Shown in pieces: positions 1 through 64,000 of a stretch of DNA of 64,000 bases. A program made the translations under genes and the position numbers. Positions within the stretch are counted from its first letter, which is position 1, and each line of letters begins with the position of its first letter. Source of the DNA: Candidatus Methanomethylophilus alvi Mx1201 (GTDB taxonomy: Archaea > Thermoplasmatota > Thermoplasmata > Methanomassiliicoccales > Methanomethylophilaceae); the NCBI RefSeq assembly GCF_000300255.2, contig NC_020913.1, forward strand, positions 1,548,692-1,612,691, given 5' to 3'. The notes below the pieces were generated by a model that was not told the origin of the DNA, searched no databases, and worked only from the letters and a program-made list of their open reading frames with translations.

Positions 1-597
1 CTGGAGGATATCGCCGAATCCGGGAACGTCCGTGCGATGAATACTCTTGCGAACTGCTATCATTTACACATAATTCCCTGCGAAGATTCCATCGAAAGGG
101 CCGTCTACTGGACCACAAGGGCTGCCGAATCGGGAGATGCGTAGGCCATGTATGCATTGGGCATTGCATATGCAAACGGATTCGGTGTCGAATATTGTCC
201 CGAAAAAGCCTTCGGATATTTCTCGAAGGCAGCTGAACAGGGAATCGTCGGTGCCAGTTTGGATCTGGGAAAAATGTATTTCCATGGAACCGGAGTGGAA
301 CAGTCATATCAGAAAGCAAGGGAATGGTTCATGACCGCCTGTCGTGACGGGGAAGCACAATACTATCTCGGGGAGATCTGCTACCGCGGTCTCGGGGTGG
401 ATCGCAATGATGCCCTTGCCTTCGAATGGTACTATCTCGCTATGTCCAACGGACATACTGAAGCCAAGGTGAAACTGGCGATAATGTTCGCCAACGGCCA
501 CGGTACCGAGAAGGATTCGTTCGCCACATCTTCTCTTCTCTCCGACGCGGTCGATGAAGGAAGTCGGCTGGCGATAGACCTCGATAACTGCTTCTGA
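1..597 (+). CDS. Sel1-repeat protein, 5' partial, with in-frame TAG
   Basis: The frame is open from the left edge, so the N-terminus is outside the window. The product is built of Sel1-like repeats (TPR-related helical pairs); visible units include YALGIAYANGFGV, LDLGKMYFHGTGV, YYLGEICYRGLGV and VKLAIMFANGHGT. Such proteins are usually scaffolds for protein-protein contacts; no catalytic domain is visible. A TAG codon interrupts the frame at 142-144 inside a repeat (AAESGDA-TAG-AMYALG), where Sel1 repeats usually carry a charged or polar residue, and repeat homology continues on both sides in the same frame. I therefore annotate through it, as possible pyrrolysine. If TAG is a true stop, translation could only restart at 148 in mid-repeat. 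It ends with TGA. Two more Sel1 proteins lie at 3212 and 36533. Confidence 0.75.
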
Positions 598-949
598 TTC
601 CCCTCTGTTAGAGTCGTCCGTGACCCCAATGGTCCGTAAACACCTTCCATAAACGGCCCTTACGGGCCTAACTTCCCCTTGGAGGTATTCAGATACCTTT
701 CCAGAATTACGTTCGTTTTTCAATTTTCACCTTCGGCCCTGTTCCATAAACCCTCTAGGATGATGGAGGCGAACTGACAGGGAGGGAGTGAGATAATAAC
801 GGGATAATCTCAGAAAGAATATGGAGATAATTTTTAAGAAGTGATACCGCTTGACGGAAGAGTGATAATAATCGGAGAGTCATATGGCGGAAGATATGGA
901 AGATATCGCGTCATATGAATAACAATCTTTATAATATAGAAGAAGATGA
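598..949. other. Intergenic stretch, weak hairpin, AT-rich
   Basis: No convincing gene. A short hairpin (GGCCC, loop TTAC, GGGCC) at 655-668 lies about 60 bases after the Sel1 stop and could be a weak terminator. From about 780 the DNA becomes AT-rich. The region does not hold the missing C-terminal part of the ATPase remnant that begins at 950. Confidence 0.4.
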
Positions 950-1309
950 CTATAAATAAAGATACGAAAGGTTTTTATATACCTTGGATGAAAGCGGCTT
1001 GAGGGAATAATACACATCGTCACATTCCTGTATCTCGTCCAATATCAGCAATATCCTGCCATCCGCAGGAAGATTCTTGGAGAGAATTATCCTGTCGGCC
1101 AACCTGTCGGCATCCAAATCCCCCTGGAAGAGCAATCTGTCATCCGGATTGTCTGCGAAATTGAGGTAGGCGATGTTTTCATATTCCCTGTCGCCGAACT
1201 CCATGACAATGAATGTCTTGCCGACCTGACGGCAACCCAGCAAGATCATCGGCTTCCTGTCGGGATCGTCCTTCCACTCGAGCAACTCGGCATAGATCTT
1301 GCGCTCCAT
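950..1309 (-). pseudogene. Truncated AAA ATPase (ATPase/DUF4143 family) remnant
   Basis: The 119-residue frame matches the start of the large prokaryotic ATPase/DUF4143 family: a Walker A motif (LLGCRQVGKT, about residues 23-32), then the typical stretch before Walker B (ILLILDEIQE, about residues 85-94). Family members usually run to about 400 residues; here homology stops right after Walker B. The frame ends in TAG at 950-952, and reading through adds only six residues before TAA, so the TAG does not explain the missing 300 residues. It is the only frame annotated here that ends in TAG. I read it as a decayed gene fragment. No downstream remainder is visible between 598 and 950. Confidence 0.65.
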
Positions 1310-1521
1310 ACGTCAGCTATCACAATTCGGACACATTACTATTTTTAAGTGGGGTATTTGCAGTGAAACTACTGCTAAAATGCCTCTTAAAAACAGAAAA
1401 GGGAGATAACACATATCGATGGAATGACAGGACGGAAGCCGACGGAGCATTGTGCGGATGGCCGGCTTCCCGTTCCTCGCAAAGCCTTCTTCTGGAATTG
1501 GCATCGATGACCTTTGCCTGA

Positions 1522-1755
1522 TCATCGGATCTTCACGGAGTCGGACATATCCATGTGTCCGCATACGTTACGTTTCGACACCTTCACCATCGTGATCCCG
1601 TGCGGCGGCCCATCATCGGCAACCACCTCATGCTCTTTGATGACTGCATATTCCGCCCTTTTGCCATGGACAACATGCTCATCAGGAATCTTATCGGCTC
1701 CTCCGAGAGAATATCCCTGATGAACACAGACACATGTTTTTACCCTGTACCACAC
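1522..1755 (-). CDS. Possible small hypothetical protein
   Basis: A 77-codon frame starting with GTG and ending in TGA. I do not recognise a family, but composition looks protein-like (for example KRAEYAVIKEHEVVADDGPP followed by several Met, Lys and Asp residues) and it sits head-to-head with the YbjQ gene at 1779, sharing a short promoter region. The frame stays open upstream of the GTG without an ATG, so the start is uncertain. The opposite strand is also open here, which weakens the call. The rest of 1310-1521 shows nothing I can support. Confidence 0.3.
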   Translation of the reverse strand: MWYRVKTCVCVHQGYSLGGADKIPDEHVVHGKRAEYAVIKEHEVVADDGPPHGITMVKVSKRNVCGHMDMSDSVKIR

Positions 1756-1768
1756 ATTACGTACAGGG
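1743..1768. promoter_or_regulatory. Inverted repeat upstream of ybjQ
   Basis: Perfect 8-base arms CCCTGTAC (1743-1750) and GTACAGGG (1761-1768) around a 10-base spacer, between the divergent frames at 1755 and 1779. The right arm overlaps the AGGGGG Shine-Dalgarno-like stretch of ybjQ, so it could be a dimeric-regulator operator or an RNA hairpin that hides the ribosome site. Function is inference. Confidence 0.4.
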
Positions 1769-1778
1769 GGAATTGTAA

Positions 1779-2090
1779 ACGATAATAACCACGACCGAAA
1801 AGATCCCTGGAAAAGAGTACGAGATAATCGGGATTGCCCAAGGCAACACGATACAGACCAAGAACATCGGCCGCGACATAACCCAGGGGCTCAGATCGAT
1901 GGCCGGCGGAGAACTGAAGGCATACGTGGAGATGACGTCCAAGGCCCGCGAGCTCGCAACACAGAGGATGATGGAGGATGCGGAGAGACAGGGCGCCGAT
2001 GCGGTGGTCATGATGAGGTATGAATCGTCCACCGTCGCCGCAGGAGCCGCCGAGATCCTCGCATACGGGACCGCGGTAAAGTTCATCTGA
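1779..2090 (+). CDS. YbjQ/UPF0145 family protein with a non-ATG start
   Basis: The product (103 codons counted from ACG) matches the small YbjQ/UPF0145 (heavy-metal-binding domain) family along its whole length: IITTTEKIPGKEYE at the N-terminus, GNTIQTKNIGRDI in the middle and GAAEILAYGTAVKF at the end. Members form homopentamers; function is poorly known. Family proteins normally start M-I-[IV]-T-T-T. Here the codon in the Met position is ACG (1779-1781), followed by ATA ATA, and an in-frame TAA lies immediately upstream (1776-1778). An AGGGGG stretch at 1765-1770 is well spaced for initiation there. Either a near-cognate codon (ACG or ATA) is used, or a start was lost by mutation or sequencing error; the internal ATG at 1899 would remove the first 40 residues. 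Ends in TGA. Confidence 0.75.
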   Translation, partial: TIITTTEKIPGKEYEIIGIAQGNTIQTKNIGRDITQGLRSMAGGELKAYVEMTSKARELATQRMMEDAERQGADAVVMMRYESSTVAAGAAEILAYGTAVKFI

Positions 2091-2155
2091 ACTGTGCCAG
2101 CATTGAAAACATATTAATCAAACCGCTTACATCGTTTGTTAAGGAAGGCTCAGAA

Positions 2156-2782
2156 ATGGCGAAAGAGGACCAGTATAGGAACCCGCAGGGAGATGAAGGA
2201 CGCAAGGTCATCGAGGAGATGAACGAGCACCACCGCGAACTCACGTCATGGGGACTGGGACAGATCTCCGCCATCGAAGGCCTCAGACCGAAGAAGATCC
2301 TAGATATCGGATGCGGCGGAGGGAACTGTCTCCGTATGCTCACGACACGCTACCCCAATGCGCATGCCGACGGCATAGACATATCCGAGGAGGCCGTCAA
2401 AGTCACCCTCGACCGCAATGCAGTATACCACAGCTGGGGGAAGATCGACGCCCAGGTGGCTAGCGTCTCCGATCTTCCTTTCCCCGAGAAGAGCTTCGAC
2501 CTGGTCACGGCGATTGAGACATACTTCTTCTGGCCGGACCTGGAAAAGGATCTGGCACATGCCGCATCGCGCCTGAAGGAGGGAGGGGTCATGCTGATAG
2601 TCTCCGAACAGTATCCCAACGGTAAGAACGACGAGGCCCTGAAAGAGGCATGCCTGAAGTACGGTATGAACATCCTGCCCAACGAAGAGGTCGCGAGCCT
2701 CATGGAGAAGGCGGGATTAAAGACCCAGACATTCACTAACGAAGACAAGAACTGGGTCGCTTTCGTCGGTGTCAGGCAATAA
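2156..2782 (+). CDS. Class I SAM-dependent methyltransferase
   Basis: The 208-residue product is a small Rossmann-fold methyltransferase of the Methyltransf_11 type. The glycine-rich SAM-binding motif I is ILDIGCGGGNCL (about residues 48-59), an acidic residue after strand beta 2 lies in HADGIDIS, and motif IV is in the LPFPEKSFDLV segment with AIETYFFW following. Its acceptor cannot be predicted; relatives methylate small molecules, lipids or quinone-like compounds. A good Shine-Dalgarno (AAGGAAGG) precedes the ATG and an AT-rich TATA-like element lies near 2108-2118. It appears to be transcribed alone and ends in TAA. Confidence 0.85.
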   Translation: MAKEDQYRNPQGDEGRKVIEEMNEHHRELTSWGLGQISAIEGLRPKKILDIGCGGGNCLRMLTTRYPNAHADGIDISEEAVKVTLDRNAVYHSWGKIDAQVASVSDLPFPEKSFDLVTAIETYFFWPDLEKDLAHAASRLKEGGVMLIVSEQYPNGKNDEALKEACLKYGMNILPNEEVASLMEKAGLKTQTFTNEDKNWVAFVGVRQ

Positions 2783-2820
2783 ACGAAGTTATAAATGAAC
2801 GGTATCCGATTAGGTTGGAC

Positions 2821-3165
2821 ATGGGATTCTTCTCAAAAAACGATATAAGGATGGAAGAAGACGCATTCATCTTCAAGTCCAAATACTTCAGTTACGAGAT
2901 TCCCTACACGGACATCAAGGATGTGAAGCTGAGGGACGATATCGACCTGGGCCGTATGATCACCGGCACCAGCGGTGCCCTGTCCCACTACGGGAACTTC
3001 AAGAACGATGACTACGGATCGTACGACGTCATCTTCCATGTGACAGCCAAACTGCTCATTGTCCTGGAATTCGGGGAAGAGAAGCACGTCGTGTTCAACA
3101 TGGGCAACGTCGAGAGCACCAAAGACTTCTATAAGAAACTCAAGGGCAAAGCCAGACTCCTCTGA
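2821..3165 (+). CDS. Small hypothetical protein, possible PH-like fold
   Basis: A 114-residue soluble protein of unknown function. The pattern of short beta-type segments (EDAFIFKSKYFSYEIPYTDI, then an alternating strand region, then a C-terminal helix VESTKDFYKKLKGKARLL) resembles bacterial PH-like domains, but I see no diagnostic motif. A TATA box (TTATAAAT, 2789-2796) lies 28 bases before the ATG at 2821, which favours a leaderless ATG start over the TTG two codons upstream (2815). Ends in TGA. Confidence 0.6.
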   Translation: MGFFSKNDIRMEEDAFIFKSKYFSYEIPYTDIKDVKLRDDIDLGRMITGTSGALSHYGNFKNDDYGSYDVIFHVTAKLLIVLEFGEEKHVVFNMGNVESTKDFYKKLKGKARLL

Positions 3166-3211
3166 GACCGGTCTGAGACGAACAGATTCGCGATAAGCTC
3201 TAATACTATGG

Positions 3212-3907
3212 ATGGATGTAATATCCATTATGTGTGCCCAATCTGCAGAAGACTATTTTGAAAAGATCGAATCGTTGGCCGAGGATGGAAACGCCGCAGC
3301 CCAATGCGGACTGGGAACCATGTACATAAACGGAACCTTCGTGGACAAGGACGAAGACAAGGCCATGGAATGGTTCCTCAGAGCCTCCGGTCAGGGGTCC
3401 GCAGAGGCCGCCAGCAAACTCGGGATCGCATATTACTGCGGCATAGGTACCGAAATAGACTACGGCGAAGCATTCAGATGGTTCTCCCTGGCATCCGATC
3501 GCGGCCACGGCCCCTCGGACATCTACCTCGCATGGATGTATGCCAACGGCCAGGGGACACAGAGGAATGCGGCCGGTGCGATGTTCCATCTTTTCCGTGC
3601 CTTGGAAGCCGCAGACTCCGGAGATGTTTCCACACAGACCCATCTGGGTCATATCTACATGATGGAGAATGACGTATTCGGCAGGGATGTCGAGAAGGCC
3701 TCCTGCTACCTTACCCTGGCCGCCCTGCAGGAGGATCCGGACGCACAATACAGTCTGGGGACCCTTTATGCGGACGAATCCTGGGAGAGACATTCCATAC
3801 ACAAAGCCAGGATGTGGCTGGGAAGAGCCGTCTCCAACGGTTGCAAGGAGGCTGAACATGCCCTTGCTACACTGGGACATGGAACTCCCGCCACACCCCG
3901 CCTTTAA
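3212..3907 (+). CDS. Sel1-repeat protein
   Basis: The 231-residue product consists almost wholly of Sel1-like repeats (for example CGLGTMYINGTFV, SKLGIAYYCGIGT, IYLAWMYANGQGT, THLGHIYMMENDV, YSLGTLYADESWE), forming a helical scaffold expected to bind other proteins. No signal peptide or membrane segment is visible, so it is probably cytosolic. It resembles the product at 1-597. The stop (TAA, 3905-3907) overlaps the stop of the convergent gene by four bases, so the two transcripts must overlap at their 3' ends. Confidence 0.8.
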   Translation: MDVISIMCAQSAEDYFEKIESLAEDGNAAAQCGLGTMYINGTFVDKDEDKAMEWFLRASGQGSAEAASKLGIAYYCGIGTEIDYGEAFRWFSLASDRGHGPSDIYLAWMYANGQGTQRNAAGAMFHLFRALEAADSGDVSTQTHLGHIYMMENDVFGRDVEKASCYLTLAALQEDPDAQYSLGTLYADESWERHSIHKARMWLGRAVSNGCKEAEHALATLGHGTPATPRL

Positions 3908-4608
3908 CGCTGCACCAAGACCCCGTCCCCATATATCTTACAAGGGATCGACGGTCTTCCGCAGAAAGGCATCATATCGCGGAGTCTGTGACCCATCAAT
4001 ATGTTACCTCTGCATTCGGCCTCCCCCCGCTCATCCGGAGTGAGAAGCAGATTCTTCCCGTCGGCACTCAGACGCACCGCATAACGTCCCGTACGGAATA
4101 GGGACGAGAACAACCCCTGGGGCGTATCTGTTATCGTCGGACCTGCATCATCCGGCACATCCACACCTTTCGTCACGGGGACGGAGGCCTCCAACCTGTC
4201 GGTAAGCTCCTTTATCCTCCTCTCGTATCCCTCGGATGTCTTCTCGTACACATCCCTGTCCACCGCATGGGACTCCATTATCAACGGGACTATCTCGCTC
4301 CTGCTGTTCTCCCACAGGGCCTCCGCTATCTCCTTCTTCTGACCCTCCCCCAACTCCATGAAGAACGATGCGTCCACCTTCCTTATCGCCCTGGCGAAAT
4401 AATTGCCGAGACTTATCGGGTTCAGCCTAAGGGAGCAGAACCATGTCTCCCCCGGCCGGATGATCTCCTCGGAGGACCTGTCACGGAGCACCACCGCCCC
4501 TCTGAACCTGCCTGAGACGTTTCCTTTGCGATCGGTGTGGAAACTTACGGCGGACACCGATTCATAAGGGGTGTGTTCGAGGTCCGCGACACTGCCGGGA
4601 TCGGTCAT
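3904..4608 (-). CDS. Hypothetical protein coupled to the NYN nuclease
   Basis: A 234-residue protein I do not recognise. The first 70 residues have a beta-rich, small-barrel look (KGNVSGRFRGAVVLRD, then RPGETWFCSLRLN), loosely OB/S1-like, followed by a helical, probably coiled-coil middle (VYEKTSEGYERRIKELTDRL), a linker, and a second beta-type segment. No membrane segments or cysteine clusters. Its ATG overlaps the stop of the upstream NYN-domain gene (ATGA), so the two are translationally coupled and probably act together, plausibly on RNA. Ends in TAA. Confidence 0.65.
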   Translation of the reverse strand: MTDPGSVADLEHTPYESVSAVSFHTDRKGNVSGRFRGAVVLRDRSSEEIIRPGETWFCSLRLNPISLGNYFARAIRKVDASFFMELGEGQKKEIAEALWENSRSEIVPLIMESHAVDRDVYEKTSEGYERRIKELTDRLEASVPVTKGVDVPDDAGPTITDTPQGLFSSLFRTGRYAVRLSADGKNLLLTPDERGEAECRGNILMGHRLRDMMPFCGRPSIPCKIYGDGVLVQR

Positions 4609-5180
4609 GCGATGCCTCCGGTCTGATGCCCGAAGGCCATGTCCGTGTCCCTGTGGGAAGGCATCATCACCGGCATGGAATCTAGTTCATGGAACATATC
4701 CCCGGCGCGCACCATCGACGAACTTACAGAGGACCTGAAGGCCGCCACCTCCACCCTCTTTCCGGCGGACTGTACATGCTCTATGGCGGGGATGAAATCC
4801 CGGTCACCGGAAACGACGACCGCGGTATCGAAATGATCCATCAGGGCATGTGCCACCATGTCGCAGGAAAGACATACGTCCACCTCCTTCTGCACCCCCC
4901 TGTTGGGATCGCAAGAATCCCTGACGACGACCCTGAATCCCAGATACTCCAATCTGTCACGGAGTCTTTTGGAAGGGTCTTCCGTCCCATAGGGTGCCCT
5001 GGCATCGTAGACATATGCCGCGACGAGATTCCTTCCGCCGACGAGCCCGTTGACAAGTCCGCACAGATCGACGGTGACGCCGTCTTCCGCACCCATGGCA
5101 TCCAAGGAACTGTCCAATACATTACGCAGGTCGATAAAGACCATCAGCCTATCCTTTCCGCATCCGGTAGTCAAAGACAT
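4605..5180 (-). CDS. NYN domain protein (LabA/DUF88-like putative RNase)
   Basis: The 191-residue product is a NYN/PIN-like nuclease domain: first acidic strand LMVFIDLRNVLD, a central KEVDVCLSCDMV segment and the hallmark VVVSGDRDFIPAIEHVQSAGKRVE. These Asp residues would coordinate a divalent metal. Relatives include LabA-like proteins and RNA or tRNA nucleases; the substrate is unknown. A TATA box (AATATAAAAC in plus orientation, 5203-5212) sits about 27 bases before the ATG, giving a leaderless transcript. It overlaps the downstream 234-residue gene by ATGA. Ends in TGA. Confidence 0.8.
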   Translation of the reverse strand: MSLTTGCGKDRLMVFIDLRNVLDSSLDAMGAEDGVTVDLCGLVNGLVGGRNLVAAYVYDARAPYGTEDPSKRLRDRLEYLGFRVVVRDSCDPNRGVQKEVDVCLSCDMVAHALMDHFDTAVVVSGDRDFIPAIEHVQSAGKRVEVAAFRSSVSSSMVRAGDMFHELDSMPVMMPSHRDTDMAFGHQTGGIA

Positions 5181-5202
5181 GTTTCTAAGACTCCCGGATG
5201 GG

Positions 5203-5212
5203 AATATAAAAC
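5203..5212 (-). promoter_or_regulatory. TATA box of the NYN operon
   Basis: GTTTTATATT on the minus strand, centred about 27 bases upstream of the ATG at 5180. The spacing fits archaeal transcription starting at or next to the start codon, and separates this operon from the MFS gene ending at 5234. Confidence 0.55.
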
Positions 5213-5233
5213 GCCGGCATTACATGTAATAGG

Positions 5234-6471
5234 TCAGCGCCTCTCGGAAACCTCCGAAGAGGTGCCGTCCAACCCCTTGAGCTCCATCCGGCCCGTCTTG
5301 AAGACCGTCCAAAGAAGAGCGTAAAGGGCCGAGGATATACAGATAAGGACGGCCAGACCGAAGACGTAGTCCTTCCATGGAAGGGTGGAGAGGACCATCC
5401 CTATGCACCCGATCAGGAAGAACATGAAGTTTATGAGAGACGAGACCGCACCGCTGTCCCCGTCGTGACTCGCCATCAATATCCCCATGCCCCACGGACG
5501 GATGGTGATGTTGACCGCCACACATACGGAGAAGCATACGAAGAACACATACCATGCCGTGTCCCCGACCAGAAGGGTGGCTATTCCGCTGAAACCCCCC
5601 AACACCAGATAGAGCCCGATGATGCGGCGCTTTACGATGTTCCCGGTCAGCCTGTTTATCAGCATCATCACAACGGTGCCCACCATGAGGGTCGTCGCCA
5701 GTATCAGGGAATAGGCCACGGGCTCAACCCCGAACATCCCCTCGTAGATGTACGAGGATACCGAAAGATATGCCATGAACGGCAGGTTGAACAGACATAT
5801 CATCACGGTAAAGACCAGGAACGAAGGGGTGCAGCACAGCTGCTTCATCCCCTGCAACATGTCAGACAGTCCTCCGTCCACCCTCTCCCCGTCGGGCAAA
5901 GTCTCATCCAACATAAGTGCCAGTACAAGACATACGAAGGCTATGACAGCAGGGGCGATGAATGTGGCCCTCCACCCCCATAGAGAGATCAGTGCGGCCC
6001 CCGCGATAGGTGCCAGCAAAGGTCCCAGGACGCCTACGATCGCCACTATGTTGAGGATCTTCAGACGGATGGCTCCCGAATAGCAGTCCTTGACGAAGGC
6101 GGTGGAGAGCGTCATGGCCGCACCGGCCCCTATGGCCTGCAAAACCCTGAGGACGATGAGGATACCTACGTCATGAACGAACGCACACAGCAGCGTGGTG
6201 ACGACATACTCCGCCAAACATATGACCAGCGGAGCCTTCCTCCCGTACTTGTCGGTCACCGGACCCAACAGGAGGATGGATACGGCCATGGAGAGCATGA
6301 ACCCGTAAAGGGCATATTCATGACCGCGGCGGTCGTGTCGAACTCGTCGACCATGTCCGGAAGCGCCGGGAGGAACATGTCGGTCGAAATGGGACCGAAC
6401 GCTCCCAGCAAGATCACCAATAGGAGAAACGTCCCGGAACCGAGACGCCTCTGTCCGTTCATTGAAGACAT
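5234..6471 (-). pseudogene. MFS transporter (Bcr/CflA type) with a frameshift
   Basis: The translated region is a major facilitator protein of the Bcr/CflA drug-efflux type: helix 1 with FGPISTDMFLPALPDM, motif A VTDKYGRKAPLV after helix 2, and about 12 hydrophobic segments in total. The first 50 or so residues are in one frame (ATG at 6471 or 6462) and the rest, from LYGFMLSMAVS onward, in another. The change falls at about 6307-6313 (CCCTTT on the coding strand), consistent with one missing base. The main frame alone starts at 6298 and would lack helix 1. It may be a pseudogene, a sequencing error, or a recoded gene; the otherwise intact frame favours a recent or artefactual lesion. Ends in TGA. 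Confidence 0.75.
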
Positions 6472-6558
6472 GATGACCGGCGGAATGTGCAATGGTATTT
6501 CAAGATTGCAGGCTTCGCCGCCGGCCGGATCCGTCGGAAACCCTGGACCGGAACGGCC

Positions 6559-7029
6559 TCAGAACGCACGGAGAAGGTCGTTCATCACGTCGGCGAGATG
6601 TTCCATGGCGTCGGAAGCATCCCTTATCGCGTTGGCCCTTCCGGGCTCCCCGGCCTTCATGGATTCGGATGCCTCATGCTTCGCGATATAATCCTCGTAT
6701 GCGGCTATACCCCTTCCCAATACATCGGCCACGAAATCGTCGCCGGCCTTCCTGCAGGTCTCGGCACTCTTCCTCATGTCCCCGAAGGTCTTGTTGCACA
6801 TGCGGACGGTGGCGTTCCTAGAGGGTGTCCCTTCCTCGGTGTTGAGCGCCTGCGCCACGGTGTTGCAGGCGAGCGTCACCATGGTGGCCGCGGTTATCCG
6901 TTCCACGGTGAAATCCTTGGACATCTGATGGTCGTTACCGTCTTTGACATCAATCTTCATGCCCGCCTCATGGGGGGCGTTCGGATCATAATCCTCTTTC
7001 TTGGCTTTGGAATTCTTCTTCGCTGCCAT
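6559..7029 (-). CDS. Hypothetical protein, lysine-rich N-terminus
   Basis: A 156-residue soluble protein without a family I recognise. The first 13 residues are very Lys-rich (MAAKKNSKAKKED), followed by an all-alpha body (ERITAATMVTLACNTVAQAL, then several amphipathic helices). No signal peptide, metal site or membrane segment. A helical bundle with a basic tail could bind nucleic acid or a partner protein, but this is speculation. A Shine-Dalgarno (GGAGGAAAG on the minus strand) precedes the ATG. Ends in TGA. Confidence 0.65.
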   Translation of the reverse strand: MAAKKNSKAKKEDYDPNAPHEAGMKIDVKDGNDHQMSKDFTVERITAATMVTLACNTVAQALNTEEGTPSRNATVRMCNKTFGDMRKSAETCRKAGDDFVADVLGRGIAAYEDYIAKHEASESMKAGEPGRANAIRDASDAMEHLADVMNDLLRAF

Positions 7030-7081
7030 ACTCTCTTTCCTCCTGGCACGTATCCTTAACGTAGGTCAAGAATGTTTGCCG

Positions 7082-7876
7082 TCACATGTCTATCTGGGAC
7101 AATACGATGTCCCGGTATTGCGAAGCTTCCTCCGCAGTCCTCGTCAGGAGCAGGAATCTTTTCTCCGAAAGAAGCTCTTCGTCCACATATGCGCCGGACA
7201 CCCTGGCCATGAACAGGCCCGGCATGAAGTCCCAGAGCTTGTTCACGAAACGTATGTGGATGTCCGTCCTCCCGCTGGCGAGATATGCGAAATCCACACA
7301 TGCGGCGCCGAACATCCTTATGCGGGCCACCTCGTCCTTCATCGCACCTATGAGGGCATAATGGATATCCCTCCACTCCTGCTTCTTCCGGGAGAAGTCC
7401 CCCGTGGAGACTATGCATTTCTTAAGGTCATGTCCTCCGCAAGGCTTCACCGGCATGCCGTTCAGCCTCACACCGTCGGCCACGGTGGCCGTGAACATCT
7501 CCTCCGGAACGGGCAGGTATATCACGGACATGACGGGCTCCTTCCCGACCATGAGGACCAGCTGGGTACCGAACATGGGGATCCCCCTCTCATAGTTCAG
7601 CGTCCCGTCGATGGGGTCGATCACCCATGTCCTGGCATCCGTGAGAGAATTCTCCTCACCTTCCTCAGCTATGAAGAGGTCGCCCGGAAATTCGGCCGAT
7701 ATCGTGCGTATTATGTCTTCCTGCGCCTGCCTGTCGGAGTACGTGACGAGGTCGTAGGAACCGACCGCGTTCTCCTTCTCCTCGGAGGGGCCCCCGTCGG
7801 AGCGGACATATCTGTCGGCCGCCCTGCGAACGGCGTCCGCCGCCACCTCCAACTCACGGGAATAGGGATCCTGCAT
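7082..7876 (-). CDS. Inositol monophosphatase family phosphatase
   Basis: The 264-residue product has the metal and phosphate motifs of the IMPase/archaeal FBPase family: FIAEEGEE (about 68-75), the central VIDPIDGTLNYERGIP (about 85-100) and the late WDF motif in NKLWDFMPGLF. Members dephosphorylate inositol-1-phosphate, fructose-1,6-bisphosphate or adenosine phosphates with Mg2+; the substrate cannot be settled here. A second paralogue is encoded at 28588. It is followed at the left by an unrelated hypothetical gene and preceded by the degenerate phosphoesterase gene. Ends in TGA. Confidence 0.85.
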   Translation of the reverse strand: MQDPYSRELEVAADAVRRAADRYVRSDGGPSEEKENAVGSYDLVTYSDRQAQEDIIRTISAEFPGDLFIAEEGEENSLTDARTWVIDPIDGTLNYERGIPMFGTQLVLMVGKEPVMSVIYLPVPEEMFTATVADGVRLNGMPVKPCGGHDLKKCIVSTGDFSRKKQEWRDIHYALIGAMKDEVARIRMFGAACVDFAYLASGRTDIHIRFVNKLWDFMPGLFMARVSGAYVDEELLSEKRFLLLTRTAEEASQYRDIVLSQIDM

Positions 7877-7909
7877 GAGCCAGATATCCGGGACCCGACA
7901 TATACGCTT

Positions 7910-8578
7910 TCAGGCTATGGGGATGACCCTGCGACAGACGGCGGAAGCATGGACGCCGTCCAGATCGGCATCCGCGTTTTCGTTTCCGAAATACCAGCGG
8001 CCGTACGAGATCCTTCCGAGAAGCGACTCCAGGACGTCCGACGATACGGACCCGGCATTGCGGGAAGCGGGCGGCAACCACGATCTGGGACAATCGCGGC
8101 TGAGTACGAGGTCCACCTCCCCTCCCGCCTTTTCCACGTTCCTCACGGCCGTCTCCTCATCCTCGGAGGAAGGGTCCTGCTCCGGCCACCAATCCCAATA
8201 TTTCCCGGAATCTGTACGTCCGGGCGTAGATGCCCCGCCCATGGTCAGGACGGTCCTGCCCCCGAGTCTGAACACCTGCCCCCTGGTCAGATGGATCAAT
8301 CCCCGGGAGACCATGTGTACCATCCCTCCGTTCCATGGGAACGGCGGCTGGTCTGCGATGGCGTCGTAATCGTCACGGGAACCGTCCAGGAAAAGTACGG
8401 AGCACGGGAGCGAACGGTACTCCCTCACCGTCCGGGAAAGGGCGGTCCTGGGAACGAAGACCCCGCAGTCCCCCAGGATGATCAGGAAGTCCTTCTTGGA
8501 CATGGACGAGACGACGGGGTCCCCTTCCAGCCTGAGAAGGCCTTCCTTCCCCCAGGTCCCTCCCGTGACGGCGAACAT
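7910..8578 (-). CDS. Metallophosphoesterase-like protein with degenerate active site
   Basis: The 222-residue product aligns by pattern with small calcineurin-like phosphoesterases: a D-x-H-like N-terminus, LIILGDCGVF (the GDxG block), VLFLDGSRDDYDAI (the GNH[DE] block), WNGG, HLTRGQVFRLGG, LTMGGA and WWPEQDPS. The metal-binding residues are largely replaced: the first block reads GGTWG instead of a GDTHG-type motif, GNHE is GSRD, and the late His block reads LVLSRDCP. It is therefore probably catalytically dead or has altered chemistry. It lies one base downstream of the terC stop on the same strand, suggesting co-transcription. Ends in TGA. Confidence 0.75.
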   Translation of the reverse strand: MFAVTGGTWGKEGLLRLEGDPVVSSMSKKDFLIILGDCGVFVPRTALSRTVREYRSLPCSVLFLDGSRDDYDAIADQPPFPWNGGMVHMVSRGLIHLTRGQVFRLGGRTVLTMGGASTPGRTDSGKYWDWWPEQDPSSEDEETAVRNVEKAGGEVDLVLSRDCPRSWLPPASRNAGSVSSDVLESLLGRISYGRWYFGNENADADLDGVHASAVCRRVIPIA

Positions 8579-8579
8579 C

Positions 8580-9533
8580 TCACTCCTTCTTTTCTATCTC
8601 CGTATACTCCGTGCTCTTCTTGTCCTTGCGGGATGCGGCCATGGATGTGGCCACGGTCACGGCGAGGACGGTGATTATGAAGACGAGGGACACGACCACG
8701 GAGATCTCGCAGATGTCCGCTGCCGCGAGGAGCATCTTGGCACCGATGAAGGCGAGGATGACCCCCAATCCGTACTTGAGGTACCTGAGGGACCCGATGA
8801 CGTCCTTTATGACGAAATAGAGGGACCTGAGACCCATGACGGCGAAGATGTTCGAAGTATAGATGACGAAGATGTCCGTCGATATTGCCAATGCCGCCGG
8901 GATCGAATCGAATGCGAACATCAGGTCGGAGAGCTCTATGACGATGAGACATAGGAACATCGGAGTGGCCAGACGCTTTCCGTTCTCCTTGATGAAGAAC
9001 TTCGCCCCGTGAAGCTCGGGTGTGGCATTGATGCGTCTGCTCAGACGGTATGGAAGGGTGTCCTCCGTCTTCTTGTCACCCTCCTTGGCAAACGCGGTCT
9101 TGTATGCCGTGTAGATGAGTATGATCCCGAACACATACATCATCCAGTCGAACGTGTGGAGAAGCTCCGCACCGGCCATGATGAACAGGGCACGGAAGAA
9201 GATCGCACCCATTATCCCCCAGAACAGGACCCTGTGCTGGTCTTCATCGGGTATCATGAAGGCTGCAAAGATGATGATGAACAGGAACAGGTTGTCCACC
9301 GACATGGACAACTCTATCACATACGCCGCATAGTACGAGGCTGCGAGATCGGATCCGAGTTCGAAATAGATAAGAAGGCCGAAAAGAAGCGCAATGGCGA
9401 TATAGATCACTACCATCTTGGCGGCTTTCTTCGTATCGACCTTCTTAGCGCCTTTATCGACCACTGCTAGGTCGGTGATCATTATCGCCAGGAAGACGAT
9501 TATGAAAATGACCCAGAGGTACGATTCGCTCAT
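8580..9533 (-). CDS. TerC family integral membrane protein
   Basis: A 317-residue membrane protein with about nine hydrophobic segments and the conserved acidic motifs of TerC/Alx-type proteins: AAYVIELSMSVDNLFLF after helix 3 and LIVIELSDLMFAFDSIPAAL in the second half. Relatives export Mn2+ or protect against metal and tellurite stress. A TATA-like element (TTTATAACT, near 9558-9566) lies about 28 bases before the ATG, implying a leaderless mRNA. The degenerate phosphoesterase gene follows after one base. The C-terminus is highly charged (KDKKSTEYTEIEKKE). Ends in TGA. Confidence 0.9.
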   Translation of the reverse strand: MSESYLWVIFIIVFLAIMITDLAVVDKGAKKVDTKKAAKMVVIYIAIALLFGLLIYFELGSDLAASYYAAYVIELSMSVDNLFLFIIIFAAFMIPDEDQHRVLFWGIMGAIFFRALFIMAGAELLHTFDWMMYVFGIILIYTAYKTAFAKEGDKKTEDTLPYRLSRRINATPELHGAKFFIKENGKRLATPMFLCLIVIELSDLMFAFDSIPAALAISTDIFVIYTSNIFAVMGLRSLYFVIKDVIGSLRYLKYGLGVILAFIGAKMLLAAADICEISVVVSLVFIITVLAVTVATSMAASRKDKKSTEYTEIEKKE

Positions 9534-9837
9534 AATCTTACATGTATGGTAGCATCAGTTATAAAGTATGGCTCTGAGGCCGCTGTATTCGGCAATTCCA
9601 AGGCCGTGCGATCCCTCCAACAGGATCTTCCGATACGGACGGACATAGAATGTCGGTATCCGCCTCCATCGGAAACACAGGCATCTAGAAAGGACGTTCT
9701 TACAACGACTGGCTCTTTTTCCGTACCCATGCTTCTCGTATGCGTATAGCGCGAGTGGAACCATTATCGGATCTCATCCATCGGACCCTGCATACCTGGG
9801 AGCAGGATTTATCAGCAAGTACTGGGATGGAGACATC
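9534..9837. other. Intergenic region between terC and the YbjN-like gene
   Basis: This 300-base stretch carries the divergent promoters: the terC TATA-like element near 9560 and a GATTTATC box at 9806-9813 for the gene at 9838. A minus-strand frame (9764-9555, 69 codons, containing CKNVLSRCLCFRWRRIP) looks slightly protein-like, but its end overlaps the terC promoter. I see no family match and do not call it. Confidence 0.4.
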
Positions 9838-10317
9838 ATGTTCGGAGCCAAGAAGAAGACGGCCGGTTCCAGGCCCGACAAAGTGTACAAGGACGTATGC
9901 AGCGCCTTCGATTCCAAGGACATCAAGTACAACAGGGACGAAGAGAAGTTCATGGTCTACAGCACTTTCAAGGGTGACGACCTCCCCATCAAACTGACCA
10001 TCAGCGTCAACGAGGAGATGCCCATACTGTGCTTCGACGCCCTCCTGGATTTCCAGGCTCCTGCCGGAAGCTACAGCGCCATAATGGGAGGACTCAACGA
10101 GATCAACAGCACCCTGCATTTCGGAGCGTTCGTATTGGATCCGGAAAGCGGGCGCGTGATATACAGATACCATCACATGTTCGCGGAGTACCTTCCTTCG
10201 AAGGACGTCATCCTCTCGATAACGAAGATGGTCGTGGACATAGTGGACGCCAATGACGGGAACCTGAAGAAACTCATCCCCGAGCATACCAGTTTCAAGG
10301 ACCCCATGTTCAACTGA
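9838..10317 (+). CDS. YbjN-like small protein
   Basis: A 159-residue soluble protein with the fold pattern of the YbjN/sensory-regulator and type III chaperone-like superfamily: an N-terminal helix, then strands (KFMVYSTFKGDDLPIKLTIS), a second strand block (MPILCFDALLDFQ), a helix with NEINSTLHFGAFVLD and a closing helix. Members are thought to be chaperone-like or regulatory; no enzyme motif is visible. A TATA box GATTTATC (9806-9813) about 28 bases before the ATG suggests a leaderless transcript. A strong convergent terminator follows at 10348. Ends in TGA. Confidence 0.6.
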   Translation: MFGAKKKTAGSRPDKVYKDVCSAFDSKDIKYNRDEEKFMVYSTFKGDDLPIKLTISVNEEMPILCFDALLDFQAPAGSYSAIMGGLNEINSTLHFGAFVLDPESGRVIYRYHHMFAEYLPSKDVILSITKMVVDIVDANDGNLKKLIPEHTSFKDPMFN

Positions 10318-10347
10318 CATCTGGCACTTTTGAATTGAAAATATCCG

Positions 10348-10365
10348 CGCCCCCTGACGGGGGCG
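10348..10365. terminator. GC-rich hairpin between convergent genes
   Basis: Seven-base stem CGCCCCC / GGGGGCG with loop TGAC, between the YbjN-like gene and dnaJ, which converge here. No long T tract; a bidirectional end signal is inferred. Confidence 0.6.
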
Positions 10366-10375
10366 TGAAACGGTT

Positions 10376-11509
10376 TCAGATGCCGAGCTTGTCCTTTATC
10401 TTGGACTTGCGGGTCTTCTTGGAGCCTGCCTCCTCATCGAGCTTCTGGAGAAGCTCCTTTTCATAATCGGAGGTCCTTTTAGGTACGGTTATACCGAGGC
10501 GCACATAGAGGTTCCCACGGGCGGAACGTCCGACCGACGGAAGACCCTGACCGGTGATCTTGAGCACTCCTCCCACCTGGGTACCGGACGGGATGGTTGC
10601 CTCGATCTCCTTGCCTTCTATGTTCTTGACCTTCACGACCCCTCCGAGTACCAGCCTCGGATACGTCGTGTCGACATCGACCCACAGGTCGCTGCCGTCC
10701 CTCTTGAACCCTTTGTAGTCCTTGATGTGGATCACGACATACAGGTCGCCGCTGGGTCCTCCGTTGTATCCGGCATCCCCTGCCCCTGAGACGCGGAGGC
10801 GCATGTCCTCCTCCACTCCGGGCGGAATGTTGATGTCGACCTTGGCGTTCTTGCTGACCCTTCCGCGGCCGTGGCACTTCGGACACTCCTCGGAATACGT
10901 CCTTCCGGACCCGTTGCAACGCCTGCAGGTAGTCACCTGTATGGTGTCCCCGAACATGGTACGGGCGTGCACCTGCTGCTGTCCGCTGCCGCCGCATATC
11001 GGACAGGTCTGGGTCTTTCCGCCCTTGCCGCCGGTCCCGTGACAGTCGGAACACTCGGACGTGTGCGGCACATTGATCTGGACGGTCTTGCCCTTGAGGA
11101 CGTCTACCAGATCTATGCTGAGGTCGTAGCGCAGAGATTCCCCCGTGCGGGGGGCGTCGGGGTTCTGCCTTCTGCGGCCCCCGAACATCCCTCCGAACAG
11201 GTCCCCGAAGATGTCGTTCAGGTCGTCTCCGTGGGTGAAGTCCTCCCAGGAGAATCCGCCCTGCCCGAACTGTCCGTCGACACCGGCGTGACCGTATTGG
11301 TCGTACATCCTGCGTTTATCTTCGTCGGACAGGACCTCGTACGCCTCGGAGACTTCCTTGAACTTCGCCTCGGCGACCTCCTTGGGCTCCGTCGACACGT
11401 CCGGATGATACTTCTTCGCCAGACTGCGATAGGCCTTCTTGATCTCGTCGGGGGTCGCGGTCTTGGATACTCCTAGGACCTCGTAGTAGTCCCTTTTCTC
11501 TTCGGGCAT
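10376..11509 (-). CDS. dnaJ: DnaJ co-chaperone (Hsp40)
   Basis: A 377-residue type I DnaJ. It has a J domain ([23 protein letters not shown] in KKYHPDVS), a Gly/Phe-rich linker ([11 protein letters not shown]), four CxxCxGxG zinc motifs ([32 protein letters not shown]) and the C-terminal substrate-binding beta domains. It stimulates DnaK ATPase and delivers unfolded clients. Last gene of the grpE-dnaK-dnaJ cluster, 19 bases after the dnaK stop, with an AGAGGT ribosome site. This system is of bacterial type and was acquired by several mesophilic archaea. Ends in TGA. Confidence 0.97.
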
Positions 11510-11528
11510 CGGAATTTACCTCTGTGGA

Positions 11529-13430
<1,902 letters not shown>

Positions 13431-13462
13431 TTCAAACACCTCTTGATTTCGCTTAAACTGTT

Positions 13463-14038
13463 TTACTCGGCGGATTCCTCCTCCGCCGGAGCATCCTGTT
13501 TCTTCTTGGTGACTCTGACTTTTGCGTAGCGGAGGACCTTGCCGTTCATCATGTACCCCTTCTGGTACACTTCTGCGACCATGTCGTCCTCGTCGCCTTC
13601 CGAGACCATCAGGGCCTCGTGCATGTTTGGATCGAACTTCCCCTCGGTCGGGATCTCTTTGAGGCCCTGTGCTTCGAGGATCTTCATCAGGTTGCCCCTG
13701 ACGGCCCTGACGCCCGTGGACAGTGCATCCTCCTCCTTGACCGAGGCTAGCGCCCTCTCGAGGTCGTCGGCCACATTGATTAGTTCCGACACCAGGTCCT
13801 TTGTGGCGTATTTCCTATATTCCTCGGATTCCCTTTCGGTCCTCTTGCGGTAGTTCTCGAAGTCCGCCTGAAGACGCTTCGCCATGTCGAGCATTTTGGC
13901 GGAGTTCTCCTTCTCCTCTTCGAGGCGGGCCTTGAGCTCGTCGATCTCCTTCTTCTGACCTTTGTTCTCCTTCTTCGCCTCTTTCACCTCCTGTTGCTCG
14001 GGGGCTTTCTCGTCTTTCTTTTCAGACTTATCAGTCAT
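13463..14038 (-). CDS. grpE: GrpE nucleotide exchange factor
   Basis: A 191-residue GrpE: a long charged coiled-coil N-terminus ([20 protein letters not shown]), the [13 protein letters not shown] dimer helix, and the C-terminal beta domain with [11 protein letters not shown] and [21 protein letters not shown]. It releases ADP from DnaK. Spacing to dnaK is about 30 bases, so the two are co-transcribed. It lies downstream of the thermosome gene on the same strand, separated by a hairpin at 14073-14092. Ends in TAA. Confidence 0.95.
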
Positions 14039-14072
14039 CGGGTGAACCTCTTGTATGAACTGTATGGTTGGT

Positions 14073-14092
14073 GAGGGGGCCTAAGCCCCCTC
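14073..14092 (-). terminator. Perfect 8-bp hairpin between thermosome and grpE
   Basis: GAGGGGGC, loop CTAA, GCCCCCTC. It lies inside the spacer of two same-strand chaperone genes, without a T tract. It may end the thermosome transcript, or act as a processing or attenuation element that sets the thermosome to DnaK ratio. Confidence 0.55.
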
Positions 14093-14112
14093 CTGATTAG
14101 GGTTTAGAAGGC

Positions 14113-15741
14113 TTAGTCGTCCATTCCGCCCATTCCGGGTGCTCCGCCTGCGGGGGCGGGAGCGGACTTGGAAGCGATCACGTCGTCAATCCTGAGGATC
14201 ATGACTGCCGCATCGGTTGCGGAGCTGATCGCCTGCTGGCCGATCCTGATGGGCTCGATGACGTTGAGGTCCATCATGTCCTCGACCTTTCCGGTGAAGG
14301 GGTTGATTCCGGCGTACTTCTTGCCCGCCTTGTGCTGCTTCCTCATCTCGATGACCATGTTGATGGGGTCGAGACCAGCGTTCTCGGCAAGGGTGGTGGG
14401 GATGATCTCCATTGCGGATGCGAAGGCCTCGATGGCGATCTGCTCCCTTCCGCCGACGGATGCCGCATAGTCGCGGACGCCCATGGCGAGCTCCATGGCG
14501 GTCGAACCGCCGCCGGTGACGATCATTCCGTCCTCAATGGACACCTTGACTACGGACCATGCATCGACGAGGGACCTCTCGACCTCGTCTGCGACGTGGT
14601 TGGTTCCTCCCCTTACGAGGATGGAGACGGTCTTGGGGTCCTTGCATCCGGTGATGAAGGTCATCTGCTCGTCGCCGACGAACTTGAGCTCGACGGTCTC
14701 GGCGGTTCCGAGGTCGTCGGCGTTCAGCTCGCTGATCTTGCTGACGATGGATGCGTTGGTGGATTTTCCGAGCCTCTCCATGTCGGACTTCTTGACACGG
14801 CGGCATGCGTAGATGCCTTCCTTGGCGAAGAAGTGCTGTGCGAGGTCGTCGATTCCCTTCTGGCAGAAGACGACGTTGGCTCCGGCCTTCTTGACGGCGT
14901 CGACCATGTCCTTCAGGGTCTTCTCCTCCTCGGCGATGAACTTGCTGAGCATCTCGGGGTCGGTGATCTGAATCTTTGCGTCGATCTCGGGCTTCTTGAC
15001 CTCGAAGGCGGCGTCAATCAGGGCGATCTTGGCGTTCTTCACGAGCTTGGGCATGGTCGGGGAGACGGGCTCCTTGTCGATGATGAGTCCTTTCACGAGC
15101 TCGGACTCCTCCATGTTGGCTCCGGCCTTCTTGACGGTCTGGATGTTCTTCAGGTCGGCGGTGTACTTTCCGTTCTCGTCCTTGTCGAGGATGGTCTTGA
15201 CGGCGTCGACGACCATCTTGGCGAAGAACTTCTTGGAGGAGTTGACCTGCTTGCTGATCATGGAGGTCTCCGCGATCTGCTCAAGGAGGGCCTCGTCCTG
15301 CAGGGAGACCTTCTTGGCCACGCCTTTCAGGATCTCCTGCGCCTTCTCGTTGGCCAGCCTGTATCCGGCGGCGATGATGGTGGGGTGGACGTTGGAGTCG
15401 ATCAGGTCGAGGGACTTCTTGAGAAGTTCTCCGGCGATGATGACGGAGGTGGTGGTTCCGTCTCCGACCTCCTGGTCCTGGGTCTTTGCGACCTCCACGA
15501 GCATCTTGGCCGCGGGGTGCTGGACGTCCATCTCCTTGAGGATGGTCACACCGTCGTTGGTGATGACGACGTCGCCGATGGAGTCGACGAGCATCTTGTC
15601 CATTCCCCTAGGTCCGAGGCTGCTCCTTACGGCATCGGCGATGGTCCTTGCCGCGGTGATGTTGTTGAACTGAGCGTCCTTTCCTTTGTCTCTCTTGGTG
15701 CCTTCCCTGAGGATAAGCACAGGTGCGTTACCCATACCCAT
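14113..15741 (-). CDS. thsA: Thermosome subunit (group II chaperonin)
   Basis: A 542-residue archaeal chaperonin subunit. Visible signatures are the nucleotide-binding GDGTTTSVIIAGELL (about 87-101), SLGPRGMDKMLVD near the N-terminus, the IVTGGGSTAMELA block in the equatorial domain, and a Gly/Met-rich C-terminal tail (GGAPGMGGMDD). It forms ring complexes that fold proteins in an ATP-dependent way. A TATA box near 15803-15813 (AGTTATATAG) and a GGAG ribosome site precede it; no heat-shock regulator site could be assigned. Convergent or overlapping neighbours are absent. Ends in TAA. Confidence 0.97.
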   Translation of the reverse strand: MGMGNAPVLILREGTKRDKGKDAQFNNITAARTIADAVRSSLGPRGMDKMLVDSIGDVVITNDGVTILKEMDVQHPAAKMLVEVAKTQDQEVGDGTTTSVIIAGELLKKSLDLIDSNVHPTIIAAGYRLANEKAQEILKGVAKKVSLQDEALLEQIAETSMISKQVNSSKKFFAKMVVDAVKTILDKDENGKYTADLKNIQTVKKAGANMEESELVKGLIIDKEPVSPTMPKLVKNAKIALIDAAFEVKKPEIDAKIQITDPEMLSKFIAEEEKTLKDMVDAVKKAGANVVFCQKGIDDLAQHFFAKEGIYACRRVKKSDMERLGKSTNASIVSKISELNADDLGTAETVELKFVGDEQMTFITGCKDPKTVSILVRGGTNHVADEVERSLVDAWSVVKVSIEDGMIVTGGGSTAMELAMGVRDYAASVGGREQIAIEAFASAMEIIPTTLAENAGLDPINMVIEMRKQHKAGKKYAGINPFTGKVEDMMDLNVIEPIRIGQQAISSATDAAVMILRIDDVIASKSAPAPAGGAPGMGGMDD

Positions 15742-16089
15742 AGTAATTTCTCCGAACTATCCGCCGTGCTCGGCGGAATCTATTACCTTGATGGTTAGTC
15801 CTTCTATATAACTATTCCGATAGTAGACAACCTATGGTTAAGTACAAGTTGGATGTATTTTAAAAAATATCTGGCTATTGTAAATCTACCCTATTTTGAT
15901 TATTGAATCTACACATTCCGATAAATGATATTATTTTTATGGATTATCCTTTTATGGAAAAATACCGCACCTGTCCGTCCGCGTACCGGCCCGGTATACG
16001 GCCGTATATGCGTTAATACGAACGGCATGGATTGACAAATACATGTTCGTAATTTCCTTAATATTAAAAAATACACTAAATCCCATCCA
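15742..16089. promoter_or_regulatory. AT-rich divergent promoter region, thermosome / SMR pair
   Basis: The thermosome TATA box lies at 15803-15813 (minus strand). On the plus strand an AT-rich block with TTAATATTAAAAAATAC (about 16058-16074) lies near the expected distance before the SMR start at 16090. Between them the DNA is AT-rich with no gene I can support. Confidence 0.5.
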
Positions 16090-16446
16090 ATGGAAGAGCT
16101 AATGGCGTGGGTGATCCTCATCATCGCCAGCTGTATTGAACCGATATGGGTCACCTGCTTGGATAAATCAGAGAGTTTTAAGCACAAGGGATGGGGCATC
16201 GCCGCAGTAGTCCTCGTATTGCTCTGCCTGTATCTGCTCGCATATGCGGTCGGTATGACGGACAGCAACGGAGAGAACTACATCGGACCCGGAGTCGCAT
16301 ATGCGGTTCTCGCAGGTATCGGTGCCACCGGGATCGTAGCAGTAGGACGTGTACTCTATAGAGAGAAGCTTACCCCGAGGAGACTGTTCTTCGTGGCGCT
16401 TATCGTCATAGGTATAATCGGAACCAGACTTGCAGGAGGTCTCTGA
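16090..16446 (+). CDS. SMR family small multidrug transporter subunit 1
   Basis: A 118-residue protein with four hydrophobic helices, matching the small multidrug resistance family. The essential membrane glutamate of helix 1 is present (IIASCIEPIWVTCL). SMR proteins are dimeric proton-coupled exporters of cationic drugs, guanidinium or polyamines. The second SMR gene begins two bases after this stop, so the two probably form a heterodimer. Near-leaderless: an AT-rich TATA block lies just upstream. Ends in TGA. Confidence 0.85.
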   Translation: MEELMAWVILIIASCIEPIWVTCLDKSESFKHKGWGIAAVVLVLLCLYLLAYAVGMTDSNGENYIGPGVAYAVLAGIGATGIVAVGRVLYREKLTPRRLFFVALIVIGIIGTRLAGGL

Positions 16447-16447
16447 C

Positions 16448-16840
16448 ATGAAGTTCCTTGAGGGGAAGAGCGAACTGACCATCGCATGGATAGTCCTCAT
16501 ACTGGGAGGAGTGTTCCAGATCGGATGGTCCATCGGGGTGGACTACACCGAGAAATTCACCGTGTGGACATGGGACATCGTGACGATAGTGTTCCTGGCG
16601 CTCAGCATGGTGTGCATGGAATGGCCCATGAGACACGGGATCGCATTCACCACCGCATACGCCGTATGGATAGGGGTCGGTGTCAGCCTGACCGTCATAG
16701 TATCGGCCATACTCGGCCTCGATGACTTCAACTGGCTGATGGCCGTGTTCTTGATCGTCGTGATCGCAGGGGTCGTAGGACTCAAGGCCACGCCGGTCGA
16801 GTATCTCGATCCCAAACCGGAAGAGGAAAAGAAGGAGTGA
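16448..16840 (+). CDS. SMR family transporter subunit 2 lacking the key Glu
   Basis: A 130-residue SMR paralogue with four helices and a charged tail (KPEEEKKE). An AGGAGGT ribosome site (16434-16440) places the start at the ATG 16448; an upstream in-frame TTG overlaps that site. The helix 1 motif reads GGVFQIGWSIGVDYTEKF, where homologues read A/G-x-x-E-V-x-W-x-x-G-x-K-Y, so the proton- and drug-binding Glu is Gln (CAG). The partner at 16090 keeps its Glu. Such a heterodimer would have one protonatable site rather than two. Ends in TGA, followed by a strong terminator. Confidence 0.85.
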   Translation: MKFLEGKSELTIAWIVLILGGVFQIGWSIGVDYTEKFTVWTWDIVTIVFLALSMVCMEWPMRHGIAFTTAYAVWIGVGVSLTVIVSAILGLDDFNWLMAVFLIVVIAGVVGLKATPVEYLDPKPEEEKKE

Positions 16841-16858
16841 CCCTTTTCCGCCTTTAAA

Positions 16859-16889
16859 GCCGGGGGTCGTCCCCCGGCGATGTTTTTTT
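16859..16889 (+). terminator. Intrinsic terminator after the SMR pair
   Basis: Eight-base stem GCCGGGGG / CCCCCGGC, loop TCGT, followed by seven T at 16883-16889. It also lies at the 3' end of the convergent gltB gene. Confidence 0.75.
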
Positions 16890-16901
16890 CAAAGACCCAG
16901 A

Positions 16902-19900
16902 TCAGTTGCTTTCGTCCTTGAGGAGCATCTTGTACCCGACGGGCATCACCTTCACGAACCTCTTGCAGCTCTCCTCCCAATCCGACAGGAGGGATGCGGC
17001 CAGAGGACTTCCGGTATACCTGACGTGCTTCTCCAGGATCTGTTTGAGCTCCTCGCAGTCCGAGGGATCCTCCATGAGCTCCAGCTCCACCATGTCCATG
17101 TTGCAGCGGCGGTCGAAATCGCCGGAGTCGTCGAGTACATAGGCCACCCCTGCGGACATCCCGGCCGCGAAATTCCTTCCGCAACGGCCGAGTATGACGA
17201 CGCGCCCGCCGGTCATGTATTCGCAGCAATGGTCTCCGGCCCCTTCGGCGACGGCGGTCGCCCCGCTGTTACGGACGCAGAACCTCTCCCCTACACGGCC
17301 TGCCACGTAGAGCTCTCCCGCGGTCGCCCCGTACATGACGGTGTTCCCTGCCAGGACGTTGCATCTGGGACTGTGGCCGGAACGGAATATGGATATCCTG
17401 CCTCCGGACAGACCCTTCCCGACGAAGTCGTTGGCCTGCCCGTCCAGGGAGAACGAGACCCCCTTGACGAGGAATGCACCGAAACTCTGACCGGCGGTAC
17501 CGGTGAATCCGACCTCCACCGTGCCGTCCCTGAGATCCATTCCGCGCCTCTGGATCTCCCCGGAGAGCATGGCTCCCACGGAACGGTCCGTGTTGTCCAG
17601 ACTATAGGTTGCCGATACGTGCCTGCCGGCCTCCGCATCGGACATGACGTCCTCCACCATCCTCCTGTCCAGTATGCCTTCCAGCATATCCGGCTGACCT
17701 TCGGAGAACGTCCTCTGGCCAGGAGCCACGGAGGCGATGGGCCAGATGTCGAGGGAGGAAGCCTTCCCCGACACGCTCCTGGTCTCGATGAGGTCCGCCC
17801 TGCCGATTATCTCCTGCAGAGAGCGGAACCCCATGGACGCCAGACGTTCCCTGACGTCCCGGGCTATGGCCATAAGGTAATTGGATACGTTCTCCGGCGT
17901 ACCCTTGAACCTGGCCCTCTTCTCCGGGTCCTGTGTGGCGATCCCTACGGGACATGTGTTGGTCTGGCACTTGCGACACATGACGCATCCCATGGACACG
18001 AGTACCGATGCGGCGAAACCGTATTCCTCCGCCCCGAGGAGGGCGGCCATCACGACGTCGCGACCCGTCTTCATCTGACCGTCCACCTGCAGGACCACAC
18101 GGCCCCTGAGACCGTTGGATACCAGGGTCTGCTGGGCCTCGGCCATCCCGAGCTCCCATGGCAGACCGGCATACCTCATGGAGGACATGGGTGCGGCCCC
18201 GGTACCTCCGTCCGCCCCGGATATGAGGATCTTGTCCGCACCGGCCTTGGCCACTCCGGATGCGACCGTTCCTACCCCCGCCTCGGACACGAGTTTGACG
18301 CTTATCCTAGCCTTCGGGTTGACGCATCTCAGGTCCAGTATCAGCTGCTTCAGGTCCTCTATGGAGTAGATGTCGTGGTGGGGAGGAGGCGATATGAGGG
18401 TGACCCCGGGGAGGGTGTGACGGGTGGCCGCTATTATCTTGTCGACCTTGAATCCCATGAGCTGTCCGCCCTCGCCGGGCTTGGCCCCCTGGGCGCACTT
18501 GATCTGCAGCTCCTCCGCATTGACGAGATACTCCGTATTGACCCCGAACCTTCCCGAAGCGACCTGCCTGACGGCGGAACGGATGTTCCTTCCACCTACT
18601 GGCACATTGCGGGACGGGTCTTCTCCGCCCTCACCGCAGTTGCTCTTCGCACCCAGACGGTTCGCGGCCTCCGTCATGGTCTCGTGGGCCTCCCTGCTGA
18701 TGGCCCCGAACGACATGGCCTCGATGACGAACCTCTTCACGATCTCCGACTCGGGTTCCACCTCTTCCAAGGGCACCGGTCTGCCCTTCTTCGCCTCCAT
18801 GAGGTCGCGGATGAAGAACAGACCGTCGCCCAGATCGGCCTTCTCGGCGAATGCCTTGTACTCCGAGGGGTCGGCGGCGGCCGCATGCAGGAGTCTGACC
18901 GTTTCCGGGGACCATGTGTGCCTTTCCCCTCCGGCGCGATATGTGTAGATTCCGAGGTCGGGCAGTTCCTCCGGCTCCCCGGAAAACACGGACACATGAC
19001 GGGAGATTATCTCCATGCCGAGTTCCGCCATCCCTATGCCGCCCATGTGGGACACTGTGCCTGAAAGATACTTCTGGCACATCCCCCTGTCCAAGCCTAC
19101 GGCCTCGAACAGGCACGAACCGCGGTAGGACCTGATCGTGGATATGCCCATCTTGGACATTATCTTCATGAGACCCTTCTCGAGGACGCGGATGTACCTG
19201 TACTCGGCGGTATCGGGATCGTACTGTATCCGCCCGGAGCGGCAGAGCTCCTCTATCTGCTCGTATGCTAGGTAGGGGTTCACCAGATTGGCACCGTAGG
19301 AGAACAGCAGGGCGATATGCTCCACCTCCCTGGGCTCTCCCGACTCGACGATGATCCCCGCCTGGAGCCTCTTCTTCTTTCCGACGAGATACTGGTGGAC
19401 GGCGGACACCGCCAACAGCGACGGTATGGCCGCATGGTCCTTGTCTACAGGCCGGTCCGAGAGGATGATGTACGATTCGCCGTCGTCCACGGAACGTTCT
19501 GCCTTCCTGCAGATCTCCTGCACGGCCTTCTCCAGACCGTTCGGACCGTCGGAGATGCGGAACGTCATGGGGATGACCTCCGTGGAGAAACCGCGATACT
19601 TCAGATTCTTCAGGAGGTCGATCTCACGGTTGGTGATGATCGGATGCCTCACCTTCACTATGCGGCAGTTGTCGGGGGTGGGGGACAGGATGTCGTTGTG
19701 CACCGACCCGACGTATCCGGTGACCGACATGACCAGCTCCTCCCTGATGGGATCGATGGCAGGGTTCGTCACCTGGGCGAAGGACTGCCTGAAGTAGTTG
19801 AAGAACAGCTGGGGGACGTCGGAGAGGATGGGCAGGGGGATGTCGCACCCCGCGGACGATACCGGCTCCTTGAACTGCTGGACCGTGGGAATGAGGATCC

Positions 19901-21293
19901 TGTCTATGTCCTCCTTGGAATAGAGGAATATCCTCTTCAGCCTCTCCGCATCCTTGACGGAGCGGTCGACGGTGCGTCCCGACGACACGTCCATGAGGTC
20001 TATGCGGTTCTTCTCCAGCCAATCCCTGTAGGGGTATGCGGATGCGAGGGCCCCCTTGATCTCCTTGTCGTAGAGGATCCTGCCCTCCTGGGTATCGATG
20101 AGCATCATCTTGCCCGGCATCAGACGGCCGACCTCGGCCGTCTCCCCTTCCGGCACCGGGATGACCCCCGCCTCGGAGGCCAGTATGAAAAGCCCGTCGG
20201 CAGTGACCGTATATCTGGCAGGACGGAGTCCGTTCCTGTCGAGAAGACCCCCGGCGAACCTGCCGTCCGTGAACAGGACCGCGGCGGGACCGTCCCAGGG
20301 CTCCATGAGTATCGAATTGTATTCGTAATACGCCTTCAGCGAATCCGGGATCGGATTCTTGCTGTTCCAAGACTCCGGGATCATGGCGGATATGGCGTTG
20401 GACATGGATAATCCGCTCAGGGTGAGGAACTCGAACACGTTGTCCAAGGAGGCGCTGTCGCTCATCCCGGGCTGGACTATGGGCGAGACCGCACTTATGT
20501 CGGGGAACACCGGGCTGCGGAGAATGCTCTCCCTGGCCTCCATCCAGGAGCGGTTCCCCTTGATCGTGTTTATCTCCCCGTTGTGGCACAGCATCCTGAA
20601 CGGCTGTGCCAGCTTCCACATGGGGACGGTATTGGTACTGAATCTGGAGTGGACCATCGCTATGGCGGATACGAAGTCCGGGTCGGAGAGGTCCAGATAG
20701 TAATGGCGGATCTGTTCAGGGGTCAGCATGCCCTTGTAGACGATCGTGCGGGTGGAGAGGCTGCATACGTAGAACTCGGGGTCCGATACGTCCCTCTCCA
20801 CCATCTTCCTGAGCTGGAACAGCTTACGCTCCAAGGTCTCCTGGCCATCGTAACTGCTGATGAAGACCTGGACGATGGTGGGCTCGGTCTCCAGGGCGAG
20901 AGGGCCGGGGACGGAATGGTCCACCGGGACCTCGCGCTCCCCTATGACCGAAAGACCCAGAATGCCGCAGTCCTCGCGGAGGACGCACATGTCGGCCTCG
21001 GCCTTCCTCTTCCCGTGGGGAAGGAATACTATCCCCGTACCGTAACGTCCGGCCTCCGGGACCTTGATCCCGCACTTGAGTATGTACTCGTGGGGGATCT
21101 GCAGGGTTATCCCGGAACCGTCGCCGGTACGTCCGTCCGCATTCTCGGCACCGCGATGTGCCAGGTTCTCGAGTATACGGAGCCCGTACTCCACTATCCG
21201 GTGGTCTTTGGCTCCGCCTATGTTCACGACCATCCCGACTCCGCACGAGTCCTTCTCATCCGCGGGGTCGTAAAGGCCACACTTCCCGTTCAT
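16902..21293 (-). CDS. gltB: Glutamate synthase, single full-length large chain
   Basis: The 1463-residue protein has all domains of bacterial or ferredoxin-type glutamate synthase in one chain. It has a class II amidotransferase whose catalytic Cys (C17, in DSCGVGMV) follows a short propeptide. The central and FMN-barrel region includes GEGGEDPSRN, and the 3Fe-4S cysteines lie in MGCVMCRKCQTNTCPVG (about residue 1100). A glycine-rich GXGXG helix domain ends the chain. It converts glutamine plus 2-oxoglutarate to two glutamates. No GltD-like small subunit is in the window, so ferredoxin is a likely donor (inference). Many archaea have this enzyme split into separate genes. GGAAG at 8 bases favours the ATG at 21293 over the upstream GTG. 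It follows glnN in the same operon. Ends in TGA. Confidence 0.95.
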   Translation of the reverse strand: MNGKCGLYDPADEKDSCGVGMVVNIGGAKDHRIVEYGLRILENLAHRGAENADGRTGDGSGITLQIPHEYILKCGIKVPEAGRYGTGIVFLPHGKRKAEADMCVLREDCGILGLSVIGEREVPVDHSVPGPLALETEPTIVQVFISSYDGQETLERKLFQLRKMVERDVSDPEFYVCSLSTRTIVYKGMLTPEQIRHYYLDLSDPDFVSAIAMVHSRFSTNTVPMWKLAQPFRMLCHNGEINTIKGNRSWMEARESILRSPVFPDISAVSPIVQPGMSDSASLDNVFEFLTLSGLSMSNAISAMIPESWNSKNPIPDSLKAYYEYNSILMEPWDGPAAVLFTDGRFAGGLLDRNGLRPARYTVTADGLFILASEAGVIPVPEGETAEVGRLMPGKMMLIDTQEGRILYDKEIKGALASAYPYRDWLEKNRIDLMDVSSGRTVDRSVKDAERLKRIFLYSKEDIDRILIPTVQQFKEPVSSAGCDIPLPILSDVPQLFFNYFRQSFAQVTNPAIDPIREELVMSVTGYVGSVHNDILSPTPDNCRIVKVRHPIITNREIDLLKNLKYRGFSTEVIPMTFRISDGPNGLEKAVQEICRKAERSVDDGESYIILSDRPVDKDHAAIPSLLAVSAVHQYLVGKKKRLQAGIIVESGEPREVEHIALLFSYGANLVNPYLAYEQIEELCRSGRIQYDPDTAEYRYIRVLEKGLMKIMSKMGISTIRSYRGSCLFEAVGLDRGMCQKYLSGTVSHMGGIGMAELGMEIISRHVSVFSGEPEELPDLGIYTYRAGGERHTWSPETVRLLHAAAADPSEYKAFAEKADLGDGLFFIRDLMEAKKGRPVPLEEVEPESEIVKRFVIEAMSFGAISREAHETMTEAANRLGAKSNCGEGGEDPSRNVPVGGRNIRSAVRQVASGRFGVNTEYLVNAEELQIKCAQGAKPGEGGQLMGFKVDKIIAATRHTLPGVTLISPPPHHDIYSIEDLKQLILDLRCVNPKARISVKLVSEAGVGTVASGVAKAGADKILISGADGGTGAAPMSSMRYAGLPWELGMAEAQQTLVSNGLRGRVVLQVDGQMKTGRDVVMAALLGAEEYGFAASVLVSMGCVMCRKCQTNTCPVGIATQDPEKRARFKGTPENVSNYLMAIARDVRERLASMGFRSLQEIIGRADLIETRSVSGKASSLDIWPIASVAPGQRTFSEGQPDMLEGILDRRMVEDVMSDAEAGRHVSATYSLDNTDRSVGAMLSGEIQRRGMDLRDGTVEVGFTGTAGQSFGAFLVKGVSFSLDGQANDFVGKGLSGGRISIFRSGHSPRCNVLAGNTVMYGATAGELYVAGRVGERFCVRNSGATAVAEGAGDHCCEYMTGGRVVILGRCGRNFAAGMSAGVAYVLDDSGDFDRRCNMDMVELELMEDPSDCEELKQILEKHVRYTGSPLAASLLSDWEESCKRFVKVMPVGYKMLLKDESN

Positions 21294-21314
21294 TCGCACA
21301 GCTTCCGTTACGGT

Positions 21315-23498
21315 TCAATGGATGAACAGCAGTTCCCTGTACTTGGGAAGAGGCCACATCTGGTCGTCGACCATCATCTCGAGGGAGTCCACATGGGACC
21401 TTATCTCTTCGAGCATCGGCGCCATCTTGTCGTGATACAGTATGGCGGCGGCACGGCCCTCCTCCTCGTTGGACAGCTTGGCATCGAGGGCGTCGAGTTC
21501 GTCCACCAGGCTCTCGGCGGCCGAGATGTCCTCGGAGATGCACTTGATGAGGTCCATCTGGGATGCGGCCATCTTCCTGAAGTCCTTGTCCCCGTAGATG
21601 TCCTTGAGGTTCCTGACGTTGTCCAGGAGGATGTTCTGGTACCTGATCGCCACGGGGATGACGTGGTTGGTGGTGAGGTCGCTGAGGACCTTGCCCTCGA
21701 TGGCCATCTTCTTGCAGTAGATCTCCCAGAAGACCTCCTTCCTGGAATCGAGCTCGACCTCGGTCATCACCTTGGTCTCCTCGAACACCTTGAGGGTCTG
21801 CTTGGACGTGAATGCATCGTATGTCAGGGGGACGGAGCTCTCGCAGTCGAGACCGCGCTTCTGGGCCTCCGCCTTCCACTCGTCGGAGTACCCGTTCCCG
21901 TCGAAGCATATGTTCTGACATGCCCTGAAGGTATCACGGGTCTCGTCGAGGACCGCCTGCATGACGGGGGTACCGGACTTGATCTTCCTGTCCACGGCCT
22001 TCTTGAACTGCTCGAGCTGGTATGCGAGGATGGTGTTGAGGACGGTGATAGGTCCGGAACAGTTGGCGCTGGATCCGACGGCCCTGAATTCGAACCTGTT
22101 GCCGGTGAATGCGAACGGGGACGTCCTGTTCCTGTCGGTGTTGTCCACGAGCAGCTCGGGGATCTGCGGTATGCCGAGACTGTATCCCTTCTTCCCGGTG
22201 ATCTTCACCATGTCCTTGCTGGCGAGGAGCTGGGCGAACGCATCGCTCACCTGCTTACCGAGGAAGGAGGATATGATCGCGGGAGGGGCCTCGTTGGCAC
22301 CGAGCCTGTGGGCATTGGTGGCGTTGAGGACCGTGGCCTTCAGGAGGGCGTTGTTGTCGTAGACCGCCTTGAGGGTGTTGGCCATGAAACAGAGGAACCT
22401 GAGGTTCTCCTCGTCGGTCTTACCGGGGGACATCAGTCCGATGCCGCTCTCGGTGCCGAGGGACCAGTTGCAATGCTTCCCGGACCCGTTGATGCCTGCG
22501 AAGGGCTTCTCGTGGAGGAGGACCTCGAATCCGTGCTTCTCCGCAACGTTCTTCATGATGGACATGAGCAGAAGGTTGTGGTCGATGGCCAGGTTGGCCG
22601 CCTCGTAGACGGGGGCTATCTCGAACTGGTTCGGAGCGACCTCGTTGTGCCTGGTCTTCACCGGGATCCCGAGCTTGTATGCCTCGAACTCGAGGTCCTT
22701 CATGAATTCCAGAACGCGCGGGGGTATGGCCGCGAAGTAATGGTCGTCCAACTGCTGGTTCCTGGCACTGTCGTGGCCGATGAGGGTGCGGTCCGTGAGG
22801 ACGAGGTCGGGACGCTGCATATACAGGTCCTTGTCGACGAGGAAGTACTCCTGCTCCCACCCGAGATAGGAGTGGATGACCTCGTCCCCCTCGCCGAAGT
22901 ACTCCAGGACATCCCTGGCGGCCTTGGTGACGGCGGAATCCGACTTCAGGAGAGGGGTCTTGTAGTCGAGAGCCTCCCCGGTATAGGATACGAAGACCGT
23001 GGGGATGCATAGGGTGTCGCCGATGACGAAGGCGGGCGACGACGGGTCCCATGCGGTATATCCTCTGGCCTCGAAAGTGTTCCTGAGCCCTCCGCTCGGG
23101 AACGAGGAAGCGTCCGGCTCCTGCTGGAAAAGCAGCTTGCCCTCGAACTTCTCGAGGGACTCGCCGTGACCGCGGGGATCCGCGAAGGAATCGTGCTTCT
23201 CGGCCGTACCGCCGGTAAGGGGCTGGAACCAGTGCGTGTAGTGGGTCGCCCCCAGGTCCATGGCCCATCTCTTCATACCCTCGGCGACGTGGTTGGCGAC
23301 GTTCCTGTCGAGGGTCGCCCCCCTCTCGACGGTCTCGTAGATCGACCTTCTGGTCTCCTCCGAAAGATATCTTCTCATCGCCGCCCTGTTGAAGACGTTG
23401 CGTCCGTAATAGGCGGAGGTCTCGCTCTCGGGGGCCACCGCGACGACGGGCTCCTTTGCGTTGGCATTCTCAACTGCAGTGAACCTGAAAGTCTGCAT
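21315..23498 (-). CDS. glnN: Glutamine synthetase type III
   Basis: A 727-residue type III (GlnN) glutamine synthetase, the long form known mainly from Bacteroides, clostridia and cyanobacteria. Visible marks are an N-terminal family-specific region (MDLGATHYTHWFQPLTGGTAEKHDSF spans 81-106), the GWEQEYFLVD catalytic block, NGSGKHCNWSLGT in the ATP/ammonia region and NRTSPFAFTGNRFEFRAVGS near the centre. It makes glutamine from glutamate, ammonia and ATP. gltB starts about 20 bases downstream, so the pair is a complete GS-GOGAT operon. A TATA box at 23521-23534 sits about 29 bases before the ATG (leaderless), and a perfect palindrome lies further upstream. Ends in TGA. Confidence 0.95.
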   Translation of the reverse strand: MQTFRFTAVENANAKEPVVAVAPESETSAYYGRNVFNRAAMRRYLSEETRRSIYETVERGATLDRNVANHVAEGMKRWAMDLGATHYTHWFQPLTGGTAEKHDSFADPRGHGESLEKFEGKLLFQQEPDASSFPSGGLRNTFEARGYTAWDPSSPAFVIGDTLCIPTVFVSYTGEALDYKTPLLKSDSAVTKAARDVLEYFGEGDEVIHSYLGWEQEYFLVDKDLYMQRPDLVLTDRTLIGHDSARNQQLDDHYFAAIPPRVLEFMKDLEFEAYKLGIPVKTRHNEVAPNQFEIAPVYEAANLAIDHNLLLMSIMKNVAEKHGFEVLLHEKPFAGINGSGKHCNWSLGTESGIGLMSPGKTDEENLRFLCFMANTLKAVYDNNALLKATVLNATNAHRLGANEAPPAIISSFLGKQVSDAFAQLLASKDMVKITGKKGYSLGIPQIPELLVDNTDRNRTSPFAFTGNRFEFRAVGSSANCSGPITVLNTILAYQLEQFKKAVDRKIKSGTPVMQAVLDETRDTFRACQNICFDGNGYSDEWKAEAQKRGLDCESSVPLTYDAFTSKQTLKVFEETKVMTEVELDSRKEVFWEIYCKKMAIEGKVLSDLTTNHVIPVAIRYQNILLDNVRNLKDIYGDKDFRKMAASQMDLIKCISEDISAAESLVDELDALDAKLSNEEEGRAAAILYHDKMAPMLEEIRSHVDSLEMMVDDQMWPLPKYRELLFIH

Positions 23499-23520
23499 GG
23501 AGAGGTGTTAATCCCATACT

Positions 23521-23534
23521 CTTAATATAATTTT
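23521..23534 (-). promoter_or_regulatory. TATA box of the glnN-gltB operon
   Basis: Minus-strand AAAATTATATTAAG, centred about 29 bases upstream of the glnN ATG; no Shine-Dalgarno lies in between, consistent with a leaderless message. Confidence 0.55.
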
Positions 23535-23606
23535 CCCATGGCTGAGGAGCATTTTGATAATAAATTGTGGTAAAATATCTATTTTTGCAAATTATTTATT
23601 CAAATA

Positions 23607-23624
23607 ATTAGACATTTGTCTAAT
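23607..23624. promoter_or_regulatory. Perfect 18-bp palindrome upstream of glnN
   Basis: ATTAGACA, two bases, TGTCTAAT, about 80 bases upstream of the glnN TATA box in an AT-rich spacer. It has the form of a dimeric-regulator operator. It does not match the GGAA-N6-TTCC site known for the methanogen nitrogen repressor NrpR. The remaining spacer (23625-23890) shows no gene I can support. Confidence 0.45.
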
Positions 23625-23891
23625 ACTTCAATGATTAAAAGAAATGTTAATAGTCATATATTTTGATTAACGGCACTAAATATTATGCCTGCTGCAAACC
23701 GTGTCCGGAAGCACATCCCGCCGATGCACACATACACATCCGACCGCGGTTTGAAAAATATGACCGGGCCCTGTGCCATATGGGACTTTTCAGACTTCCC
23801 GGGGACCTGCGATCATTCGACGTCGGAACCTCATCCTGACATTCTGGCACATACATAAACGGTGTCGAAGAGATTATTTCTAATACTGAAT

Positions 23892-23902
23892 GGCAATATA
23901 AT
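23892..23902 (+). promoter_or_regulatory. TATA-like element of the SPFH cassette
   Basis: CAATATAATCT about 35 bases before the first ATG (23933), with a strong GGGGGAGGAG ribosome site between. It is the only good promoter seen before the five-gene run ending at 28492. Confidence 0.5.
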
Positions 23903-23932
23903 CTTCGATTACAACCAAAGCGGGGGAGGAGC

Positions 23933-24856
23933 ATGGGATTCAAGTTATTCAAGAGCGGCGACCAACTGTACGACGAGGGTATCGACCTCATCAACAGGAA
24001 GGAATACGGGAACGCCAAAGGGAAATTCAACGACGCCCTGTCCAAAGACACCAGCAAAGCGGCCATGGCCAGGATGTATATCGCCCTCATAGACCTCAAC
24101 AACAACCGCGGAAATGTGAGCAGCTACGAGGCCTTCATAAACGCCCTGGACGCGTGCGGACAGAGCCAGTTCAAGTTCGGACTGACGGAGATCGACGCCG
24201 AGGCCATCAAGACGGAATGCACCCTCGGCATCGAGGAGATCAGAGCCTCGTCCATGGTCGATTACGACTACATGGCCAAGGGACAGGCGATGATCGATCT
24301 GGCCGCCAAATACGCCAGCATGATCGGGGATGCTCCCCTCAAGTTGGACGAGATCGCGAAGGGGAACACGCAGGCCACCGGCACCAGGGAATCCCTCATC
24401 CTGCAGGCCATGGCGTACGAATGTATGGGCACCGGCGTGGTCATGAAGGACCCCAAACAGGGATCGGAATACATGCAGTTGGCCTACAACTTCCGCAGAC
24501 AGATCGGGGATTCCGGGGACAGGGACCTGGAACTGATGAAATGCTATGCCAAATCCGGAAAGTGCTGGCTGTGCGGAAGGCCGGCCAACGGGGAGGGTGT
24601 CCATTTCATGGCGGTCAGAAGCAACATATCCCAGATGTTCAGGGACAGGGAGAGGGACAACCTCATAAAAACAGCGGACAGCGGATTCGGATCGATCTAC
24701 ATCTGCATGCCGTGCTACTCCGCCATATCCAACAGGGCCGACGACATATCGAGAGGATACTACAATCAGGCGGTATCGGAGATGAGGGCCATGGAGGCCA
24801 GACTGCAGGCCGAGATAGCCGCAGTCCGCAGCGAGATGCTGATGAGGTCGAGGTGA
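23933..24856 (+). CDS. TPR-like and zinc-binding coiled-coil protein (cassette gene 1)
   Basis: A 307-residue cytosolic protein of unknown function. The N-terminal 75 residues look like one or two TPR helices (LYDEGIDLINRKEYGNAKGK, then an AMARMYIALIDL helix). A split zinc-binding pair follows: CWLC at 211-214 and CMPC at 258-261, about 45 residues apart. The last 40 residues form a probable coiled coil (MRAMEARLQAEIAAVRSEML). It opens a tightly spaced five-gene run; the next gene begins four bases after this stop. The combination suggests an adaptor within a membrane-associated complex with the SPFH protein. Ends in TGA. Confidence 0.7.
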   Translation: MGFKLFKSGDQLYDEGIDLINRKEYGNAKGKFNDALSKDTSKAAMARMYIALIDLNNNRGNVSSYEAFINALDACGQSQFKFGLTEIDAEAIKTECTLGIEEIRASSMVDYDYMAKGQAMIDLAAKYASMIGDAPLKLDEIAKGNTQATGTRESLILQAMAYECMGTGVVMKDPKQGSEYMQLAYNFRRQIGDSGDRDLELMKCYAKSGKCWLCGRPANGEGVHFMAVRSNISQMFRDRERDNLIKTADSGFGSIYICMPCYSAISNRADDISRGYYNQAVSEMRAMEARLQAEIAAVRSEMLMRSR

Positions 24857-24860
24857 TCGC

Positions 24861-26402
24861 ATGGAGAACATGATCGCACTGAGATGCAAGTACTGCGGAG
24901 CCCCGCTGGATGCGAAAGAAGTGGCGGGGGACAGCCCCTACGTCACATGTTCCAGCTGCGGAACTACGCAGCAGAGGGTCGATGCACAGGCCTATCTCGA
25001 CCAGCTCATGGGACAGGTCCGCTCGTGGATCAACAAGGCCGTCCCCGGCGGCATGGTCATGGCACAGTCCGAGAGCGTTGACAGCGTTGCGAGGCACAGC
25101 ATATTCATGAACAGCGTCAAGCCGAGGGTCGACGTGGAATTCGGAGAATACAAATTCGCTCTGACCTCCCTGCTCGCCAACCCGATGCTCGTCATGCCGT
25201 TCACCGTCGATACCAAGATAAAGGCCCAGCATACGCCTGCACAGGCTTTCGAATTCAGCGAGAAGATGACCGGGGTCTCTCCGCTCGCCGTGGATGTGGA
25301 GAGCAAGGAACTCGTAACCTCGGCGAAGAACATCTCGGATGCATACGCACTGCTCATAAACAACACCCACCTCCTGAGGGAGGACAAGGACGGCAGGTAC
25401 ATCCTGATGGCCAACAACTTCAACACCGCCGCGGAGGACTTCAAGGGACTGAAAGGCTACGAGCCGGCAAGCCTGCGCTTCTCCGGACTGAGTCTGGCAT
25501 GTCAGGGGTGCGAGAAACTACTGAACGGCGACGTCGCATCCGCACTGCTCCTCTTCGACCAAGGAAAGGGGAAACTCGCGGAGGCGAAGACCCAGCTGAT
25601 CGGGAACATGAAGGTCGCCATAATGGGACAGCCCATCACGACCGAGATCAAGCAGATAGAGGCCTTGGAGGGGACCGCCAAATCCGTGAACTCGATAGGA
25701 GGGGACCCCTTGAAGGCGTTGGACAGCGTCAGGCGCATCTTCTCATACCAGTTCCCGACCGGCGGCAACTGGGGATTCATGCTGAACAACAAAGACAGAC
25801 TCACGGAGATCTTCTCCAACATGTCGGAGGCCGTTAAGGCCAAGGAAGGGGGGGCGATAAACATAGCCAGCGGGGACGGGGACATCCTTGTGCCGTTCTG
25901 GCACGTGGATCTGAAATACAGTTTCCAGACCGGATCCCTGTGGAAGAAGAAGGCCGTGGAGGTCCACGAAGATGCCCTGATCCCCGCCGACTTCGTGATA
26001 GACGAGGCCTGCCTCAACAACCCCCGTTCCGCGGTGACGGACATCTTCAGCGTAAGGAACAAGGACGGGACGTTCGCAGGCATCCTGGGCAACGAGACCT
26101 CCATCAGCAACGGGTCCGGGATATCCAAAATAGTGTCGTCCGCAAGCCCCAACTCCGCCGGAAGCAGGGCCGTGGTAGTGCCGTTGAGCACGGAGAGGGA
26201 GGCGGAGCGCTTGGCGGAACAGTACGTCAACGCCGTGGCCTCGGCCGAATCAAAACTCAAACTCAGCAACCCCGACGTGGACCGCCTGATATACATCCCG
26301 TGCAGGAAGGACGGGAATAGGATAACGGCACCGTCAAGCTTCGGGAGCCTGGTACCATCCAGGATAGGGAGGACCGACCTGGACAACCTGGTCATCCTCT
26401 GA
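24861..26402 (+). CDS. Zinc-ribbon protein of unknown function (cassette gene 2)
   Basis: A 513-residue protein with an N-terminal zinc ribbon (C9-x2-C12 and C30-x2-C33, in LRCKYCGAPL and VTCSSCGTT). The long remainder contains helical segments and, near the end, a mixed region with FWHVDLKYSFQTGSLWKKK and a final PCRKDGNRI/IGRTDLDNLVIL stretch. No transmembrane helix or enzyme motif is recognised. Ribbons of this kind usually mediate protein or nucleic-acid contacts; here they recur in the SPFH protein of the same run. Co-transcribed with its neighbours (4 bases after gene 1, 35 bases before gene 3). Ends in TGA. Confidence 0.7.
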   Translation: MENMIALRCKYCGAPLDAKEVAGDSPYVTCSSCGTTQQRVDAQAYLDQLMGQVRSWINKAVPGGMVMAQSESVDSVARHSIFMNSVKPRVDVEFGEYKFALTSLLANPMLVMPFTVDTKIKAQHTPAQAFEFSEKMTGVSPLAVDVESKELVTSAKNISDAYALLINNTHLLREDKDGRYILMANNFNTAAEDFKGLKGYEPASLRFSGLSLACQGCEKLLNGDVASALLLFDQGKGKLAEAKTQLIGNMKVAIMGQPITTEIKQIEALEGTAKSVNSIGGDPLKALDSVRRIFSYQFPTGGNWGFMLNNKDRLTEIFSNMSEAVKAKEGGAINIASGDGDILVPFWHVDLKYSFQTGSLWKKKAVEVHEDALIPADFVIDEACLNNPRSAVTDIFSVRNKDGTFAGILGNETSISNGSGISKIVSSASPNSAGSRAVVVPLSTEREAERLAEQYVNAVASAESKLKLSNPDVDRLIYIPCRKDGNRITAPSSFGSLVPSRIGRTDLDNLVIL

Positions 26403-26437
26403 CGACAACTCACGCTTACTAAAAAGAAGGGATAGAT

Positions 26438-26818
26438 ATGGTAGAGAACCAAGGAAACGCATACAGGACCCGCGGCGTCATAATGGCGGCCGTGGCGCTG
26501 ATGGGCATAGCCCTGGGCGCCATCCTCTACGGGGTAGCCGGAGTCGGCATAACCGCCGTGATCGGAGTGGTCCTCATAGTACTGGGTATAGACATATTCG
26601 TCGTGGGTGCGACATACAGTTCCGAACCCGATAAATTCGGACCTTCGGAACAGATGTACAGGACGGCCCTCGGCCTCGTGATCGCACTGATCGGTGTGAT
26701 CCTGGTCATCGTCGGATACGACGTCAGCATATGGGTCGCCGTAGCGGTGCTCATAATCGGAATCGCACTGATCGGCCTCTCCACGGGGCTCATAAACAGC
26801 AAGAAGTCCAAGTTCTGA
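26438..26818 (+). CDS. Four-helix membrane protein (cassette gene 3)
   Basis: A 126-residue integral membrane protein with two pairs of hydrophobic helices: GVIMAAVALMGIALGAILYG, ITAVIGVVLIVLGIDIFVVG, LGLVIALIGVILVIVGYDV and WVAVAVLIIGIALIGLSTG. A short polar linker (SSEPDKFGPSEQMYR) lies in the middle and the C-terminus is basic (NSKKSKF). No family recognised. It is the only clear membrane component of the cassette and could anchor the SPFH and coiled-coil partners. Ends in TGA. Confidence 0.7.
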   Translation: MVENQGNAYRTRGVIMAAVALMGIALGAILYGVAGVGITAVIGVVLIVLGIDIFVVGATYSSEPDKFGPSEQMYRTALGLVIALIGVILVIVGYDVSIWVAVAVLIIGIALIGLSTGLINSKKSKF

Positions 26819-26831
26819 GAAGGGGAAGGAA

Positions 26832-27374
26832 ATGGCAGACACACTAGAGAACAAAGTAGAAGGCCAGATGGCGAAGAACAGGTCCCTCGTAGAGAGGATC
26901 GCGATGTACGTCCCCTTCTACAGGGGATACAAGCAGAAGAACCTCCGCAGGGACGAGGACAGGGCCATCAGGGACGTCGTGGCGAAAGAACTCTTCGACG
27001 TCAAGAACGACCTGTCGAACGCATCCCGTGCGGCGATAGGCGACCTCGACGCCATGAGGGACTCCGAGAGGATCAAGGCCAAGGTGGACAAGTACTATGT
27101 GGACGTGAAGAAGGCGGCCGCAGGATACAGCGCGTTCCACGACTCGGTCAAGATCATGGAGACCGAGCTCGACAACATCATCTCGTGGGACGCCCAGCTT
27201 ATCGACGGAGTCCAGAACCTCAAGACGGTCAGCGCACAGCTCGTCCAATACGCGGACACCGGCGAGAACATCAGACCGGCCCTCCGTGCGGTGGAGAAGG
27301 AGATCGATGCGATGATCGAGGCCTACAACCAGAGAGAGAACATAATGAAGGGCTTCGTAGACGGGAAGGAGTGA
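26832..27374 (+). CDS. Coiled-coil protein (cassette gene 4)
   Basis: A 180-residue, highly charged all-helical protein. The opening VERIAMYVPFYRGYKQKNLR followed by RDEDRAIRDVVAKEL is a pattern I associate from memory with small coiled-coil proteins next to SPFH genes in archaea and Chloroflexi (not checked). Two long amphipathic helices follow, with no Cys or membrane segment. Its length and charge loosely recall PspA/ESCRT-III-like helices, but this is only inference. Ribosome site GGGGAAGG; five bases separate it from the SPFH gene. Ends in TGA. Confidence 0.7.
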   Translation: MADTLENKVEGQMAKNRSLVERIAMYVPFYRGYKQKNLRRDEDRAIRDVVAKELFDVKNDLSNASRAAIGDLDAMRDSERIKAKVDKYYVDVKKAAAGYSAFHDSVKIMETELDNIISWDAQLIDGVQNLKTVSAQLVQYADTGENIRPALRAVEKEIDAMIEAYNQRENIMKGFVDGKE

Positions 27375-27379
27375 GATAA

Positions 27380-28492
27380 ATGGCAGAGAAGAAACAGAAT
27401 GTTGTGTTCTGGAAAGACCAGGGACCGGACGACATAATCTACGTGTCCCCCGACGACGACCTGAGGACCATAACCTCCGTGACCGTTCCCGAGCACTCCG
27501 TGGCCCTGTTCATCAGGGACGGTCAGCTCCAGGGAATCCTGGAACCCGGAAGACATGTGACGACCAGCTCCAACATCCCCTGGCTCACCGCCCTGTACAA
27601 CAAGGCACTCGGATTCAGGGAGACCCCCTTCAAATGCTCTGTGGTCTTCATCTCGCTGAAGATCTTCAACGGGAAGTGGGGACTCAGGTCCATGATCAAG
27701 GCGGCCAAGGAATACGAGGTCCCCATCACCCTGATGGCGAACGGAGACTTCCAGTTCCGCATACAGGACGTCAACGTGTTCTACACCCAGGTCCTGGGCG
27801 GAATGAAGAGCTACTCCACCGGCGACGTGAACCAGTTCATGAAGAGCTTCATCACGGAACAGCTGACCCAGCAGCTCAACAGCCAGTACTACATGGACGT
27901 CATGAGCAACCTGGAGAAGGCATCCACCTCCACCAAGATCCTGATCGACCCCTATTTCCAGCAGAGGGGTATCGAACTCCTGGCACTGAAGATCAACGAG
28001 GTATCCACCACCGAGGCGGAGAAGACCAAGGTGTTCGAGTACCTGCAGTTCAGCAGCGCCAACGGAGAGGCGTTCAAGAGATACGAGGTCATGGACCGCA
28101 TGGCGGATGCCATCGGAGACTCCCAGGGAGGCGCGGCCATGGGTGCAGGGATGCTCCTGTTCCCCCAGATGTACCAACAGCTCAGCCAGCAGTCCGTCCA
28201 GGGCGTCCATCAGCAGGCCGCCGCACCGCAGGCCCAGAAGGTCATGTGCCCGTACTGCGGCGGACTGAACGACTACCCGTACAAGTTCTGCGGGAACTGC
28301 GGAAAGCCGTCCCCCATGATGCAAAACCAGCAGCAGGCCGCGGCCCCCGTACAGTCCGCTCCCGCGGCAGCGCCTGCGGCGGCCCCGGCCGGCGGTGCGG
28401 CGTTCAAGATCTGCCCGTACTGCGGACAGGACCTCAGCGGTCTGAAGAAGACCCCCAAGTTCTGCCCGTACTGCTCCGAGCAACTTGTGTAA
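27380..28492 (+). CDS. SPFH domain protein with two C-terminal zinc ribbons (cassette gene 5)
   Basis: A 370-residue protein. Residues 1-235 match the SPFH/band-7-like family once called virion core protein-like (YdjI type): VVFWKDQGPDDIIYVSPDDD, the LFIRDGQLQGILEPGRHV hairpin, and a helical segment with FMKSFITEQLTQQLNS. A Gln-rich linker leads to two zinc ribbons, C290/C293/C304/C307 and C345/C348/C362/C365, joined by an Ala/Pro-rich stretch. SPFH proteins oligomerise at membranes. The N-terminus has no clear signal anchor, so membrane contact may come through the gene 3 product. Last gene of the run, ending in TAA just before a terminator. Confidence 0.85.
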   Translation: MAEKKQNVVFWKDQGPDDIIYVSPDDDLRTITSVTVPEHSVALFIRDGQLQGILEPGRHVTTSSNIPWLTALYNKALGFRETPFKCSVVFISLKIFNGKWGLRSMIKAAKEYEVPITLMANGDFQFRIQDVNVFYTQVLGGMKSYSTGDVNQFMKSFITEQLTQQLNSQYYMDVMSNLEKASTSTKILIDPYFQQRGIELLALKINEVSTTEAEKTKVFEYLQFSSANGEAFKRYEVMDRMADAIGDSQGGAAMGAGMLLFPQMYQQLSQQSVQGVHQQAAAPQAQKVMCPYCGGLNDYPYKFCGNCGKPSPMMQNQQQAAAPVQSAPAAAPAAAPAGGAAFKICPYCGQDLSGLKKTPKFCPYCSEQLV

Positions 28493-28499
28493 ACCTTGA

Positions 28500-28527
28500 G
28501 CCGGGCTCCGGCCCGGCCTGTTTTTTT
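28500..28527 (+). terminator. Intrinsic terminator of the SPFH cassette
   Basis: Seven-base stem GCCGGGC / GCCCGGC with loop TCCG, then seven T at 28521-28527. It closes the five-gene transcript. Confidence 0.75.
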
Positions 28528-28587
28528 ACAATACCCAGACGATACATATTTACCCCCTTCGGGGACTGCAGGGACAGAAGGTGCCCT

Positions 28588-29388
28588 ATGGAAAAGATAA
28601 TGATGGATGTCATCGACCTCGCCGTGAAGGCCGGCGAGATGGTACTCTGCGACTCCGGTTTCAAAGTCGACAGCAAAGGGACCAAGGAGAACTACGTGAC
28701 CTCCACCGACATAAAGGTCCAGGAGTATCTGAGGAGGGAACTGTCGAAGATCCTTCCGGGATCGTACTTCATGGGCGAGGAAGGGGACCTTCCGTCCGAG
28801 GACGACAGACTCAGGGGCAGCGACACCTGGGTATGGATAGTCGACCCCATAGATGGTACCGCCAACTACGCCAGAGGCTTGGAGAACAGTGTCGTATCCA
28901 TAGCACTTATGAGATCTGGCACTGTCGTGATGGGAGTCGTCCGCCACCCATATCTCGATATGACGTTCTACGCATACGAGGGACGGGGGGCGTTCATGAA
29001 CGGAGAAAGGATACATGTCTCCGACAGGGACTTGGAACACTCCATGCTCGCCACCGCCTGGTCGGCATACAACAAGGCACGCGCACCGGAATGCTTCCGC
29101 ATAACCGAGAAACTGTACTACATCTGTGAGGACATCAGAAGGACCGGGACGGCGGCATTCGAACTCTGCATGCTGGCCAAAGGGGCCATAGACATATACT
29201 TCGAGATCAACCTGGCTCCGTGGGACTATGCGGCGGCCAGCAGGATCGTCAAGGAGGCAGGGGGATACACGATGTCTCTGGACGGGGATCTGGACCTCTA
29301 TGCGTCCGGCCCCGCCATCGCCGGGAACACCTTGGCCAACGCGGAATATGTAAAGAAGGTCGCAGAGGAAGAGATCCGCAGGCGATGA
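28588..29388 (+). CDS. Inositol monophosphatase / FBPase family phosphatase
   Basis: The 266-residue protein carries the IMPase-family metal motifs: FMGEEGDLP, WIVDPIDGTANYARGLE and APWDYAAASRIVKEAGG near the C-terminus. It hydrolyses a sugar or inositol phosphate; archaeal members often act on both inositol-1-phosphate and fructose-1,6-bisphosphate. The frame is open far upstream through the SPFH gene on an unrelated frame, but homology and the terminator fix the start at the ATG 28588. It is a paralogue of the product at 7082. Ends in TGA. Confidence 0.88.
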   Translation: MEKIMMDVIDLAVKAGEMVLCDSGFKVDSKGTKENYVTSTDIKVQEYLRRELSKILPGSYFMGEEGDLPSEDDRLRGSDTWVWIVDPIDGTANYARGLENSVVSIALMRSGTVVMGVVRHPYLDMTFYAYEGRGAFMNGERIHVSDRDLEHSMLATAWSAYNKARAPECFRITEKLYYICEDIRRTGTAAFELCMLAKGAIDIYFEINLAPWDYAAASRIVKEAGGYTMSLDGDLDLYASGPAIAGNTLANAEYVKKVAEEEIRRR

Positions 29389-29799
29389 CGGCTTTTTTGG
29401 ACCTTTCCGAATGAAAGGCTACGCATTTTCAGATGGCCCTCTCCGCATACATACCCCCATATAACTTGTACGATAACGTTTTTACCTAACATTATTACGT
29501 TTTTCGTAATAAATGATGGAATTTAGTACGAAGATAGATTATTTATACTGTGAATCCGATATACATCTCAAGGAGGCGCGTAACAATAGGCAAACGTAAT
29601 ATGTCGGAATTCCGCGGAGGGAAGCACATCGAAATGAGGCTCCTCGCCAAGAAAGACGCTGGGCCAGTTGGCGCGTCGCAGTGCGGAAGTCTCTGAGCGG
29701 TCATCTCAGGTCCCTCGATCCGCGGCCAAACCCCCTTAACTCCTCCCAAGAGATCGTTTTTCCAGCAACCTATAATACCTTACGAACCGATGCTGACGT
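29389..29799. other. 410-bp intergenic region with a promoter-like element
   Basis: Contains an AT-rich part with an inverted repeat (TTATTACG, T5, CGTAATAA, about 29490-29511), a TATA-like ATTTATACT near 29540, then a GC-rich 190-base stretch beginning with AAGGAGG (about 29570). The GC-rich part encodes at most a 31-codon frame (ATG at 29601) ending in TGA. An unrecognised small RNA or a gene remnant is possible; I could not match RNase P, SRP or 5S RNA. The apt TATA box CCTATAATACC (29769-29779) closes the region. Confidence 0.4.
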
Positions 29800-30330
29800 A
29801 TGTCGAAAAAACTTGAGGACTGCGTCACGACCATCCCCGATTTCCCGAAACCCGGGATCATGTTCAGGGACATAACCACGATCATATCGGATCCGGAAGG
29901 ATTCAAAATGGCGGTGGATCAGCTGTGCGACATGGTAAAAGGGATGGACATCGACATCGTGGTCGGTTCCGAATCCAGAGGATTCATCTTCGGAGCGCCT
30001 GTGGCATACGCCCTCGGAAAAGGGTTCGTCATGGCCAGGAAGAAAGGGAAGCTCCCCAGGGAGACCATATCCGAGACCTATGACCTCGAATACGGCAGCG
30101 CCACCCTCGAGATGCATAAGGACAGTATCAGACCCGGAATGAAGGTGTTCCTGGTCGACGACCTGGTAGCCACCGGGGGAACCACTGCGGCCATCATAAA
30201 GATGGTGGAGAAACTCGGCGGAAAGGTCGTCAAGATCGGCTTCGTCATGGAACTCGCCGGATTCGACGCCAAGAACAAAGCGTTGAAAGGATACGACGTC
30301 GAGAGTCTCATATCCTATCCGGGGAACTGA
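29800..30330 (+). CDS. apt: Adenine phosphoribosyltransferase
   Basis: A 176-residue type I phosphoribosyltransferase. It opens with the APRT signature IPDFPKPGIMFRDITTI, has SESRGFIFGAPVAYALG, and the PRPP loop VFLVDDLVATGGTT (about 121-134). It salvages adenine to AMP. The TATA box CCTATAATACC lies 26 bases before the ATG, so the message is leaderless. A strong hairpin follows at 30335. Length is typical. Ends in TGA. Confidence 0.93.
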   Translation: MSKKLEDCVTTIPDFPKPGIMFRDITTIISDPEGFKMAVDQLCDMVKGMDIDIVVGSESRGFIFGAPVAYALGKGFVMARKKGKLPRETISETYDLEYGSATLEMHKDSIRPGMKVFLVDDLVATGGTTAAIIKMVEKLGGKVVKIGFVMELAGFDAKNKALKGYDVESLISYPGN

Positions 30331-30334
30331 GACC

Positions 30335-30354
30335 GTCGGGGGCCCTCCCCCGAC
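30335..30354. terminator. Hairpin between apt and the convergent tRNA-Arg
   Basis: Perfect 8-base stem GTCGGGGG / CCCCCGAC with loop CCCT. No T tract follows on the plus strand; both converging transcripts could end here. Confidence 0.6.
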
Positions 30355-30375
30355 AACTATCCTATGGAACATGGA

Positions 30376-30449
30376 GGGCGTGCCGGGATTCGAACCCGGG
30401 TTGTCAGCTCCGAAGGCTGATAGGATGATCCAAGCTACCACACACGCCC
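30376..30449 (-). tRNA. tRNA-Arg (anticodon TCG)
   Basis: Acceptor arms GGGCGTG and CACGCCC pair fully; the T arm is CCCGG-GTTCGAAT-CCCGG; the anticodon arm TCAGC-CTTCGGA-GCTGA gives anticodon TCG (reads CGA). No intron and no encoded CCA. A TATA-like ATTAATAG lies upstream near 30470-30480. Confidence 0.9.
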
Positions 30450-30537
30450 TTCCGTACCATCGTCGGCACCCTATTAATTATGATTGGACAAACGACGCAC
30501 AATATCCTTTAATCGAACCTCCCCGATTACCGTCCCA

Positions 30538-31584
30538 ATGTCAAAGGTTGTAATGAACGACGGTGCTGGAGGGGAACTCATGCAGGAGTTCATCTCGAAG
30601 CACATCACCAGCCATTTCCCCAAAATGGACACGGAGGTGCCGCTGGACGCTTTGGACGACTCCGCGGTAGTGGACGACGTCGTCTTCACCATAGACGGCC
30701 ACACCGTTAACCCCCTTTTCTTCCCGGGAGGGGATATCGGGAAGATCGCCGTGTCCGGGACAGTCAACGACATCTCCGTCATGGGCGCGAAACCCATCGG
30801 GATAGCCAGCTCCGTGGTCTTAGAGGAAGGGCTCGACGCGGATATCGTGGACAGGGTCATGAAGAGCATGGGCGACACGGCCGCGTATGCAGGGGTGCCC
30901 ATCGTAACCGGAGACACCAAGGTCATGGGCGCAGGGGAACTGGACAAGATGGTCGTATCCACTGCGGCCATCGGAAAAAGACCGGACTACCTCGACCACG
31001 ACATGGAGGTCGCCAACTCGTACAGGAAGGTGGACAGCAGATGGTGCTCCGACTCCAACACCCGCCCGGGGGACGTCATAATCGTCTCCGGATACATGGG
31101 GGACCACGGCATAGCCCTTCTCTCGTTCAGGGAAGGGTACGGATTCGACAGCGTCATCGAATCGGATGTACAGCCTCTCAACAAGATGATTGAGAAAGGT
31201 CTCCGCGTAGGCGGGATCGTCGCCATGAAGGACCCCACCAGAGGAGGGCTTGCCAACACCCTCAACGAGTGGGCCGGGAAGTCGAAGTGCCAGCTGGACA
31301 TAGACGAGGAGTGCATACCTCTCAGGGACGGCGTCGTCAGCGCCTGCGAACTCCTGGGGATAGAACCTCTGAACATCGGGAACGAAGGGAAATGCGTGAT
31401 CTCCGTGGTCCCCGAGATGGCCGAGGAGGTCCTGAAGGCCATAAGGTCCACGCCGGAAGGAAAGGATGCGGCCATCATCGGTAAGGCATCCGAAGGACCC
31501 GGCAGGGTCGTTCTGCGTACGGAGATCGGCGGAAGGAGGATCCTCGAACCTCCGTCCGGCGACCCCGTCCCCAGGATATGCTGA
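30538..31584 (+). CDS. hypE: HypE, [NiFe]-hydrogenase maturation
   Basis: The 348-residue protein belongs to the AIR synthase/HypE superfamily: MNDGAGGELMQEFI at the N-terminus, GHTVNPLFFPGGDIGKIAV, PIGIASSVVLEEGLD, and the invariant C-terminal PRIC whose terminal Cys is carbamoylated and dehydrated to the cyanide ligand of the Ni-Fe site. This requires HypF, not seen here; HypB is at 47092. Homology fixes the ATG at 30538; an upstream in-frame ATG falls in the promoter region. Ends in TGA followed by a terminator. Confidence 0.95.
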   Translation: MSKVVMNDGAGGELMQEFISKHITSHFPKMDTEVPLDALDDSAVVDDVVFTIDGHTVNPLFFPGGDIGKIAVSGTVNDISVMGAKPIGIASSVVLEEGLDADIVDRVMKSMGDTAAYAGVPIVTGDTKVMGAGELDKMVVSTAAIGKRPDYLDHDMEVANSYRKVDSRWCSDSNTRPGDVIIVSGYMGDHGIALLSFREGYGFDSVIESDVQPLNKMIEKGLRVGGIVAMKDPTRGGLANTLNEWAGKSKCQLDIDEECIPLRDGVVSACELLGIEPLNIGNEGKCVISVVPEMAEEVLKAIRSTPEGKDAAIIGKASEGPGRVVLRTEIGGRRILEPPSGDPVPRIC

Positions 31585-31595
31585 CGGACGATATC

Positions 31596-31625
31596 GGCGG
31601 CGGACTTGTGCCGCCGCCTCTGTTT
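31596..31625 (+). terminator. Intrinsic terminator after hypE
   Basis: Eight-base stem GGCGGCGG / CCGCCGCC with a seven-base loop, then TCTGTTTT. Confidence 0.7.
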
Positions 31626-31708
31626 TCCGACCGCGTTCTCCCGACATCTCGGAGTAGGGGTAGAACCTTTATAGGACACCCCTGCTGATACCCACTCAGG
31701 AGAACATC

Positions 31709-32899
31709 ATGGTCACATTCCTTCCGTTCAAGGGCTACAGACCCAACATCCGTGCCGGTGAGACGATCGCCGACCGCGTATCCCCTCCGTACGACGTGAT
31801 CGGGGAAGAAGAGCTCAGACAGCTGCAGTCGAAGAGGGAGAACGTAACCAACCTCACCTTGTCACCCGATGCGGACAAGAGATACACACAGGCCAGGAAG
31901 AGACTCGACGAGATGATCGCCGACGGCTCCCTGAAACAGGACGAACCGTCCTACTACATCTACGATCAGACCTTCTCGGACGGCGGAAAGACCTACACCA
32001 GGAGAGGACTGGTCGGCATACTTCGGACGGAGGAGTACTCCGAAGGGAACATCATACCGCACGAGGAGACGTTCTCCAAGGTCAAGGCGGACAGGCTCAA
32101 TCTGCTGAGGGACATGGAGACCCACCTCGAAAGCATCTTCGGGATCTTCCCGGGACTCGGAAAGGAGCTCGACAGGAAGGTGGACGACAGTGCCAGACTC
32201 CTTTACAGGTACGTCGACGGGAACGGTGTGGAGCACAGATACAGCAGGATCTGCGATGAGGGACTGTGCAAGGAGATCTCCGAGAAACTGAGGGACCAGA
32301 AGATGCTGATAGCGGACGGCCACCACAGGTACGAGACCGCCCTTAACTATGCCAAGGAGAACCCGGATTCCGAGGCTAAACAATTCGTCCTCTGCACCAT
32401 GGTGTCCCAGGACGATGCCGGATTGGTCATATGGCCCACACACCGTCTGATCGATGCAGGAGACATCGGAGAGACCAGCGCCATAAAGAAGATCGGCAAG
32501 GCCATGACCATGACCGAGGTGACGGAGGAGGAGATGGAGTCCCGGTTGAAGGAACATCTCTTCGGAATGATGTTCAGGTCCGGAAGGTGCTTCCTGTTGG
32601 ACAACACATCCGATGACGGGAACGTCATGATGAAACTCGACACCTATGCGGCACAGCAGAAGATCCTTTACGGAGTGTACAAGAGCGACGAGGGGAAATC
32701 CAAGATCTCCTACGATGCCGAACTGGAATCCGTCAAGAAGGCCATGGCCGAGAAGAAGCATGATGCGGCGATAGTCCTCAACGCACCCTGCCTGCAGACC
32801 ATCTGGGACCTTGCGGGACAGGGGAAGAGGATGCCGAAGAAGACGACGTTCTTCTTCCCGAAGATCTGGTCCGGCTGGGTCTTCTACAGGATGGAGTGA
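31709..32899 (+). CDS. DUF1015 family protein
   Basis: A 396-residue DUF1015 protein. The family start FLPFKGYRPNIRAGETIADRV is followed by SPPYDVIGEEE, SYYIYDQTF and the conserved IADGHHRYETALNYAKEN block. Function is not established; relatives often sit near serine or phosphonate metabolism genes, which is not the case here. A TATA box CCTTTATAGG (about 31666-31675) and an AGGAG ribosome site support the ATG at 31709. A UUCG-loop terminator follows. Ends in TGA. Confidence 0.85.
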   Translation: MVTFLPFKGYRPNIRAGETIADRVSPPYDVIGEEELRQLQSKRENVTNLTLSPDADKRYTQARKRLDEMIADGSLKQDEPSYYIYDQTFSDGGKTYTRRGLVGILRTEEYSEGNIIPHEETFSKVKADRLNLLRDMETHLESIFGIFPGLGKELDRKVDDSARLLYRYVDGNGVEHRYSRICDEGLCKEISEKLRDQKMLIADGHHRYETALNYAKENPDSEAKQFVLCTMVSQDDAGLVIWPTHRLIDAGDIGETSAIKKIGKAMTMTEVTEEEMESRLKEHLFGMMFRSGRCFLLDNTSDDGNVMMKLDTYAAQQKILYGVYKSDEGKSKISYDAELESVKKAMAEKKHDAAIVLNAPCLQTIWDLAGQGKRMPKKTTFFFPKIWSGWVFYRME

Positions 32900-32912
32900 A
32901 TACCTTTTACAT

Positions 32913-32934
32913 GACGGGCTTCGGCCCGTCCTTT
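32913..32934 (+). terminator. Terminator with UUCG tetraloop
   Basis: Seven-base stem GACGGGC / GCCCGTC with the very stable TTCG loop, then CTTTT. Follows the DUF1015 gene. Confidence 0.7.
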
Positions 32935-33099
32935 TCATATCTGCCGGGAACGCCCGGATACATCGGACGATCGTGGTCCCGGTCGAAGAATACTCGTCCG
33001 CCGGACTCACAATCCGAGGCCGGGCATCGTCTTGAAGGGAATACAACGTTACAGACGATATGGCCATGACCCCGGATGATGGATGATTGGAAAAGATGG

Positions 33100-33171
33100 A
33101 GCCGCTGGAGGGAATTGAACCCTCGGCCTACGCCTTACCAAGGCGTCGCTATACCCCTTAGCCACAGCGGC
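33100..33171 (-). tRNA. tRNA-Thr (anticodon GGT)
   Basis: Acceptor arms GCCGCTG / CAGCGGC pair fully, D arm GCTAAGGGGTATAGC, anticodon arm ACGCC-TTGGTAA-GGCGT gives GGT (reads ACC/ACT), T arm GAGGG-TTCAATT-CCCTC. No CCA and no intron. An AT-rich TTAAATATC element lies upstream near 33199. Confidence 0.92.
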
Positions 33172-33326
33172 ACTAAACTTCGCTAAATGAACATTGATAT
33201 TTAATGGTTATTGGTCCCGAAGACTCCTGACACGTGTGTTCGGACCTCATAACGGCCACATGGTCCACGGTCCGGGCCGCTTCCTTCCGTGGAGCGTATT
33301 TTATTAGTGGATACGATTGAGGGGGC

Positions 33327-35267
33327 ATGAAGAAGGAGATGAGCTCTTTCGACGTCCGCTCCGTGGTCACGGAGATGGCCGCCCTGGAGAACGCCCACAT
33401 GGACAAGATCTTCCAGTGGGGAGCGGGGAACGTCCTGTTCCGTATCAACACCAAGAACGGCAAGGAGGACCTTTTCTTCAAAGACAAGAAGTGGCTGTTC
33501 CTGTCCCCCGACAGGCCCGATACCCCTGTCACCCCCACCTCCTTCGCCACATTCCTGAGGAAATATCTCACCAACGCCCGTATCGGCAAGACCAGACAGA
33601 TCGGTTTCGACCGTATCGTCGAAATGCAGGTGTTCAAGGCAGAGGGAGAATACCTCCTCATCTTCGAGATGTTCGGAGGAGGGAACGTCCTCCTGGTACA
33701 GGATGGGAAGATAGTGAACTGCCTTACCCAGAGGACGTTCCGCGACAGGACCACCCGTCCCGGCGAGGAATACGTGATGCCGAAGGAGAGGTTCAACCCT
33801 CTGACTTCCGACGAGGATTCCTTCAAGAATCTCTTCAGAAGCTCCGACTCCGATACCGTCAGGACCCTCGCCACCGTCAACAACCTAGGAGGACAGTATG
33901 CGGAAGAGGTCTGCAAACGTGCCGGCGTAGACAAGACCGTTCCCGCCAAGGATGCGGACGACGCCTCCGTACATGCCCTTCACTCGGCGGTCATGGAGAT
34001 CGCGGACTACGTCATGAGGGAACCGCACCCGACGATATTCCGCCAGGAAGGGAAGATCGTAGACATAGCCCCCATGGACCTTCACATCTACGAGGATTGC
34101 GTGAAGGAACCCATGCCCACCATATCCGAGGCCATCGGGAAGTTCATGGGAGAGAACGAGGCCGAGGAGCAGCGGGAATTCGTAGACCCAGAGATCGAGA
34201 AACTCAAAAAGAGGATCGAGAAGCAGAAGGAGACCGTCGACGCATACCGTGTCGAGGCCGAGCGCCTCAAGGCGCAGGCGGATTCGCTTTACACCGAATA
34301 CCAGAAGGTGTCCGAACTCCTGACCGTCCTCGGAGAACAATGCAAGAAGCTGTCATGGGAGAAACTCACCGAGGGTGCACTCAAGATCCCCTACGTGTCC
34401 TACATAGACCCGTCCAAGAACATCGTCGCCATGAAGATAGGTATCCTCGAGGTGGAACTCGACTATACCAAGAACATAGACACCAACGCCTCCGAGATCT
34501 ACGCCAGAGGAAAGGAGCAGAACGAGAAGGCCGACAACGCCCAGAAGGCCCTGGACGACTCCGTGGCGGAGCTGGAGAAGAAGCAGAAGGGATTCGATAA
34601 GAAGGTCGCCGCCGAACTGGCCAAGGCCAAACCGACGAAGAGGTTCTGGTTCGAATCGTACAAGTGGTTCATCTCCTCGGGAGGGAGACTCGTCATAGCC
34701 GGAAGGGACACCCACTCCAACGACCAGGTGGTCAAGAAACACCTGAAGGAGGGGGATGTCTATGCACATGCCGACATCCACGGAGCACCGTCCGTCATCC
34801 TGAAGGACGGCCTCAAGGCATCCGAGGAGGAGCTCAGGGAGGCCTGCTGGTTCGCTCTGGCACAGTCCAAGGCCTGGATGGCCGGATCGGCCGAGGGAGG
34901 GGCGTTCTGGGCCTATCCCGACCAGGTCAGCAAGACCCCCAACGCCGGAGAGTTCGTCCCCAGGGGGGCGTTCATCATCAGAGGGAAGAGGAACTACGAG
35001 TACCATCTTCCCCTGGAGATGGGGATCGGGGAGGTCTATTACCAGAACGAGCGCAAGATCATGTGCGCCCCCACCCCTGTGATGGAGAAATGCAGCGAGA
35101 AGTACTATGTCATCCGCCCCTCCAAGGAGAAAAACGGCAGGATGGCCGGAGACATCGCCAAGGCTTTCGAAGTACCGGAGGAAGAAGTATCGAGGATACT
35201 CCCGCCCGGATCCGTGGACATCGTAAGGAAGGTCCTCCCGAAACCGGATACCGATGAAGAGGAGTGA
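33327..35267 (+). CDS. rqcH: NFACT/RqcH-type ribosome-associated quality control protein
   Basis: A 646-residue archaeal NFACT protein. The N-terminal FbpA-like domain begins MKKEMSSFDVRSVVTEMAAL and includes IGFDRIVEMQV; a long coiled coil follows (about residues 285-330), and the NFACT-R domain carries WFISSGGRLVIAGRD, VYAHADIHGAPSVIL and NAGEFVPRGAFIIRGKRNY. Homologues (Rqc2/NEMF/RqcH) bind split large ribosomal subunits and tRNA and recruit Ala-tRNA for tailing of stalled chains. GAGGGGGC precedes the ATG. Ends in TGA three bases before the convergent gene's stop. Confidence 0.9.
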   Translation: MKKEMSSFDVRSVVTEMAALENAHMDKIFQWGAGNVLFRINTKNGKEDLFFKDKKWLFLSPDRPDTPVTPTSFATFLRKYLTNARIGKTRQIGFDRIVEMQVFKAEGEYLLIFEMFGGGNVLLVQDGKIVNCLTQRTFRDRTTRPGEEYVMPKERFNPLTSDEDSFKNLFRSSDSDTVRTLATVNNLGGQYAEEVCKRAGVDKTVPAKDADDASVHALHSAVMEIADYVMREPHPTIFRQEGKIVDIAPMDLHIYEDCVKEPMPTISEAIGKFMGENEAEEQREFVDPEIEKLKKRIEKQKETVDAYRVEAERLKAQADSLYTEYQKVSELLTVLGEQCKKLSWEKLTEGALKIPYVSYIDPSKNIVAMKIGILEVELDYTKNIDTNASEIYARGKEQNEKADNAQKALDDSVAELEKKQKGFDKKVAAELAKAKPTKRFWFESYKWFISSGGRLVIAGRDTHSNDQVVKKHLKEGDVYAHADIHGAPSVILKDGLKASEEELREACWFALAQSKAWMAGSAEGGAFWAYPDQVSKTPNAGEFVPRGAFIIRGKRNYEYHLPLEMGIGEVYYQNERKIMCAPTPVMEKCSEKYYVIRPSKEKNGRMAGDIAKAFEVPEEEVSRILPPGSVDIVRKVLPKPDTDEEE

Positions 35268-35270
35268 GGA

Positions 35271-35660
35271 TCACTCCAATTCGAGGCCGAATATCGCAGG
35301 ATGTTCCTCCGGACAGAGTTCGGAGGAACAATTCCTGACGAACTGCTGCAGATGGGCCATATCCTTGTCCGTGAGGGACGCCTTGCGCCTGTTCCCTACA
35401 CGGGTCAGCAGGATATTCCCGCCCAATACAGGCTTCCCCTCGGACGAATATGCCGATACGACGGCGCTGCGGTCCTGGAGAACGTCCTTGTCGCCGTACA
35501 CAGCGTAACGGGTGCCTCCGACGGAGCACACGATGCGGAATATGTTGTCGCAGCGTATTACCTCGCAGTACTGCCCCTATATGTCATCGATCTCCACGGC
35601 CCTGACATCACGGTTGTCGACATCGATGAAAACACAACGTACTCTGCCGATTCCGAACAC
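35271..35660 (-). CDS. Small DUF3846-like protein with in-frame TAG
   Basis: Without the TAG, only an 86-codon frame (35531-35271) remains. It contains VVSAYSSEGKPVLGGNILL, which resembles the C-terminal NRALYDENGEVLDIIAGTF-type block of DUF3846 proteins. Upstream, the same frame reads VFIDVDNRDVRAVEIDDI-TAG-GQYCEVIRCDNIFRIV, the N-terminal pattern of that family. The TAG is at 35577-35579. A GTG at 35660 could start the full product (129 residues, TAG at codon 28); an in-frame TAA lies 7 codons before it. No clear ribosome site is seen. Either a pyrrolysine-containing gene or a decaying one; family assignment is tentative. Ends in TGA, convergent with rqcH. Confidence 0.45.
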
Positions 35661-36046
35661 GGGTCCATGCAGCAGTTCCGATTATTTCAACCGTGCGAAG
35701 ACAGGCCCTCGTCCGATCCGTAAACCGATGGCCATATGATATTGGTTGATCTCCGAGCATCCCGATGCAAGATCATATATTGGACCATGCTGCTGAGTAA
35801 TCAACGAAGCGTAAGTCGCCACGTTTAGCCTCGTGCACTCGCAAACCGCATATGCGTCCGGTTCACAATGTTCAGTTCTGTATCCTCTTGACGTCATACT
35901 TGCCGGGTATGAGTTCGAAGAATCGATCGTTCCTTTCTTGCGGTTGTAACGATTTGGTGATAGATGGCGAAATGCCGGCGGAAACGAGATTTTCAAATTG
36001 AAACAAATCCGCCCATATCAAATCCGATGCTGGCCAAAAAGAATGG
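35661..36046. other. Intergenic region next to tRNA-Arg(GCG)
   Basis: No gene I can support. On the minus strand the frame of the DUF3846-like gene continues upstream of its TAA for about 100 codons (35996-35682, ending AIGLRIGRGPVFARLK), but composition is mixed and no family is recognised. It may be remnant DNA. Confidence 0.35.
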
Positions 36047-36120
36047 CGGGCATATTGGGATTCGAACCCAAGTCTAGGGCTCCGCAAGCCCCTAGGATAT
36101 CCAAGCTACCCCATATGCCC
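36047..36120 (-). tRNA. tRNA-Arg (anticodon GCG)
   Basis: Acceptor arms GGGCATA / TATGCCC pair fully; anticodon arm GGGGC-TTGCGGA-GCCCT gives GCG (reads CGC/CGT); T arm TTGGG-TTCGAAT-CCCAA. D arm AGCTTGGAT is shared with the tRNA-Arg at 30376, consistent with a common origin. No CCA, no intron. Confidence 0.92.
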
Positions 36121-36170
36121 GTGGAATTAATGCGGCCCGATCCTTACGGATAGGTAAGTGGTTTTACCCT

Positions 36171-36362
36171 TCATGCCTCAGGATGAGACAGGTAGCGGGT
36201 GATGTATCCGGCGATCTTGTTCCTCATCGGAACGGTCTGGACGTCGGTAAGGGTTGCGACCATTTCCTTGTTGTTGTCGAAATCCTTGTTGAACGCCTGA
36301 GGATATTTGTTGATGAGTTCGATGGATACTCTCTTGATGTAGGTGGGTCTTATTCTTCCCAT
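36171..36362 (-). CDS. rps17e: Ribosomal protein S17e
   Basis: A 63-residue archaeal S17e, a small-subunit protein: MGRIRPTYIKRVSIELINKY at the start and RNKIAGYITRYLSHPEA at the end. The ATG at 36362 is preceded by GGTGA; the GTG three codons upstream is part of that ribosome site and is rejected. TATA-like TTTTAAATAAGG near 36400-36410 drives it. It stands alone, with tRNA-Arg(GCG) 50 bases downstream on the same strand. Ends in TGA. Confidence 0.95.
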   Translation of the reverse strand: MGRIRPTYIKRVSIELINKYPQAFNKDFDNNKEMVATLTDVQTVPMRNKIAGYITRYLSHPEA

Positions 36363-36532
36363 ATCTTTCACCGAGTAATCCGACTGATGGATATTCCTTA
36401 TTTAAAACATTGCGAAGAACGAAGGCTTCAGCATATGCCGAAATTTCCGATTTCCGCCACCATGTGCGCTCGGAAACCCGTCGGCAGTGTGATAGATTGA
36501 TAAGCCGACACCCCGATGACAGGACGATCACC

Positions 36533-37936
36533 ATGTCCGGGAAGTACAACGAGAAGTATGTTGAAGAATACAATGCGGCCATTGCGGCATACAACCGCGG
36601 AGACTACGAGAAGGCGGCAGAATTCATGCCCAAGGCGGCGAAAGAAGGCGACGAATACGCCCAGATGGTCCTTGGGAAGATGTACTATCTCGGGAAGGGC
36701 GTGGAACGCTCCGCGAAGAAGGCCGTCAAATGGTGGAGGAAGGCGGCGGACGCCGGCAACGAAAGTGCCGCCGAGCTTCTGAAGTGGGCCGAAAGGTACG
36801 GCTGTCCGAAGAATGTGGAATTCCTCCTTACGGACTGTTTCGTAAGCGGGGACTTCGAGTATGTCGTTACCGGAATGGACAGGAGGGTGGCCGTCTCGGA
36901 ATACAAGGGGGTTTCCGTCAAACCGGTCTTGAAGTACAAGGTGGAGTACGGAGGGGAGACGTATTACCTCACCGGCATAGGGGGTTATGCGTTCGACGGT
37001 TCCCAAATCGAGAGCGTAACGATACCCGAGGGGGTGACGACACTTGGAGAGGCCTGTTTCGAAGACCAGCGGGAGCTGACGAAGGTCGTCCTGCCTTCGT
37101 CTGTGACCGAGATCGGGACCGCCGCGTTCGAGGGCTGCGAATCCCTTTCCAAGATAGATCTCGGCGGAACGGAGACCATAGGGGATTATGCGTTCGAGGG
37201 CTGCATGTGCCTGAAGGAGCTGATACTTCCAGAAAGTGTCAGGAGCATCGGAAAGGGAGCTTTCCAGAACTGCTCCTCCCTGAAGAAGGTGACGATCCCC
37301 TGCGGCGTGGAACGTCTGTCCAAGGACGTCTTCAGAGACTGCCACTCCTTGAAGACCGTTAATGTGCCAGACTCCCTCAGGCATATATGTTTCGGAGCCT
37401 TCGAGAACTGCGCCATCACGACCATGGAGCTGCCTGCGGGCGTAGAAAAGTTCACCGGAGGGTCGTTCCTCGGATGCGTATCCCTGAAGACGTTGACAGT
37501 GGCGGAAGGCAACATCAGATACCGCTCGGAAAAGGGGATGGTCTACGACGATATCGACAGGAAACTCGTACTGTGTCCTGCAGGCAAAGGTGCGAACCGT
37601 GTGGAAGTGGCCCCCGGGACCGTATCCATAGGTAAATGCGCATTCACCAAATGCACAGGCCTGAAAGAGGTCGTCCTCCCCGAGAGTCTCAAGAAGATCG
37701 GGGCATCCGCATTCGTATACTGCGAAGACCTCGAAAATATAACCTTCTCCGAAGGACTCGAGGAGATCTGCTACGGTGCGTTCGCATACTGCGGATCCCT
37801 GAGGAAGATCGATGTGCCAGACTCTCTGAGGAAGATGGGGGATTATTCCCTGTACGAAACCTCCGTGACCGACATCCGTCTGCCCAAAGGAACCGACAGG
37901 TCCCTGGTCTTCGGAGTCGACGAGGATCAGCGGTGA
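36533..37936 (+). CDS. Sel1 repeats fused to BspA-like leucine-rich repeats
   Basis: A 467-residue protein in two parts. Residues 1-90 hold Sel1-type repeats (QMVLGKMYYLGKGVERSAKK, then WWRKAADAGNESAAELL). From about 140 onward it is an LRR_5/BspA-type beta-helix with repeats of the pattern I-x-x-x-A-F-x-x-C-x-x-L-x-x-I-x-[IL]-P (for example IGDYAFEGCMCLKELILPES, IGKGAFQNCSSLKKVTIPCG). These LRRs are common in gut microbes and often bind proteins or surfaces; no signal peptide is seen, so this one is probably cytosolic. Its end overlaps the thyX stop by ten bases (37927-37936). Ends in TGA. Confidence 0.85.
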   Translation: MSGKYNEKYVEEYNAAIAAYNRGDYEKAAEFMPKAAKEGDEYAQMVLGKMYYLGKGVERSAKKAVKWWRKAADAGNESAAELLKWAERYGCPKNVEFLLTDCFVSGDFEYVVTGMDRRVAVSEYKGVSVKPVLKYKVEYGGETYYLTGIGGYAFDGSQIESVTIPEGVTTLGEACFEDQRELTKVVLPSSVTEIGTAAFEGCESLSKIDLGGTETIGDYAFEGCMCLKELILPESVRSIGKGAFQNCSSLKKVTIPCGVERLSKDVFRDCHSLKTVNVPDSLRHICFGAFENCAITTMELPAGVEKFTGGSFLGCVSLKTLTVAEGNIRYRSEKGMVYDDIDRKLVLCPAGKGANRVEVAPGTVSIGKCAFTKCTGLKEVVLPESLKKIGASAFVYCEDLENITFSEGLEEICYGAFAYCGSLRKIDVPDSLRKMGDYSLYETSVTDIRLPKGTDRSLVFGVDEDQR

Positions 37937-38598
37937 TCCTTCATATCCGTACGGGGATGCCCGCAGGTCTTCTTTCCTTCGGGACAGGGGCCCCTTATGC
38001 ATGCGGGTCCGGCATCGGAGAATATGACGGGCGAGACCTCCTTGCAGAGCCTCAGCATCTCGTCCGCCATCTCCCTGATCTCCCACTGGGCTCTGTTGCA
38101 ACACCTCATGGAGAAGAAATGAAGGAGTTCGCGGGCGTTCATCGTTATCGTTATGTTGGTGGTGCAACCGTTGGGGAGGACATATCTGGCATCCTCCGCC
38201 GGGATCCCCATGCCGATCAACTTGGAATAGGAGTCCCAGATCCCATCCATGGTCTCCTCGTAGACCTTCATGGCCTCGGGGTCCCTCTTCACCGTCTCCG
38301 GCACCACGTATGTCGGCTCGGACAGCCTGACATACCTCTGGGACTGTTGCGAGAACGAGGCGATCCTATGCCTCACCAATTGATGGGTGAGCGCACGGGA
38401 GACCCCTTCCACGGAGAAGGTGAAAACGGCATGCTCGATTACGGAATGGTGCCCCATACCTATTACATGACGGAGCATCTTGGCCGGATCCACGGTCTCC
38501 AAGAGGTCTGCGGCGGAGTCCTCCGAGTAGCACGAGTGTGCTGCGGCCGCACATATCCTATCCGCATCCGGCGTATGTGCCAGCAATCTGACTATCAT
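37927..38598 (-). CDS. thyX: FAD-dependent thymidylate synthase ThyX
   Basis: The 223-residue protein has the ThyX signature RHRIASFSQQSQRY (RHRxxSxxxxSxRY) and the preceding VSRALTHQLV. It methylates dUMP using methylene-tetrahydrofolate or a tetrahydropterin donor and FAD. A Cys-rich tail (GPACIRGPCPEGKKTCGHP) is typical of archaeal relatives. The start is the ATG at 38598, which overlaps the TraB gene stop (ATGA); an upstream in-frame ATG lies inside that gene. Ends in TGA, convergent with the LRR gene. Confidence 0.95.
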   Translation of the reverse strand: MIVRLLAHTPDADRICAAAAHSCYSEDSAADLLETVDPAKMLRHVIGMGHHSVIEHAVFTFSVEGVSRALTHQLVRHRIASFSQQSQRYVRLSEPTYVVPETVKRDPEAMKVYEETMDGIWDSYSKLIGMGIPAEDARYVLPNGCTTNITITMNARELLHFFSMRCCNRAQWEIREMADEMLRLCKEVSPVIFSDAGPACIRGPCPEGKKTCGHPRTDMKDHR

Positions 38599-39347
38599 TC
38601 TTCGACACCTTCCCAATACTGGGTCTTCAGCTGCTTGACGCGTTCGGGATCCATGAGTTCCACGAGTCTGACGACCCTTCTGCCTTCCTCCGGCAGAAGT
38701 TTCAAAAGACCGTCCACATGACCGTCCCCCACCACCACGACCACCCTGTCATGCGTGGCACAGACCTCCTTTATCTTGGAGGCCATGAATTCGTTCCTTT
38801 CGTCGATGAGGACCCTCACCATGGTCGGATACCTCTTCCTCATCTCCTCGATATAGGCGGCCTGGTCCTTGGAATAGTCCTTCTGGGTCCTGTCCACCTT
38901 CCTCTTCCCGAAGATGCTGTCCGATATCCCGGACAGCCTGTAGCGCATCCTCTCCCCGCGGCCCATCTGGGTCCACATGCGGTCCATGGTGGCGGATGCG
39001 TCCTTGTCTATGCAGAATATCTCCGCATCGCACGACTTGCCGGCACCGATGGCGGCCACCATGTCTGCTCCTGCGGTGCTCTTGTTCTGTGCGGACATCT
39101 TCTCCTGGTATTTCGCCGACTGCTGGTAGGCGGCGTTGGTCTGCTTGAGCCTCTCCTCCTTGGAAGCGTCCGGATCGATCCCTCTGGCCTCCAGGTCCTT
39201 CCTGAGGGCCTCCTTGTCACCGGTGAGGGCATGGTACCTCATATCGTCCAGTTCCACACAAACGGCCTGAGGCCAGCACTGTCTGACGATGAACGAGATG
39301 GGGTCCGAGATGTTGAAGACGTGTCCTGTCCCGATTATCGTAAGCAT
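38595..39347 (-). CDS. TraB family protein
   Basis: A 250-residue TraB/PrgY-like protein beginning MLTIIGTGHVFNISDPI (the GTxHV motif), with AVCVELDDMRYHALTG and a C-terminal VVVVGDGHVDGLLKLL block. These proteins are thought to be metalloprotease-like or signal-inhibitory; the archaeal role is unknown. A TATA box TTTATATCA near 39373-39384 sits about 30 bases before the ATG (leaderless), so the much longer open frame upstream is not used. It is translationally coupled to thyX (ATGA). Ends in TGA. Confidence 0.82.
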   Translation of the reverse strand: MLTIIGTGHVFNISDPISFIVRQCWPQAVCVELDDMRYHALTGDKEALRKDLEARGIDPDASKEERLKQTNAAYQQSAKYQEKMSAQNKSTAGADMVAAIGAGKSCDAEIFCIDKDASATMDRMWTQMGRGERMRYRLSGISDSIFGKRKVDRTQKDYSKDQAAYIEEMRKRYPTMVRVLIDERNEFMASKIKEVCATHDRVVVVVGDGHVDGLLKLLPEEGRRVVRLVELMDPERVKQLKTQYWEGVEE

Positions 39348-39643
39348 ATGGTCGGGGAGAATACGGTCGATTGATATAAAGGTCGGCAGAAACGACTGCG
39401 GCTGTAAAACGTTCGTATGATGGCGTCGACGACGATGTCTATCGGCCATCCGGCAAGAAGACCTGTGATGTCTCCGACGAAGCGGTTTGGGATCCTCCCC
39501 TTCACGCGGATGGACGTACATGGGAGACCCGTACGGCACATCCCGGAGGGGGACGGCAGACGTGGGATGTCCGCCGCACTGCCGCATAAATAACCCCCCC
39601 CTCTCGTCGGATGCACCGTTCCGGAGAAAAGGAGACGGATACG

Positions 39644-40084
39644 TCACTCCTCTGCCGTCATCGGGCACCCTTGGATCCATTCCCCGGAGTATATGACGGA
39701 TCCGTCGGCCGCATAGTGGACGCCCATGCCTTCCATCTTGCCGTTGACGAAGTCCCCTTCGTAAGATTCGCCGTTGGCCCATGTCAGCCTTCCCTTCCCG
39801 TGGAATATGCCGTTGACGAAGTCCCCTTCGTACACGTCCCCGGCCGGCCATTTCAATTTTCCGTGTCCGGAACGCGTATCATCGAGGAAATCCCCTTCGT
39901 ACACCTTCCCGTCGGGCCATCTGAACGTCCCCCTCCCGGTACGGACACCGTTCAGGAAGTATCCCACATACGACTCGCCCGTATTCCAGATGAACATTCC
40001 CAACCCGTTCTCCGTCACACCGTCCTCCAGGACTGTACCTACATAGTACCCGTTCTCGTAGTCGATCCTGACATCCTCGTCCAT
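39644..40084 (-). CDS. MORN-repeat protein
   Basis: A 146-residue protein made of about five MORN repeats of the form Y-x-G-x-F-x-x-G-x-x-x-G-x-G (for example YVGYFLNGVRTGRGTFRWPDG, YEGDFLDDTRSGHGKLKWPAG). MORN repeats form a beta-hairpin ribbon that binds lipids or proteins. No catalytic domain. The ATG at 40084 (MDEDVRIDYENG) is chosen over an upstream GTG. 39348-39643 between it and the TraB gene holds only the TraB promoter and no supported gene. Ends in TGA. Confidence 0.8.
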   Translation of the reverse strand: MDEDVRIDYENGYYVGTVLEDGVTENGLGMFIWNTGESYVGYFLNGVRTGRGTFRWPDGKVYEGDFLDDTRSGHGKLKWPAGDVYEGDFVNGIFHGKGRLTWANGESYEGDFVNGKMEGMGVHYAADGSVIYSGEWIQGCPMTAEE

Positions 40085-40164
40085 GTCCGGGCGAAGCACC
40101 GGGAAGGATAAAACCGTTGATGTCCGAAAAACGCTAATCTACTAGCCCGCCATACCCCGGAACC

Positions 40165-40851
40165 ATGCGCAGAAAGTACGACCTCGTCTGCTTCGACATG
40201 GACGGAGTCCTCACCAAACTGAGAAGTTCCTGGGCCTGGGTCCACCAGAGCCTCGGAGTGGAGAACGAGGCCGCCTATCAGGCCTTCATCAATCAGGAGA
40301 TCGACGAGAAGGAGTTCATGCGCAGGGACATAGCCAAATGGAAGTCCGCCAAACCCGACATCTGCGAGCGCGACCTGATACATTTCTTCCAGAACATGCC
40401 CGTCATAGACGGCATACAGGAGACGGTGGCGGCCCTTCAGGAATGCGGTATGAAGTGCGTCATAATAAGCGGCGGGATCGACCTCGCCGCGAAGATGCTG
40501 AAGAACGAATACGGATTCGATGACTGCGTGGCCGACAAAGTCCTCACCAACCCGGACGGGACCCTGTCGGGAGAGGGGGAGGTAGTGGTCGATCTGAAGG
40601 ACAAAGGAGTGTTCGTGAGGAAATTCATCGAAGAATACGGGACTTCTCAGGAAAGGACCGTATCGCTCGGCAACTCGTTCACCGACATCCCCATGTTCAA
40701 GAACTCGGCCATGTCCATAGCGTTCAATCCCACAGACCCCTATACGTCGGATGCGGCCACCTATACTGTGAGGAGCGAGAACATATCCGACATCCTCGAC
40801 TGCATCCTGCCGGACGACCCGGAGAAGACCCCGGGCCGCCGAACGGGATAA
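40165..40851 (+). CDS. HAD family phosphatase, phosphoserine-phosphatase-like
   Basis: A 228-residue HAD-IB type hydrolase: motif I CFDMDGVLTKL (catalytic Asp pair), motif II CVIISGGIDLA, Lys region in KDKGVFVRKFI, and motif III LGNSFTDIPMF. The helical cap suggests a SerB-like phosphatase; phosphoserine is the best guess but other small phosphates are possible. It converges with the zinc-protein gene, whose stop follows directly. Ends in TAA. Confidence 0.8.
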   Translation: MRRKYDLVCFDMDGVLTKLRSSWAWVHQSLGVENEAAYQAFINQEIDEKEFMRRDIAKWKSAKPDICERDLIHFFQNMPVIDGIQETVAALQECGMKCVIISGGIDLAAKMLKNEYGFDDCVADKVLTNPDGTLSGEGEVVVDLKDKGVFVRKFIEEYGTSQERTVSLGNSFTDIPMFKNSAMSIAFNPTDPYTSDAATYTVRSENISDILDCILPDDPEKTPGRRTG

Positions 40852-41532
40852 TCATTCGTCGAGGTCCATCGTACCGTCGTCGTAGAGCGACTCGTCGAAC
40901 GGCTCGTCCTCGTCCACGAGGATCTCCTCCGGACGCTGGCCATTGAGTTTTTTGCCGTAGATGCGGACGATGTCCCTGGCCTCGGCGGTACCCCTCCTCA
41001 TGAGCTTCGTCTTGGTCTTGATGGCGTGTATGACCGCATCCCAGGTGTCGAAGTTCATGATCATGCCGATGGTGAACTCGTCATCCGGCTCGGCCTCCAA
41101 GTACATTGGATAGGTGCGCTTGTAGTCGTTGATGGATGCCTTGACATGAAGGATATCGAAACTCTTGACCCACAGGGCCTTCACTTCGGGGGCGGGACAG
41201 GATTTCCTCCTCTTGCCCTCGGCGTTGTCGATATAGGTGATCTGTACATGGCGGCCGTCGTCTAGGTCGAATTCGTCGCCTACCTGAACGATCTCGTCCT
41301 CCATGAGGACGGTGCGGGTGACCTCGGTGACATCCTGGTCGCTGAACATGACCTTGACCTCGATCTTCCTAGGAAGCCGGATGGTCCCGGTGAACACGCG
41401 CCCGCATTCGCCGCACTGGAACGTACCGCTCACACTGGACCTGCCCATTTTGGCCTTCAGTATCTTATGTTCGGTAACATCAGCGCAGTCGGGGCACTGA
41501 TAGAGGATCGTATCCGGGAGATCATCTGCCAT
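40852..41532 (-). CDS. HVO_0476-type zinc finger protein
   Basis: A 226-residue archaeal protein with an N-terminal zinc ribbon (CPDC and CGEC, in YQCPDCADVTEHKIL and TFQCGECGRVF) and a beta-rich remainder including RLPRKIEVKVMFSDQD and VKSFDILHVKASINDYKRT. It matches the family named after Haloferax HVO_0476; zinc-ribbon and OB-like features suggest RNA or protein binding. The tail is very acidic. The ATG at 41532 follows three in-frame codons that form an upstream start option. Ends in TGA. Confidence 0.82.
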   Translation of the reverse strand: MADDLPDTILYQCPDCADVTEHKILKAKMGRSSVSGTFQCGECGRVFTGTIRLPRKIEVKVMFSDQDVTEVTRTVLMEDEIVQVGDEFDLDDGRHVQITYIDNAEGKRRKSCPAPEVKALWVKSFDILHVKASINDYKRTYPMYLEAEPDDEFTIGMIMNFDTWDAVIHAIKTKTKLMRRGTAEARDIVRIYGKKLNGQRPEEILVDEDEPFDESLYDDGTMDLDE

Positions 41533-41563
41533 TTCCTTCACCTATGTCCACATGTAGTCCGTC

Positions 41564-42166
41564 TTACTTATAAAGCCTCTTGAGAGCGGAGATACCGAAC
41601 GGCTTCCCGTGGCCGGGCACCACGACGTCCGCATACTGCACTATCCTCTTCATGGAGGCCATGGCCTCATCGGGATCGCAGTTCAAGGCGGGGACCGCCT
41701 TCTTCTCCAGATTCTCCTGCAGAGGGACCGCGTCTCCGACCAAGGCATAGCGCCTGTCGGCGTCCACGAAAAGAGATCCCGAGTCCTCGGTATGCCCCGG
41801 AGTGCGCACGAAGCGGACCCCTTTCGCAATCTCCTTCTCGGTATCCAAGAGGGTCACCCCGTCCATCGGGTCCCCTCCGGAGAACTTCAGGACCTCGGCG
41901 TTACGGAACAGTCCCAGATTCCCGATGTGGTCGGGATGCCCGTGGGTGAGGACGACCGTATCGACATCCTCGGGGAATATCCTGCCTATCTGCTTGAAGG
42001 ACGACCTTATCCCGGCCCCCATATATCCCTGACTGGTATCTACGACGATGTTGTGGCCGTCGTCGGTCCTTACCAATGAGGAGGTGGACCATGTACCGGA
42101 GGGGACCACGGAACCGTCCGCACCCCTCTCGAGATGTCCGATGACGAGGATGTCGATGGATGTCAT
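41564..42166 (-). CDS. MBL-fold metallohydrolase
   Basis: A 200-residue metallo-beta-lactamase fold protein with the metal motif VVLTHGHPDHIGN (THxHxDH type), a later RTPGHTEDSGSLFVDADRRY and VVPGHGKPF. These bind two zinc or iron ions and hydrolyse thioesters, phosphodiesters or lactones; the substrate is unclear. Its gene follows a short AT-rich divergent promoter shared with the HemK2-like gene. Ends in TAA. Confidence 0.88.
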   Translation of the reverse strand: MTSIDILVIGHLERGADGSVVPSGTWSTSSLVRTDDGHNIVVDTSQGYMGAGIRSSFKQIGRIFPEDVDTVVLTHGHPDHIGNLGLFRNAEVLKFSGGDPMDGVTLLDTEKEIAKGVRFVRTPGHTEDSGSLFVDADRRYALVGDAVPLQENLEKKAVPALNCDPDEAMASMKRIVQYADVVVPGHGKPFGISALKRLYK

Positions 42167-42211
42167 GGCATGGACAATAAAATATCACCATGAATATGTT
42201 GCCATGATACA

Positions 42212-42796
42212 ATGGAGTACAAGGACGGCCTCGACATGGCGGAGGATCCGGGGGTATATCCCCCATCGGAGGACAGCATCTTCCTGACGGAGTCCCTGGA
42301 CATACGCATCGGAGAAAAGGTCTTGGAGATCGGGACCGGATCCGGCATAGTATCCATCCAATGCGCACTGAACGGGGCGGATGTCGTCTGCGGGGACATA
42401 AATCCGAGGGCGGTCGCCCTCGCCAGGAGGAATGCCGCGGCCAACGGGGTCGATATCGACGTCAGGGAGACCGACGTATACTCCAACATAGAGGGGAGGT
42501 TCGACACCATCGTCTTCAACCTCCCGTATCTCCCGGTGGAGGACGAGGGAGAACTTGCGAAGGCATGGTCCGGAGGTCCGGACGGTCTCGGTCCCCTGCC
42601 CCGGCTTCTGGAGGGGGCGCCCGAGCACCTCCTGCCGGACGGAAGGGTCGTGGTGGTGGTATCGTCCCTCATGGACAGGGCCGGTCTCGACAAGACCTTG
42701 GAGGGGTACGAAGTGAAAGTCCTTGGGGAGCTCCCCCTGTTCTTCGAAAGACTGCAGGTACTGGAGATAAAACCCCTGCTGGCACATCGGAAGTAA
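42212..42796 (+). CDS. HemK2/Mtq2-type release-factor methyltransferase
   Basis: A 194-residue class I methyltransferase: motif I VLEIGTGSGIVSIQCAL, acidic GDINPRAVALARRN, and the NPPY-type catalytic motif FNLPYLPVEDEG (NLPY), typical of enzymes that methylate the Gln of release factor GGQ motifs. In archaea the target is probably aRF1. The motif NLPY instead of NPPY is a known variant in this subfamily, to my memory. TATA AAAATATCACC lies about 28 bases before the ATG. Ends in TAA. Confidence 0.85.
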   Translation: MEYKDGLDMAEDPGVYPPSEDSIFLTESLDIRIGEKVLEIGTGSGIVSIQCALNGADVVCGDINPRAVALARRNAAANGVDIDVRETDVYSNIEGRFDTIVFNLPYLPVEDEGELAKAWSGGPDGLGPLPRLLEGAPEHLLPDGRVVVVVSSLMDRAGLDKTLEGYEVKVLGELPLFFERLQVLEIKPLLAHRK

Positions 42797-42843
42797 ATCC
42801 ACCATGCCGCCACCGTATATACTGCATCCGCATACAAAGCGAC

Positions 42844-43713
42844 ATGGCCGATGCGTGGATTCTCTTCGCCTTCCTTTCTGCGATATTCGCCGCATTGACA
42901 TCCATCTTCGCCAAGATCGGTATCAAGGACGTCGACTCCAATCTGGCCACCGCCCTGCGTACGGTCGTGGTCCTGATAATGGCATGGGCCATGGTCGGGA
43001 TCGTCGGATCGTACGGCGATATGGGGGACATCACCCCGAGGACCTTTTTGTTCCTCATACTGTCCGGATTGGCGACCGGAGCGTCCTGGCTATGCTATTT
43101 CAAAGCTGTAAAGATAGGGAACGTCAACAAAGTCGCACCGATCGATAAGAGCAGTACCGTGCTGACCATGATACTCGCCTTCATCTTCCTGGGGGAATCG
43201 TTCACCGCATTGTCCGGGATCGGGATGGTCGTCATGTTCGCCGGCACCATGCTCATGATAGAGAGGAAGGACGTGGATGAGACCAAAAAGACCCGCGACT
43301 CGTGGCTGATCTACGCCATCCTCTCGGCAGTGTTCGCCGCGCTGACATCCATCCTCGGAAAGGTCGGCATATAGGGTGTCGAATCCAACCTGGGGACCGC
43401 CATACGTACGGCCGTTGTCCTCATCATGGCCTGGGCGATAGTATTCATGCAGAAGACCCAACACGACATAGGGTCCATCGGAAGGAGGGACGGAGGATTC
43501 CTCGTCCTCTCCGGACTGGCCACGGGAGCGTCGTGGCTGTGCTTCTACAAGGCCCTGCAGGACGGACCGGCATCCCTGGTCGTACCCATAGATAAACTCA
43601 GCATCCTGTTCACGGTCGTATTCGCAGTGGTCTTCCTCCACGAGAAGATGTCCAAGAAGTCCTGGATAGGTCTGGCCATGCTCGTATGCGGAACGCTTAT
43701 GCTGCTGCTCTGA
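42844..43713 (+). CDS. EamA/DMT transporter made of two like halves, in-frame TAG
   Basis: Reading through one TAG (43372-43374, codon 177) gives a 289-residue membrane protein with two EamA domains in the same frame. The halves are strikingly alike: FLSAIFAALTSIFAKIGIK and ILSAVFAALTSILGKVGI-TAG, then SNLATALRT and SNLGTAIRT, ILSGLATGASWLCYF and VLSGLATGASWLCFY. The TAG aligns with AAG (Lys). Each half has about five helices; relatives export small metabolites. Without readthrough the first product would end 115 residues early. TATA CCGTATATACT sits about 29 bases before the ATG. Ends in TGA. Confidence 0.75.
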
Positions 43714-43821
43714 ATGTAAAAACGGAACGGACATCGAAAGGACGAGGATACGGTCCCTTCCATGTCTGCGGACGGCGGATGATATCGTAAAGACCCAGAT
43801 CTGAAAAGAGAGCGGGTCGGA

Positions 43822-43837
43822 CCGCCCCGAAGGGCGG
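43822..43837. terminator. Hairpin between EamA gene and gatE
   Basis: Stem CCGCCC / GGGCGG with loop CGAA, in the spacer of the convergent genes. Confidence 0.5.
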
Positions 43838-43847
43838 CCCTCCGGCC

Positions 43848-45719
43848 TCATCCAAGAAGTTTCTTTATGGCGGCGGTGAGCAGGTCGGAAGCCTGCTTCC
43901 CGTCGATCTTTCCCCTGAGGGCACCCATGACAGGACCCATGAGGGGTCCGACCGCGGCCATCCCTTTGGATCTTACGAAATCGGCACGCTCCCCGACGAT
44001 CTTCTCTATGATCGCGGCGGCCTCCCCGGCATCCACTGCGGAAAGACCCAGCTTCTTGATGGCCGCATCCATGGCCGAGCCGGATGCCATCTCCTTCAGA
44101 AGTGCCGGGATCGCCTCCTTGGCGAACTTCCCCTCCTTCAGACCGGCGAACACCTGGTAGAGCTCATCGTAGGTGAAAAGGTCGGTGTCGACCCCGTCGT
44201 GCTCCAGCTCCTGGAATGTGTTCTGGAACGTCGTGGCCGCTACTGCGGACAGGCCGAACTCGTCGGAGATCTGGCAGAAGACGTCGTCCCTGCCCTGTCT
44301 GACGATCTGGTCGGCCTGCTGGGCGTTCAACCCGTAGTCCTTCATGAGTCTGGCCTTGATCTGCTCGGGGAACTCGGGCAGGTTGGCCCTTATCCTCTCC
44401 AGCCTCTCCTTGGTGATGGGCGTGGGCGGGACGTCGGTCTCCGGATACATCCTGGCCGCACCGGGGAGGGGTCTCGAGTACTTGGTGGTCCCGTCGGGCA
44501 GGGGGTCCCTGGTCTCTTCGGGGACGCCTTCGAGGGCGGTGTTGGCCCTTCCGACCGCAAGAGTGAGGGCGTCGGCGGCCTTCTTCTCGGAGGCGGCGCA
44601 GATGACGAACGCATCGTTCTCACCGTTCATACCGAGGAAATCCCTGAGGGCGTCGACATACTTCTGCTCGATACCGTAGTTGGGAAGTTCGTCGGAATGG
44701 AAGATCCCCTTGACCCCGACGGTCCTGGCATATTGGGCCATCTCGGAACCGAGACGGAGGGTCTTGTTGTCCCCGTTCATGACCCCGGCGAAACCGGGAA
44801 GCCTGACGGCGAGCACCTTGCCCTTGGACTTGATGGCGGAGGAGATGATCTTGGATTCGCAGTCCCTGAATACCTCGGTGGCATCCACCAGTTCTATCGG
44901 GACTGGCTTCACGCCCCTGCCTTTCAGAATGTCCCTGACCCTGAGCAGCATCTTCTGCCTCTTCACCTCGTTGGAGACGAAGTCGGGAAGCATCCTGAGC
45001 TCCTGGACACCTTTGATCTCGATACGGGCCCCGTCGGGAATGGATATGTTAAGGTCCTCCCTGATGGTGCCGAGCCCTCTCTTGACCCTCTTTGTGGCCC
45101 TCAGGAGGGTACCGATCCTCGAGGCGACCTCCATGACCTCCTCGGGAGTCCTCATATCGGGAGCGGTGGCGACCTCGATCAGGGGGATACCCAGACGGTC
45201 CGTCCTCCATGTGACCTCGGTATCGCTCGTCTCGATCTTCCTGCAGGCGTCCTCCTCCAGACAGACCGAGAGGATGCCGATCTTCCTGCCTATGGCCTCC
45301 ACGGACCCGTCGACGGCCACGAGGGACGTCCTCTGGAAACCGGACGTGTTGGATCCGTCCACGACGATCTTCCTCATGAACTGGACCTCGTCGATGACGC
45401 TGGCCCCCAGAAGCTCGCTGAAGATCAGGGTGGTCTCCATCGCATCGGGGTTGACCTCATGGGGAGGTTCCTCGTCGAGTTCCACGAGACAGGTCTCGCA
45501 GGGACAGCTCTGATACCTGTACCCGTATCCTCTCCTGAACTGTGCCAGCGCGGCACGGTCGACCTCCCCCATCTCGGAGGTGGTGGGCCTGAGCCTCCTG
45601 TATATGCCGCCGGTACCGTCCTCCGACAGCTCGCTGCGGCAATCGCAGAACAGCTTGTGGGTATCAAGCTGCTGGTGGATCTCGATGCCGCACATCATCT
45701 CGTATTTCTCATCGGTCAT
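43848..45719 (-). CDS. gatE: GatE, archaeal Glu-tRNA(Gln) amidotransferase subunit E
   Basis: The 623-residue protein has the GatB/GatE cradle domain (MCGIEIHQQLDTHKLFCDC, then GEVDRAALAQFRRG), zinc cysteines around CPCETC, the AspRS-like insertion region and a C-terminal GatB/YqeY helical domain (ending IDGKQASDLLTAAIKKLLG). With GatD it converts Glu-tRNA(Gln) to Gln-tRNA(Gln). Its ATG at 45719 overlaps the gatD stop (ATGA). A longer open frame upstream is inside gatD and is not used. Ends in TGA. Confidence 0.95.
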   Translation of the reverse strand: MTDEKYEMMCGIEIHQQLDTHKLFCDCRSELSEDGTGGIYRRLRPTTSEMGEVDRAALAQFRRGYGYRYQSCPCETCLVELDEEPPHEVNPDAMETTLIFSELLGASVIDEVQFMRKIVVDGSNTSGFQRTSLVAVDGSVEAIGRKIGILSVCLEEDACRKIETSDTEVTWRTDRLGIPLIEVATAPDMRTPEEVMEVASRIGTLLRATKRVKRGLGTIREDLNISIPDGARIEIKGVQELRMLPDFVSNEVKRQKMLLRVRDILKGRGVKPVPIELVDATEVFRDCESKIISSAIKSKGKVLAVRLPGFAGVMNGDNKTLRLGSEMAQYARTVGVKGIFHSDELPNYGIEQKYVDALRDFLGMNGENDAFVICAASEKKAADALTLAVGRANTALEGVPEETRDPLPDGTTKYSRPLPGAARMYPETDVPPTPITKERLERIRANLPEFPEQIKARLMKDYGLNAQQADQIVRQGRDDVFCQISDEFGLSAVAATTFQNTFQELEHDGVDTDLFTYDELYQVFAGLKEGKFAKEAIPALLKEMASGSAMDAAIKKLGLSAVDAGEAAAIIEKIVGERADFVRSKGMAAVGPLMGPVMGALRGKIDGKQASDLLTAAIKKLLG

Positions 45720-47008
45720 AGAAGCTCCCTCCTGTCGCTCATCTCGCCTGCCAGCGGGGTCTGCATGACCACCTTGGCGGCCTCGACGGAGGACGTGTTC
45801 GCAAGCGCCCACATCAGCTTGGTGTAGGCCGTCTCCGGAAGCATGTCCCAGACGGTTATGGCTCCTGCGGCGAGCATGTCCCTCCCGGTGTTGTAGACGT
45901 TGAGGTTCGTCCTCCCGTTCAGGCACTGGGATGTCACGACGACGATTATACCCGCGTCCGTCGCCTCCTTGATGAGGGGCACCATGTTGCTGTTGACATG
46001 TCCGAGACCGGAACCGGCGATCACGACCCCCTTGCTCTTCATCACGACGTCGTGGAACAGGGCAGGGTCCATCCCGGGATAGAACTGCAGAAGGACGACG
46101 TCCGTGCACATGGCGCTCCTGGCCTCCACCTTCGCATCCGATACGGCCCTTCCGGGGGTGTTGAATACTATCTTCCCGTCCTTGTCCACATGTGCCACGG
46201 GCGGGACGTTTATGCTCTTGAACGCATCCCTGCGGGAGGTGTGCATCTTCCTTACGCGCGTACCGCAGTGTACGGCGAACGAGTCGTCCCCGGGACCGTC
46301 GTGCATGACCACGAATACCCCAGCACGGCCGCCCTCCACGCAGAACTTGGCCGCGGCCATCAGGTTGCAGCTCGCGTCCGAAGAGGGCCTGTCGGAAGAC
46401 CTCTGGGCACCCACGAAGACGACGGGTTTGGAGACCTCCCCGAGCATGAACGATACGGCGGATGCGGTGTATCCCATGGTATCGGTCCCGTGGGGGACGA
46501 TGACGGCGTCCGCGCCGCCGTCGAGCTCCTCGGCGATGGCCTCGGCCAGTTTCTGCCAGTGGGGGACGGTCATGTTCTCGGAGAAGATGGAGAAGAGGAC
46601 CTTCGCCTTCAGATTGGCGACCTCCTTTATCTCCGGAACGGCGTTGATCATGTCGGACGTGGAGAGGGCGGGATGGACGGCACCGGTCCTGTAGTCGACG
46701 TAGGATGCGATGGTCCCTCCGGTACCTATCAGGACTATGGTCTTCAGACCCTCCTTGGTCTCCTCGGCGGACTCGGGCTTCACCCTCTCGACGGGCTTGG
46801 AGACGACTTCGATCTCGGCGGACTCGTCGATACGGATACCGATGTTGTATCCGCTCTTGACCTTCAGGATGACTATGTCCTCGCCGCTGAACTCGTGATG
46901 CGGCATCAGGACTCCTTTGTAAGACTTACCGGAGGTCTCGATGGACAGCGTGCAGCCTTCCTCTGCACCTGCGTCCCCGAGCTTCTTCGACAGGAATTCA
47001 GCATACAT
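45716..47008 (-). CDS. gatD: GatD, archaeal Glu-tRNA(Gln) amidotransferase subunit D
   Basis: A 430-residue L-asparaginase-like subunit that liberates ammonia from glutamine or asparagine for GatE. Motifs: IVLIGTGGTIASYVDYRTG (first catalytic Thr) and IVPHGTDTMGYTAS (second), after an N-terminal small beta domain (about residues 1-85). The TATA box at 47032-47042 lies about 29 bases before the ATG, so the gatDE message is leaderless. Ends in TGA overlapping gatE. Confidence 0.95.
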   Translation of the reverse strand: MYAEFLSKKLGDAGAEEGCTLSIETSGKSYKGVLMPHHEFSGEDIVILKVKSGYNIGIRIDESAEIEVVSKPVERVKPESAEETKEGLKTIVLIGTGGTIASYVDYRTGAVHPALSTSDMINAVPEIKEVANLKAKVLFSIFSENMTVPHWQKLAEAIAEELDGGADAVIVPHGTDTMGYTASAVSFMLGEVSKPVVFVGAQRSSDRPSSDASCNLMAAAKFCVEGGRAGVFVVMHDGPGDDSFAVHCGTRVRKMHTSRRDAFKSINVPPVAHVDKDGKIVFNTPGRAVSDAKVEARSAMCTDVVLLQFYPGMDPALFHDVVMKSKGVVIAGSGLGHVNSNMVPLIKEATDAGIIVVVTSQCLNGRTNLNVYNTGRDMLAAGAITVWDMLPETAYTKLMWALANTSSVEAAKVVMQTPLAGEMSDRRELL

Positions 47009-47031
47009 AATGTGGCGACGTATTCCGTCGT

Positions 47032-47042
47032 CCCTTTTATAC
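47032..47042 (-). promoter_or_regulatory. TATA box of gatDE
   Basis: Minus-strand GTATAAAAGGG. The divergent hypB has its own box (ACCTTTAATG, 47059-47068) 29 bases before its ATG, so both start leaderless from one short spacer. Confidence 0.6.
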
Positions 47043-47091
47043 GTACGCGCATGACTAACCTTTAATGCGAGGTACGGATATCACTGGCATT

Positions 47092-47742
47092 ATGCACATA
47101 GTTCAGGCCGGAATGGAGACCGATGTCCTCAAAGCGAACAACAAGGTGGCCCACGAGATCTACCATATGTTCAAGGAGCACGGGATAAGGTCCGTGGACT
47201 TCATGGGATCCATCGGGTCCGGGAAGACCACCCTCATCTGCGAGATGGGAAAGAGGCTGGAGGAACAGGGGAAGAAGGTCGTGGTCATCGCCGGGGATGT
47301 CACCGGGGACGACGACTTCAAGAGGTTCAAGGCCGCCGGACTGGAAGCCATAAACTGCAACACCAACAAGGAGTGCCATCTGGAGGCCTGGCAGATAAAG
47401 AAGGTCCTGGAAGGCACCGACCTGGACAGGTACGACGTCGTCATAATCGAGAACGTCGGGAACCTCGTATGCCCTGCGGACTTCCCTCTGGGGACCGATT
47501 ACAGGGCGGTCGTCATATCCACGACCGAGGGGGACGACATGGTGAGGAAACATCACGCCGTATTCCTCCACTCGGATGTAGCCGTACTAAACAAGATGGA
47601 CATCTGCGATGCGGTCGGAGTGGACCCGCAGATCATCCTGGACGACTACGCGAAACTGACTGGCGGCGTCAAGAAGATGTATACCACCAGCGCGAAGAAG
47701 GGGGACGGGATCGACGAGGTCATCGCCGCCCTCGGCCTGTGA
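47092..47742 (+). CDS. hypB: HypB, hydrogenase nickel incorporation GTPase
   Basis: A 216-residue SIMIBI GTPase: P-loop DFMGSIGSGKTTLICE, VVVIAGDVTGDDD, VIIENVGNLVCPADF and the guanine motif VLNKMDI. Cys/His residues between helices (NCNTNKECHLEA) are in the region that binds nickel. It inserts Ni into [NiFe]-hydrogenase with HypA. There is no long N-terminal His-rich tail, as usual in archaea. The promoter places the start at 47092, not nine codons earlier. Ends in TGA. Confidence 0.95.
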   Translation: MHIVQAGMETDVLKANNKVAHEIYHMFKEHGIRSVDFMGSIGSGKTTLICEMGKRLEEQGKKVVVIAGDVTGDDDFKRFKAAGLEAINCNTNKECHLEAWQIKKVLEGTDLDRYDVVIIENVGNLVCPADFPLGTDYRAVVISTTEGDDMVRKHHAVFLHSDVAVLNKMDICDAVGVDPQIILDDYAKLTGGVKKMYTTSAKKGDGIDEVIAALGL

Positions 47743-47805
47743 AGGTCCTGCATGCAGTAAAACGCTTTATTAACCCTTGGAACATAGGTGATTCAAGTGA
47801 GCAAC

Positions 47806-49128
47806 ATGAAGATCTTGACAATCGGTGGAGGAGCAAGGGAACACGCGGCAGTGTGCGCCCTCGCCCGCGGAGGCGCGGAGATATACGCCGTGATGAAGAA
47901 CGCCAACCCCGGGATAGAGGAACTCGCCAAGAAGGTCCTTCTGGCAGACGAATCCGACATCGACAAGATCTGCGACTTCGCCATCAACAACTTCATCGAG
48001 TTCGCGTTCGTCGGACCCGAGGCCCCTCTGGCGGCAGGCGTCGTGGACGCCCTCGCCAACGTAGGGGTGAAATGCGCCTCGCCCACCAAGGCGGCGGCCA
48101 GGATAGAGACCTCCAAGACCTTCATGAGGAACCTCGTCCAGAAATACAGCATCGAAGGGAACATCGCGTTCGCCAGCTTCGACAACGAGACCGACGCCAT
48201 AGAATACGTCAGGAACGTGAAGTACCCCGTGGCGATCAAACCCGTCGGGCTCACAGGCGGGAAAGGGGTCAAGGTCCAGGGAGACCAGCTGAAGGATGTG
48301 GAGGACACCATCGCATACATCGACGAGATCTTCCAGAACAACGTAGGCGGCGGGAAGGTCATCATCGAGGAGAAGGCGGTCGGGGAGGAATTCACCCAGA
48401 TGGTCTTCACCGACGGAAAGGACATCATCCCCATGCCCTTGGTACAGGACCATAAGCGTGCGTACGAGGGGGACACCGGACCCAACACCGGAGGGATGGG
48501 GTCGTACAGCGATGCGGACGGGCTTCTCCCGTTCGTGACCGCAGAAGACAGACAGAAGGCCTTGGACATAGTAAGATCCATCGTCAAGGCACTGGCCGAC
48601 GAGGGATGCCCCTACAAGGGCACCATGTACGGACAGTTCATGCTGACCAAGGACGGACCCAAGATCATCGAGATCAACGCCAGGTTCGGAGACCCGGAGG
48701 CCATGAACGTCCTCACCGCCCTGAAATCAGACTTCACCGAGATCGTCAGATGGATGGCCACCGGAAAGATGAGGGGCGAGGTCGAGTTCGCCCCCAAGGC
48801 CACCGTCTGCAAATACTTGGTACCCAGAGGATACGGCGTGAAGTCCGAGCCCGGACACACCATCGCCGTCGACGTGGACGCCATCGATAACGTCGGAGCG
48901 GTCGCATACTTCGGCAGCGTGGACAAGAGGGACGGTAAGCTCGTGACCGGGACGTCCCGTTCCGTAGGCATTGTGGGTATCGGCGAGAACCTCGCCGAAG
49001 CGAACGACAACTGCGAGAAAGCCCTCAACTACGTCAGATGCGACGCATCGTATGTCCGCCACGACATCGGAACGGCGGAGCTGATCCAGAAAAGGGTCGA
49101 CCACATGAACCAGATCCGCGGACAATGA
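47806..49128 (+). CDS. purD: Phosphoribosylamine-glycine ligase
   Basis: A 440-residue GARS ATP-grasp enzyme of purine synthesis: MKILTIGGGAREHAA, EFAFVGPEAPLAAGVVDAL, YPVAIKPVGLTGGKGVKV (ATP loop), DHKRAYEGDTGPNTGGMGSY and IEINARFGDPEAMNVL. It makes glycinamide ribonucleotide. A TATA box GCTTTATTAACC (47763-47774) leaves a very short leader; GTG at 47797 is an alternative start. Stop overlaps truA (ATGA), so purD-truA-translin is an operon. Ends in TGA. Confidence 0.95.
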   Translation: MKILTIGGGAREHAAVCALARGGAEIYAVMKNANPGIEELAKKVLLADESDIDKICDFAINNFIEFAFVGPEAPLAAGVVDALANVGVKCASPTKAAARIETSKTFMRNLVQKYSIEGNIAFASFDNETDAIEYVRNVKYPVAIKPVGLTGGKGVKVQGDQLKDVEDTIAYIDEIFQNNVGGGKVIIEEKAVGEEFTQMVFTDGKDIIPMPLVQDHKRAYEGDTGPNTGGMGSYSDADGLLPFVTAEDRQKALDIVRSIVKALADEGCPYKGTMYGQFMLTKDGPKIIEINARFGDPEAMNVLTALKSDFTEIVRWMATGKMRGEVEFAPKATVCKYLVPRGYGVKSEPGHTIAVDVDAIDNVGAVAYFGSVDKRDGKLVTGTSRSVGIVGIGENLAEANDNCEKALNYVRCDASYVRHDIGTAELIQKRVDHMNQIRGQ

Positions 49129-49934
49129 GACGTGTAGCCGTCAAGATAGCCTATCTGGGAGACGGATTCAACGGCTCCCAGATACAACCCCCGGAGACAG
49201 GCCTCCGCACCGTCGCAGGGGAGATCCTGGACAAACTAATCCTGGTGGACCATGTGCCGGAGGACAGGATAGACCTCCGTTTCTCCAGCCGCACCGATTC
49301 AGGCGTCAGCGCCCTCGGGAACGTCGTCGCATTCTACACCGAATTCAAGGATCTGGGTCTTCTTCTCCAAGCGCTCAATTCCGTATCGAGGGGAGTCTAC
49401 TATACCGGGGTGGCCGAGATATCGGACACCTTCAATCCGAGGATGGCGGATAAGCGCTACTACAGGTATGTCACCCCTTCGAAGAATATAGATCTGGCAC
49501 GTTTCACCGAGGCCGCCAAGATATTCGAGGGGCACCATGATTTCAAGAGGTTCGCCAAGAACGAGACCGGAAGGTCCACGGTCATGGCGATAGATTCCGT
49601 GGAAGTACGTACCGGGAACGGCGTCATCATAACCGACTTCTGTGCCAATTACTTCCTTTGGAACATGATCCGCAGGATAATGGCCGCCGTCATACAGGTC
49701 GGAAACGGCATGTCGTCCCTGGATGATGTCAAGGAGGTCCTCGCGGGTAAAGACGCCACCTTCGGTCTCGCCAAACCCTGCGGACTTACCCTGCTGGATG
49801 TCACATACCCAGATCTGGAATTCTGGAGACCGGAGACGTGCCCTTATACCAAGCGCATAGACCGTGACCTGTATGTCGATGCCATGAGGCTCGATTTCCA
49901 CAGATCGCTGAACTACCCCGAGATGAGGCGATGA
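49125..49934 (+). CDS. truA: tRNA pseudouridine synthase A
   Basis: A 269-residue TruA/PUS1-family protein: MRRVAVKIAYLGDGFNGSQI at the start, catalytic Asp in SSRTDSGVSALGNVVAF, RYYRYVTP and a C-terminal FLWNMIRRIMA block. It isomerises uridines 38-40 of the tRNA anticodon arm. It is translationally coupled at both ends: ATGA with purD, and ATGA with the translin gene. Ends in TGA. Confidence 0.95.
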   Translation: MRRVAVKIAYLGDGFNGSQIQPPETGLRTVAGEILDKLILVDHVPEDRIDLRFSSRTDSGVSALGNVVAFYTEFKDLGLLLQALNSVSRGVYYTGVAEISDTFNPRMADKRYYRYVTPSKNIDLARFTEAAKIFEGHHDFKRFAKNETGRSTVMAIDSVEVRTGNGVIITDFCANYFLWNMIRRIMAAVIQVGNGMSSLDDVKEVLAGKDATFGLAKPCGLTLLDVTYPDLEFWRPETCPYTKRIDRDLYVDAMRLDFHRSLNYPEMRR

Positions 49935-50521
49935 CCTTCGAAGAACAGATAGAGGATGTTACACGTGCACTTACGGATCTGGAACAGGCGCAGGAATCCG
50001 CATTCTCGCAATCCAGAAAAATAATCAGAAAGACGAAGACGGCCATCCACCTGATACATGAAGACAGAAGGGACGCCGAACTGATCGATTCCATTTCAGG
50101 AGACATCGCGGCACTCATAGAGTCCGTCTCGAGATATCCGCAGATCGTATACGGACAATCCGTGGAAGATGCCATGATGGAATTCGCAGAGACTGTGATC
50201 TACGATTACGTCTCCCGCGGACAGGATATCCCTTCATACCTGGTCCTCGATGTGACACCGGCCGCCTGGGTCATGGGACTTGCGGACACCATAGGGGAAC
50301 TCAGGAGGGATCTGCTCCGCTATCTGATGGAAGATGACATGGAAAAAGCCGAAAAGACATTCTCCAAGATGGAGATCCTTTCCGATGCGCTGATGTCCTT
50401 CGATGTCAAGGATTCGGTAGCGCCCATAAGAAGAAAACAAGACATAGCCAGAGGCATAATGGACCGTTCTCGCACAGACCTGTCCACTGCCATGGTGATG
50501 TCACGTTACGGAAGAAGATGA
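49931..50521 (+). CDS. Translin family protein
   Basis: A 196-residue all-helical protein of the archaeal translin family, with SRKIIRKTKTAIHLIHEDRR near the start, a middle EFAETVIYDYVSRGQDIPSY helix and WVMGLADTIGELRRDLLRYL. Archaeal translins form octameric shells and cut or bind RNA. It is coupled to truA (ATGA overlap), hinting at RNA metabolism, perhaps tRNA fragments. Ends in TGA. Confidence 0.9.
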   Translation: MTFEEQIEDVTRALTDLEQAQESAFSQSRKIIRKTKTAIHLIHEDRRDAELIDSISGDIAALIESVSRYPQIVYGQSVEDAMMEFAETVIYDYVSRGQDIPSYLVLDVTPAAWVMGLADTIGELRRDLLRYLMEDDMEKAEKTFSKMEILSDALMSFDVKDSVAPIRRKQDIARGIMDRSRTDLSTAMVMSRYGRR

Positions 50522-50765
50522 TCTTTTTCATAGGATCTGCGGCAATACCTTCCAACAATCCCTTGAGGAACGCCACATCGTCCACGTCACATACCTTCGG
50601 CATAGGCTTCGCACCCTCGTAAGAGGGTCCCCGAACCTCTTCACCGAGGGCCGATACGGACATCTGGATCATGTTGAACAGGAATCTGTCGTCATAGATC
50701 CCTCCGATGACGCCCCCCCTTACAATAGACGGGATATCCGCCCATCGTCTTCCTGAATGAGACAT
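50522..50765 (-). pseudogene. Possible gene remnant
   Basis: A minus-strand frame with protein-like content (DDRFLFNMIQMSVSALGEEV, then KPMPKVCDVDDVAFLKGLLE) runs convergent to the translin gene and then continues into its antisense, so it cannot be intact. A run of seven G near 50715 on the coding strand is a potential slippage site. No family recognised. The rest of 50522-50850 holds only this and the terminator. Confidence 0.25.
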
Positions 50766-50827
50766 CCGACCCCGAAAGGACGTCTTTCACCTGACGGAAA
50801 CGGATCTGAAGTGGATATTGAAAGAAA

Positions 50828-50845
50828 AGAGGGCTTTCGCCCCCA
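50828..50845 (-). terminator. Hairpin with pyrimidine tract after the secreted-protein gene
   Basis: On the minus strand GGGC, loop GAAA, GCCC (50831-50842), followed by TCTTTTCTTT, directly after the gene ending at 50857. Very likely the end of the aglB operon. Confidence 0.6.
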
Positions 50846-50856
50846 TTGAATGGTTT

Positions 50857-51651
50857 TCAGCGCCTGGCCTTCGGCTTACCGTAGTTCTTCACCGGCTTCC
50901 TCACCACGTAGATGAACGCGATGATGACGATGATGAAGATGATGGCCATCACGTAGTTCAGCCAGTCGTAGTTACCGTCCTCGTAATAGAACGTGGACTT
51001 CTCCAAGACTATGCTGCCATCGGAAGTCGCGACATAGAACGAATGCTGACCATGAGACAGGTTCGAACTGTAGTACTTGTAGGATATAGTACTGGAACTT
51101 CCGGGTGAGACCTTCAGCGTGGTGGCGCTGTCCTCGATCTTCTCTCCATCCACGAAGAAATAGACCGTCGTGTTGATGTCTACCTCCCCGTTGTTGGAGA
51201 TCGTGGCGGACAGGGTTATCGGTGTTACGACCTTGATGTCTACACTGTCGGTGTAGGTCATATCGCTGCCGCCGTCGATGGACTCCGTCCAGGTCACGGT
51301 AAGGGTGTACCTGCCGGTGGTGGTGGGCGCAGTCACCGTGAGGGTGACGACCTCTCCGTTATCCATGTCCCCGGAGGACGGGCTGACCGCACTGCTCTGG
51401 GTCGTCCCGGAGGAATTGGTCAGCTTAGCCGTATACGATATCGAGAGCGTGGTATACGAGGAGATCTCCTTAAACGTCATGTCGAACTTCAGTTCACCGC
51501 TGGGCTTTACAGAAGTCTCATCACCTGTTATCGAGTAGTTGGCGGTCTGTTCCGAATCGGCGGCCTCGGACTCAGAACCGGTCTCGCTTAGGAGAACGGC
51601 CCCGGCCGAGAAGACGACCAGAACGGCCGCGAGCATGGTCCATACCTTCAC
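50857..51651 (-). CDS. Secreted, membrane-anchored beta-sandwich protein coupled to aglB
   Basis: A 264-residue surface protein: N-terminal signal sequence (WTMLAAVLVVFSAGAVLLS), a Ser/Thr-rich ectodomain of two Ig/CARDB-like beta sandwiches (for example VTAPTTTGRYTLTVTW, then ATISNNGEVDINTTVYFF), and a C-terminal membrane anchor (YVMAIIFIIVIIAFIYVV) before a basic tail. Several N-x-S/T sites (NSSG, NTTV, NLSH) could be glycosylated. The GTG start overlaps the aglB stop (GTGA), so it is made together with the STT3-like protein and is a good candidate for its partner or substrate. Ends in TGA. Confidence 0.75.
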   Translation of the reverse strand: MKVWTMLAAVLVVFSAGAVLLSETGSESEAADSEQTANYSITGDETSVKPSGELKFDMTFKEISSYTTLSISYTAKLTNSSGTTQSSAVSPSSGDMDNGEVVTLTVTAPTTTGRYTLTVTWTESIDGGSDMTYTDSVDIKVVTPITLSATISNNGEVDINTTVYFFVDGEKIEDSATTLKVSPGSSSTISYKYYSSNLSHGQHSFYVATSDGSIVLEKSTFYYEDGNYDWLNYVMAIIFIIVIIAFIYVVRKPVKNYGKPKARR

Positions 51652-54600
51652 TTGCGTGAGAACACCCCCCTCTTGGATCCCGTCCAGATTATCAGGAGCA
51701 GGACCAGCACGGTCAGTATGAAGAGGGCCCAGAAGGTCATGCTGATCTTCTTACCCTCATTGGAAGCACCTCCGTCGGAGACAGAGCCGCTGTCCAGAGA
51801 CAGATCGGCCGTCTGAGCCTCCAGGGCGGCCGCGGATGCGATATTGCCGCTCACCGTGATCTCCGAACTGTCGGTCTTCAACGATACGGCATTTCCGGCC
51901 ACATCGGTAACGGTCACATCGACCTTGACCTTGGGAACGGCCGTACTGCTGCCGTCGGTGTTGATCACCATGACATACAGGGTGGTGGTCGAGAATCCGT
52001 TCAGATTGAACTTCTCGGTGCTGTCGCCTGCATAGATGATGTATCCGGTGCTGTCGACGACGAACACCTTCCAGCCGGTGACGGACGAATCGGACAGCGA
52101 TGCGGTCACATTCGCATACTCCAGGTTGGAGTTGGGGTTGACGATGGTTATCGCATACCTGTATACGGAACCGGCGGCGATATCGGAACTCGTCTTGTCG
52201 GCGGATGTGACGTTTACGACGGTATCGTTCACAGTGGAAGCGGCTGCATACTTGTTCGCAGGAACGATGCACTTGGCGACCTCGTTACCGACGGTGTCGG
52301 AAACGGTCACATACATGTTGGAGTCCCCGGCCCCGATCTTGGTGGCATCGAAATGTCCTTTCACGGTGACCGTTCCATTGCTCTCGCCGGCGATCGTCAG
52401 CGTGTAGGCCTTGTCCAATACGAACACGGAGCTTCCGGTTATCACGTAGGTCATGGAGTATTTGTTGGTGTTGAAGACCTTGATCTCCAGAGTTCCGTTT
52501 CCTGCGGTGTCGAAGGATCCGCTGACTACCTCTACGGCATCGTCGTAGGTAGATCCCACGCCATTGCTGATGACGGAGAAGTTGTAGGTGACATCCTTGT
52601 CCTCGACCGCCACAGACTCGTCGGCATCTGTCTTGAGCTCGTATTTGATATTGTTGCTCTCGACGGTGACCTTCACACTCATGCTGACCGTCACGTTCTT
52701 CGGAACGTTGAACTCGTAGTTTCCGTCCTTGATGTCGACTCCGAGCTCGTAGTCCACGGCATTGTATGTGTATTCCACGGTCATGCTTCCGTCCGCTGTC
52801 ACACCTACGTATCCGGAGACCTTCACCGTCTCGTAGGGAGAGGTCAGATCCACAGCGGATATGGAGGAGGTTATCTTCTGAGAGACTGCGACCTTGTCTT
52901 CTCCGGACTTGACGCTGAAGATGTACTCGTGGTTCTTCTCGAGGTAGTACTTCACAGTGACAGTGGTGTCCGATGTAGACTTGTCACCTTTCTCGTAAGT
53001 CCCGGTGTTTCCGTCGGAATCTTTCAGAGCGGTGATGCTGAGGGAGTCGCCATCGGTGTACTTGACCTCGACGGCATAGCACTCGAACCCGTTGGTCAGG
53101 GAATCGAGGGTGAGGTTGTTGTGACCGAGATAGACCGTGAAGTTGTCGTCTGCGTAGTATCCCTGGTTGAGGAGCTCGTCGACGACCAGGTAATACTTGC
53201 CGGCGAACAGCTGGATCGAGTTTCCGTTGTTCTTCTGAAGCTCGAAATATGTGGGAGTCTCGGAATCCTTGTCGGTGTAGTAGTAGATCTTCAGGTCGTA
53301 TTCGGTGGAGTTGGTCACTCCGATCTTCTTGACCTGCAGAGGCTTCTCCGCATCCTCGGTGAGTTCGAACGACATCGTGGACAGAGATGTGTTGGACGTA
53401 ACTCCGGTAGAGGAGTTGGTCTTGTCGTTCAGGACCTTCAGCAGAACGGCGTCCATTGCAGACATGGTCACATCTATGCTTCCATCCTTGGGCACCCAGA
53501 ACACCGCCTTTCCGGAAGTGTTGGTGAGTACGTACAGGTTGTAGGAGGTCTCTCCATCGGTGATCTTTCCGCTCAGACCGTAGAACGGCAGGGTCTTGGT
53601 GGACGAACTGCTGGTCCCGGTGTGGAAGTTGACGGTCTGACTGACGGAGTATGCGATGCGCAGGGAGATGTTCCCGTCCTCGCTGTCGGCGGATATGTCA
53701 CCGGCGACTTCGAGGGTCCTGAGATCCGCCTGACCGTCACCGTTGTAGGAGTACAGGGTGTAGGTGCCGCTAGGAACATAGGCGGTATACTGACCGTCAC
53801 CGTTGGTGGTGCAGCTGAACACTGCGCCGTCGTCACCCCTTATGAAGGTCACGGTGACTCCGGATGCGGCCTTGCCGTCGACGTCCTTGACCGTACCGGT
53901 CACGGAATAGACGGTCTTCCCTTCACCGAGAGCGATACCGGTGCCGGAAGATGTTCCGACTCCATAGTAGATCTTGCCATCGGATATGACATAGGCGGTA
54001 TAGGTGTTGGCGACCCCTCCGGGAGCAGGTACAAATGCCTTCGTATCGGAATACGCAATGGATGTGTATCCAATCGAGGAGATCGTAGGGGCAGATCCCG
54101 TACTGTTGTTGGTGATATTCATGTTGTTGGCAGGATATGCGGTAAGGGAGATGGTCTTGGATCCTCCGGACGACACGGACACGGTGGAGGTGGATGATAT
54201 GACATATCCGTTACCTGCATCTTGTGCACCGTATGTGCCGGCAGGGACGACTATCTTGGCCGACCCTGCGGAATCGGTGGTTCCCTTGAAGACCTCTCCG
54301 GTATCCACGTTGTAGACGCTTGCATCGGTTCCGGAGACCTTCGCACCGTATTCGTCGGTGACAGTGACGGTGACGGTCCCGGTGGGGACGGATATGCGAA
54401 GGCTTTCGATGGCGGAGCTTTCGATGGCGGAGGACACCGTCACCTTGGCGGTGGTCACTGAAGTACCGTCCGCAAGATAGAGGGTGGCGTTGTAGATGTC
54501 CGGGACCATGTGGACTTCGCTGATCAAACCGTTGCTTACAGCGGCCTGATATGATTTACCGGAAGCCACACCGGTGTAGACCAGGTATCCCTCGAATTTA

Positions 54601-57479
54601 TCATAAGGAGAACCGTCCGAGGAGAGAACAGTGGTCCCTTCTACGGCCACAGCGGTCAGTGCCAGATCCCTGTCGGACTCGAAACTTGCCTTGACGCGCG
54701 TATCCACGGCCGTACCGTCGTATGCATTGGTCGCTCCGACGTAGAACGTCACATAGTAGTCGGGCCCGTTGGGGACCGCCACCGTGTATTTACCGTCGCC
54801 GTCGGTGTATGCGGTGCTGCGCTGCACATACTTCCCGAGCTGGGAATCGTACTCGAACACCGCGACCTTCACACCCTTGACCGCACCGGTTCCGTCGATG
54901 ACGGTACCCGAGAGGTCGGTGTGGGCGGAGGCGTTGTTGCCGACGTATTCAAGCAGGACTACGGAGGACAGATAGTTGATGAGTCCGCCGTCGGTCTTCT
55001 GCTTCGCGATCGCCTCGTATGCATCCATGTCGACCCATCCGTCGGAGGATGCCGTGGCCGAGGAATCGGGGTTGTACATGACGTGCCAGTAGACCGCCTT
55101 GAAACCGTCGAGGGTGGCCGCCGGGGTGACGGTCACGCTCTTGTCGGCGAGAGCGAGGCTCTGCAGGAATGTCATACTGCTGCTGTAACCGCTGCCGTCG
55201 ATACCGAACAGGGCCTTCCACAGGAATGTCTGGTACATTGCATTGGTGTAGGACGTGTACCCGGTGGAGGAGTTGATCGAGTAGAACTCGCTCACCGCTC
55301 CGTAGGAACCGGTGGTGTAGTTGCCGAGGTACGCCATGGTGGAGAACGAGGAGCTGTCGTTGTAGTAGATGGGCAGCATGCTTCCGTCCACTTCTACGTA
55401 TTTGATTCCGTTGTAGTGCTTGGCAGAGACACATACGGAGGAGTACATCTCCTGGATCTTGTCCTCGGAGACGGTCTTCACGATGTAATCGGTTACGGCC
55501 AGGTACACCGCGTTCTCGTCCGTCAGGGCGGGGATGTCGATTCCGGAGAAGTCGTCGGAATTGGCCGCGATGTAATCCTTCGCACCGCTTCCGGTGGTCA
55601 GCCTCTCCATCTCGGCGTAGTCGAGACCGGCGGCCGCGATGTCCGCCCTGAAGTTCTCGAGGTCCGCCGAGAGCATTATACGGAGGGCGAACGTGGCGAC
55701 GACCTTCGCACTGCTATCGGACAGATAGACGGACGTCATCGCAGAGGCCCCTCCGCCCACGGCATCGGTGACGCTCTTGAATCCGCCCTTTATGACGGAA
55801 TCGTTGGCGTTACCTATCCAAGTTACGAGGGAACCGCTCTTGTCCACATCGGAATACTCGTTCCAGAGCGAGTCGATCATGGAGTCCTCGGCGGTGTTGA
55901 TCGTGTAGCCGAGCCCTCCGTAGTATCCGGACTTCTCGTCGTTGGTGGGGGTGGCGGCGTCGACGGCGTATACCGCGTTGGGCAATACCACCAGAAGAAC
56001 GGCCACCAGAAGGGTGGAGAACGGGAAGAACTTGAGTGCCTTCCTGGCACCGGCCTTGACACCGTTGCCCCTGAGGGATGCGAAGTATCCTTTCATGTCC
56101 ACGGACCTGATGATCCTCACGGACAGTGCGGAGCATCCGATGGCGAATGCGGCACCTGCCAATACGGCATAGTCCGCATTGAACCATCCCACAAAGAACA
56201 TGGAGAGGAGGAACAGCATGGTGAACCCGTACATCCTGGAGTTGGAGTGCTTCCTGTATCTGTAAAGCATCCATCCGCCGTAGATCAGCGGGAACCAGAG
56301 GGTGAGCCATCCGTAATAAGAGGCCATGCCGGAGATGCTTGTGCGGGATGCGCTGTTGACGAGGGACTGCATGAGGCTCCCGTTGTACACGCTGTTCCCG
56401 TGGGTCATCGCGTTGGATATCTCGGGCAGTCCGAGGGCGAAGGCGATGGCGACGACCGCGATGGCGACGATGAATACGGGGATCGTGACGACCCACGGCT
56501 TCTTCTCGACGGCCGCGAAGGCGATGCTGAACGCGATGGTCAGGAGACCGAGGACGAATCCACCAGAGAACACGGCGTCCCACAGTCCGACGGGGATGTA
56601 ATAACATGCTCCGAGGACGAGTCCGATGGCGAGGACCGTGTCGACTATGAGGACGGCGGACCACATGTCCCTTCCGCCGATACGCTGGACGATCATCGCT
56701 ATCGCGAGACAGACCGCCGCGACGACGACATACATCCTGAAATCGGTCCAGGAAAGTACGACCGCTGCGAAGAATATCCCTGCGAGGACGGTGTACATGA
56801 GGGCGGACTTGTTGTGGAAGACGCCCTTGGGACCGGCGACGGAATCCCTGTCCACCGCTTCGAATGCCGATGCCAGGAAGTAGACCATCCAGGCTGCGAC
56901 GAAGCAGATGAACGCGAAGCCCGTCCCGTTGGAGAACGGGGTCGTCATGATGAGCAGCGCGAAGAAGGCGTAGAACAAGGCTGCGACGATACCGATGGTC
57001 TCGTCTCCCTTGAACATCTTCTTGGCGGCCATGTAGACGGGGATGCAGGTGAGCGCTCCGAGTATGGGGGCGGACCATGCGAGGACTCCGGCGGCCGCGG
57101 TAGCGTCAGAGACCCCGAAGAGGGTCACGACGAACGCGATGGCGGCGATAATATAGTCGAAAAGCGGACCGAACGTGTTCGCCGATCCGAAGGGGTAGTT
57201 CAATGCCGCATCCCTGACGGGACTGTAGGTACCCGCAAGGATCTCCTCCACTATGCGGAGGTTGTTGGAAGCGCTTGAACCGCCGGACAACGCATAGTTG
57301 TCTCCGGCGGAGATCCCGTACGCGAATACGAACCTCATGAGGAAGGCTGCGATGATGATCGCGAACATGGAAAGCAAGCGCCAATGCTCTCTGAACCATA
57401 CGCCCTTGCTCCCGCTGTTCGCGGAAGACTTGGGTTCCCCATCATCCGGGGCGGCTTTTCCGATAGCAAATTTGCGCAT
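51648..57479 (-). CDS. aglB: Very large STT3/AglB-like oligosaccharyltransferase
   Basis: The product (about 1943 residues) is twice the usual AglB size. The N-terminal 500 residues have about a dozen membrane helices with STT3 features: after helix 1 the GDNYALSGG loop and SPVRDAALNYPFGSANTFGP. The soluble part follows, but the usual WWDxG acceptor motif is not seen; the nearest stretch is SLVTWIGNANDSV (about residue 552). From about 855 it carries several CarboxypepD_reg-like beta domains (LSGTVIDGTGAVKGVKVAVF; VTGTVKDVDGKAASGVTVTF), then CARDB-like domains (about 1770), and a final helix MTFWALFILTVLVLLLIIW. It should N-glycosylate surface proteins, or be an altered relative. A GGAGAA ribosome site and TATA box (57527-57535) support the ATG at 57479. 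Ends in TGA. Confidence 0.85.
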   Translation of the reverse strand: MRKFAIGKAAPDDGEPKSSANSGSKGVWFREHWRLLSMFAIIIAAFLMRFVFAYGISAGDNYALSGGSSASNNLRIVEEILAGTYSPVRDAALNYPFGSANTFGPLFDYIIAAIAFVVTLFGVSDATAAAGVLAWSAPILGALTCIPVYMAAKKMFKGDETIGIVAALFYAFFALLIMTTPFSNGTGFAFICFVAAWMVYFLASAFEAVDRDSVAGPKGVFHNKSALMYTVLAGIFFAAVVLSWTDFRMYVVVAAVCLAIAMIVQRIGGRDMWSAVLIVDTVLAIGLVLGACYYIPVGLWDAVFSGGFVLGLLTIAFSIAFAAVEKKPWVVTIPVFIVAIAVVAIAFALGLPEISNAMTHGNSVYNGSLMQSLVNSASRTSISGMASYYGWLTLWFPLIYGGWMLYRYRKHSNSRMYGFTMLFLLSMFFVGWFNADYAVLAGAAFAIGCSALSVRIIRSVDMKGYFASLRGNGVKAGARKALKFFPFSTLLVAVLLVVLPNAVYAVDAATPTNDEKSGYYGGLGYTINTAEDSMIDSLWNEYSDVDKSGSLVTWIGNANDSVIKGGFKSVTDAVGGGASAMTSVYLSDSSAKVVATFALRIMLSADLENFRADIAAAGLDYAEMERLTTGSGAKDYIAANSDDFSGIDIPALTDENAVYLAVTDYIVKTVSEDKIQEMYSSVCVSAKHYNGIKYVEVDGSMLPIYYNDSSSFSTMAYLGNYTTGSYGAVSEFYSINSSTGYTSYTNAMYQTFLWKALFGIDGSGYSSSMTFLQSLALADKSVTVTPAATLDGFKAVYWHVMYNPDSSATASSDGWVDMDAYEAIAKQKTDGGLINYLSSVVLLEYVGNNASAHTDLSGTVIDGTGAVKGVKVAVFEYDSQLGKYVQRSTAYTDGDGKYTVAVPNGPDYYVTFYVGATNAYDGTAVDTRVKASFESDRDLALTAVAVEGTTVLSSDGSPYDKFEGYLVYTGVASGKSYQAAVSNGLISEVHMVPDIYNATLYLADGTSVTTAKVTVSSAIESSAIESLRISVPTGTVTVTVTDEYGAKVSGTDASVYNVDTGEVFKGTTDSAGSAKIVVPAGTYGAQDAGNGYVISSTSTVSVSSGGSKTISLTAYPANNMNITNNSTGSAPTISSIGYTSIAYSDTKAFVPAPGGVANTYTAYVISDGKIYYGVGTSSGTGIALGEGKTVYSVTGTVKDVDGKAASGVTVTFIRGDDGAVFSCTTNGDGQYTAYVPSGTYTLYSYNGDGQADLRTLEVAGDISADSEDGNISLRIAYSVSQTVNFHTGTSSSSTKTLPFYGLSGKITDGETSYNLYVLTNTSGKAVFWVPKDGSIDVTMSAMDAVLLKVLNDKTNSSTGVTSNTSLSTMSFELTEDAEKPLQVKKIGVTNSTEYDLKIYYYTDKDSETPTYFELQKNNGNSIQLFAGKYYLVVDELLNQGYYADDNFTVYLGHNNLTLDSLTNGFECYAVEVKYTDGDSLSITALKDSDGNTGTYEKGDKSTSDTTVTVKYYLEKNHEYIFSVKSGEDKVAVSQKITSSISAVDLTSPYETVKVSGYVGVTADGSMTVEYTYNAVDYELGVDIKDGNYEFNVPKNVTVSMSVKVTVESNNIKYELKTDADESVAVEDKDVTYNFSVISNGVGSTYDDAVEVVSGSFDTAGNGTLEIKVFNTNKYSMTYVITGSSVFVLDKAYTLTIAGESNGTVTVKGHFDATKIGAGDSNMYVTVSDTVGNEVAKCIVPANKYAAASTVNDTVVNVTSADKTSSDIAAGSVYRYAITIVNPNSNLEYANVTASLSDSSVTGWKVFVVDSTGYIIYAGDSTEKFNLNGFSTTTLYVMVINTDGSSTAVPKVKVDVTVTDVAGNAVSLKTDSSEITVSGNIASAAALEAQTADLSLDSGSVSDGGASNEGKKISMTFWALFILTVLVLLLIIWTGSKRGVFSRK

Positions 57480-57608
57480 TCTCGATTCTCCGTAACGATA
57501 TCGAATGCGCAAACATGCCTGATTTGTTATTTATAGGTTTACGGGCGCGTATTATTAATATAATATATTGGGGAAGGAGTTGGATGGAAGAACAGGACGC
57601 TGGCTCTT

Positions 57609-58256
57609 TCAGAGTACCGTCCTGATCTCGTCGGCGATGTCCCCGGCCACCTTCGACGGGTCGTCCGATTTATAAATGGCCCTGCCCACTATGACATAAT
57701 CCGCACCGGCGCTTATCGCGGCGGAGGCGGACCCCCCTTGGGCACCTACCCCGGGGGAGAGGATCTCCCTGTCCCCTATGACCTTCCGTATGGCGGCTAT
57801 CCTGTCCGGACGAGTCGCAGGGGCGATGAATCCCTTCACCCCGCACCTTACTCCGACAAGTGCCAGCGCCTCTGCGTTAGGTGCCGTGAACTCCTTTCCG
57901 CCCGGATGGCTCATCTCGGTGACGGCATAGATGTTGCCCCTTCCCGCCGCGGTATCGACCGCCTCCTTCATGGAATCGCTCCCCGTGAAAGAATGGACTA
58001 TGACCGCCGAAGCCCCTCTTCCGAGGGCGCCGTCGACGATGAGATGGACCGTGTTGGGTATGTCCGCCACCTTGAAATCGCATATCACGTCGGAGCGTCT
58101 GGAAAGTTCCGTTATCATCTCCGGACCGGCGGACAGGACGAGCGGCCAGTTGATCTTGATGGCATCCACAGTGCCAGACACGGCATCGGCGATATCCAGT
58201 GCCTTCTCTCTGTCGGTCTCGTCGAGCGCAAGTATCAGACGGCTGCTCTTTCTCAT
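57609..58256 (-). CDS. pyrF: Orotidine 5'-phosphate decarboxylase
   Basis: A 215-residue TIM barrel of pyrimidine synthesis: RLILALDETDREKAL, AIKINWPLVL, the catalytic VICDFKVADIPNTV (DxKxxD) and a late GVGAQGGSASAAI phosphate loop. It makes UMP from OMP. The TATA box at 58275-58287 places initiation near the ATG 58256 (MRKSSRL); the ATG four codons earlier is too close. The radical SAM gene shares this promoter in the other direction. Ends in TGA. Confidence 0.93.
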   Translation of the reverse strand: MRKSSRLILALDETDREKALDIADAVSGTVDAIKINWPLVLSAGPEMITELSRRSDVICDFKVADIPNTVHLIVDGALGRGASAVIVHSFTGSDSMKEAVDTAAGRGNIYAVTEMSHPGGKEFTAPNAEALALVGVRCGVKGFIAPATRPDRIAAIRKVIGDREILSPGVGAQGGSASAAISAGADYVIVGRAIYKSDDPSKVAGDIADEIRTVL

Positions 58257-58274
58257 CGCGGTTGCCATCGTCCG

Positions 58275-58287
58275 AATATTTTTAAAA
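58275..58287. promoter_or_regulatory. Bidirectional TATA element, pyrF / radical SAM
   Basis: AATATTTTTAAAA is AT-rich and nearly symmetric; its centre is about 25-28 bases from the pyrF ATG (58256) and the radical SAM ATG (58309), serving two leaderless genes. Confidence 0.55.
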
Positions 58288-58308
58288 CCTTGCTACAGAT
58301 GTTGCGAC

Positions 58309-59370
58309 ATGTCCTTCATCAGGTTCGATTCGGGGTCCGCCGCCAACGGAAAACTTGCAAACGGTTGCGAATTCTGCATAAGAGGGTCCAAGATGGTCCT
58401 TTTCGTCACCGGCCGTTGCAAAGCGGGATGCTTCTACTGCCCGATATCGGCCGAAAGGAAAGGAAGGGACACAGTCTATGCGAACGAATGCCCGGCCATG
58501 AACGACGACCAGATCATTGAGGAGGCCGAGGCGATGGACGCGGAAGGGACCGGGATCACCGGAGGGGACCCCTCCGAGAATCTGGACAGGACCCTGCACT
58601 ACATCCGTCTCCTGAAGGATCACTTCGGAAAGGACCACCACATCCACATGTATACGTCCGTCATAAGTCTGGAGAACGCAAAGCTCCTGGAGGAGGCGGG
58701 ACTCGACGAGATCCGCTACCATCCCCGCGAGGACCTCTGGACCTGCATGGATACGACGGAACTGGAGGACATCGTCAAGAGTGTCGGCATGGATGTGGGT
58801 ATAGAAGTTCCAGCACTTCCGGGGAAGGAGGGCGAGCTCACGGAACTCGCCGGATACGCGACAGGCGTCGGAGTGAAATTCATCAACCTCAACGAACTGG
58901 AGTTCTCCGAGACCAACTGGGACATGATGGAAGCGCATGGTTATGAGATCAAGGACGACCTCTCGGCCGCCGTACTGGGCTCGGAGGAGACGGCCATAAA
59001 GGTGATGAATGCCCTTCCTGACGCACCGTTGCATTTCTGCTCCTCCACATTCAAAGACGGCGTCCAGCTGAGGAACCGGCTCAAGAGACGTGCGGAGAAC
59101 ATTGCCCGCGAATACGACGTGGTCACAGAGGATGGGACCATACTCAAGGGGATCGTATACTCCGACGACCTCGACGGAGCGGCCAGATATCTGAAGGACA
59201 ACTACGATGTGCCAGACGACCTCATACTGGTGGACGCGGAGAGGAACAGGATAGAGACCGCATCATGGGTCCTGGACGAGATAGCGGAGGAGCTTCCGTT
59301 CAAATGCTATATCGTGGAGGAATATCCTACCAAAGACAGACTGGAAGTCGAGAGGACCCCGCTCAACTGA
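58309..59370 (+). CDS. Radical SAM protein
   Basis: A 353-residue radical SAM enzyme: CKAGCFYCPIS supplies the CxxxCxxC cluster (about residues 37-44), GTGITGGDPSENLDRTL is the SAM-binding GGDP block, and HIHMYTSVISLENAK follows. Extra Cys (NGCEFCIRG) lie upstream. The C-terminal half has CSSTFKDGVQLRNRLKRRA and an unassigned alpha/beta tail. The reaction is not identifiable; relatives are archaeal proteins of unknown function. It is leaderless, and followed by a terminator. Ends in TGA. Confidence 0.85.
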   Translation: MSFIRFDSGSAANGKLANGCEFCIRGSKMVLFVTGRCKAGCFYCPISAERKGRDTVYANECPAMNDDQIIEEAEAMDAEGTGITGGDPSENLDRTLHYIRLLKDHFGKDHHIHMYTSVISLENAKLLEEAGLDEIRYHPREDLWTCMDTTELEDIVKSVGMDVGIEVPALPGKEGELTELAGYATGVGVKFINLNELEFSETNWDMMEAHGYEIKDDLSAAVLGSEETAIKVMNALPDAPLHFCSSTFKDGVQLRNRLKRRAENIAREYDVVTEDGTILKGIVYSDDLDGAARYLKDNYDVPDDLILVDAERNRIETASWVLDEIAEELPFKCYIVEEYPTKDRLEVERTPLN

Positions 59371-59385
59371 GAACCAAAATCACAA

Positions 59386-59408
59386 GACCCTCCCGCGAGG
59401 GGAGGGTC
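59386..59408. terminator. Hairpin between radical SAM gene and nusA
   Basis: Nine-base stem GACCCTCCC / GGGAGGGTC, loop GCGAG. It separates two convergent transcription units. Confidence 0.65.
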
Positions 59409-59463
59409 AGGTAAGAAGTTTCTGATGTTCCATACACCTTGAGATGTTAACCGGGGGCGCCGG

Positions 59464-59892
59464 TCAATCCACACTGAGGCTCTGGATGTCGTGATGTCTG
59501 TTCACGATATCCCTGGCTATGCGCAGATTCTTTCCGGCTTTGCCGATCGCACGACCCTTGAGTTTGGGGTCCACCGTCACGGTGGCGTGCGTTATGTTCC
59601 CGCGCTGCTCGATAACGACCTTCTGAGGATTGTATATGTGGAACACGTTCATGACGAACTGCTGGGGATCGTCCGAGTACTCGACCACCTGGATGTTCTT
59701 CCCGGTCATGTCCTTGAGCTTTATGACGTGCTCCCCCTTCTTTCCGACCGCTATGTTACCCTGACCCTTCTCGACGACAAACACGAGCTTGTCCTCGGTG
59801 TCCATGCAGTCGACCGCATTGGTGTGGGTCAACTGCTGGAACAGGGCGATATAGCGTAGGGTGTCCTCTGTCAGTACGATATCCGCTGCCAT
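59464..59892 (-). CDS. nusA: Archaeal NusA-like transcription factor
   Basis: A 142-residue archaeal NusA, consisting of two KH domains: GNIAVGKKGEHVIKLKDMTG in KH1 and GRAIGKAGKNLRIARDIVN in KH2, without the S1 and N-terminal domains of bacterial NusA. It binds RNA and probably modulates RNA polymerase. Last gene of rpoA1-rpoA2-rpl30e-nusA, six bases after L30e. In many archaea S12, S7 and EF-2 genes follow; here a convergent radical SAM gene follows instead. ATG at 59892 chosen (MAADIVL). Ends in TGA. Confidence 0.95.
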   Translation of the reverse strand: MAADIVLTEDTLRYIALFQQLTHTNAVDCMDTEDKLVFVVEKGQGNIAVGKKGEHVIKLKDMTGKNIQVVEYSDDPQQFVMNVFHIYNPQKVVIEQRGNITHATVTVDPKLKGRAIGKAGKNLRIARDIVNRHHDIQSLSVD

Positions 59893-59897
59893 AGCAC

Positions 59898-60182
59898 TCA
59901 CAGCGTTAAGATGTTGGAAGTACCCTTGTCGATAACGGCCAGGGCGGATACGGAGAAGGGCTTTCCGCAGAGGGCTCCCAGCTCCATGTTGTTTCCACCG
60001 TAGACGTGTACCTTGACCTTGTTGTTTGAGACGAGGAACTCGCTGGGACAGTTGTCTGCGAGGACGATCATCTGTGCCTTTCCGGCCTTGACGGCCTTCT
60101 CGGTCTGGTCGACTCCGAACTCCACCTTTCCGGTGGCGATGGCTGCTTTCAGTGCTTTGCTAATATCTACTTCTTCGCTCAT
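59898..60182 (-). CDS. rpl30e: Ribosomal protein L30e
   Basis: A 94-residue L7Ae/L30e-fold protein, with KVEFGVDQTEKAVKAGKAQM and VIDKGTSNILTL. It is in the canonical archaeal RNA polymerase cluster between rpoA2 and nusA. The start overlaps the rpoA2 stop (ATGA). It belongs to the large ribosomal subunit and may bind kinked RNA. Ends in TGA. Confidence 0.95.
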   Translation of the reverse strand: MSEEVDISKALKAAIATGKVEFGVDQTEKAVKAGKAQMIVLADNCPSEFLVSNNKVKVHVYGGNNMELGALCGKPFSVSALAVIDKGTSNILTL

Positions 60183-61636
60183 TCATCTTCCCCCTTTTTC
60201 TTCTTGGGTGTATATATGAGATTGACTGCGCCGGTTCCTAGGGTCACCGGCTGACCCACTATGATGTTTTCGGTAACTCCTTCCAGGTGGTCGACCTCTC
60301 CGACCATCGCTGCGTGCAGCAGATGGGCGGCGGTGATCTCGAACGCTGCCCTGGCGAGCACCGACGATTTCTTTCCGGAGACTCCATGCCTTCCGATGGC
60401 CCTGACGGTACCGTCGTTGGTCATGAGGTCTGCGACAAGCATGACGTGCCTTACATCCACATCCAATCCGGCGTGCCTCATGGTGGTCATCGCCTCATGG
60501 ATGATGGAGTTCCTGGCGGCTTCTATACCGAGGACGTCCGCCACCTCCAATACGGAGTTGGTCATGACGTTGACGGCATCGACGTTCTCCACCTGGAGGA
60601 CCTCCTTCAGGTTGCTGCCCTCGGTGACGATCGACCAGTGTCCGGTGACCTTGTCCTTCTCGAGGATTGCCCTCTTGATCCCGTCGATACCTTTCAGCTT
60701 TGCGTGCTTTACGGCATCGTACATCTGCTGGAGCTTCTTGAAGGAAGGCTCCTCGGATGCGATGATGATGTCGTAATCAGCTTTGGTGACCATGCCGCGG
60801 ACGGCCTTGATCTTGTTAAGCCTCTCGGTGATGTCGTCGATCTGCAGTCCGCGGTCCTCCATCTTCTTGGGATCCGGAGTGACGATCAGCCTCTGGTTGG
60901 TAATGTCGGTCTCGATAGATGCGACATCCAGCAGGGAGGTGATCTCGATGTTGGACGCCACGTACCTGGCGAACTTCTCGTCCTCGGCGGCGAGACCGAT
61001 GAGCGGGATGTTCATGGACGGGGTGCTGGGCTCGCGCCTGGCATCCACAATCTCGATTATCCTGGGCAGACCTTCCGTAACGTTGATGTTCGCGACTCCC
61101 GCGAAGTGGAAAGTACGCAGGTTCATCTGGGTAGCGGGCTCTCCGAGGGAGTGTGCGGCCATGACACCTGCGGACTCGTTCTGGTCCATCAGGTGGGAGG
61201 TGTACATCCTGTTGGCGACGGAGATCAGCTTCTCGCAGGTCTCGTCGTCCAGATCCGCGTTCTCGATCCTGTGGGCGATGTCGCAGACGATCTTCATGGG
61301 AAGGTCCACGCCGAGCTTCTCCTCGATGGCGTAGAGTTTCTTCTCCATCTCGGTGTACTCGTGGGGGCGGAAGACCTCCTCGGGAGGCACCCTAGGTAAC
61401 TCGGGCATGGAGGCCTCGTCCTTTTTGGACCTGGAGGTACTGTGGGATACGCTGCGTTTGCCGATCTTCTCGATGATGGACTCGGCCTCCGACTGCTCGA
61501 TGCCGAGGGCCACGAGGCCGTCGACACCGGCGTCGGCGATGGCGCCGAGCGTGACGTACTTCGACATGATGAGGTTGGCGACCTCCTCGCTGACGTCCCT
61601 TTTCATCAGTGCGTTTATGGTATCTTTCTTAGCCAT
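60179..61636 (-). CDS. rpoA2: RNA polymerase subunit A''
   Basis: A 485-residue A'' subunit, the C-terminal part of the largest polymerase subunit. It contains the trigger-loop region SLGEPATQMNLRTFHFAG, the VTEGLPRIIEIVDARREPS segment and the C-terminal MGRHGVSGKKS-like block (AIGRHGVSGKKSSVLARAAF). It is longer than typical (about 390 residues): the first 85 residues form an added helical region with VGLVALGIEQSEAESII-like helix-hairpin-helix character and a basic Ser/Arg linker. ATG at 61636 is fixed by GGAGGTGA. Coupled to rpoA1. Ends in TGA. Confidence 0.95.
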   Translation of the reverse strand: MAKKDTINALMKRDVSEEVANLIMSKYVTLGAIADAGVDGLVALGIEQSEAESIIEKIGKRSVSHSTSRSKKDEASMPELPRVPPEEVFRPHEYTEMEKKLYAIEEKLGVDLPMKIVCDIAHRIENADLDDETCEKLISVANRMYTSHLMDQNESAGVMAAHSLGEPATQMNLRTFHFAGVANINVTEGLPRIIEIVDARREPSTPSMNIPLIGLAAEDEKFARYVASNIEITSLLDVASIETDITNQRLIVTPDPKKMEDRGLQIDDITERLNKIKAVRGMVTKADYDIIIASEEPSFKKLQQMYDAVKHAKLKGIDGIKRAILEKDKVTGHWSIVTEGSNLKEVLQVENVDAVNVMTNSVLEVADVLGIEAARNSIIHEAMTTMRHAGLDVDVRHVMLVADLMTNDGTVRAIGRHGVSGKKSSVLARAAFEITAAHLLHAAMVGEVDHLEGVTENIIVGQPVTLGTGAVNLIYTPKKKKGEDE

Positions 61637-61638
61637 TA

Positions 61639-64000
61639 TCACTCACCTCCGTAGTCGTCGTCTCCGCCGTCGTCGTAATCGGTGCTCTCCTCGTCTCCGT
61701 CGGAGTCGAAGTCGTCGTCGCCGAGACTCTCGAGGTCCTTCTCACGGGCACCGTAGTCGTCTCCGCTGTTCTCCTTCTGGTCGACGTTGAGCAGCTTGTC
61801 GGCGTCGTCGCCGAGGACTTCCGCCAGCAGGTCGTTGAGGTCGATGGCCTTTCCGCGGACGGCGCGGGACGGGTCGATACCGTCCTCTCCGTACCTGAAC
61901 TGGACGATCGTTCCGACGGTGTTCCTGACGGTTCCGTCGGAGGTCAGCTTGAGGTCCTCCAATGCGGAGATCAGACGCCTCTGCATGTATCCGGACCTCG
62001 AAGTCCTGACCGCGGTATCGACCAGTCCCTCTCTTCCTCCCATTGCATGGAAGAAGAACTCGGTGGGGTTCAATCCGCTCTTGTAGGAATCGGAGCAGAA
62101 TCCTCTGGCGTACGCACCGAGGTCTCCCTTGTGGAAGTGGGGCAGCGTCCTGTCCCAGTAACCCCTTGCGATCCTCTCACCACGAACGGCCTGCTGTCCG
62201 ACGCAACCGGCCATCTGGGACAGGTTGAGCATGGAACCACGGGCTCCGGTCTTCGCCATGATGACGGCGGGGTTGGACATACCGAGGTAGTTTCCTGCGA
62301 TGTTACCTGCCTGGTCACGGGCACCTGCGAGGGTGCTCATGATGTTGACCTCCAGGGTATCCCTGAGGGACCTTCCGGGCATCTCGGCCAGAGTACCCTC
62401 GCGGTAGGAGTTGACGAGGTCGTCCACCTTCTGGATGCACTCCTGGCTGTTGGTGTTGATCTGCTCTACGGCCTGCAGGGGGATGTCCTCGTCACCGATA
62501 CCGGTGGAGAATCCGTGGTTCATGATGGCGCCGAGAGCGAGCCTGGTCACCTCGTTGAGGAACTTCGCGGCGCGGTCCGCTCCGTAGTCGCGGGCGATGC
62601 GCTCGAGGATCTTTCCTTTGCTGTTCCCGATACCTTTCTCGTCGATGGTACCCATGAGGAGCTTTCCGTTGCGGATCTTCACATATCCGTCCCAGGGACA
62701 TTCCTCCTTCTTGCAGGCTCCCTGACACTGGCAGACGGACGCCTTGTAGGTGATGTTGAAGTCCGGAGGCAGGAGCAGGGAGAACAGCTGCTTACCGGTC
62801 CAGTAGGGCTTGCCGTTCTCGTCCACTCCGGCGGGCTCGGGAGCTTGGACGTCCGGCAGCTTCAGGAGGATGTTCATGGCCTCGTAGCGGTCGAAGTGGG
62901 GTCCTCCGTCCTTTCCGTGGGTGAGGAAGTATGCTCCGGAGATATGGTCGTGGATGGCTCCGATGATGGGTCCTCCGTACCTCGGGGAGAGGATGTTCTC
63001 CTGCACCTGCATGAGGATACGTGCCTCGGCACGGGCCTCGTCGGACTGCAGGACGTGGAGGTTCATCTCGTCACCGTCGAAGTCGGCGTTGTAGGGGGCG
63101 CAGACGCACAGGTTGAACCTGAAGGTACGTCCGGGCATGACCCTGACACGGTGGGCCATTATGGACATCCTGTGCAGGGAAGGCTGCCTGTTGAACAGGA
63201 CGACGTCGCCGTCCACGAGCTGCCTTTCGACGGTATAGTCGATCTCCAGTCCCTCGGCGACCTCGGGAGCGTTGTGGTCGGTGACCCTGATCCTCCTTCC
63301 GTCGGACCTTATGACGTAGTTTGCTCCGGGTTTGTATCCGTCGGTATCATCGGGTGCGGGTCCGCGCCTGACGAGTTCCCTCATCAGCTCGATGTTGTGC
63401 TCGTTGACGTGCACGGGGACGGTGAGTTCCCTGGCGGCGATGGTGGGCACTCCGACTTCGTTGATGGACAGGTTGGGGTCGGGGGAGATGACGGTACGCG
63501 CCGAGAAGTTGACACGCTTTCCGGACAGGTTGGACCTGAAACGTCCCTCCTTACCCTTCAGCCTCTGGGCCAAGGTCTTCAGCGGACGGCCGGACCTGTG
63601 CCTCGCGGGCGGGATACCGGACGTCTGGTTGTCGAAATAGGTGGTGACGTGGTACTGCAGAAGCTCCCACAGGTCCTCGACGATCAGCTGGGGTGCACCG
63701 GCGTCACGGTTCTCCCTGAGCCTCTGGTTGATCCTGAGGACGTCGACCAGCTTGTGGGTGAGGTCGTCCTCGGACCTGTCTCCGGAATCCAGGGTGATGG
63801 AGGGCCTGACGGTCACGGGGGGTACGGCAAGGGCGGTGAGCACCATCCACTCGGGCCTGCAGGTCGCAGGGTCGATACCGAGCGCCCTGAGGTCGTCGTC
63901 GGGAATCCTCTCGAGCCTCTCGCGGACCTCTTTGGCGGTCAGCTTGTGGTTGTCGTTGACCTCCCTGAAGGTGGTGGGCTTGTCCAGTTTGATCTTGATC
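61639..64000 (-). CDS. rpoA1: RNA polymerase subunit A', 5' partial
   Basis: The frame runs off the right edge; about 786 residues are present of roughly 880. It includes the catalytic metal motif YNADFDGDEMNLHV, RFRSNLSGKRVNFSARTVIS, NRQPSLHRMSIM and GFSTGIGDED. The last 45 residues form an unusual Asp/Glu-rich tail (SLGDDDFDSDGDEESTDYDD, then DGGDDDYGGE). The gene ends in TGA three bases before the rpoA2 ATG, and its end supplies the ribosome site of rpoA2. Confidence 0.96.
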   Translation of the reverse strand, partial: IKIKLDKPTTFREVNDNHKLTAKEVRERLERIPDDDLRALGIDPATCRPEWMVLTALAVPPVTVRPSITLDSGDRSEDDLTHKLVDVLRINQRLRENRDAGAPQLIVEDLWELLQYHVTTYFDNQTSGIPPARHRSGRPLKTLAQRLKGKEGRFRSNLSGKRVNFSARTVISPDPNLSINEVGVPTIAARELTVPVHVNEHNIELMRELVRRGPAPDDTDGYKPGANYVIRSDGRRIRVTDHNAPEVAEGLEIDYTVERQLVDGDVVLFNRQPSLHRMSIMAHRVRVMPGRTFRFNLCVCAPYNADFDGDEMNLHVLQSDEARAEARILMQVQENILSPRYGGPIIGAIHDHISGAYFLTHGKDGGPHFDRYEAMNILLKLPDVQAPEPAGVDENGKPYWTGKQLFSLLLPPDFNITYKASVCQCQGACKKEECPWDGYVKIRNGKLLMGTIDEKGIGNSKGKILERIARDYGADRAAKFLNEVTRLALGAIMNHGFSTGIGDEDIPLQAVEQINTNSQECIQKVDDLVNSYREGTLAEMPGRSLRDTLEVNIMSTLAGARDQAGNIAGNYLGMSNPAVIMAKTGARGSMLNLSQMAGCVGQQAVRGERIARGYWDRTLPHFHKGDLGAYARGFCSDSYKSGLNPTEFFFHAMGGREGLVDTAVRTSRSGYMQRRLISALEDLKLTSDGTVRNTVGTIVQFRYGEDGIDPSRAVRGKAIDLNDLLAEVLGDDADKLLNVDQKENSGDDYGAREKDLESLGDDDFDSDGDEESTDYDDGGDDDYGGE

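Follow-up and report, generated by a model that had tools for sequence, protein, structure and literature searches.

An in-frame amber codon, probably read as pyrrolysine, in an EamA transporter gene of Candidatus Methanomethylophilus alvus

The transporter gene and its internal TAG

The window analysed here, meaning the whole stretch of 64,000 nucleotides, carries on its plus strand a gene for an EamA/drug-metabolite-type transporter (42844..43713), whose 289 codons contain a single internal TAG at codon 177 (43372..43374) and end at a TGA (43711-43713). This TAG is the sole internal stop of a frame that is otherwise intact. Using the EamA model PF00892 we obtained 80.7 bits for the part before the TAG alone, 67.3 bits for the part after it and 152.7 bits for the 289-residue protein read through the amber codon, in which two EamA repeats are present as two separate stretches of PF00892 match. 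Since each piece matches the model independently, the continuation of the frame across the TAG is not due to chance, in agreement with a preliminary description of this DNA that had taken the frame to be one gene apart from the TAG and had seen homology resume in the same frame behind it. The first 176 codons (42844..43371), the part left over should translation end at the TAG, hold the first EamA repeat and one helix, and the 112 codons 3' of the TAG (43375..43710) hold most of the second repeat; the two halves of the protein are 52% identical over 137 residues when the amber is typed as lysine. In-frame ATG codons within 126 bases 3' of the TAG are found at 43426 and 43447 only, and a search of 42700-43900 for a PYLIS-like element gave no Rfam match at E up to 1.

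Transporters of the EamA / drug-metabolite type have ten membrane helices. The structure predicted here from 29 sequences, with a mean pLDDT of 83.4 (75 over residues 171-180), displays 14 helical elements, some of them short or split, which amount to ten only by our own grouping. Residue 177 is placed by the model within a predicted short loop (residues 176-180) flanked by helices 151-175 and 181-203, and by our count from the model's helix list termination at this point would cost the protein its final four membrane helices. Of the solved structures, LicB gave the best sequence match, with a weak E-value (8.5e-05) and over one half of the protein only.

A gene of this kind has been described before. 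Borrel et al. (2014; PMC4153887, Table 7) count AGI86346.1, a 'transporter family protein' of 289 aa, among the proteins of Ca. M. alvus that putatively contain Pyl, and its read-through length and description are those of the window gene. Its position is compatible, though not an exact match: counted from the type III glutamine synthetase gene (GlnN; 21315..23498, minus strand; PF12437, 254 bits), taken as the counterpart of the M. alvus GlnN AGI86325.1 (PMC4153887), the EamA gene is the 19th, against an accession gap of 21, in a hand-picked gene list that omits small ORFs and holds one doubtful gene. The G+C content of the window is 57.1%, the values given for M. alvus being 55.6% for the genome and 56.3% for the genes (PMC4153887). 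The window gene is probably AGI86346.1, as judged from length, description and gene order; no difference between the two is known at this level, and Table 7 gives no site number. The amber codon of the matching transporter gene is already known as a published prediction (PMC4153887). The window also holds two very long ORFs on the minus strand, at 16902-21299 (1465 aa) and 51648-57512 (1954 aa), with counterparts in relatives at 72% and 67% identity, respectively.

Residue 177 among relatives

The preliminary description held that the TAG replaces a conserved lysine codon, the paralogous position of the first half being AAG (Lys28, 42925..42927). This argument fails because orthologues mostly carry Glu at site 177, and it calls for the caution that a paralogous residue should not be taken as the amino acid that was replaced. 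Among the best 120 of the 7996 relatives scored in the database search the site is Glu in 115, Ser in two, and Ala, Asp and Gln in one each, with Lys in none. The comparison was extended to 26 orthologue loci from 25 family genomes, a set that includes a second copy from genome G069 (48%) and one partial match from G068; there the site is Glu in 21 (13 GAG and 8 GAA), Ala in two, and Ser, Gln and Thr in one each. Neither Lys nor TAG, the two states for which the preliminary description proposed looking in orthologues, occurs at site 177 in any of the 26 loci.

The closest proteins among the matches listed, P0002 (99% identity) and P0003 (98%), have Glu at this site, and the window protein and P0002 disagree at two residues only, 30 and 177, being identical from 178 onward. 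More distant orthologues in G001, G003 and G006 (81-84% identity, the closest being that of G006 at 84%) are free of internal stops, and the nearest genome with a name is that of Candidatus Methanomethylophilus sp. 1R26 (81%), whose locus alone was confirmed in the search concerned. Among the matches listed there is no second record with TAG at codon 177, and the 120 matches, in which members inside clusters are not displayed, include no form of about 176 residues. The GAG codon found in 13 of the orthologue loci lies one base from TAG. Considering the prevalence of Glu at the site and the few differences from P0002, a recent single-base change from an ancestral GAG to TAG is the likely event.

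We also compared substitution rates on both sides of the amber codon against four relatives, obtaining dN of 0.13-0.17 and dS of 0.92-1.03 downstream, and dN of 0.09-0.15 and dS of 0.98-1.09 upstream. The codons behind the TAG look as constrained as those before it in this comparison, which mostly covers divergence older than the TAG and is hardly informative about the gene since then.

Pyrrolysine machinery and TAG codons in the lineage

PylS was found above the cut-off in all 14 genus genomes examined, against one of 14 control genomes, and in 74 of the 102 family genomes. PylB reached its cut-off in 13 of the 14 genus genomes, the miss being G006, where an assembly gap is possible. In this same genome tRNA-Pyl, PylS, PylC and PylD are consecutive; for M. 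alvus the arrangement described is pylTSCD, with pylB located elsewhere (PMC9499178). ARAGORN detected a tRNA-Pyl near pylS in four of the 14 genus loci, and a weak G010 match of the PylB search (E 1e-7) contains a TAG. For M. alvus itself the complete Pyl machinery has been described, together with 16 predicted Pyl proteins that are not methyltransferases (PMC4153887). The suggestion of pyrrolysine in the preliminary description is made likely by this machinery, while the reason offered for it, a lysine analogue at a lysine site, is undercut by the Glu of most orthologues. Codon 177 is probably decoded as pyrrolysine. An archaeal code in which every TAG is read as pyrrolysine has reportedly been the subject of a Science paper of 2025.

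None of 47 window genes ends at TAG (40 TGA, 7 TAA), these genes being hand-picked from the ORF list, with one doubtful member (28581-29129), several small ORFs omitted and, in the first 5 kb, only 2156-2782 and 2815-3165 retained. The same holds for the ends of their orthologues in the corresponding regions of G006 (0/41), G003 (0/40), G001 (0/8) and G014 (0/1), 0/90 in total, after dropping rows with less than 50% identity or less than 70% coverage; these ends are not independent, as the genes are orthologues of one another, and one further G003 orthologue ran off the edge so that its end was not read. At the genome scale, TAG is given as 1.6% of the stops in M. alvus against 11.3% in M. luminyensis (PMC4153887). 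One TAG terminator in the window, at 950 (minus strand), was set aside. It ends an AAA_14 ATPase fragment (929-1312, minus strand) that is 86% identical to its G003 copy until residue 110 and shows no similarity from there on, the homology ending 10 residues before the stop; the fragment looks broken, and including it in the gene count would make 1/48.

Internal stops were sought across the family in two kinds of gene. At E 1e-40 one of the 26 EamA loci has an internal stop, a TAG in G014 (locus L009, C9:10504-11349, 57-58% identity), located at query residue 65 and unrelated to codon 177. The DUF531 family, searched at E 1e-20, gave 88 stretches in 87 genomes; three of them have an internal stop, in each case a single TAG (G005:C3:339495-340007, G006:C15:13116-13628 and G056:C34:5858-6367); DUF531 is also among the putative Pyl genes of M. 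alvus (PMC4153887). All four genomes with these internal TAGs (G014, G005, G006 and G056) have PylS. A further DUF531 match, G001:C37:79067-79578, comes in two overlapping pieces, perhaps owing to an assembly frameshift. The weak EamA match of G011 (E 1e-5), with three TGA and one TAG, was left out of the orthologue count.

Several other candidates were rejected. Among the relatives, the doubtful gene 28581-29129 showed a TGA in G006, and 30484-31584 showed a TAA at its residue 9 in G003; both were taken as lying in the wrong frame or upstream of the true start. In the window, the TAGs at 142, 8594, 13815, 31655, 31661, 47785, 57928, 60160 and 60238 are upstream of the ORF start codon and were taken as extragenic, and the frame of six TAGs within 28500-29435 (minus strand), opposite plus-strand ORFs, was taken as wrong. 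The TAG at 16543 (minus strand) was rejected as antisense: neither of its flanks matches Pfam, and the DNA of relatives has stops in this frame too.

Interpretation of the amber codon

The explanation that we favor, with a probability of about 0.82, is that the M. alvus EamA gene (AGI86346.1) has undergone a recent Glu-to-amber change that is read as pyrrolysine by routine suppression and is near-neutral. A single-base change of GAG to TAG would have put an amber codon into the predicted short loop between two membrane helices. This codon would then be decoded by PylS-charged tRNA-Pyl in competition with the release factor, which is in line with a review that regards such competition as likely and describes no required signal (PMC9499178). 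The products would be a full-length transporter of 289 residues with Pyl177 and some truncated product of 176 residues. The loop would tolerate Pyl177, given that Lys occupies the paralogous loop in the first half, and the change would therefore be near-neutral rather than functional.

The foremost alternative, to which we give a small but real chance, is an ordinary nonsense allele, in which translation mostly stops at the TAG and the gene is, in this strain, a young pseudogene that has not started to decay. Because Glu is the residue of the relatives listed at 98-99% identity, the change may indeed be too recent for decay to be visible, and the gene seems dispensable, since 77 of the 102 family genomes have no EamA match at E 1e-40 (assembly gaps may explain some of these). 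However, such an allele would have arisen in a lineage that possesses the pyrrolysine machinery and shuns TAG as a terminator, both in the window and among M. alvus stops at large (PMC4153887), and in which the other internal stops of strong matches are TAG only. The intact state of the frame argues against it as well.

Somewhat less probable still is that the source sequence contains a base error and that GAG (Glu) is the true codon of the strain. TAG and GAG are one base apart, and the matches listed hold no other record with the amber codon; AGI86346.1 lends no independent support, because it and the window may come from one and the same record. Against an error, an in-frame TAG is to be expected in this organism anyway, since 16 amber genes other than those for methyltransferases are predicted in M. 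alvus (PMC4153887) and its relatives have ambers of their own.

A functional pyrrolysine, with Pyl177 acting in transport or co-opted so that transporter output depends on Pyl supply and export is adjusted to the methylamines available to the strain, is very improbable: Lys does stand at the paralogous loop position of the same protein, and conservation of the loop at the site is high, but none of the 120 listed relatives has Lys at site 177, Lys and TAG are both missing there from the 26 loci, and the sole other amber of an EamA gene is at query residue 65.

The methylamine methyltransferases differ in this respect. Their pyrrolysine is considered catalytic, and in MtmB, MtbB and MttB the amber codon recurs in the homologues of several lineages, whereas TAG at codon 177 of the EamA gene is found in 0/26 orthologue loci. 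A parallel may be the tRNA-His guanylyltransferase, in which, to go by the title of Heinemann et al. 2009, pyrrolysine was reportedly acquired by neutral evolution, likewise outside the methylamine enzymes and in a different protein; the lineage in that case is the Methanosarcinaceae. With the near-neutral Glu-to-amber change as the favored reading, the EamA gene would be a clean example of an efficiently suppressed stop codon drifting into ordinary genes, in a gene that is otherwise intact; ambers at another site of the EamA gene and in DUF531 of related genomes accompany it. Taken alone, the amber codon of this gene does not alter existing knowledge. The other amber genes of Methanomassiliicoccales encode different proteins, likewise with ordinary functions and an in-frame TAG, and ISO4-H5 is reported to have 46 amber-containing genes, methyltransferases included (PMC5011839). 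The preliminary description had noted that pyrrolysine is rarely shown outside the methylamine methyltransferases. As an argument from rarity this is weakened, because a gene matching this one has appeared in a published list (PMC4153887) and the ISO4-H5 genes are so numerous; both sources present such proteins without a demonstrated Pyl residue. Half of the 16 non-methyltransferase amber genes of M. alvus have amber-free homologues in the other two genomes analysed there (PMC4153887).
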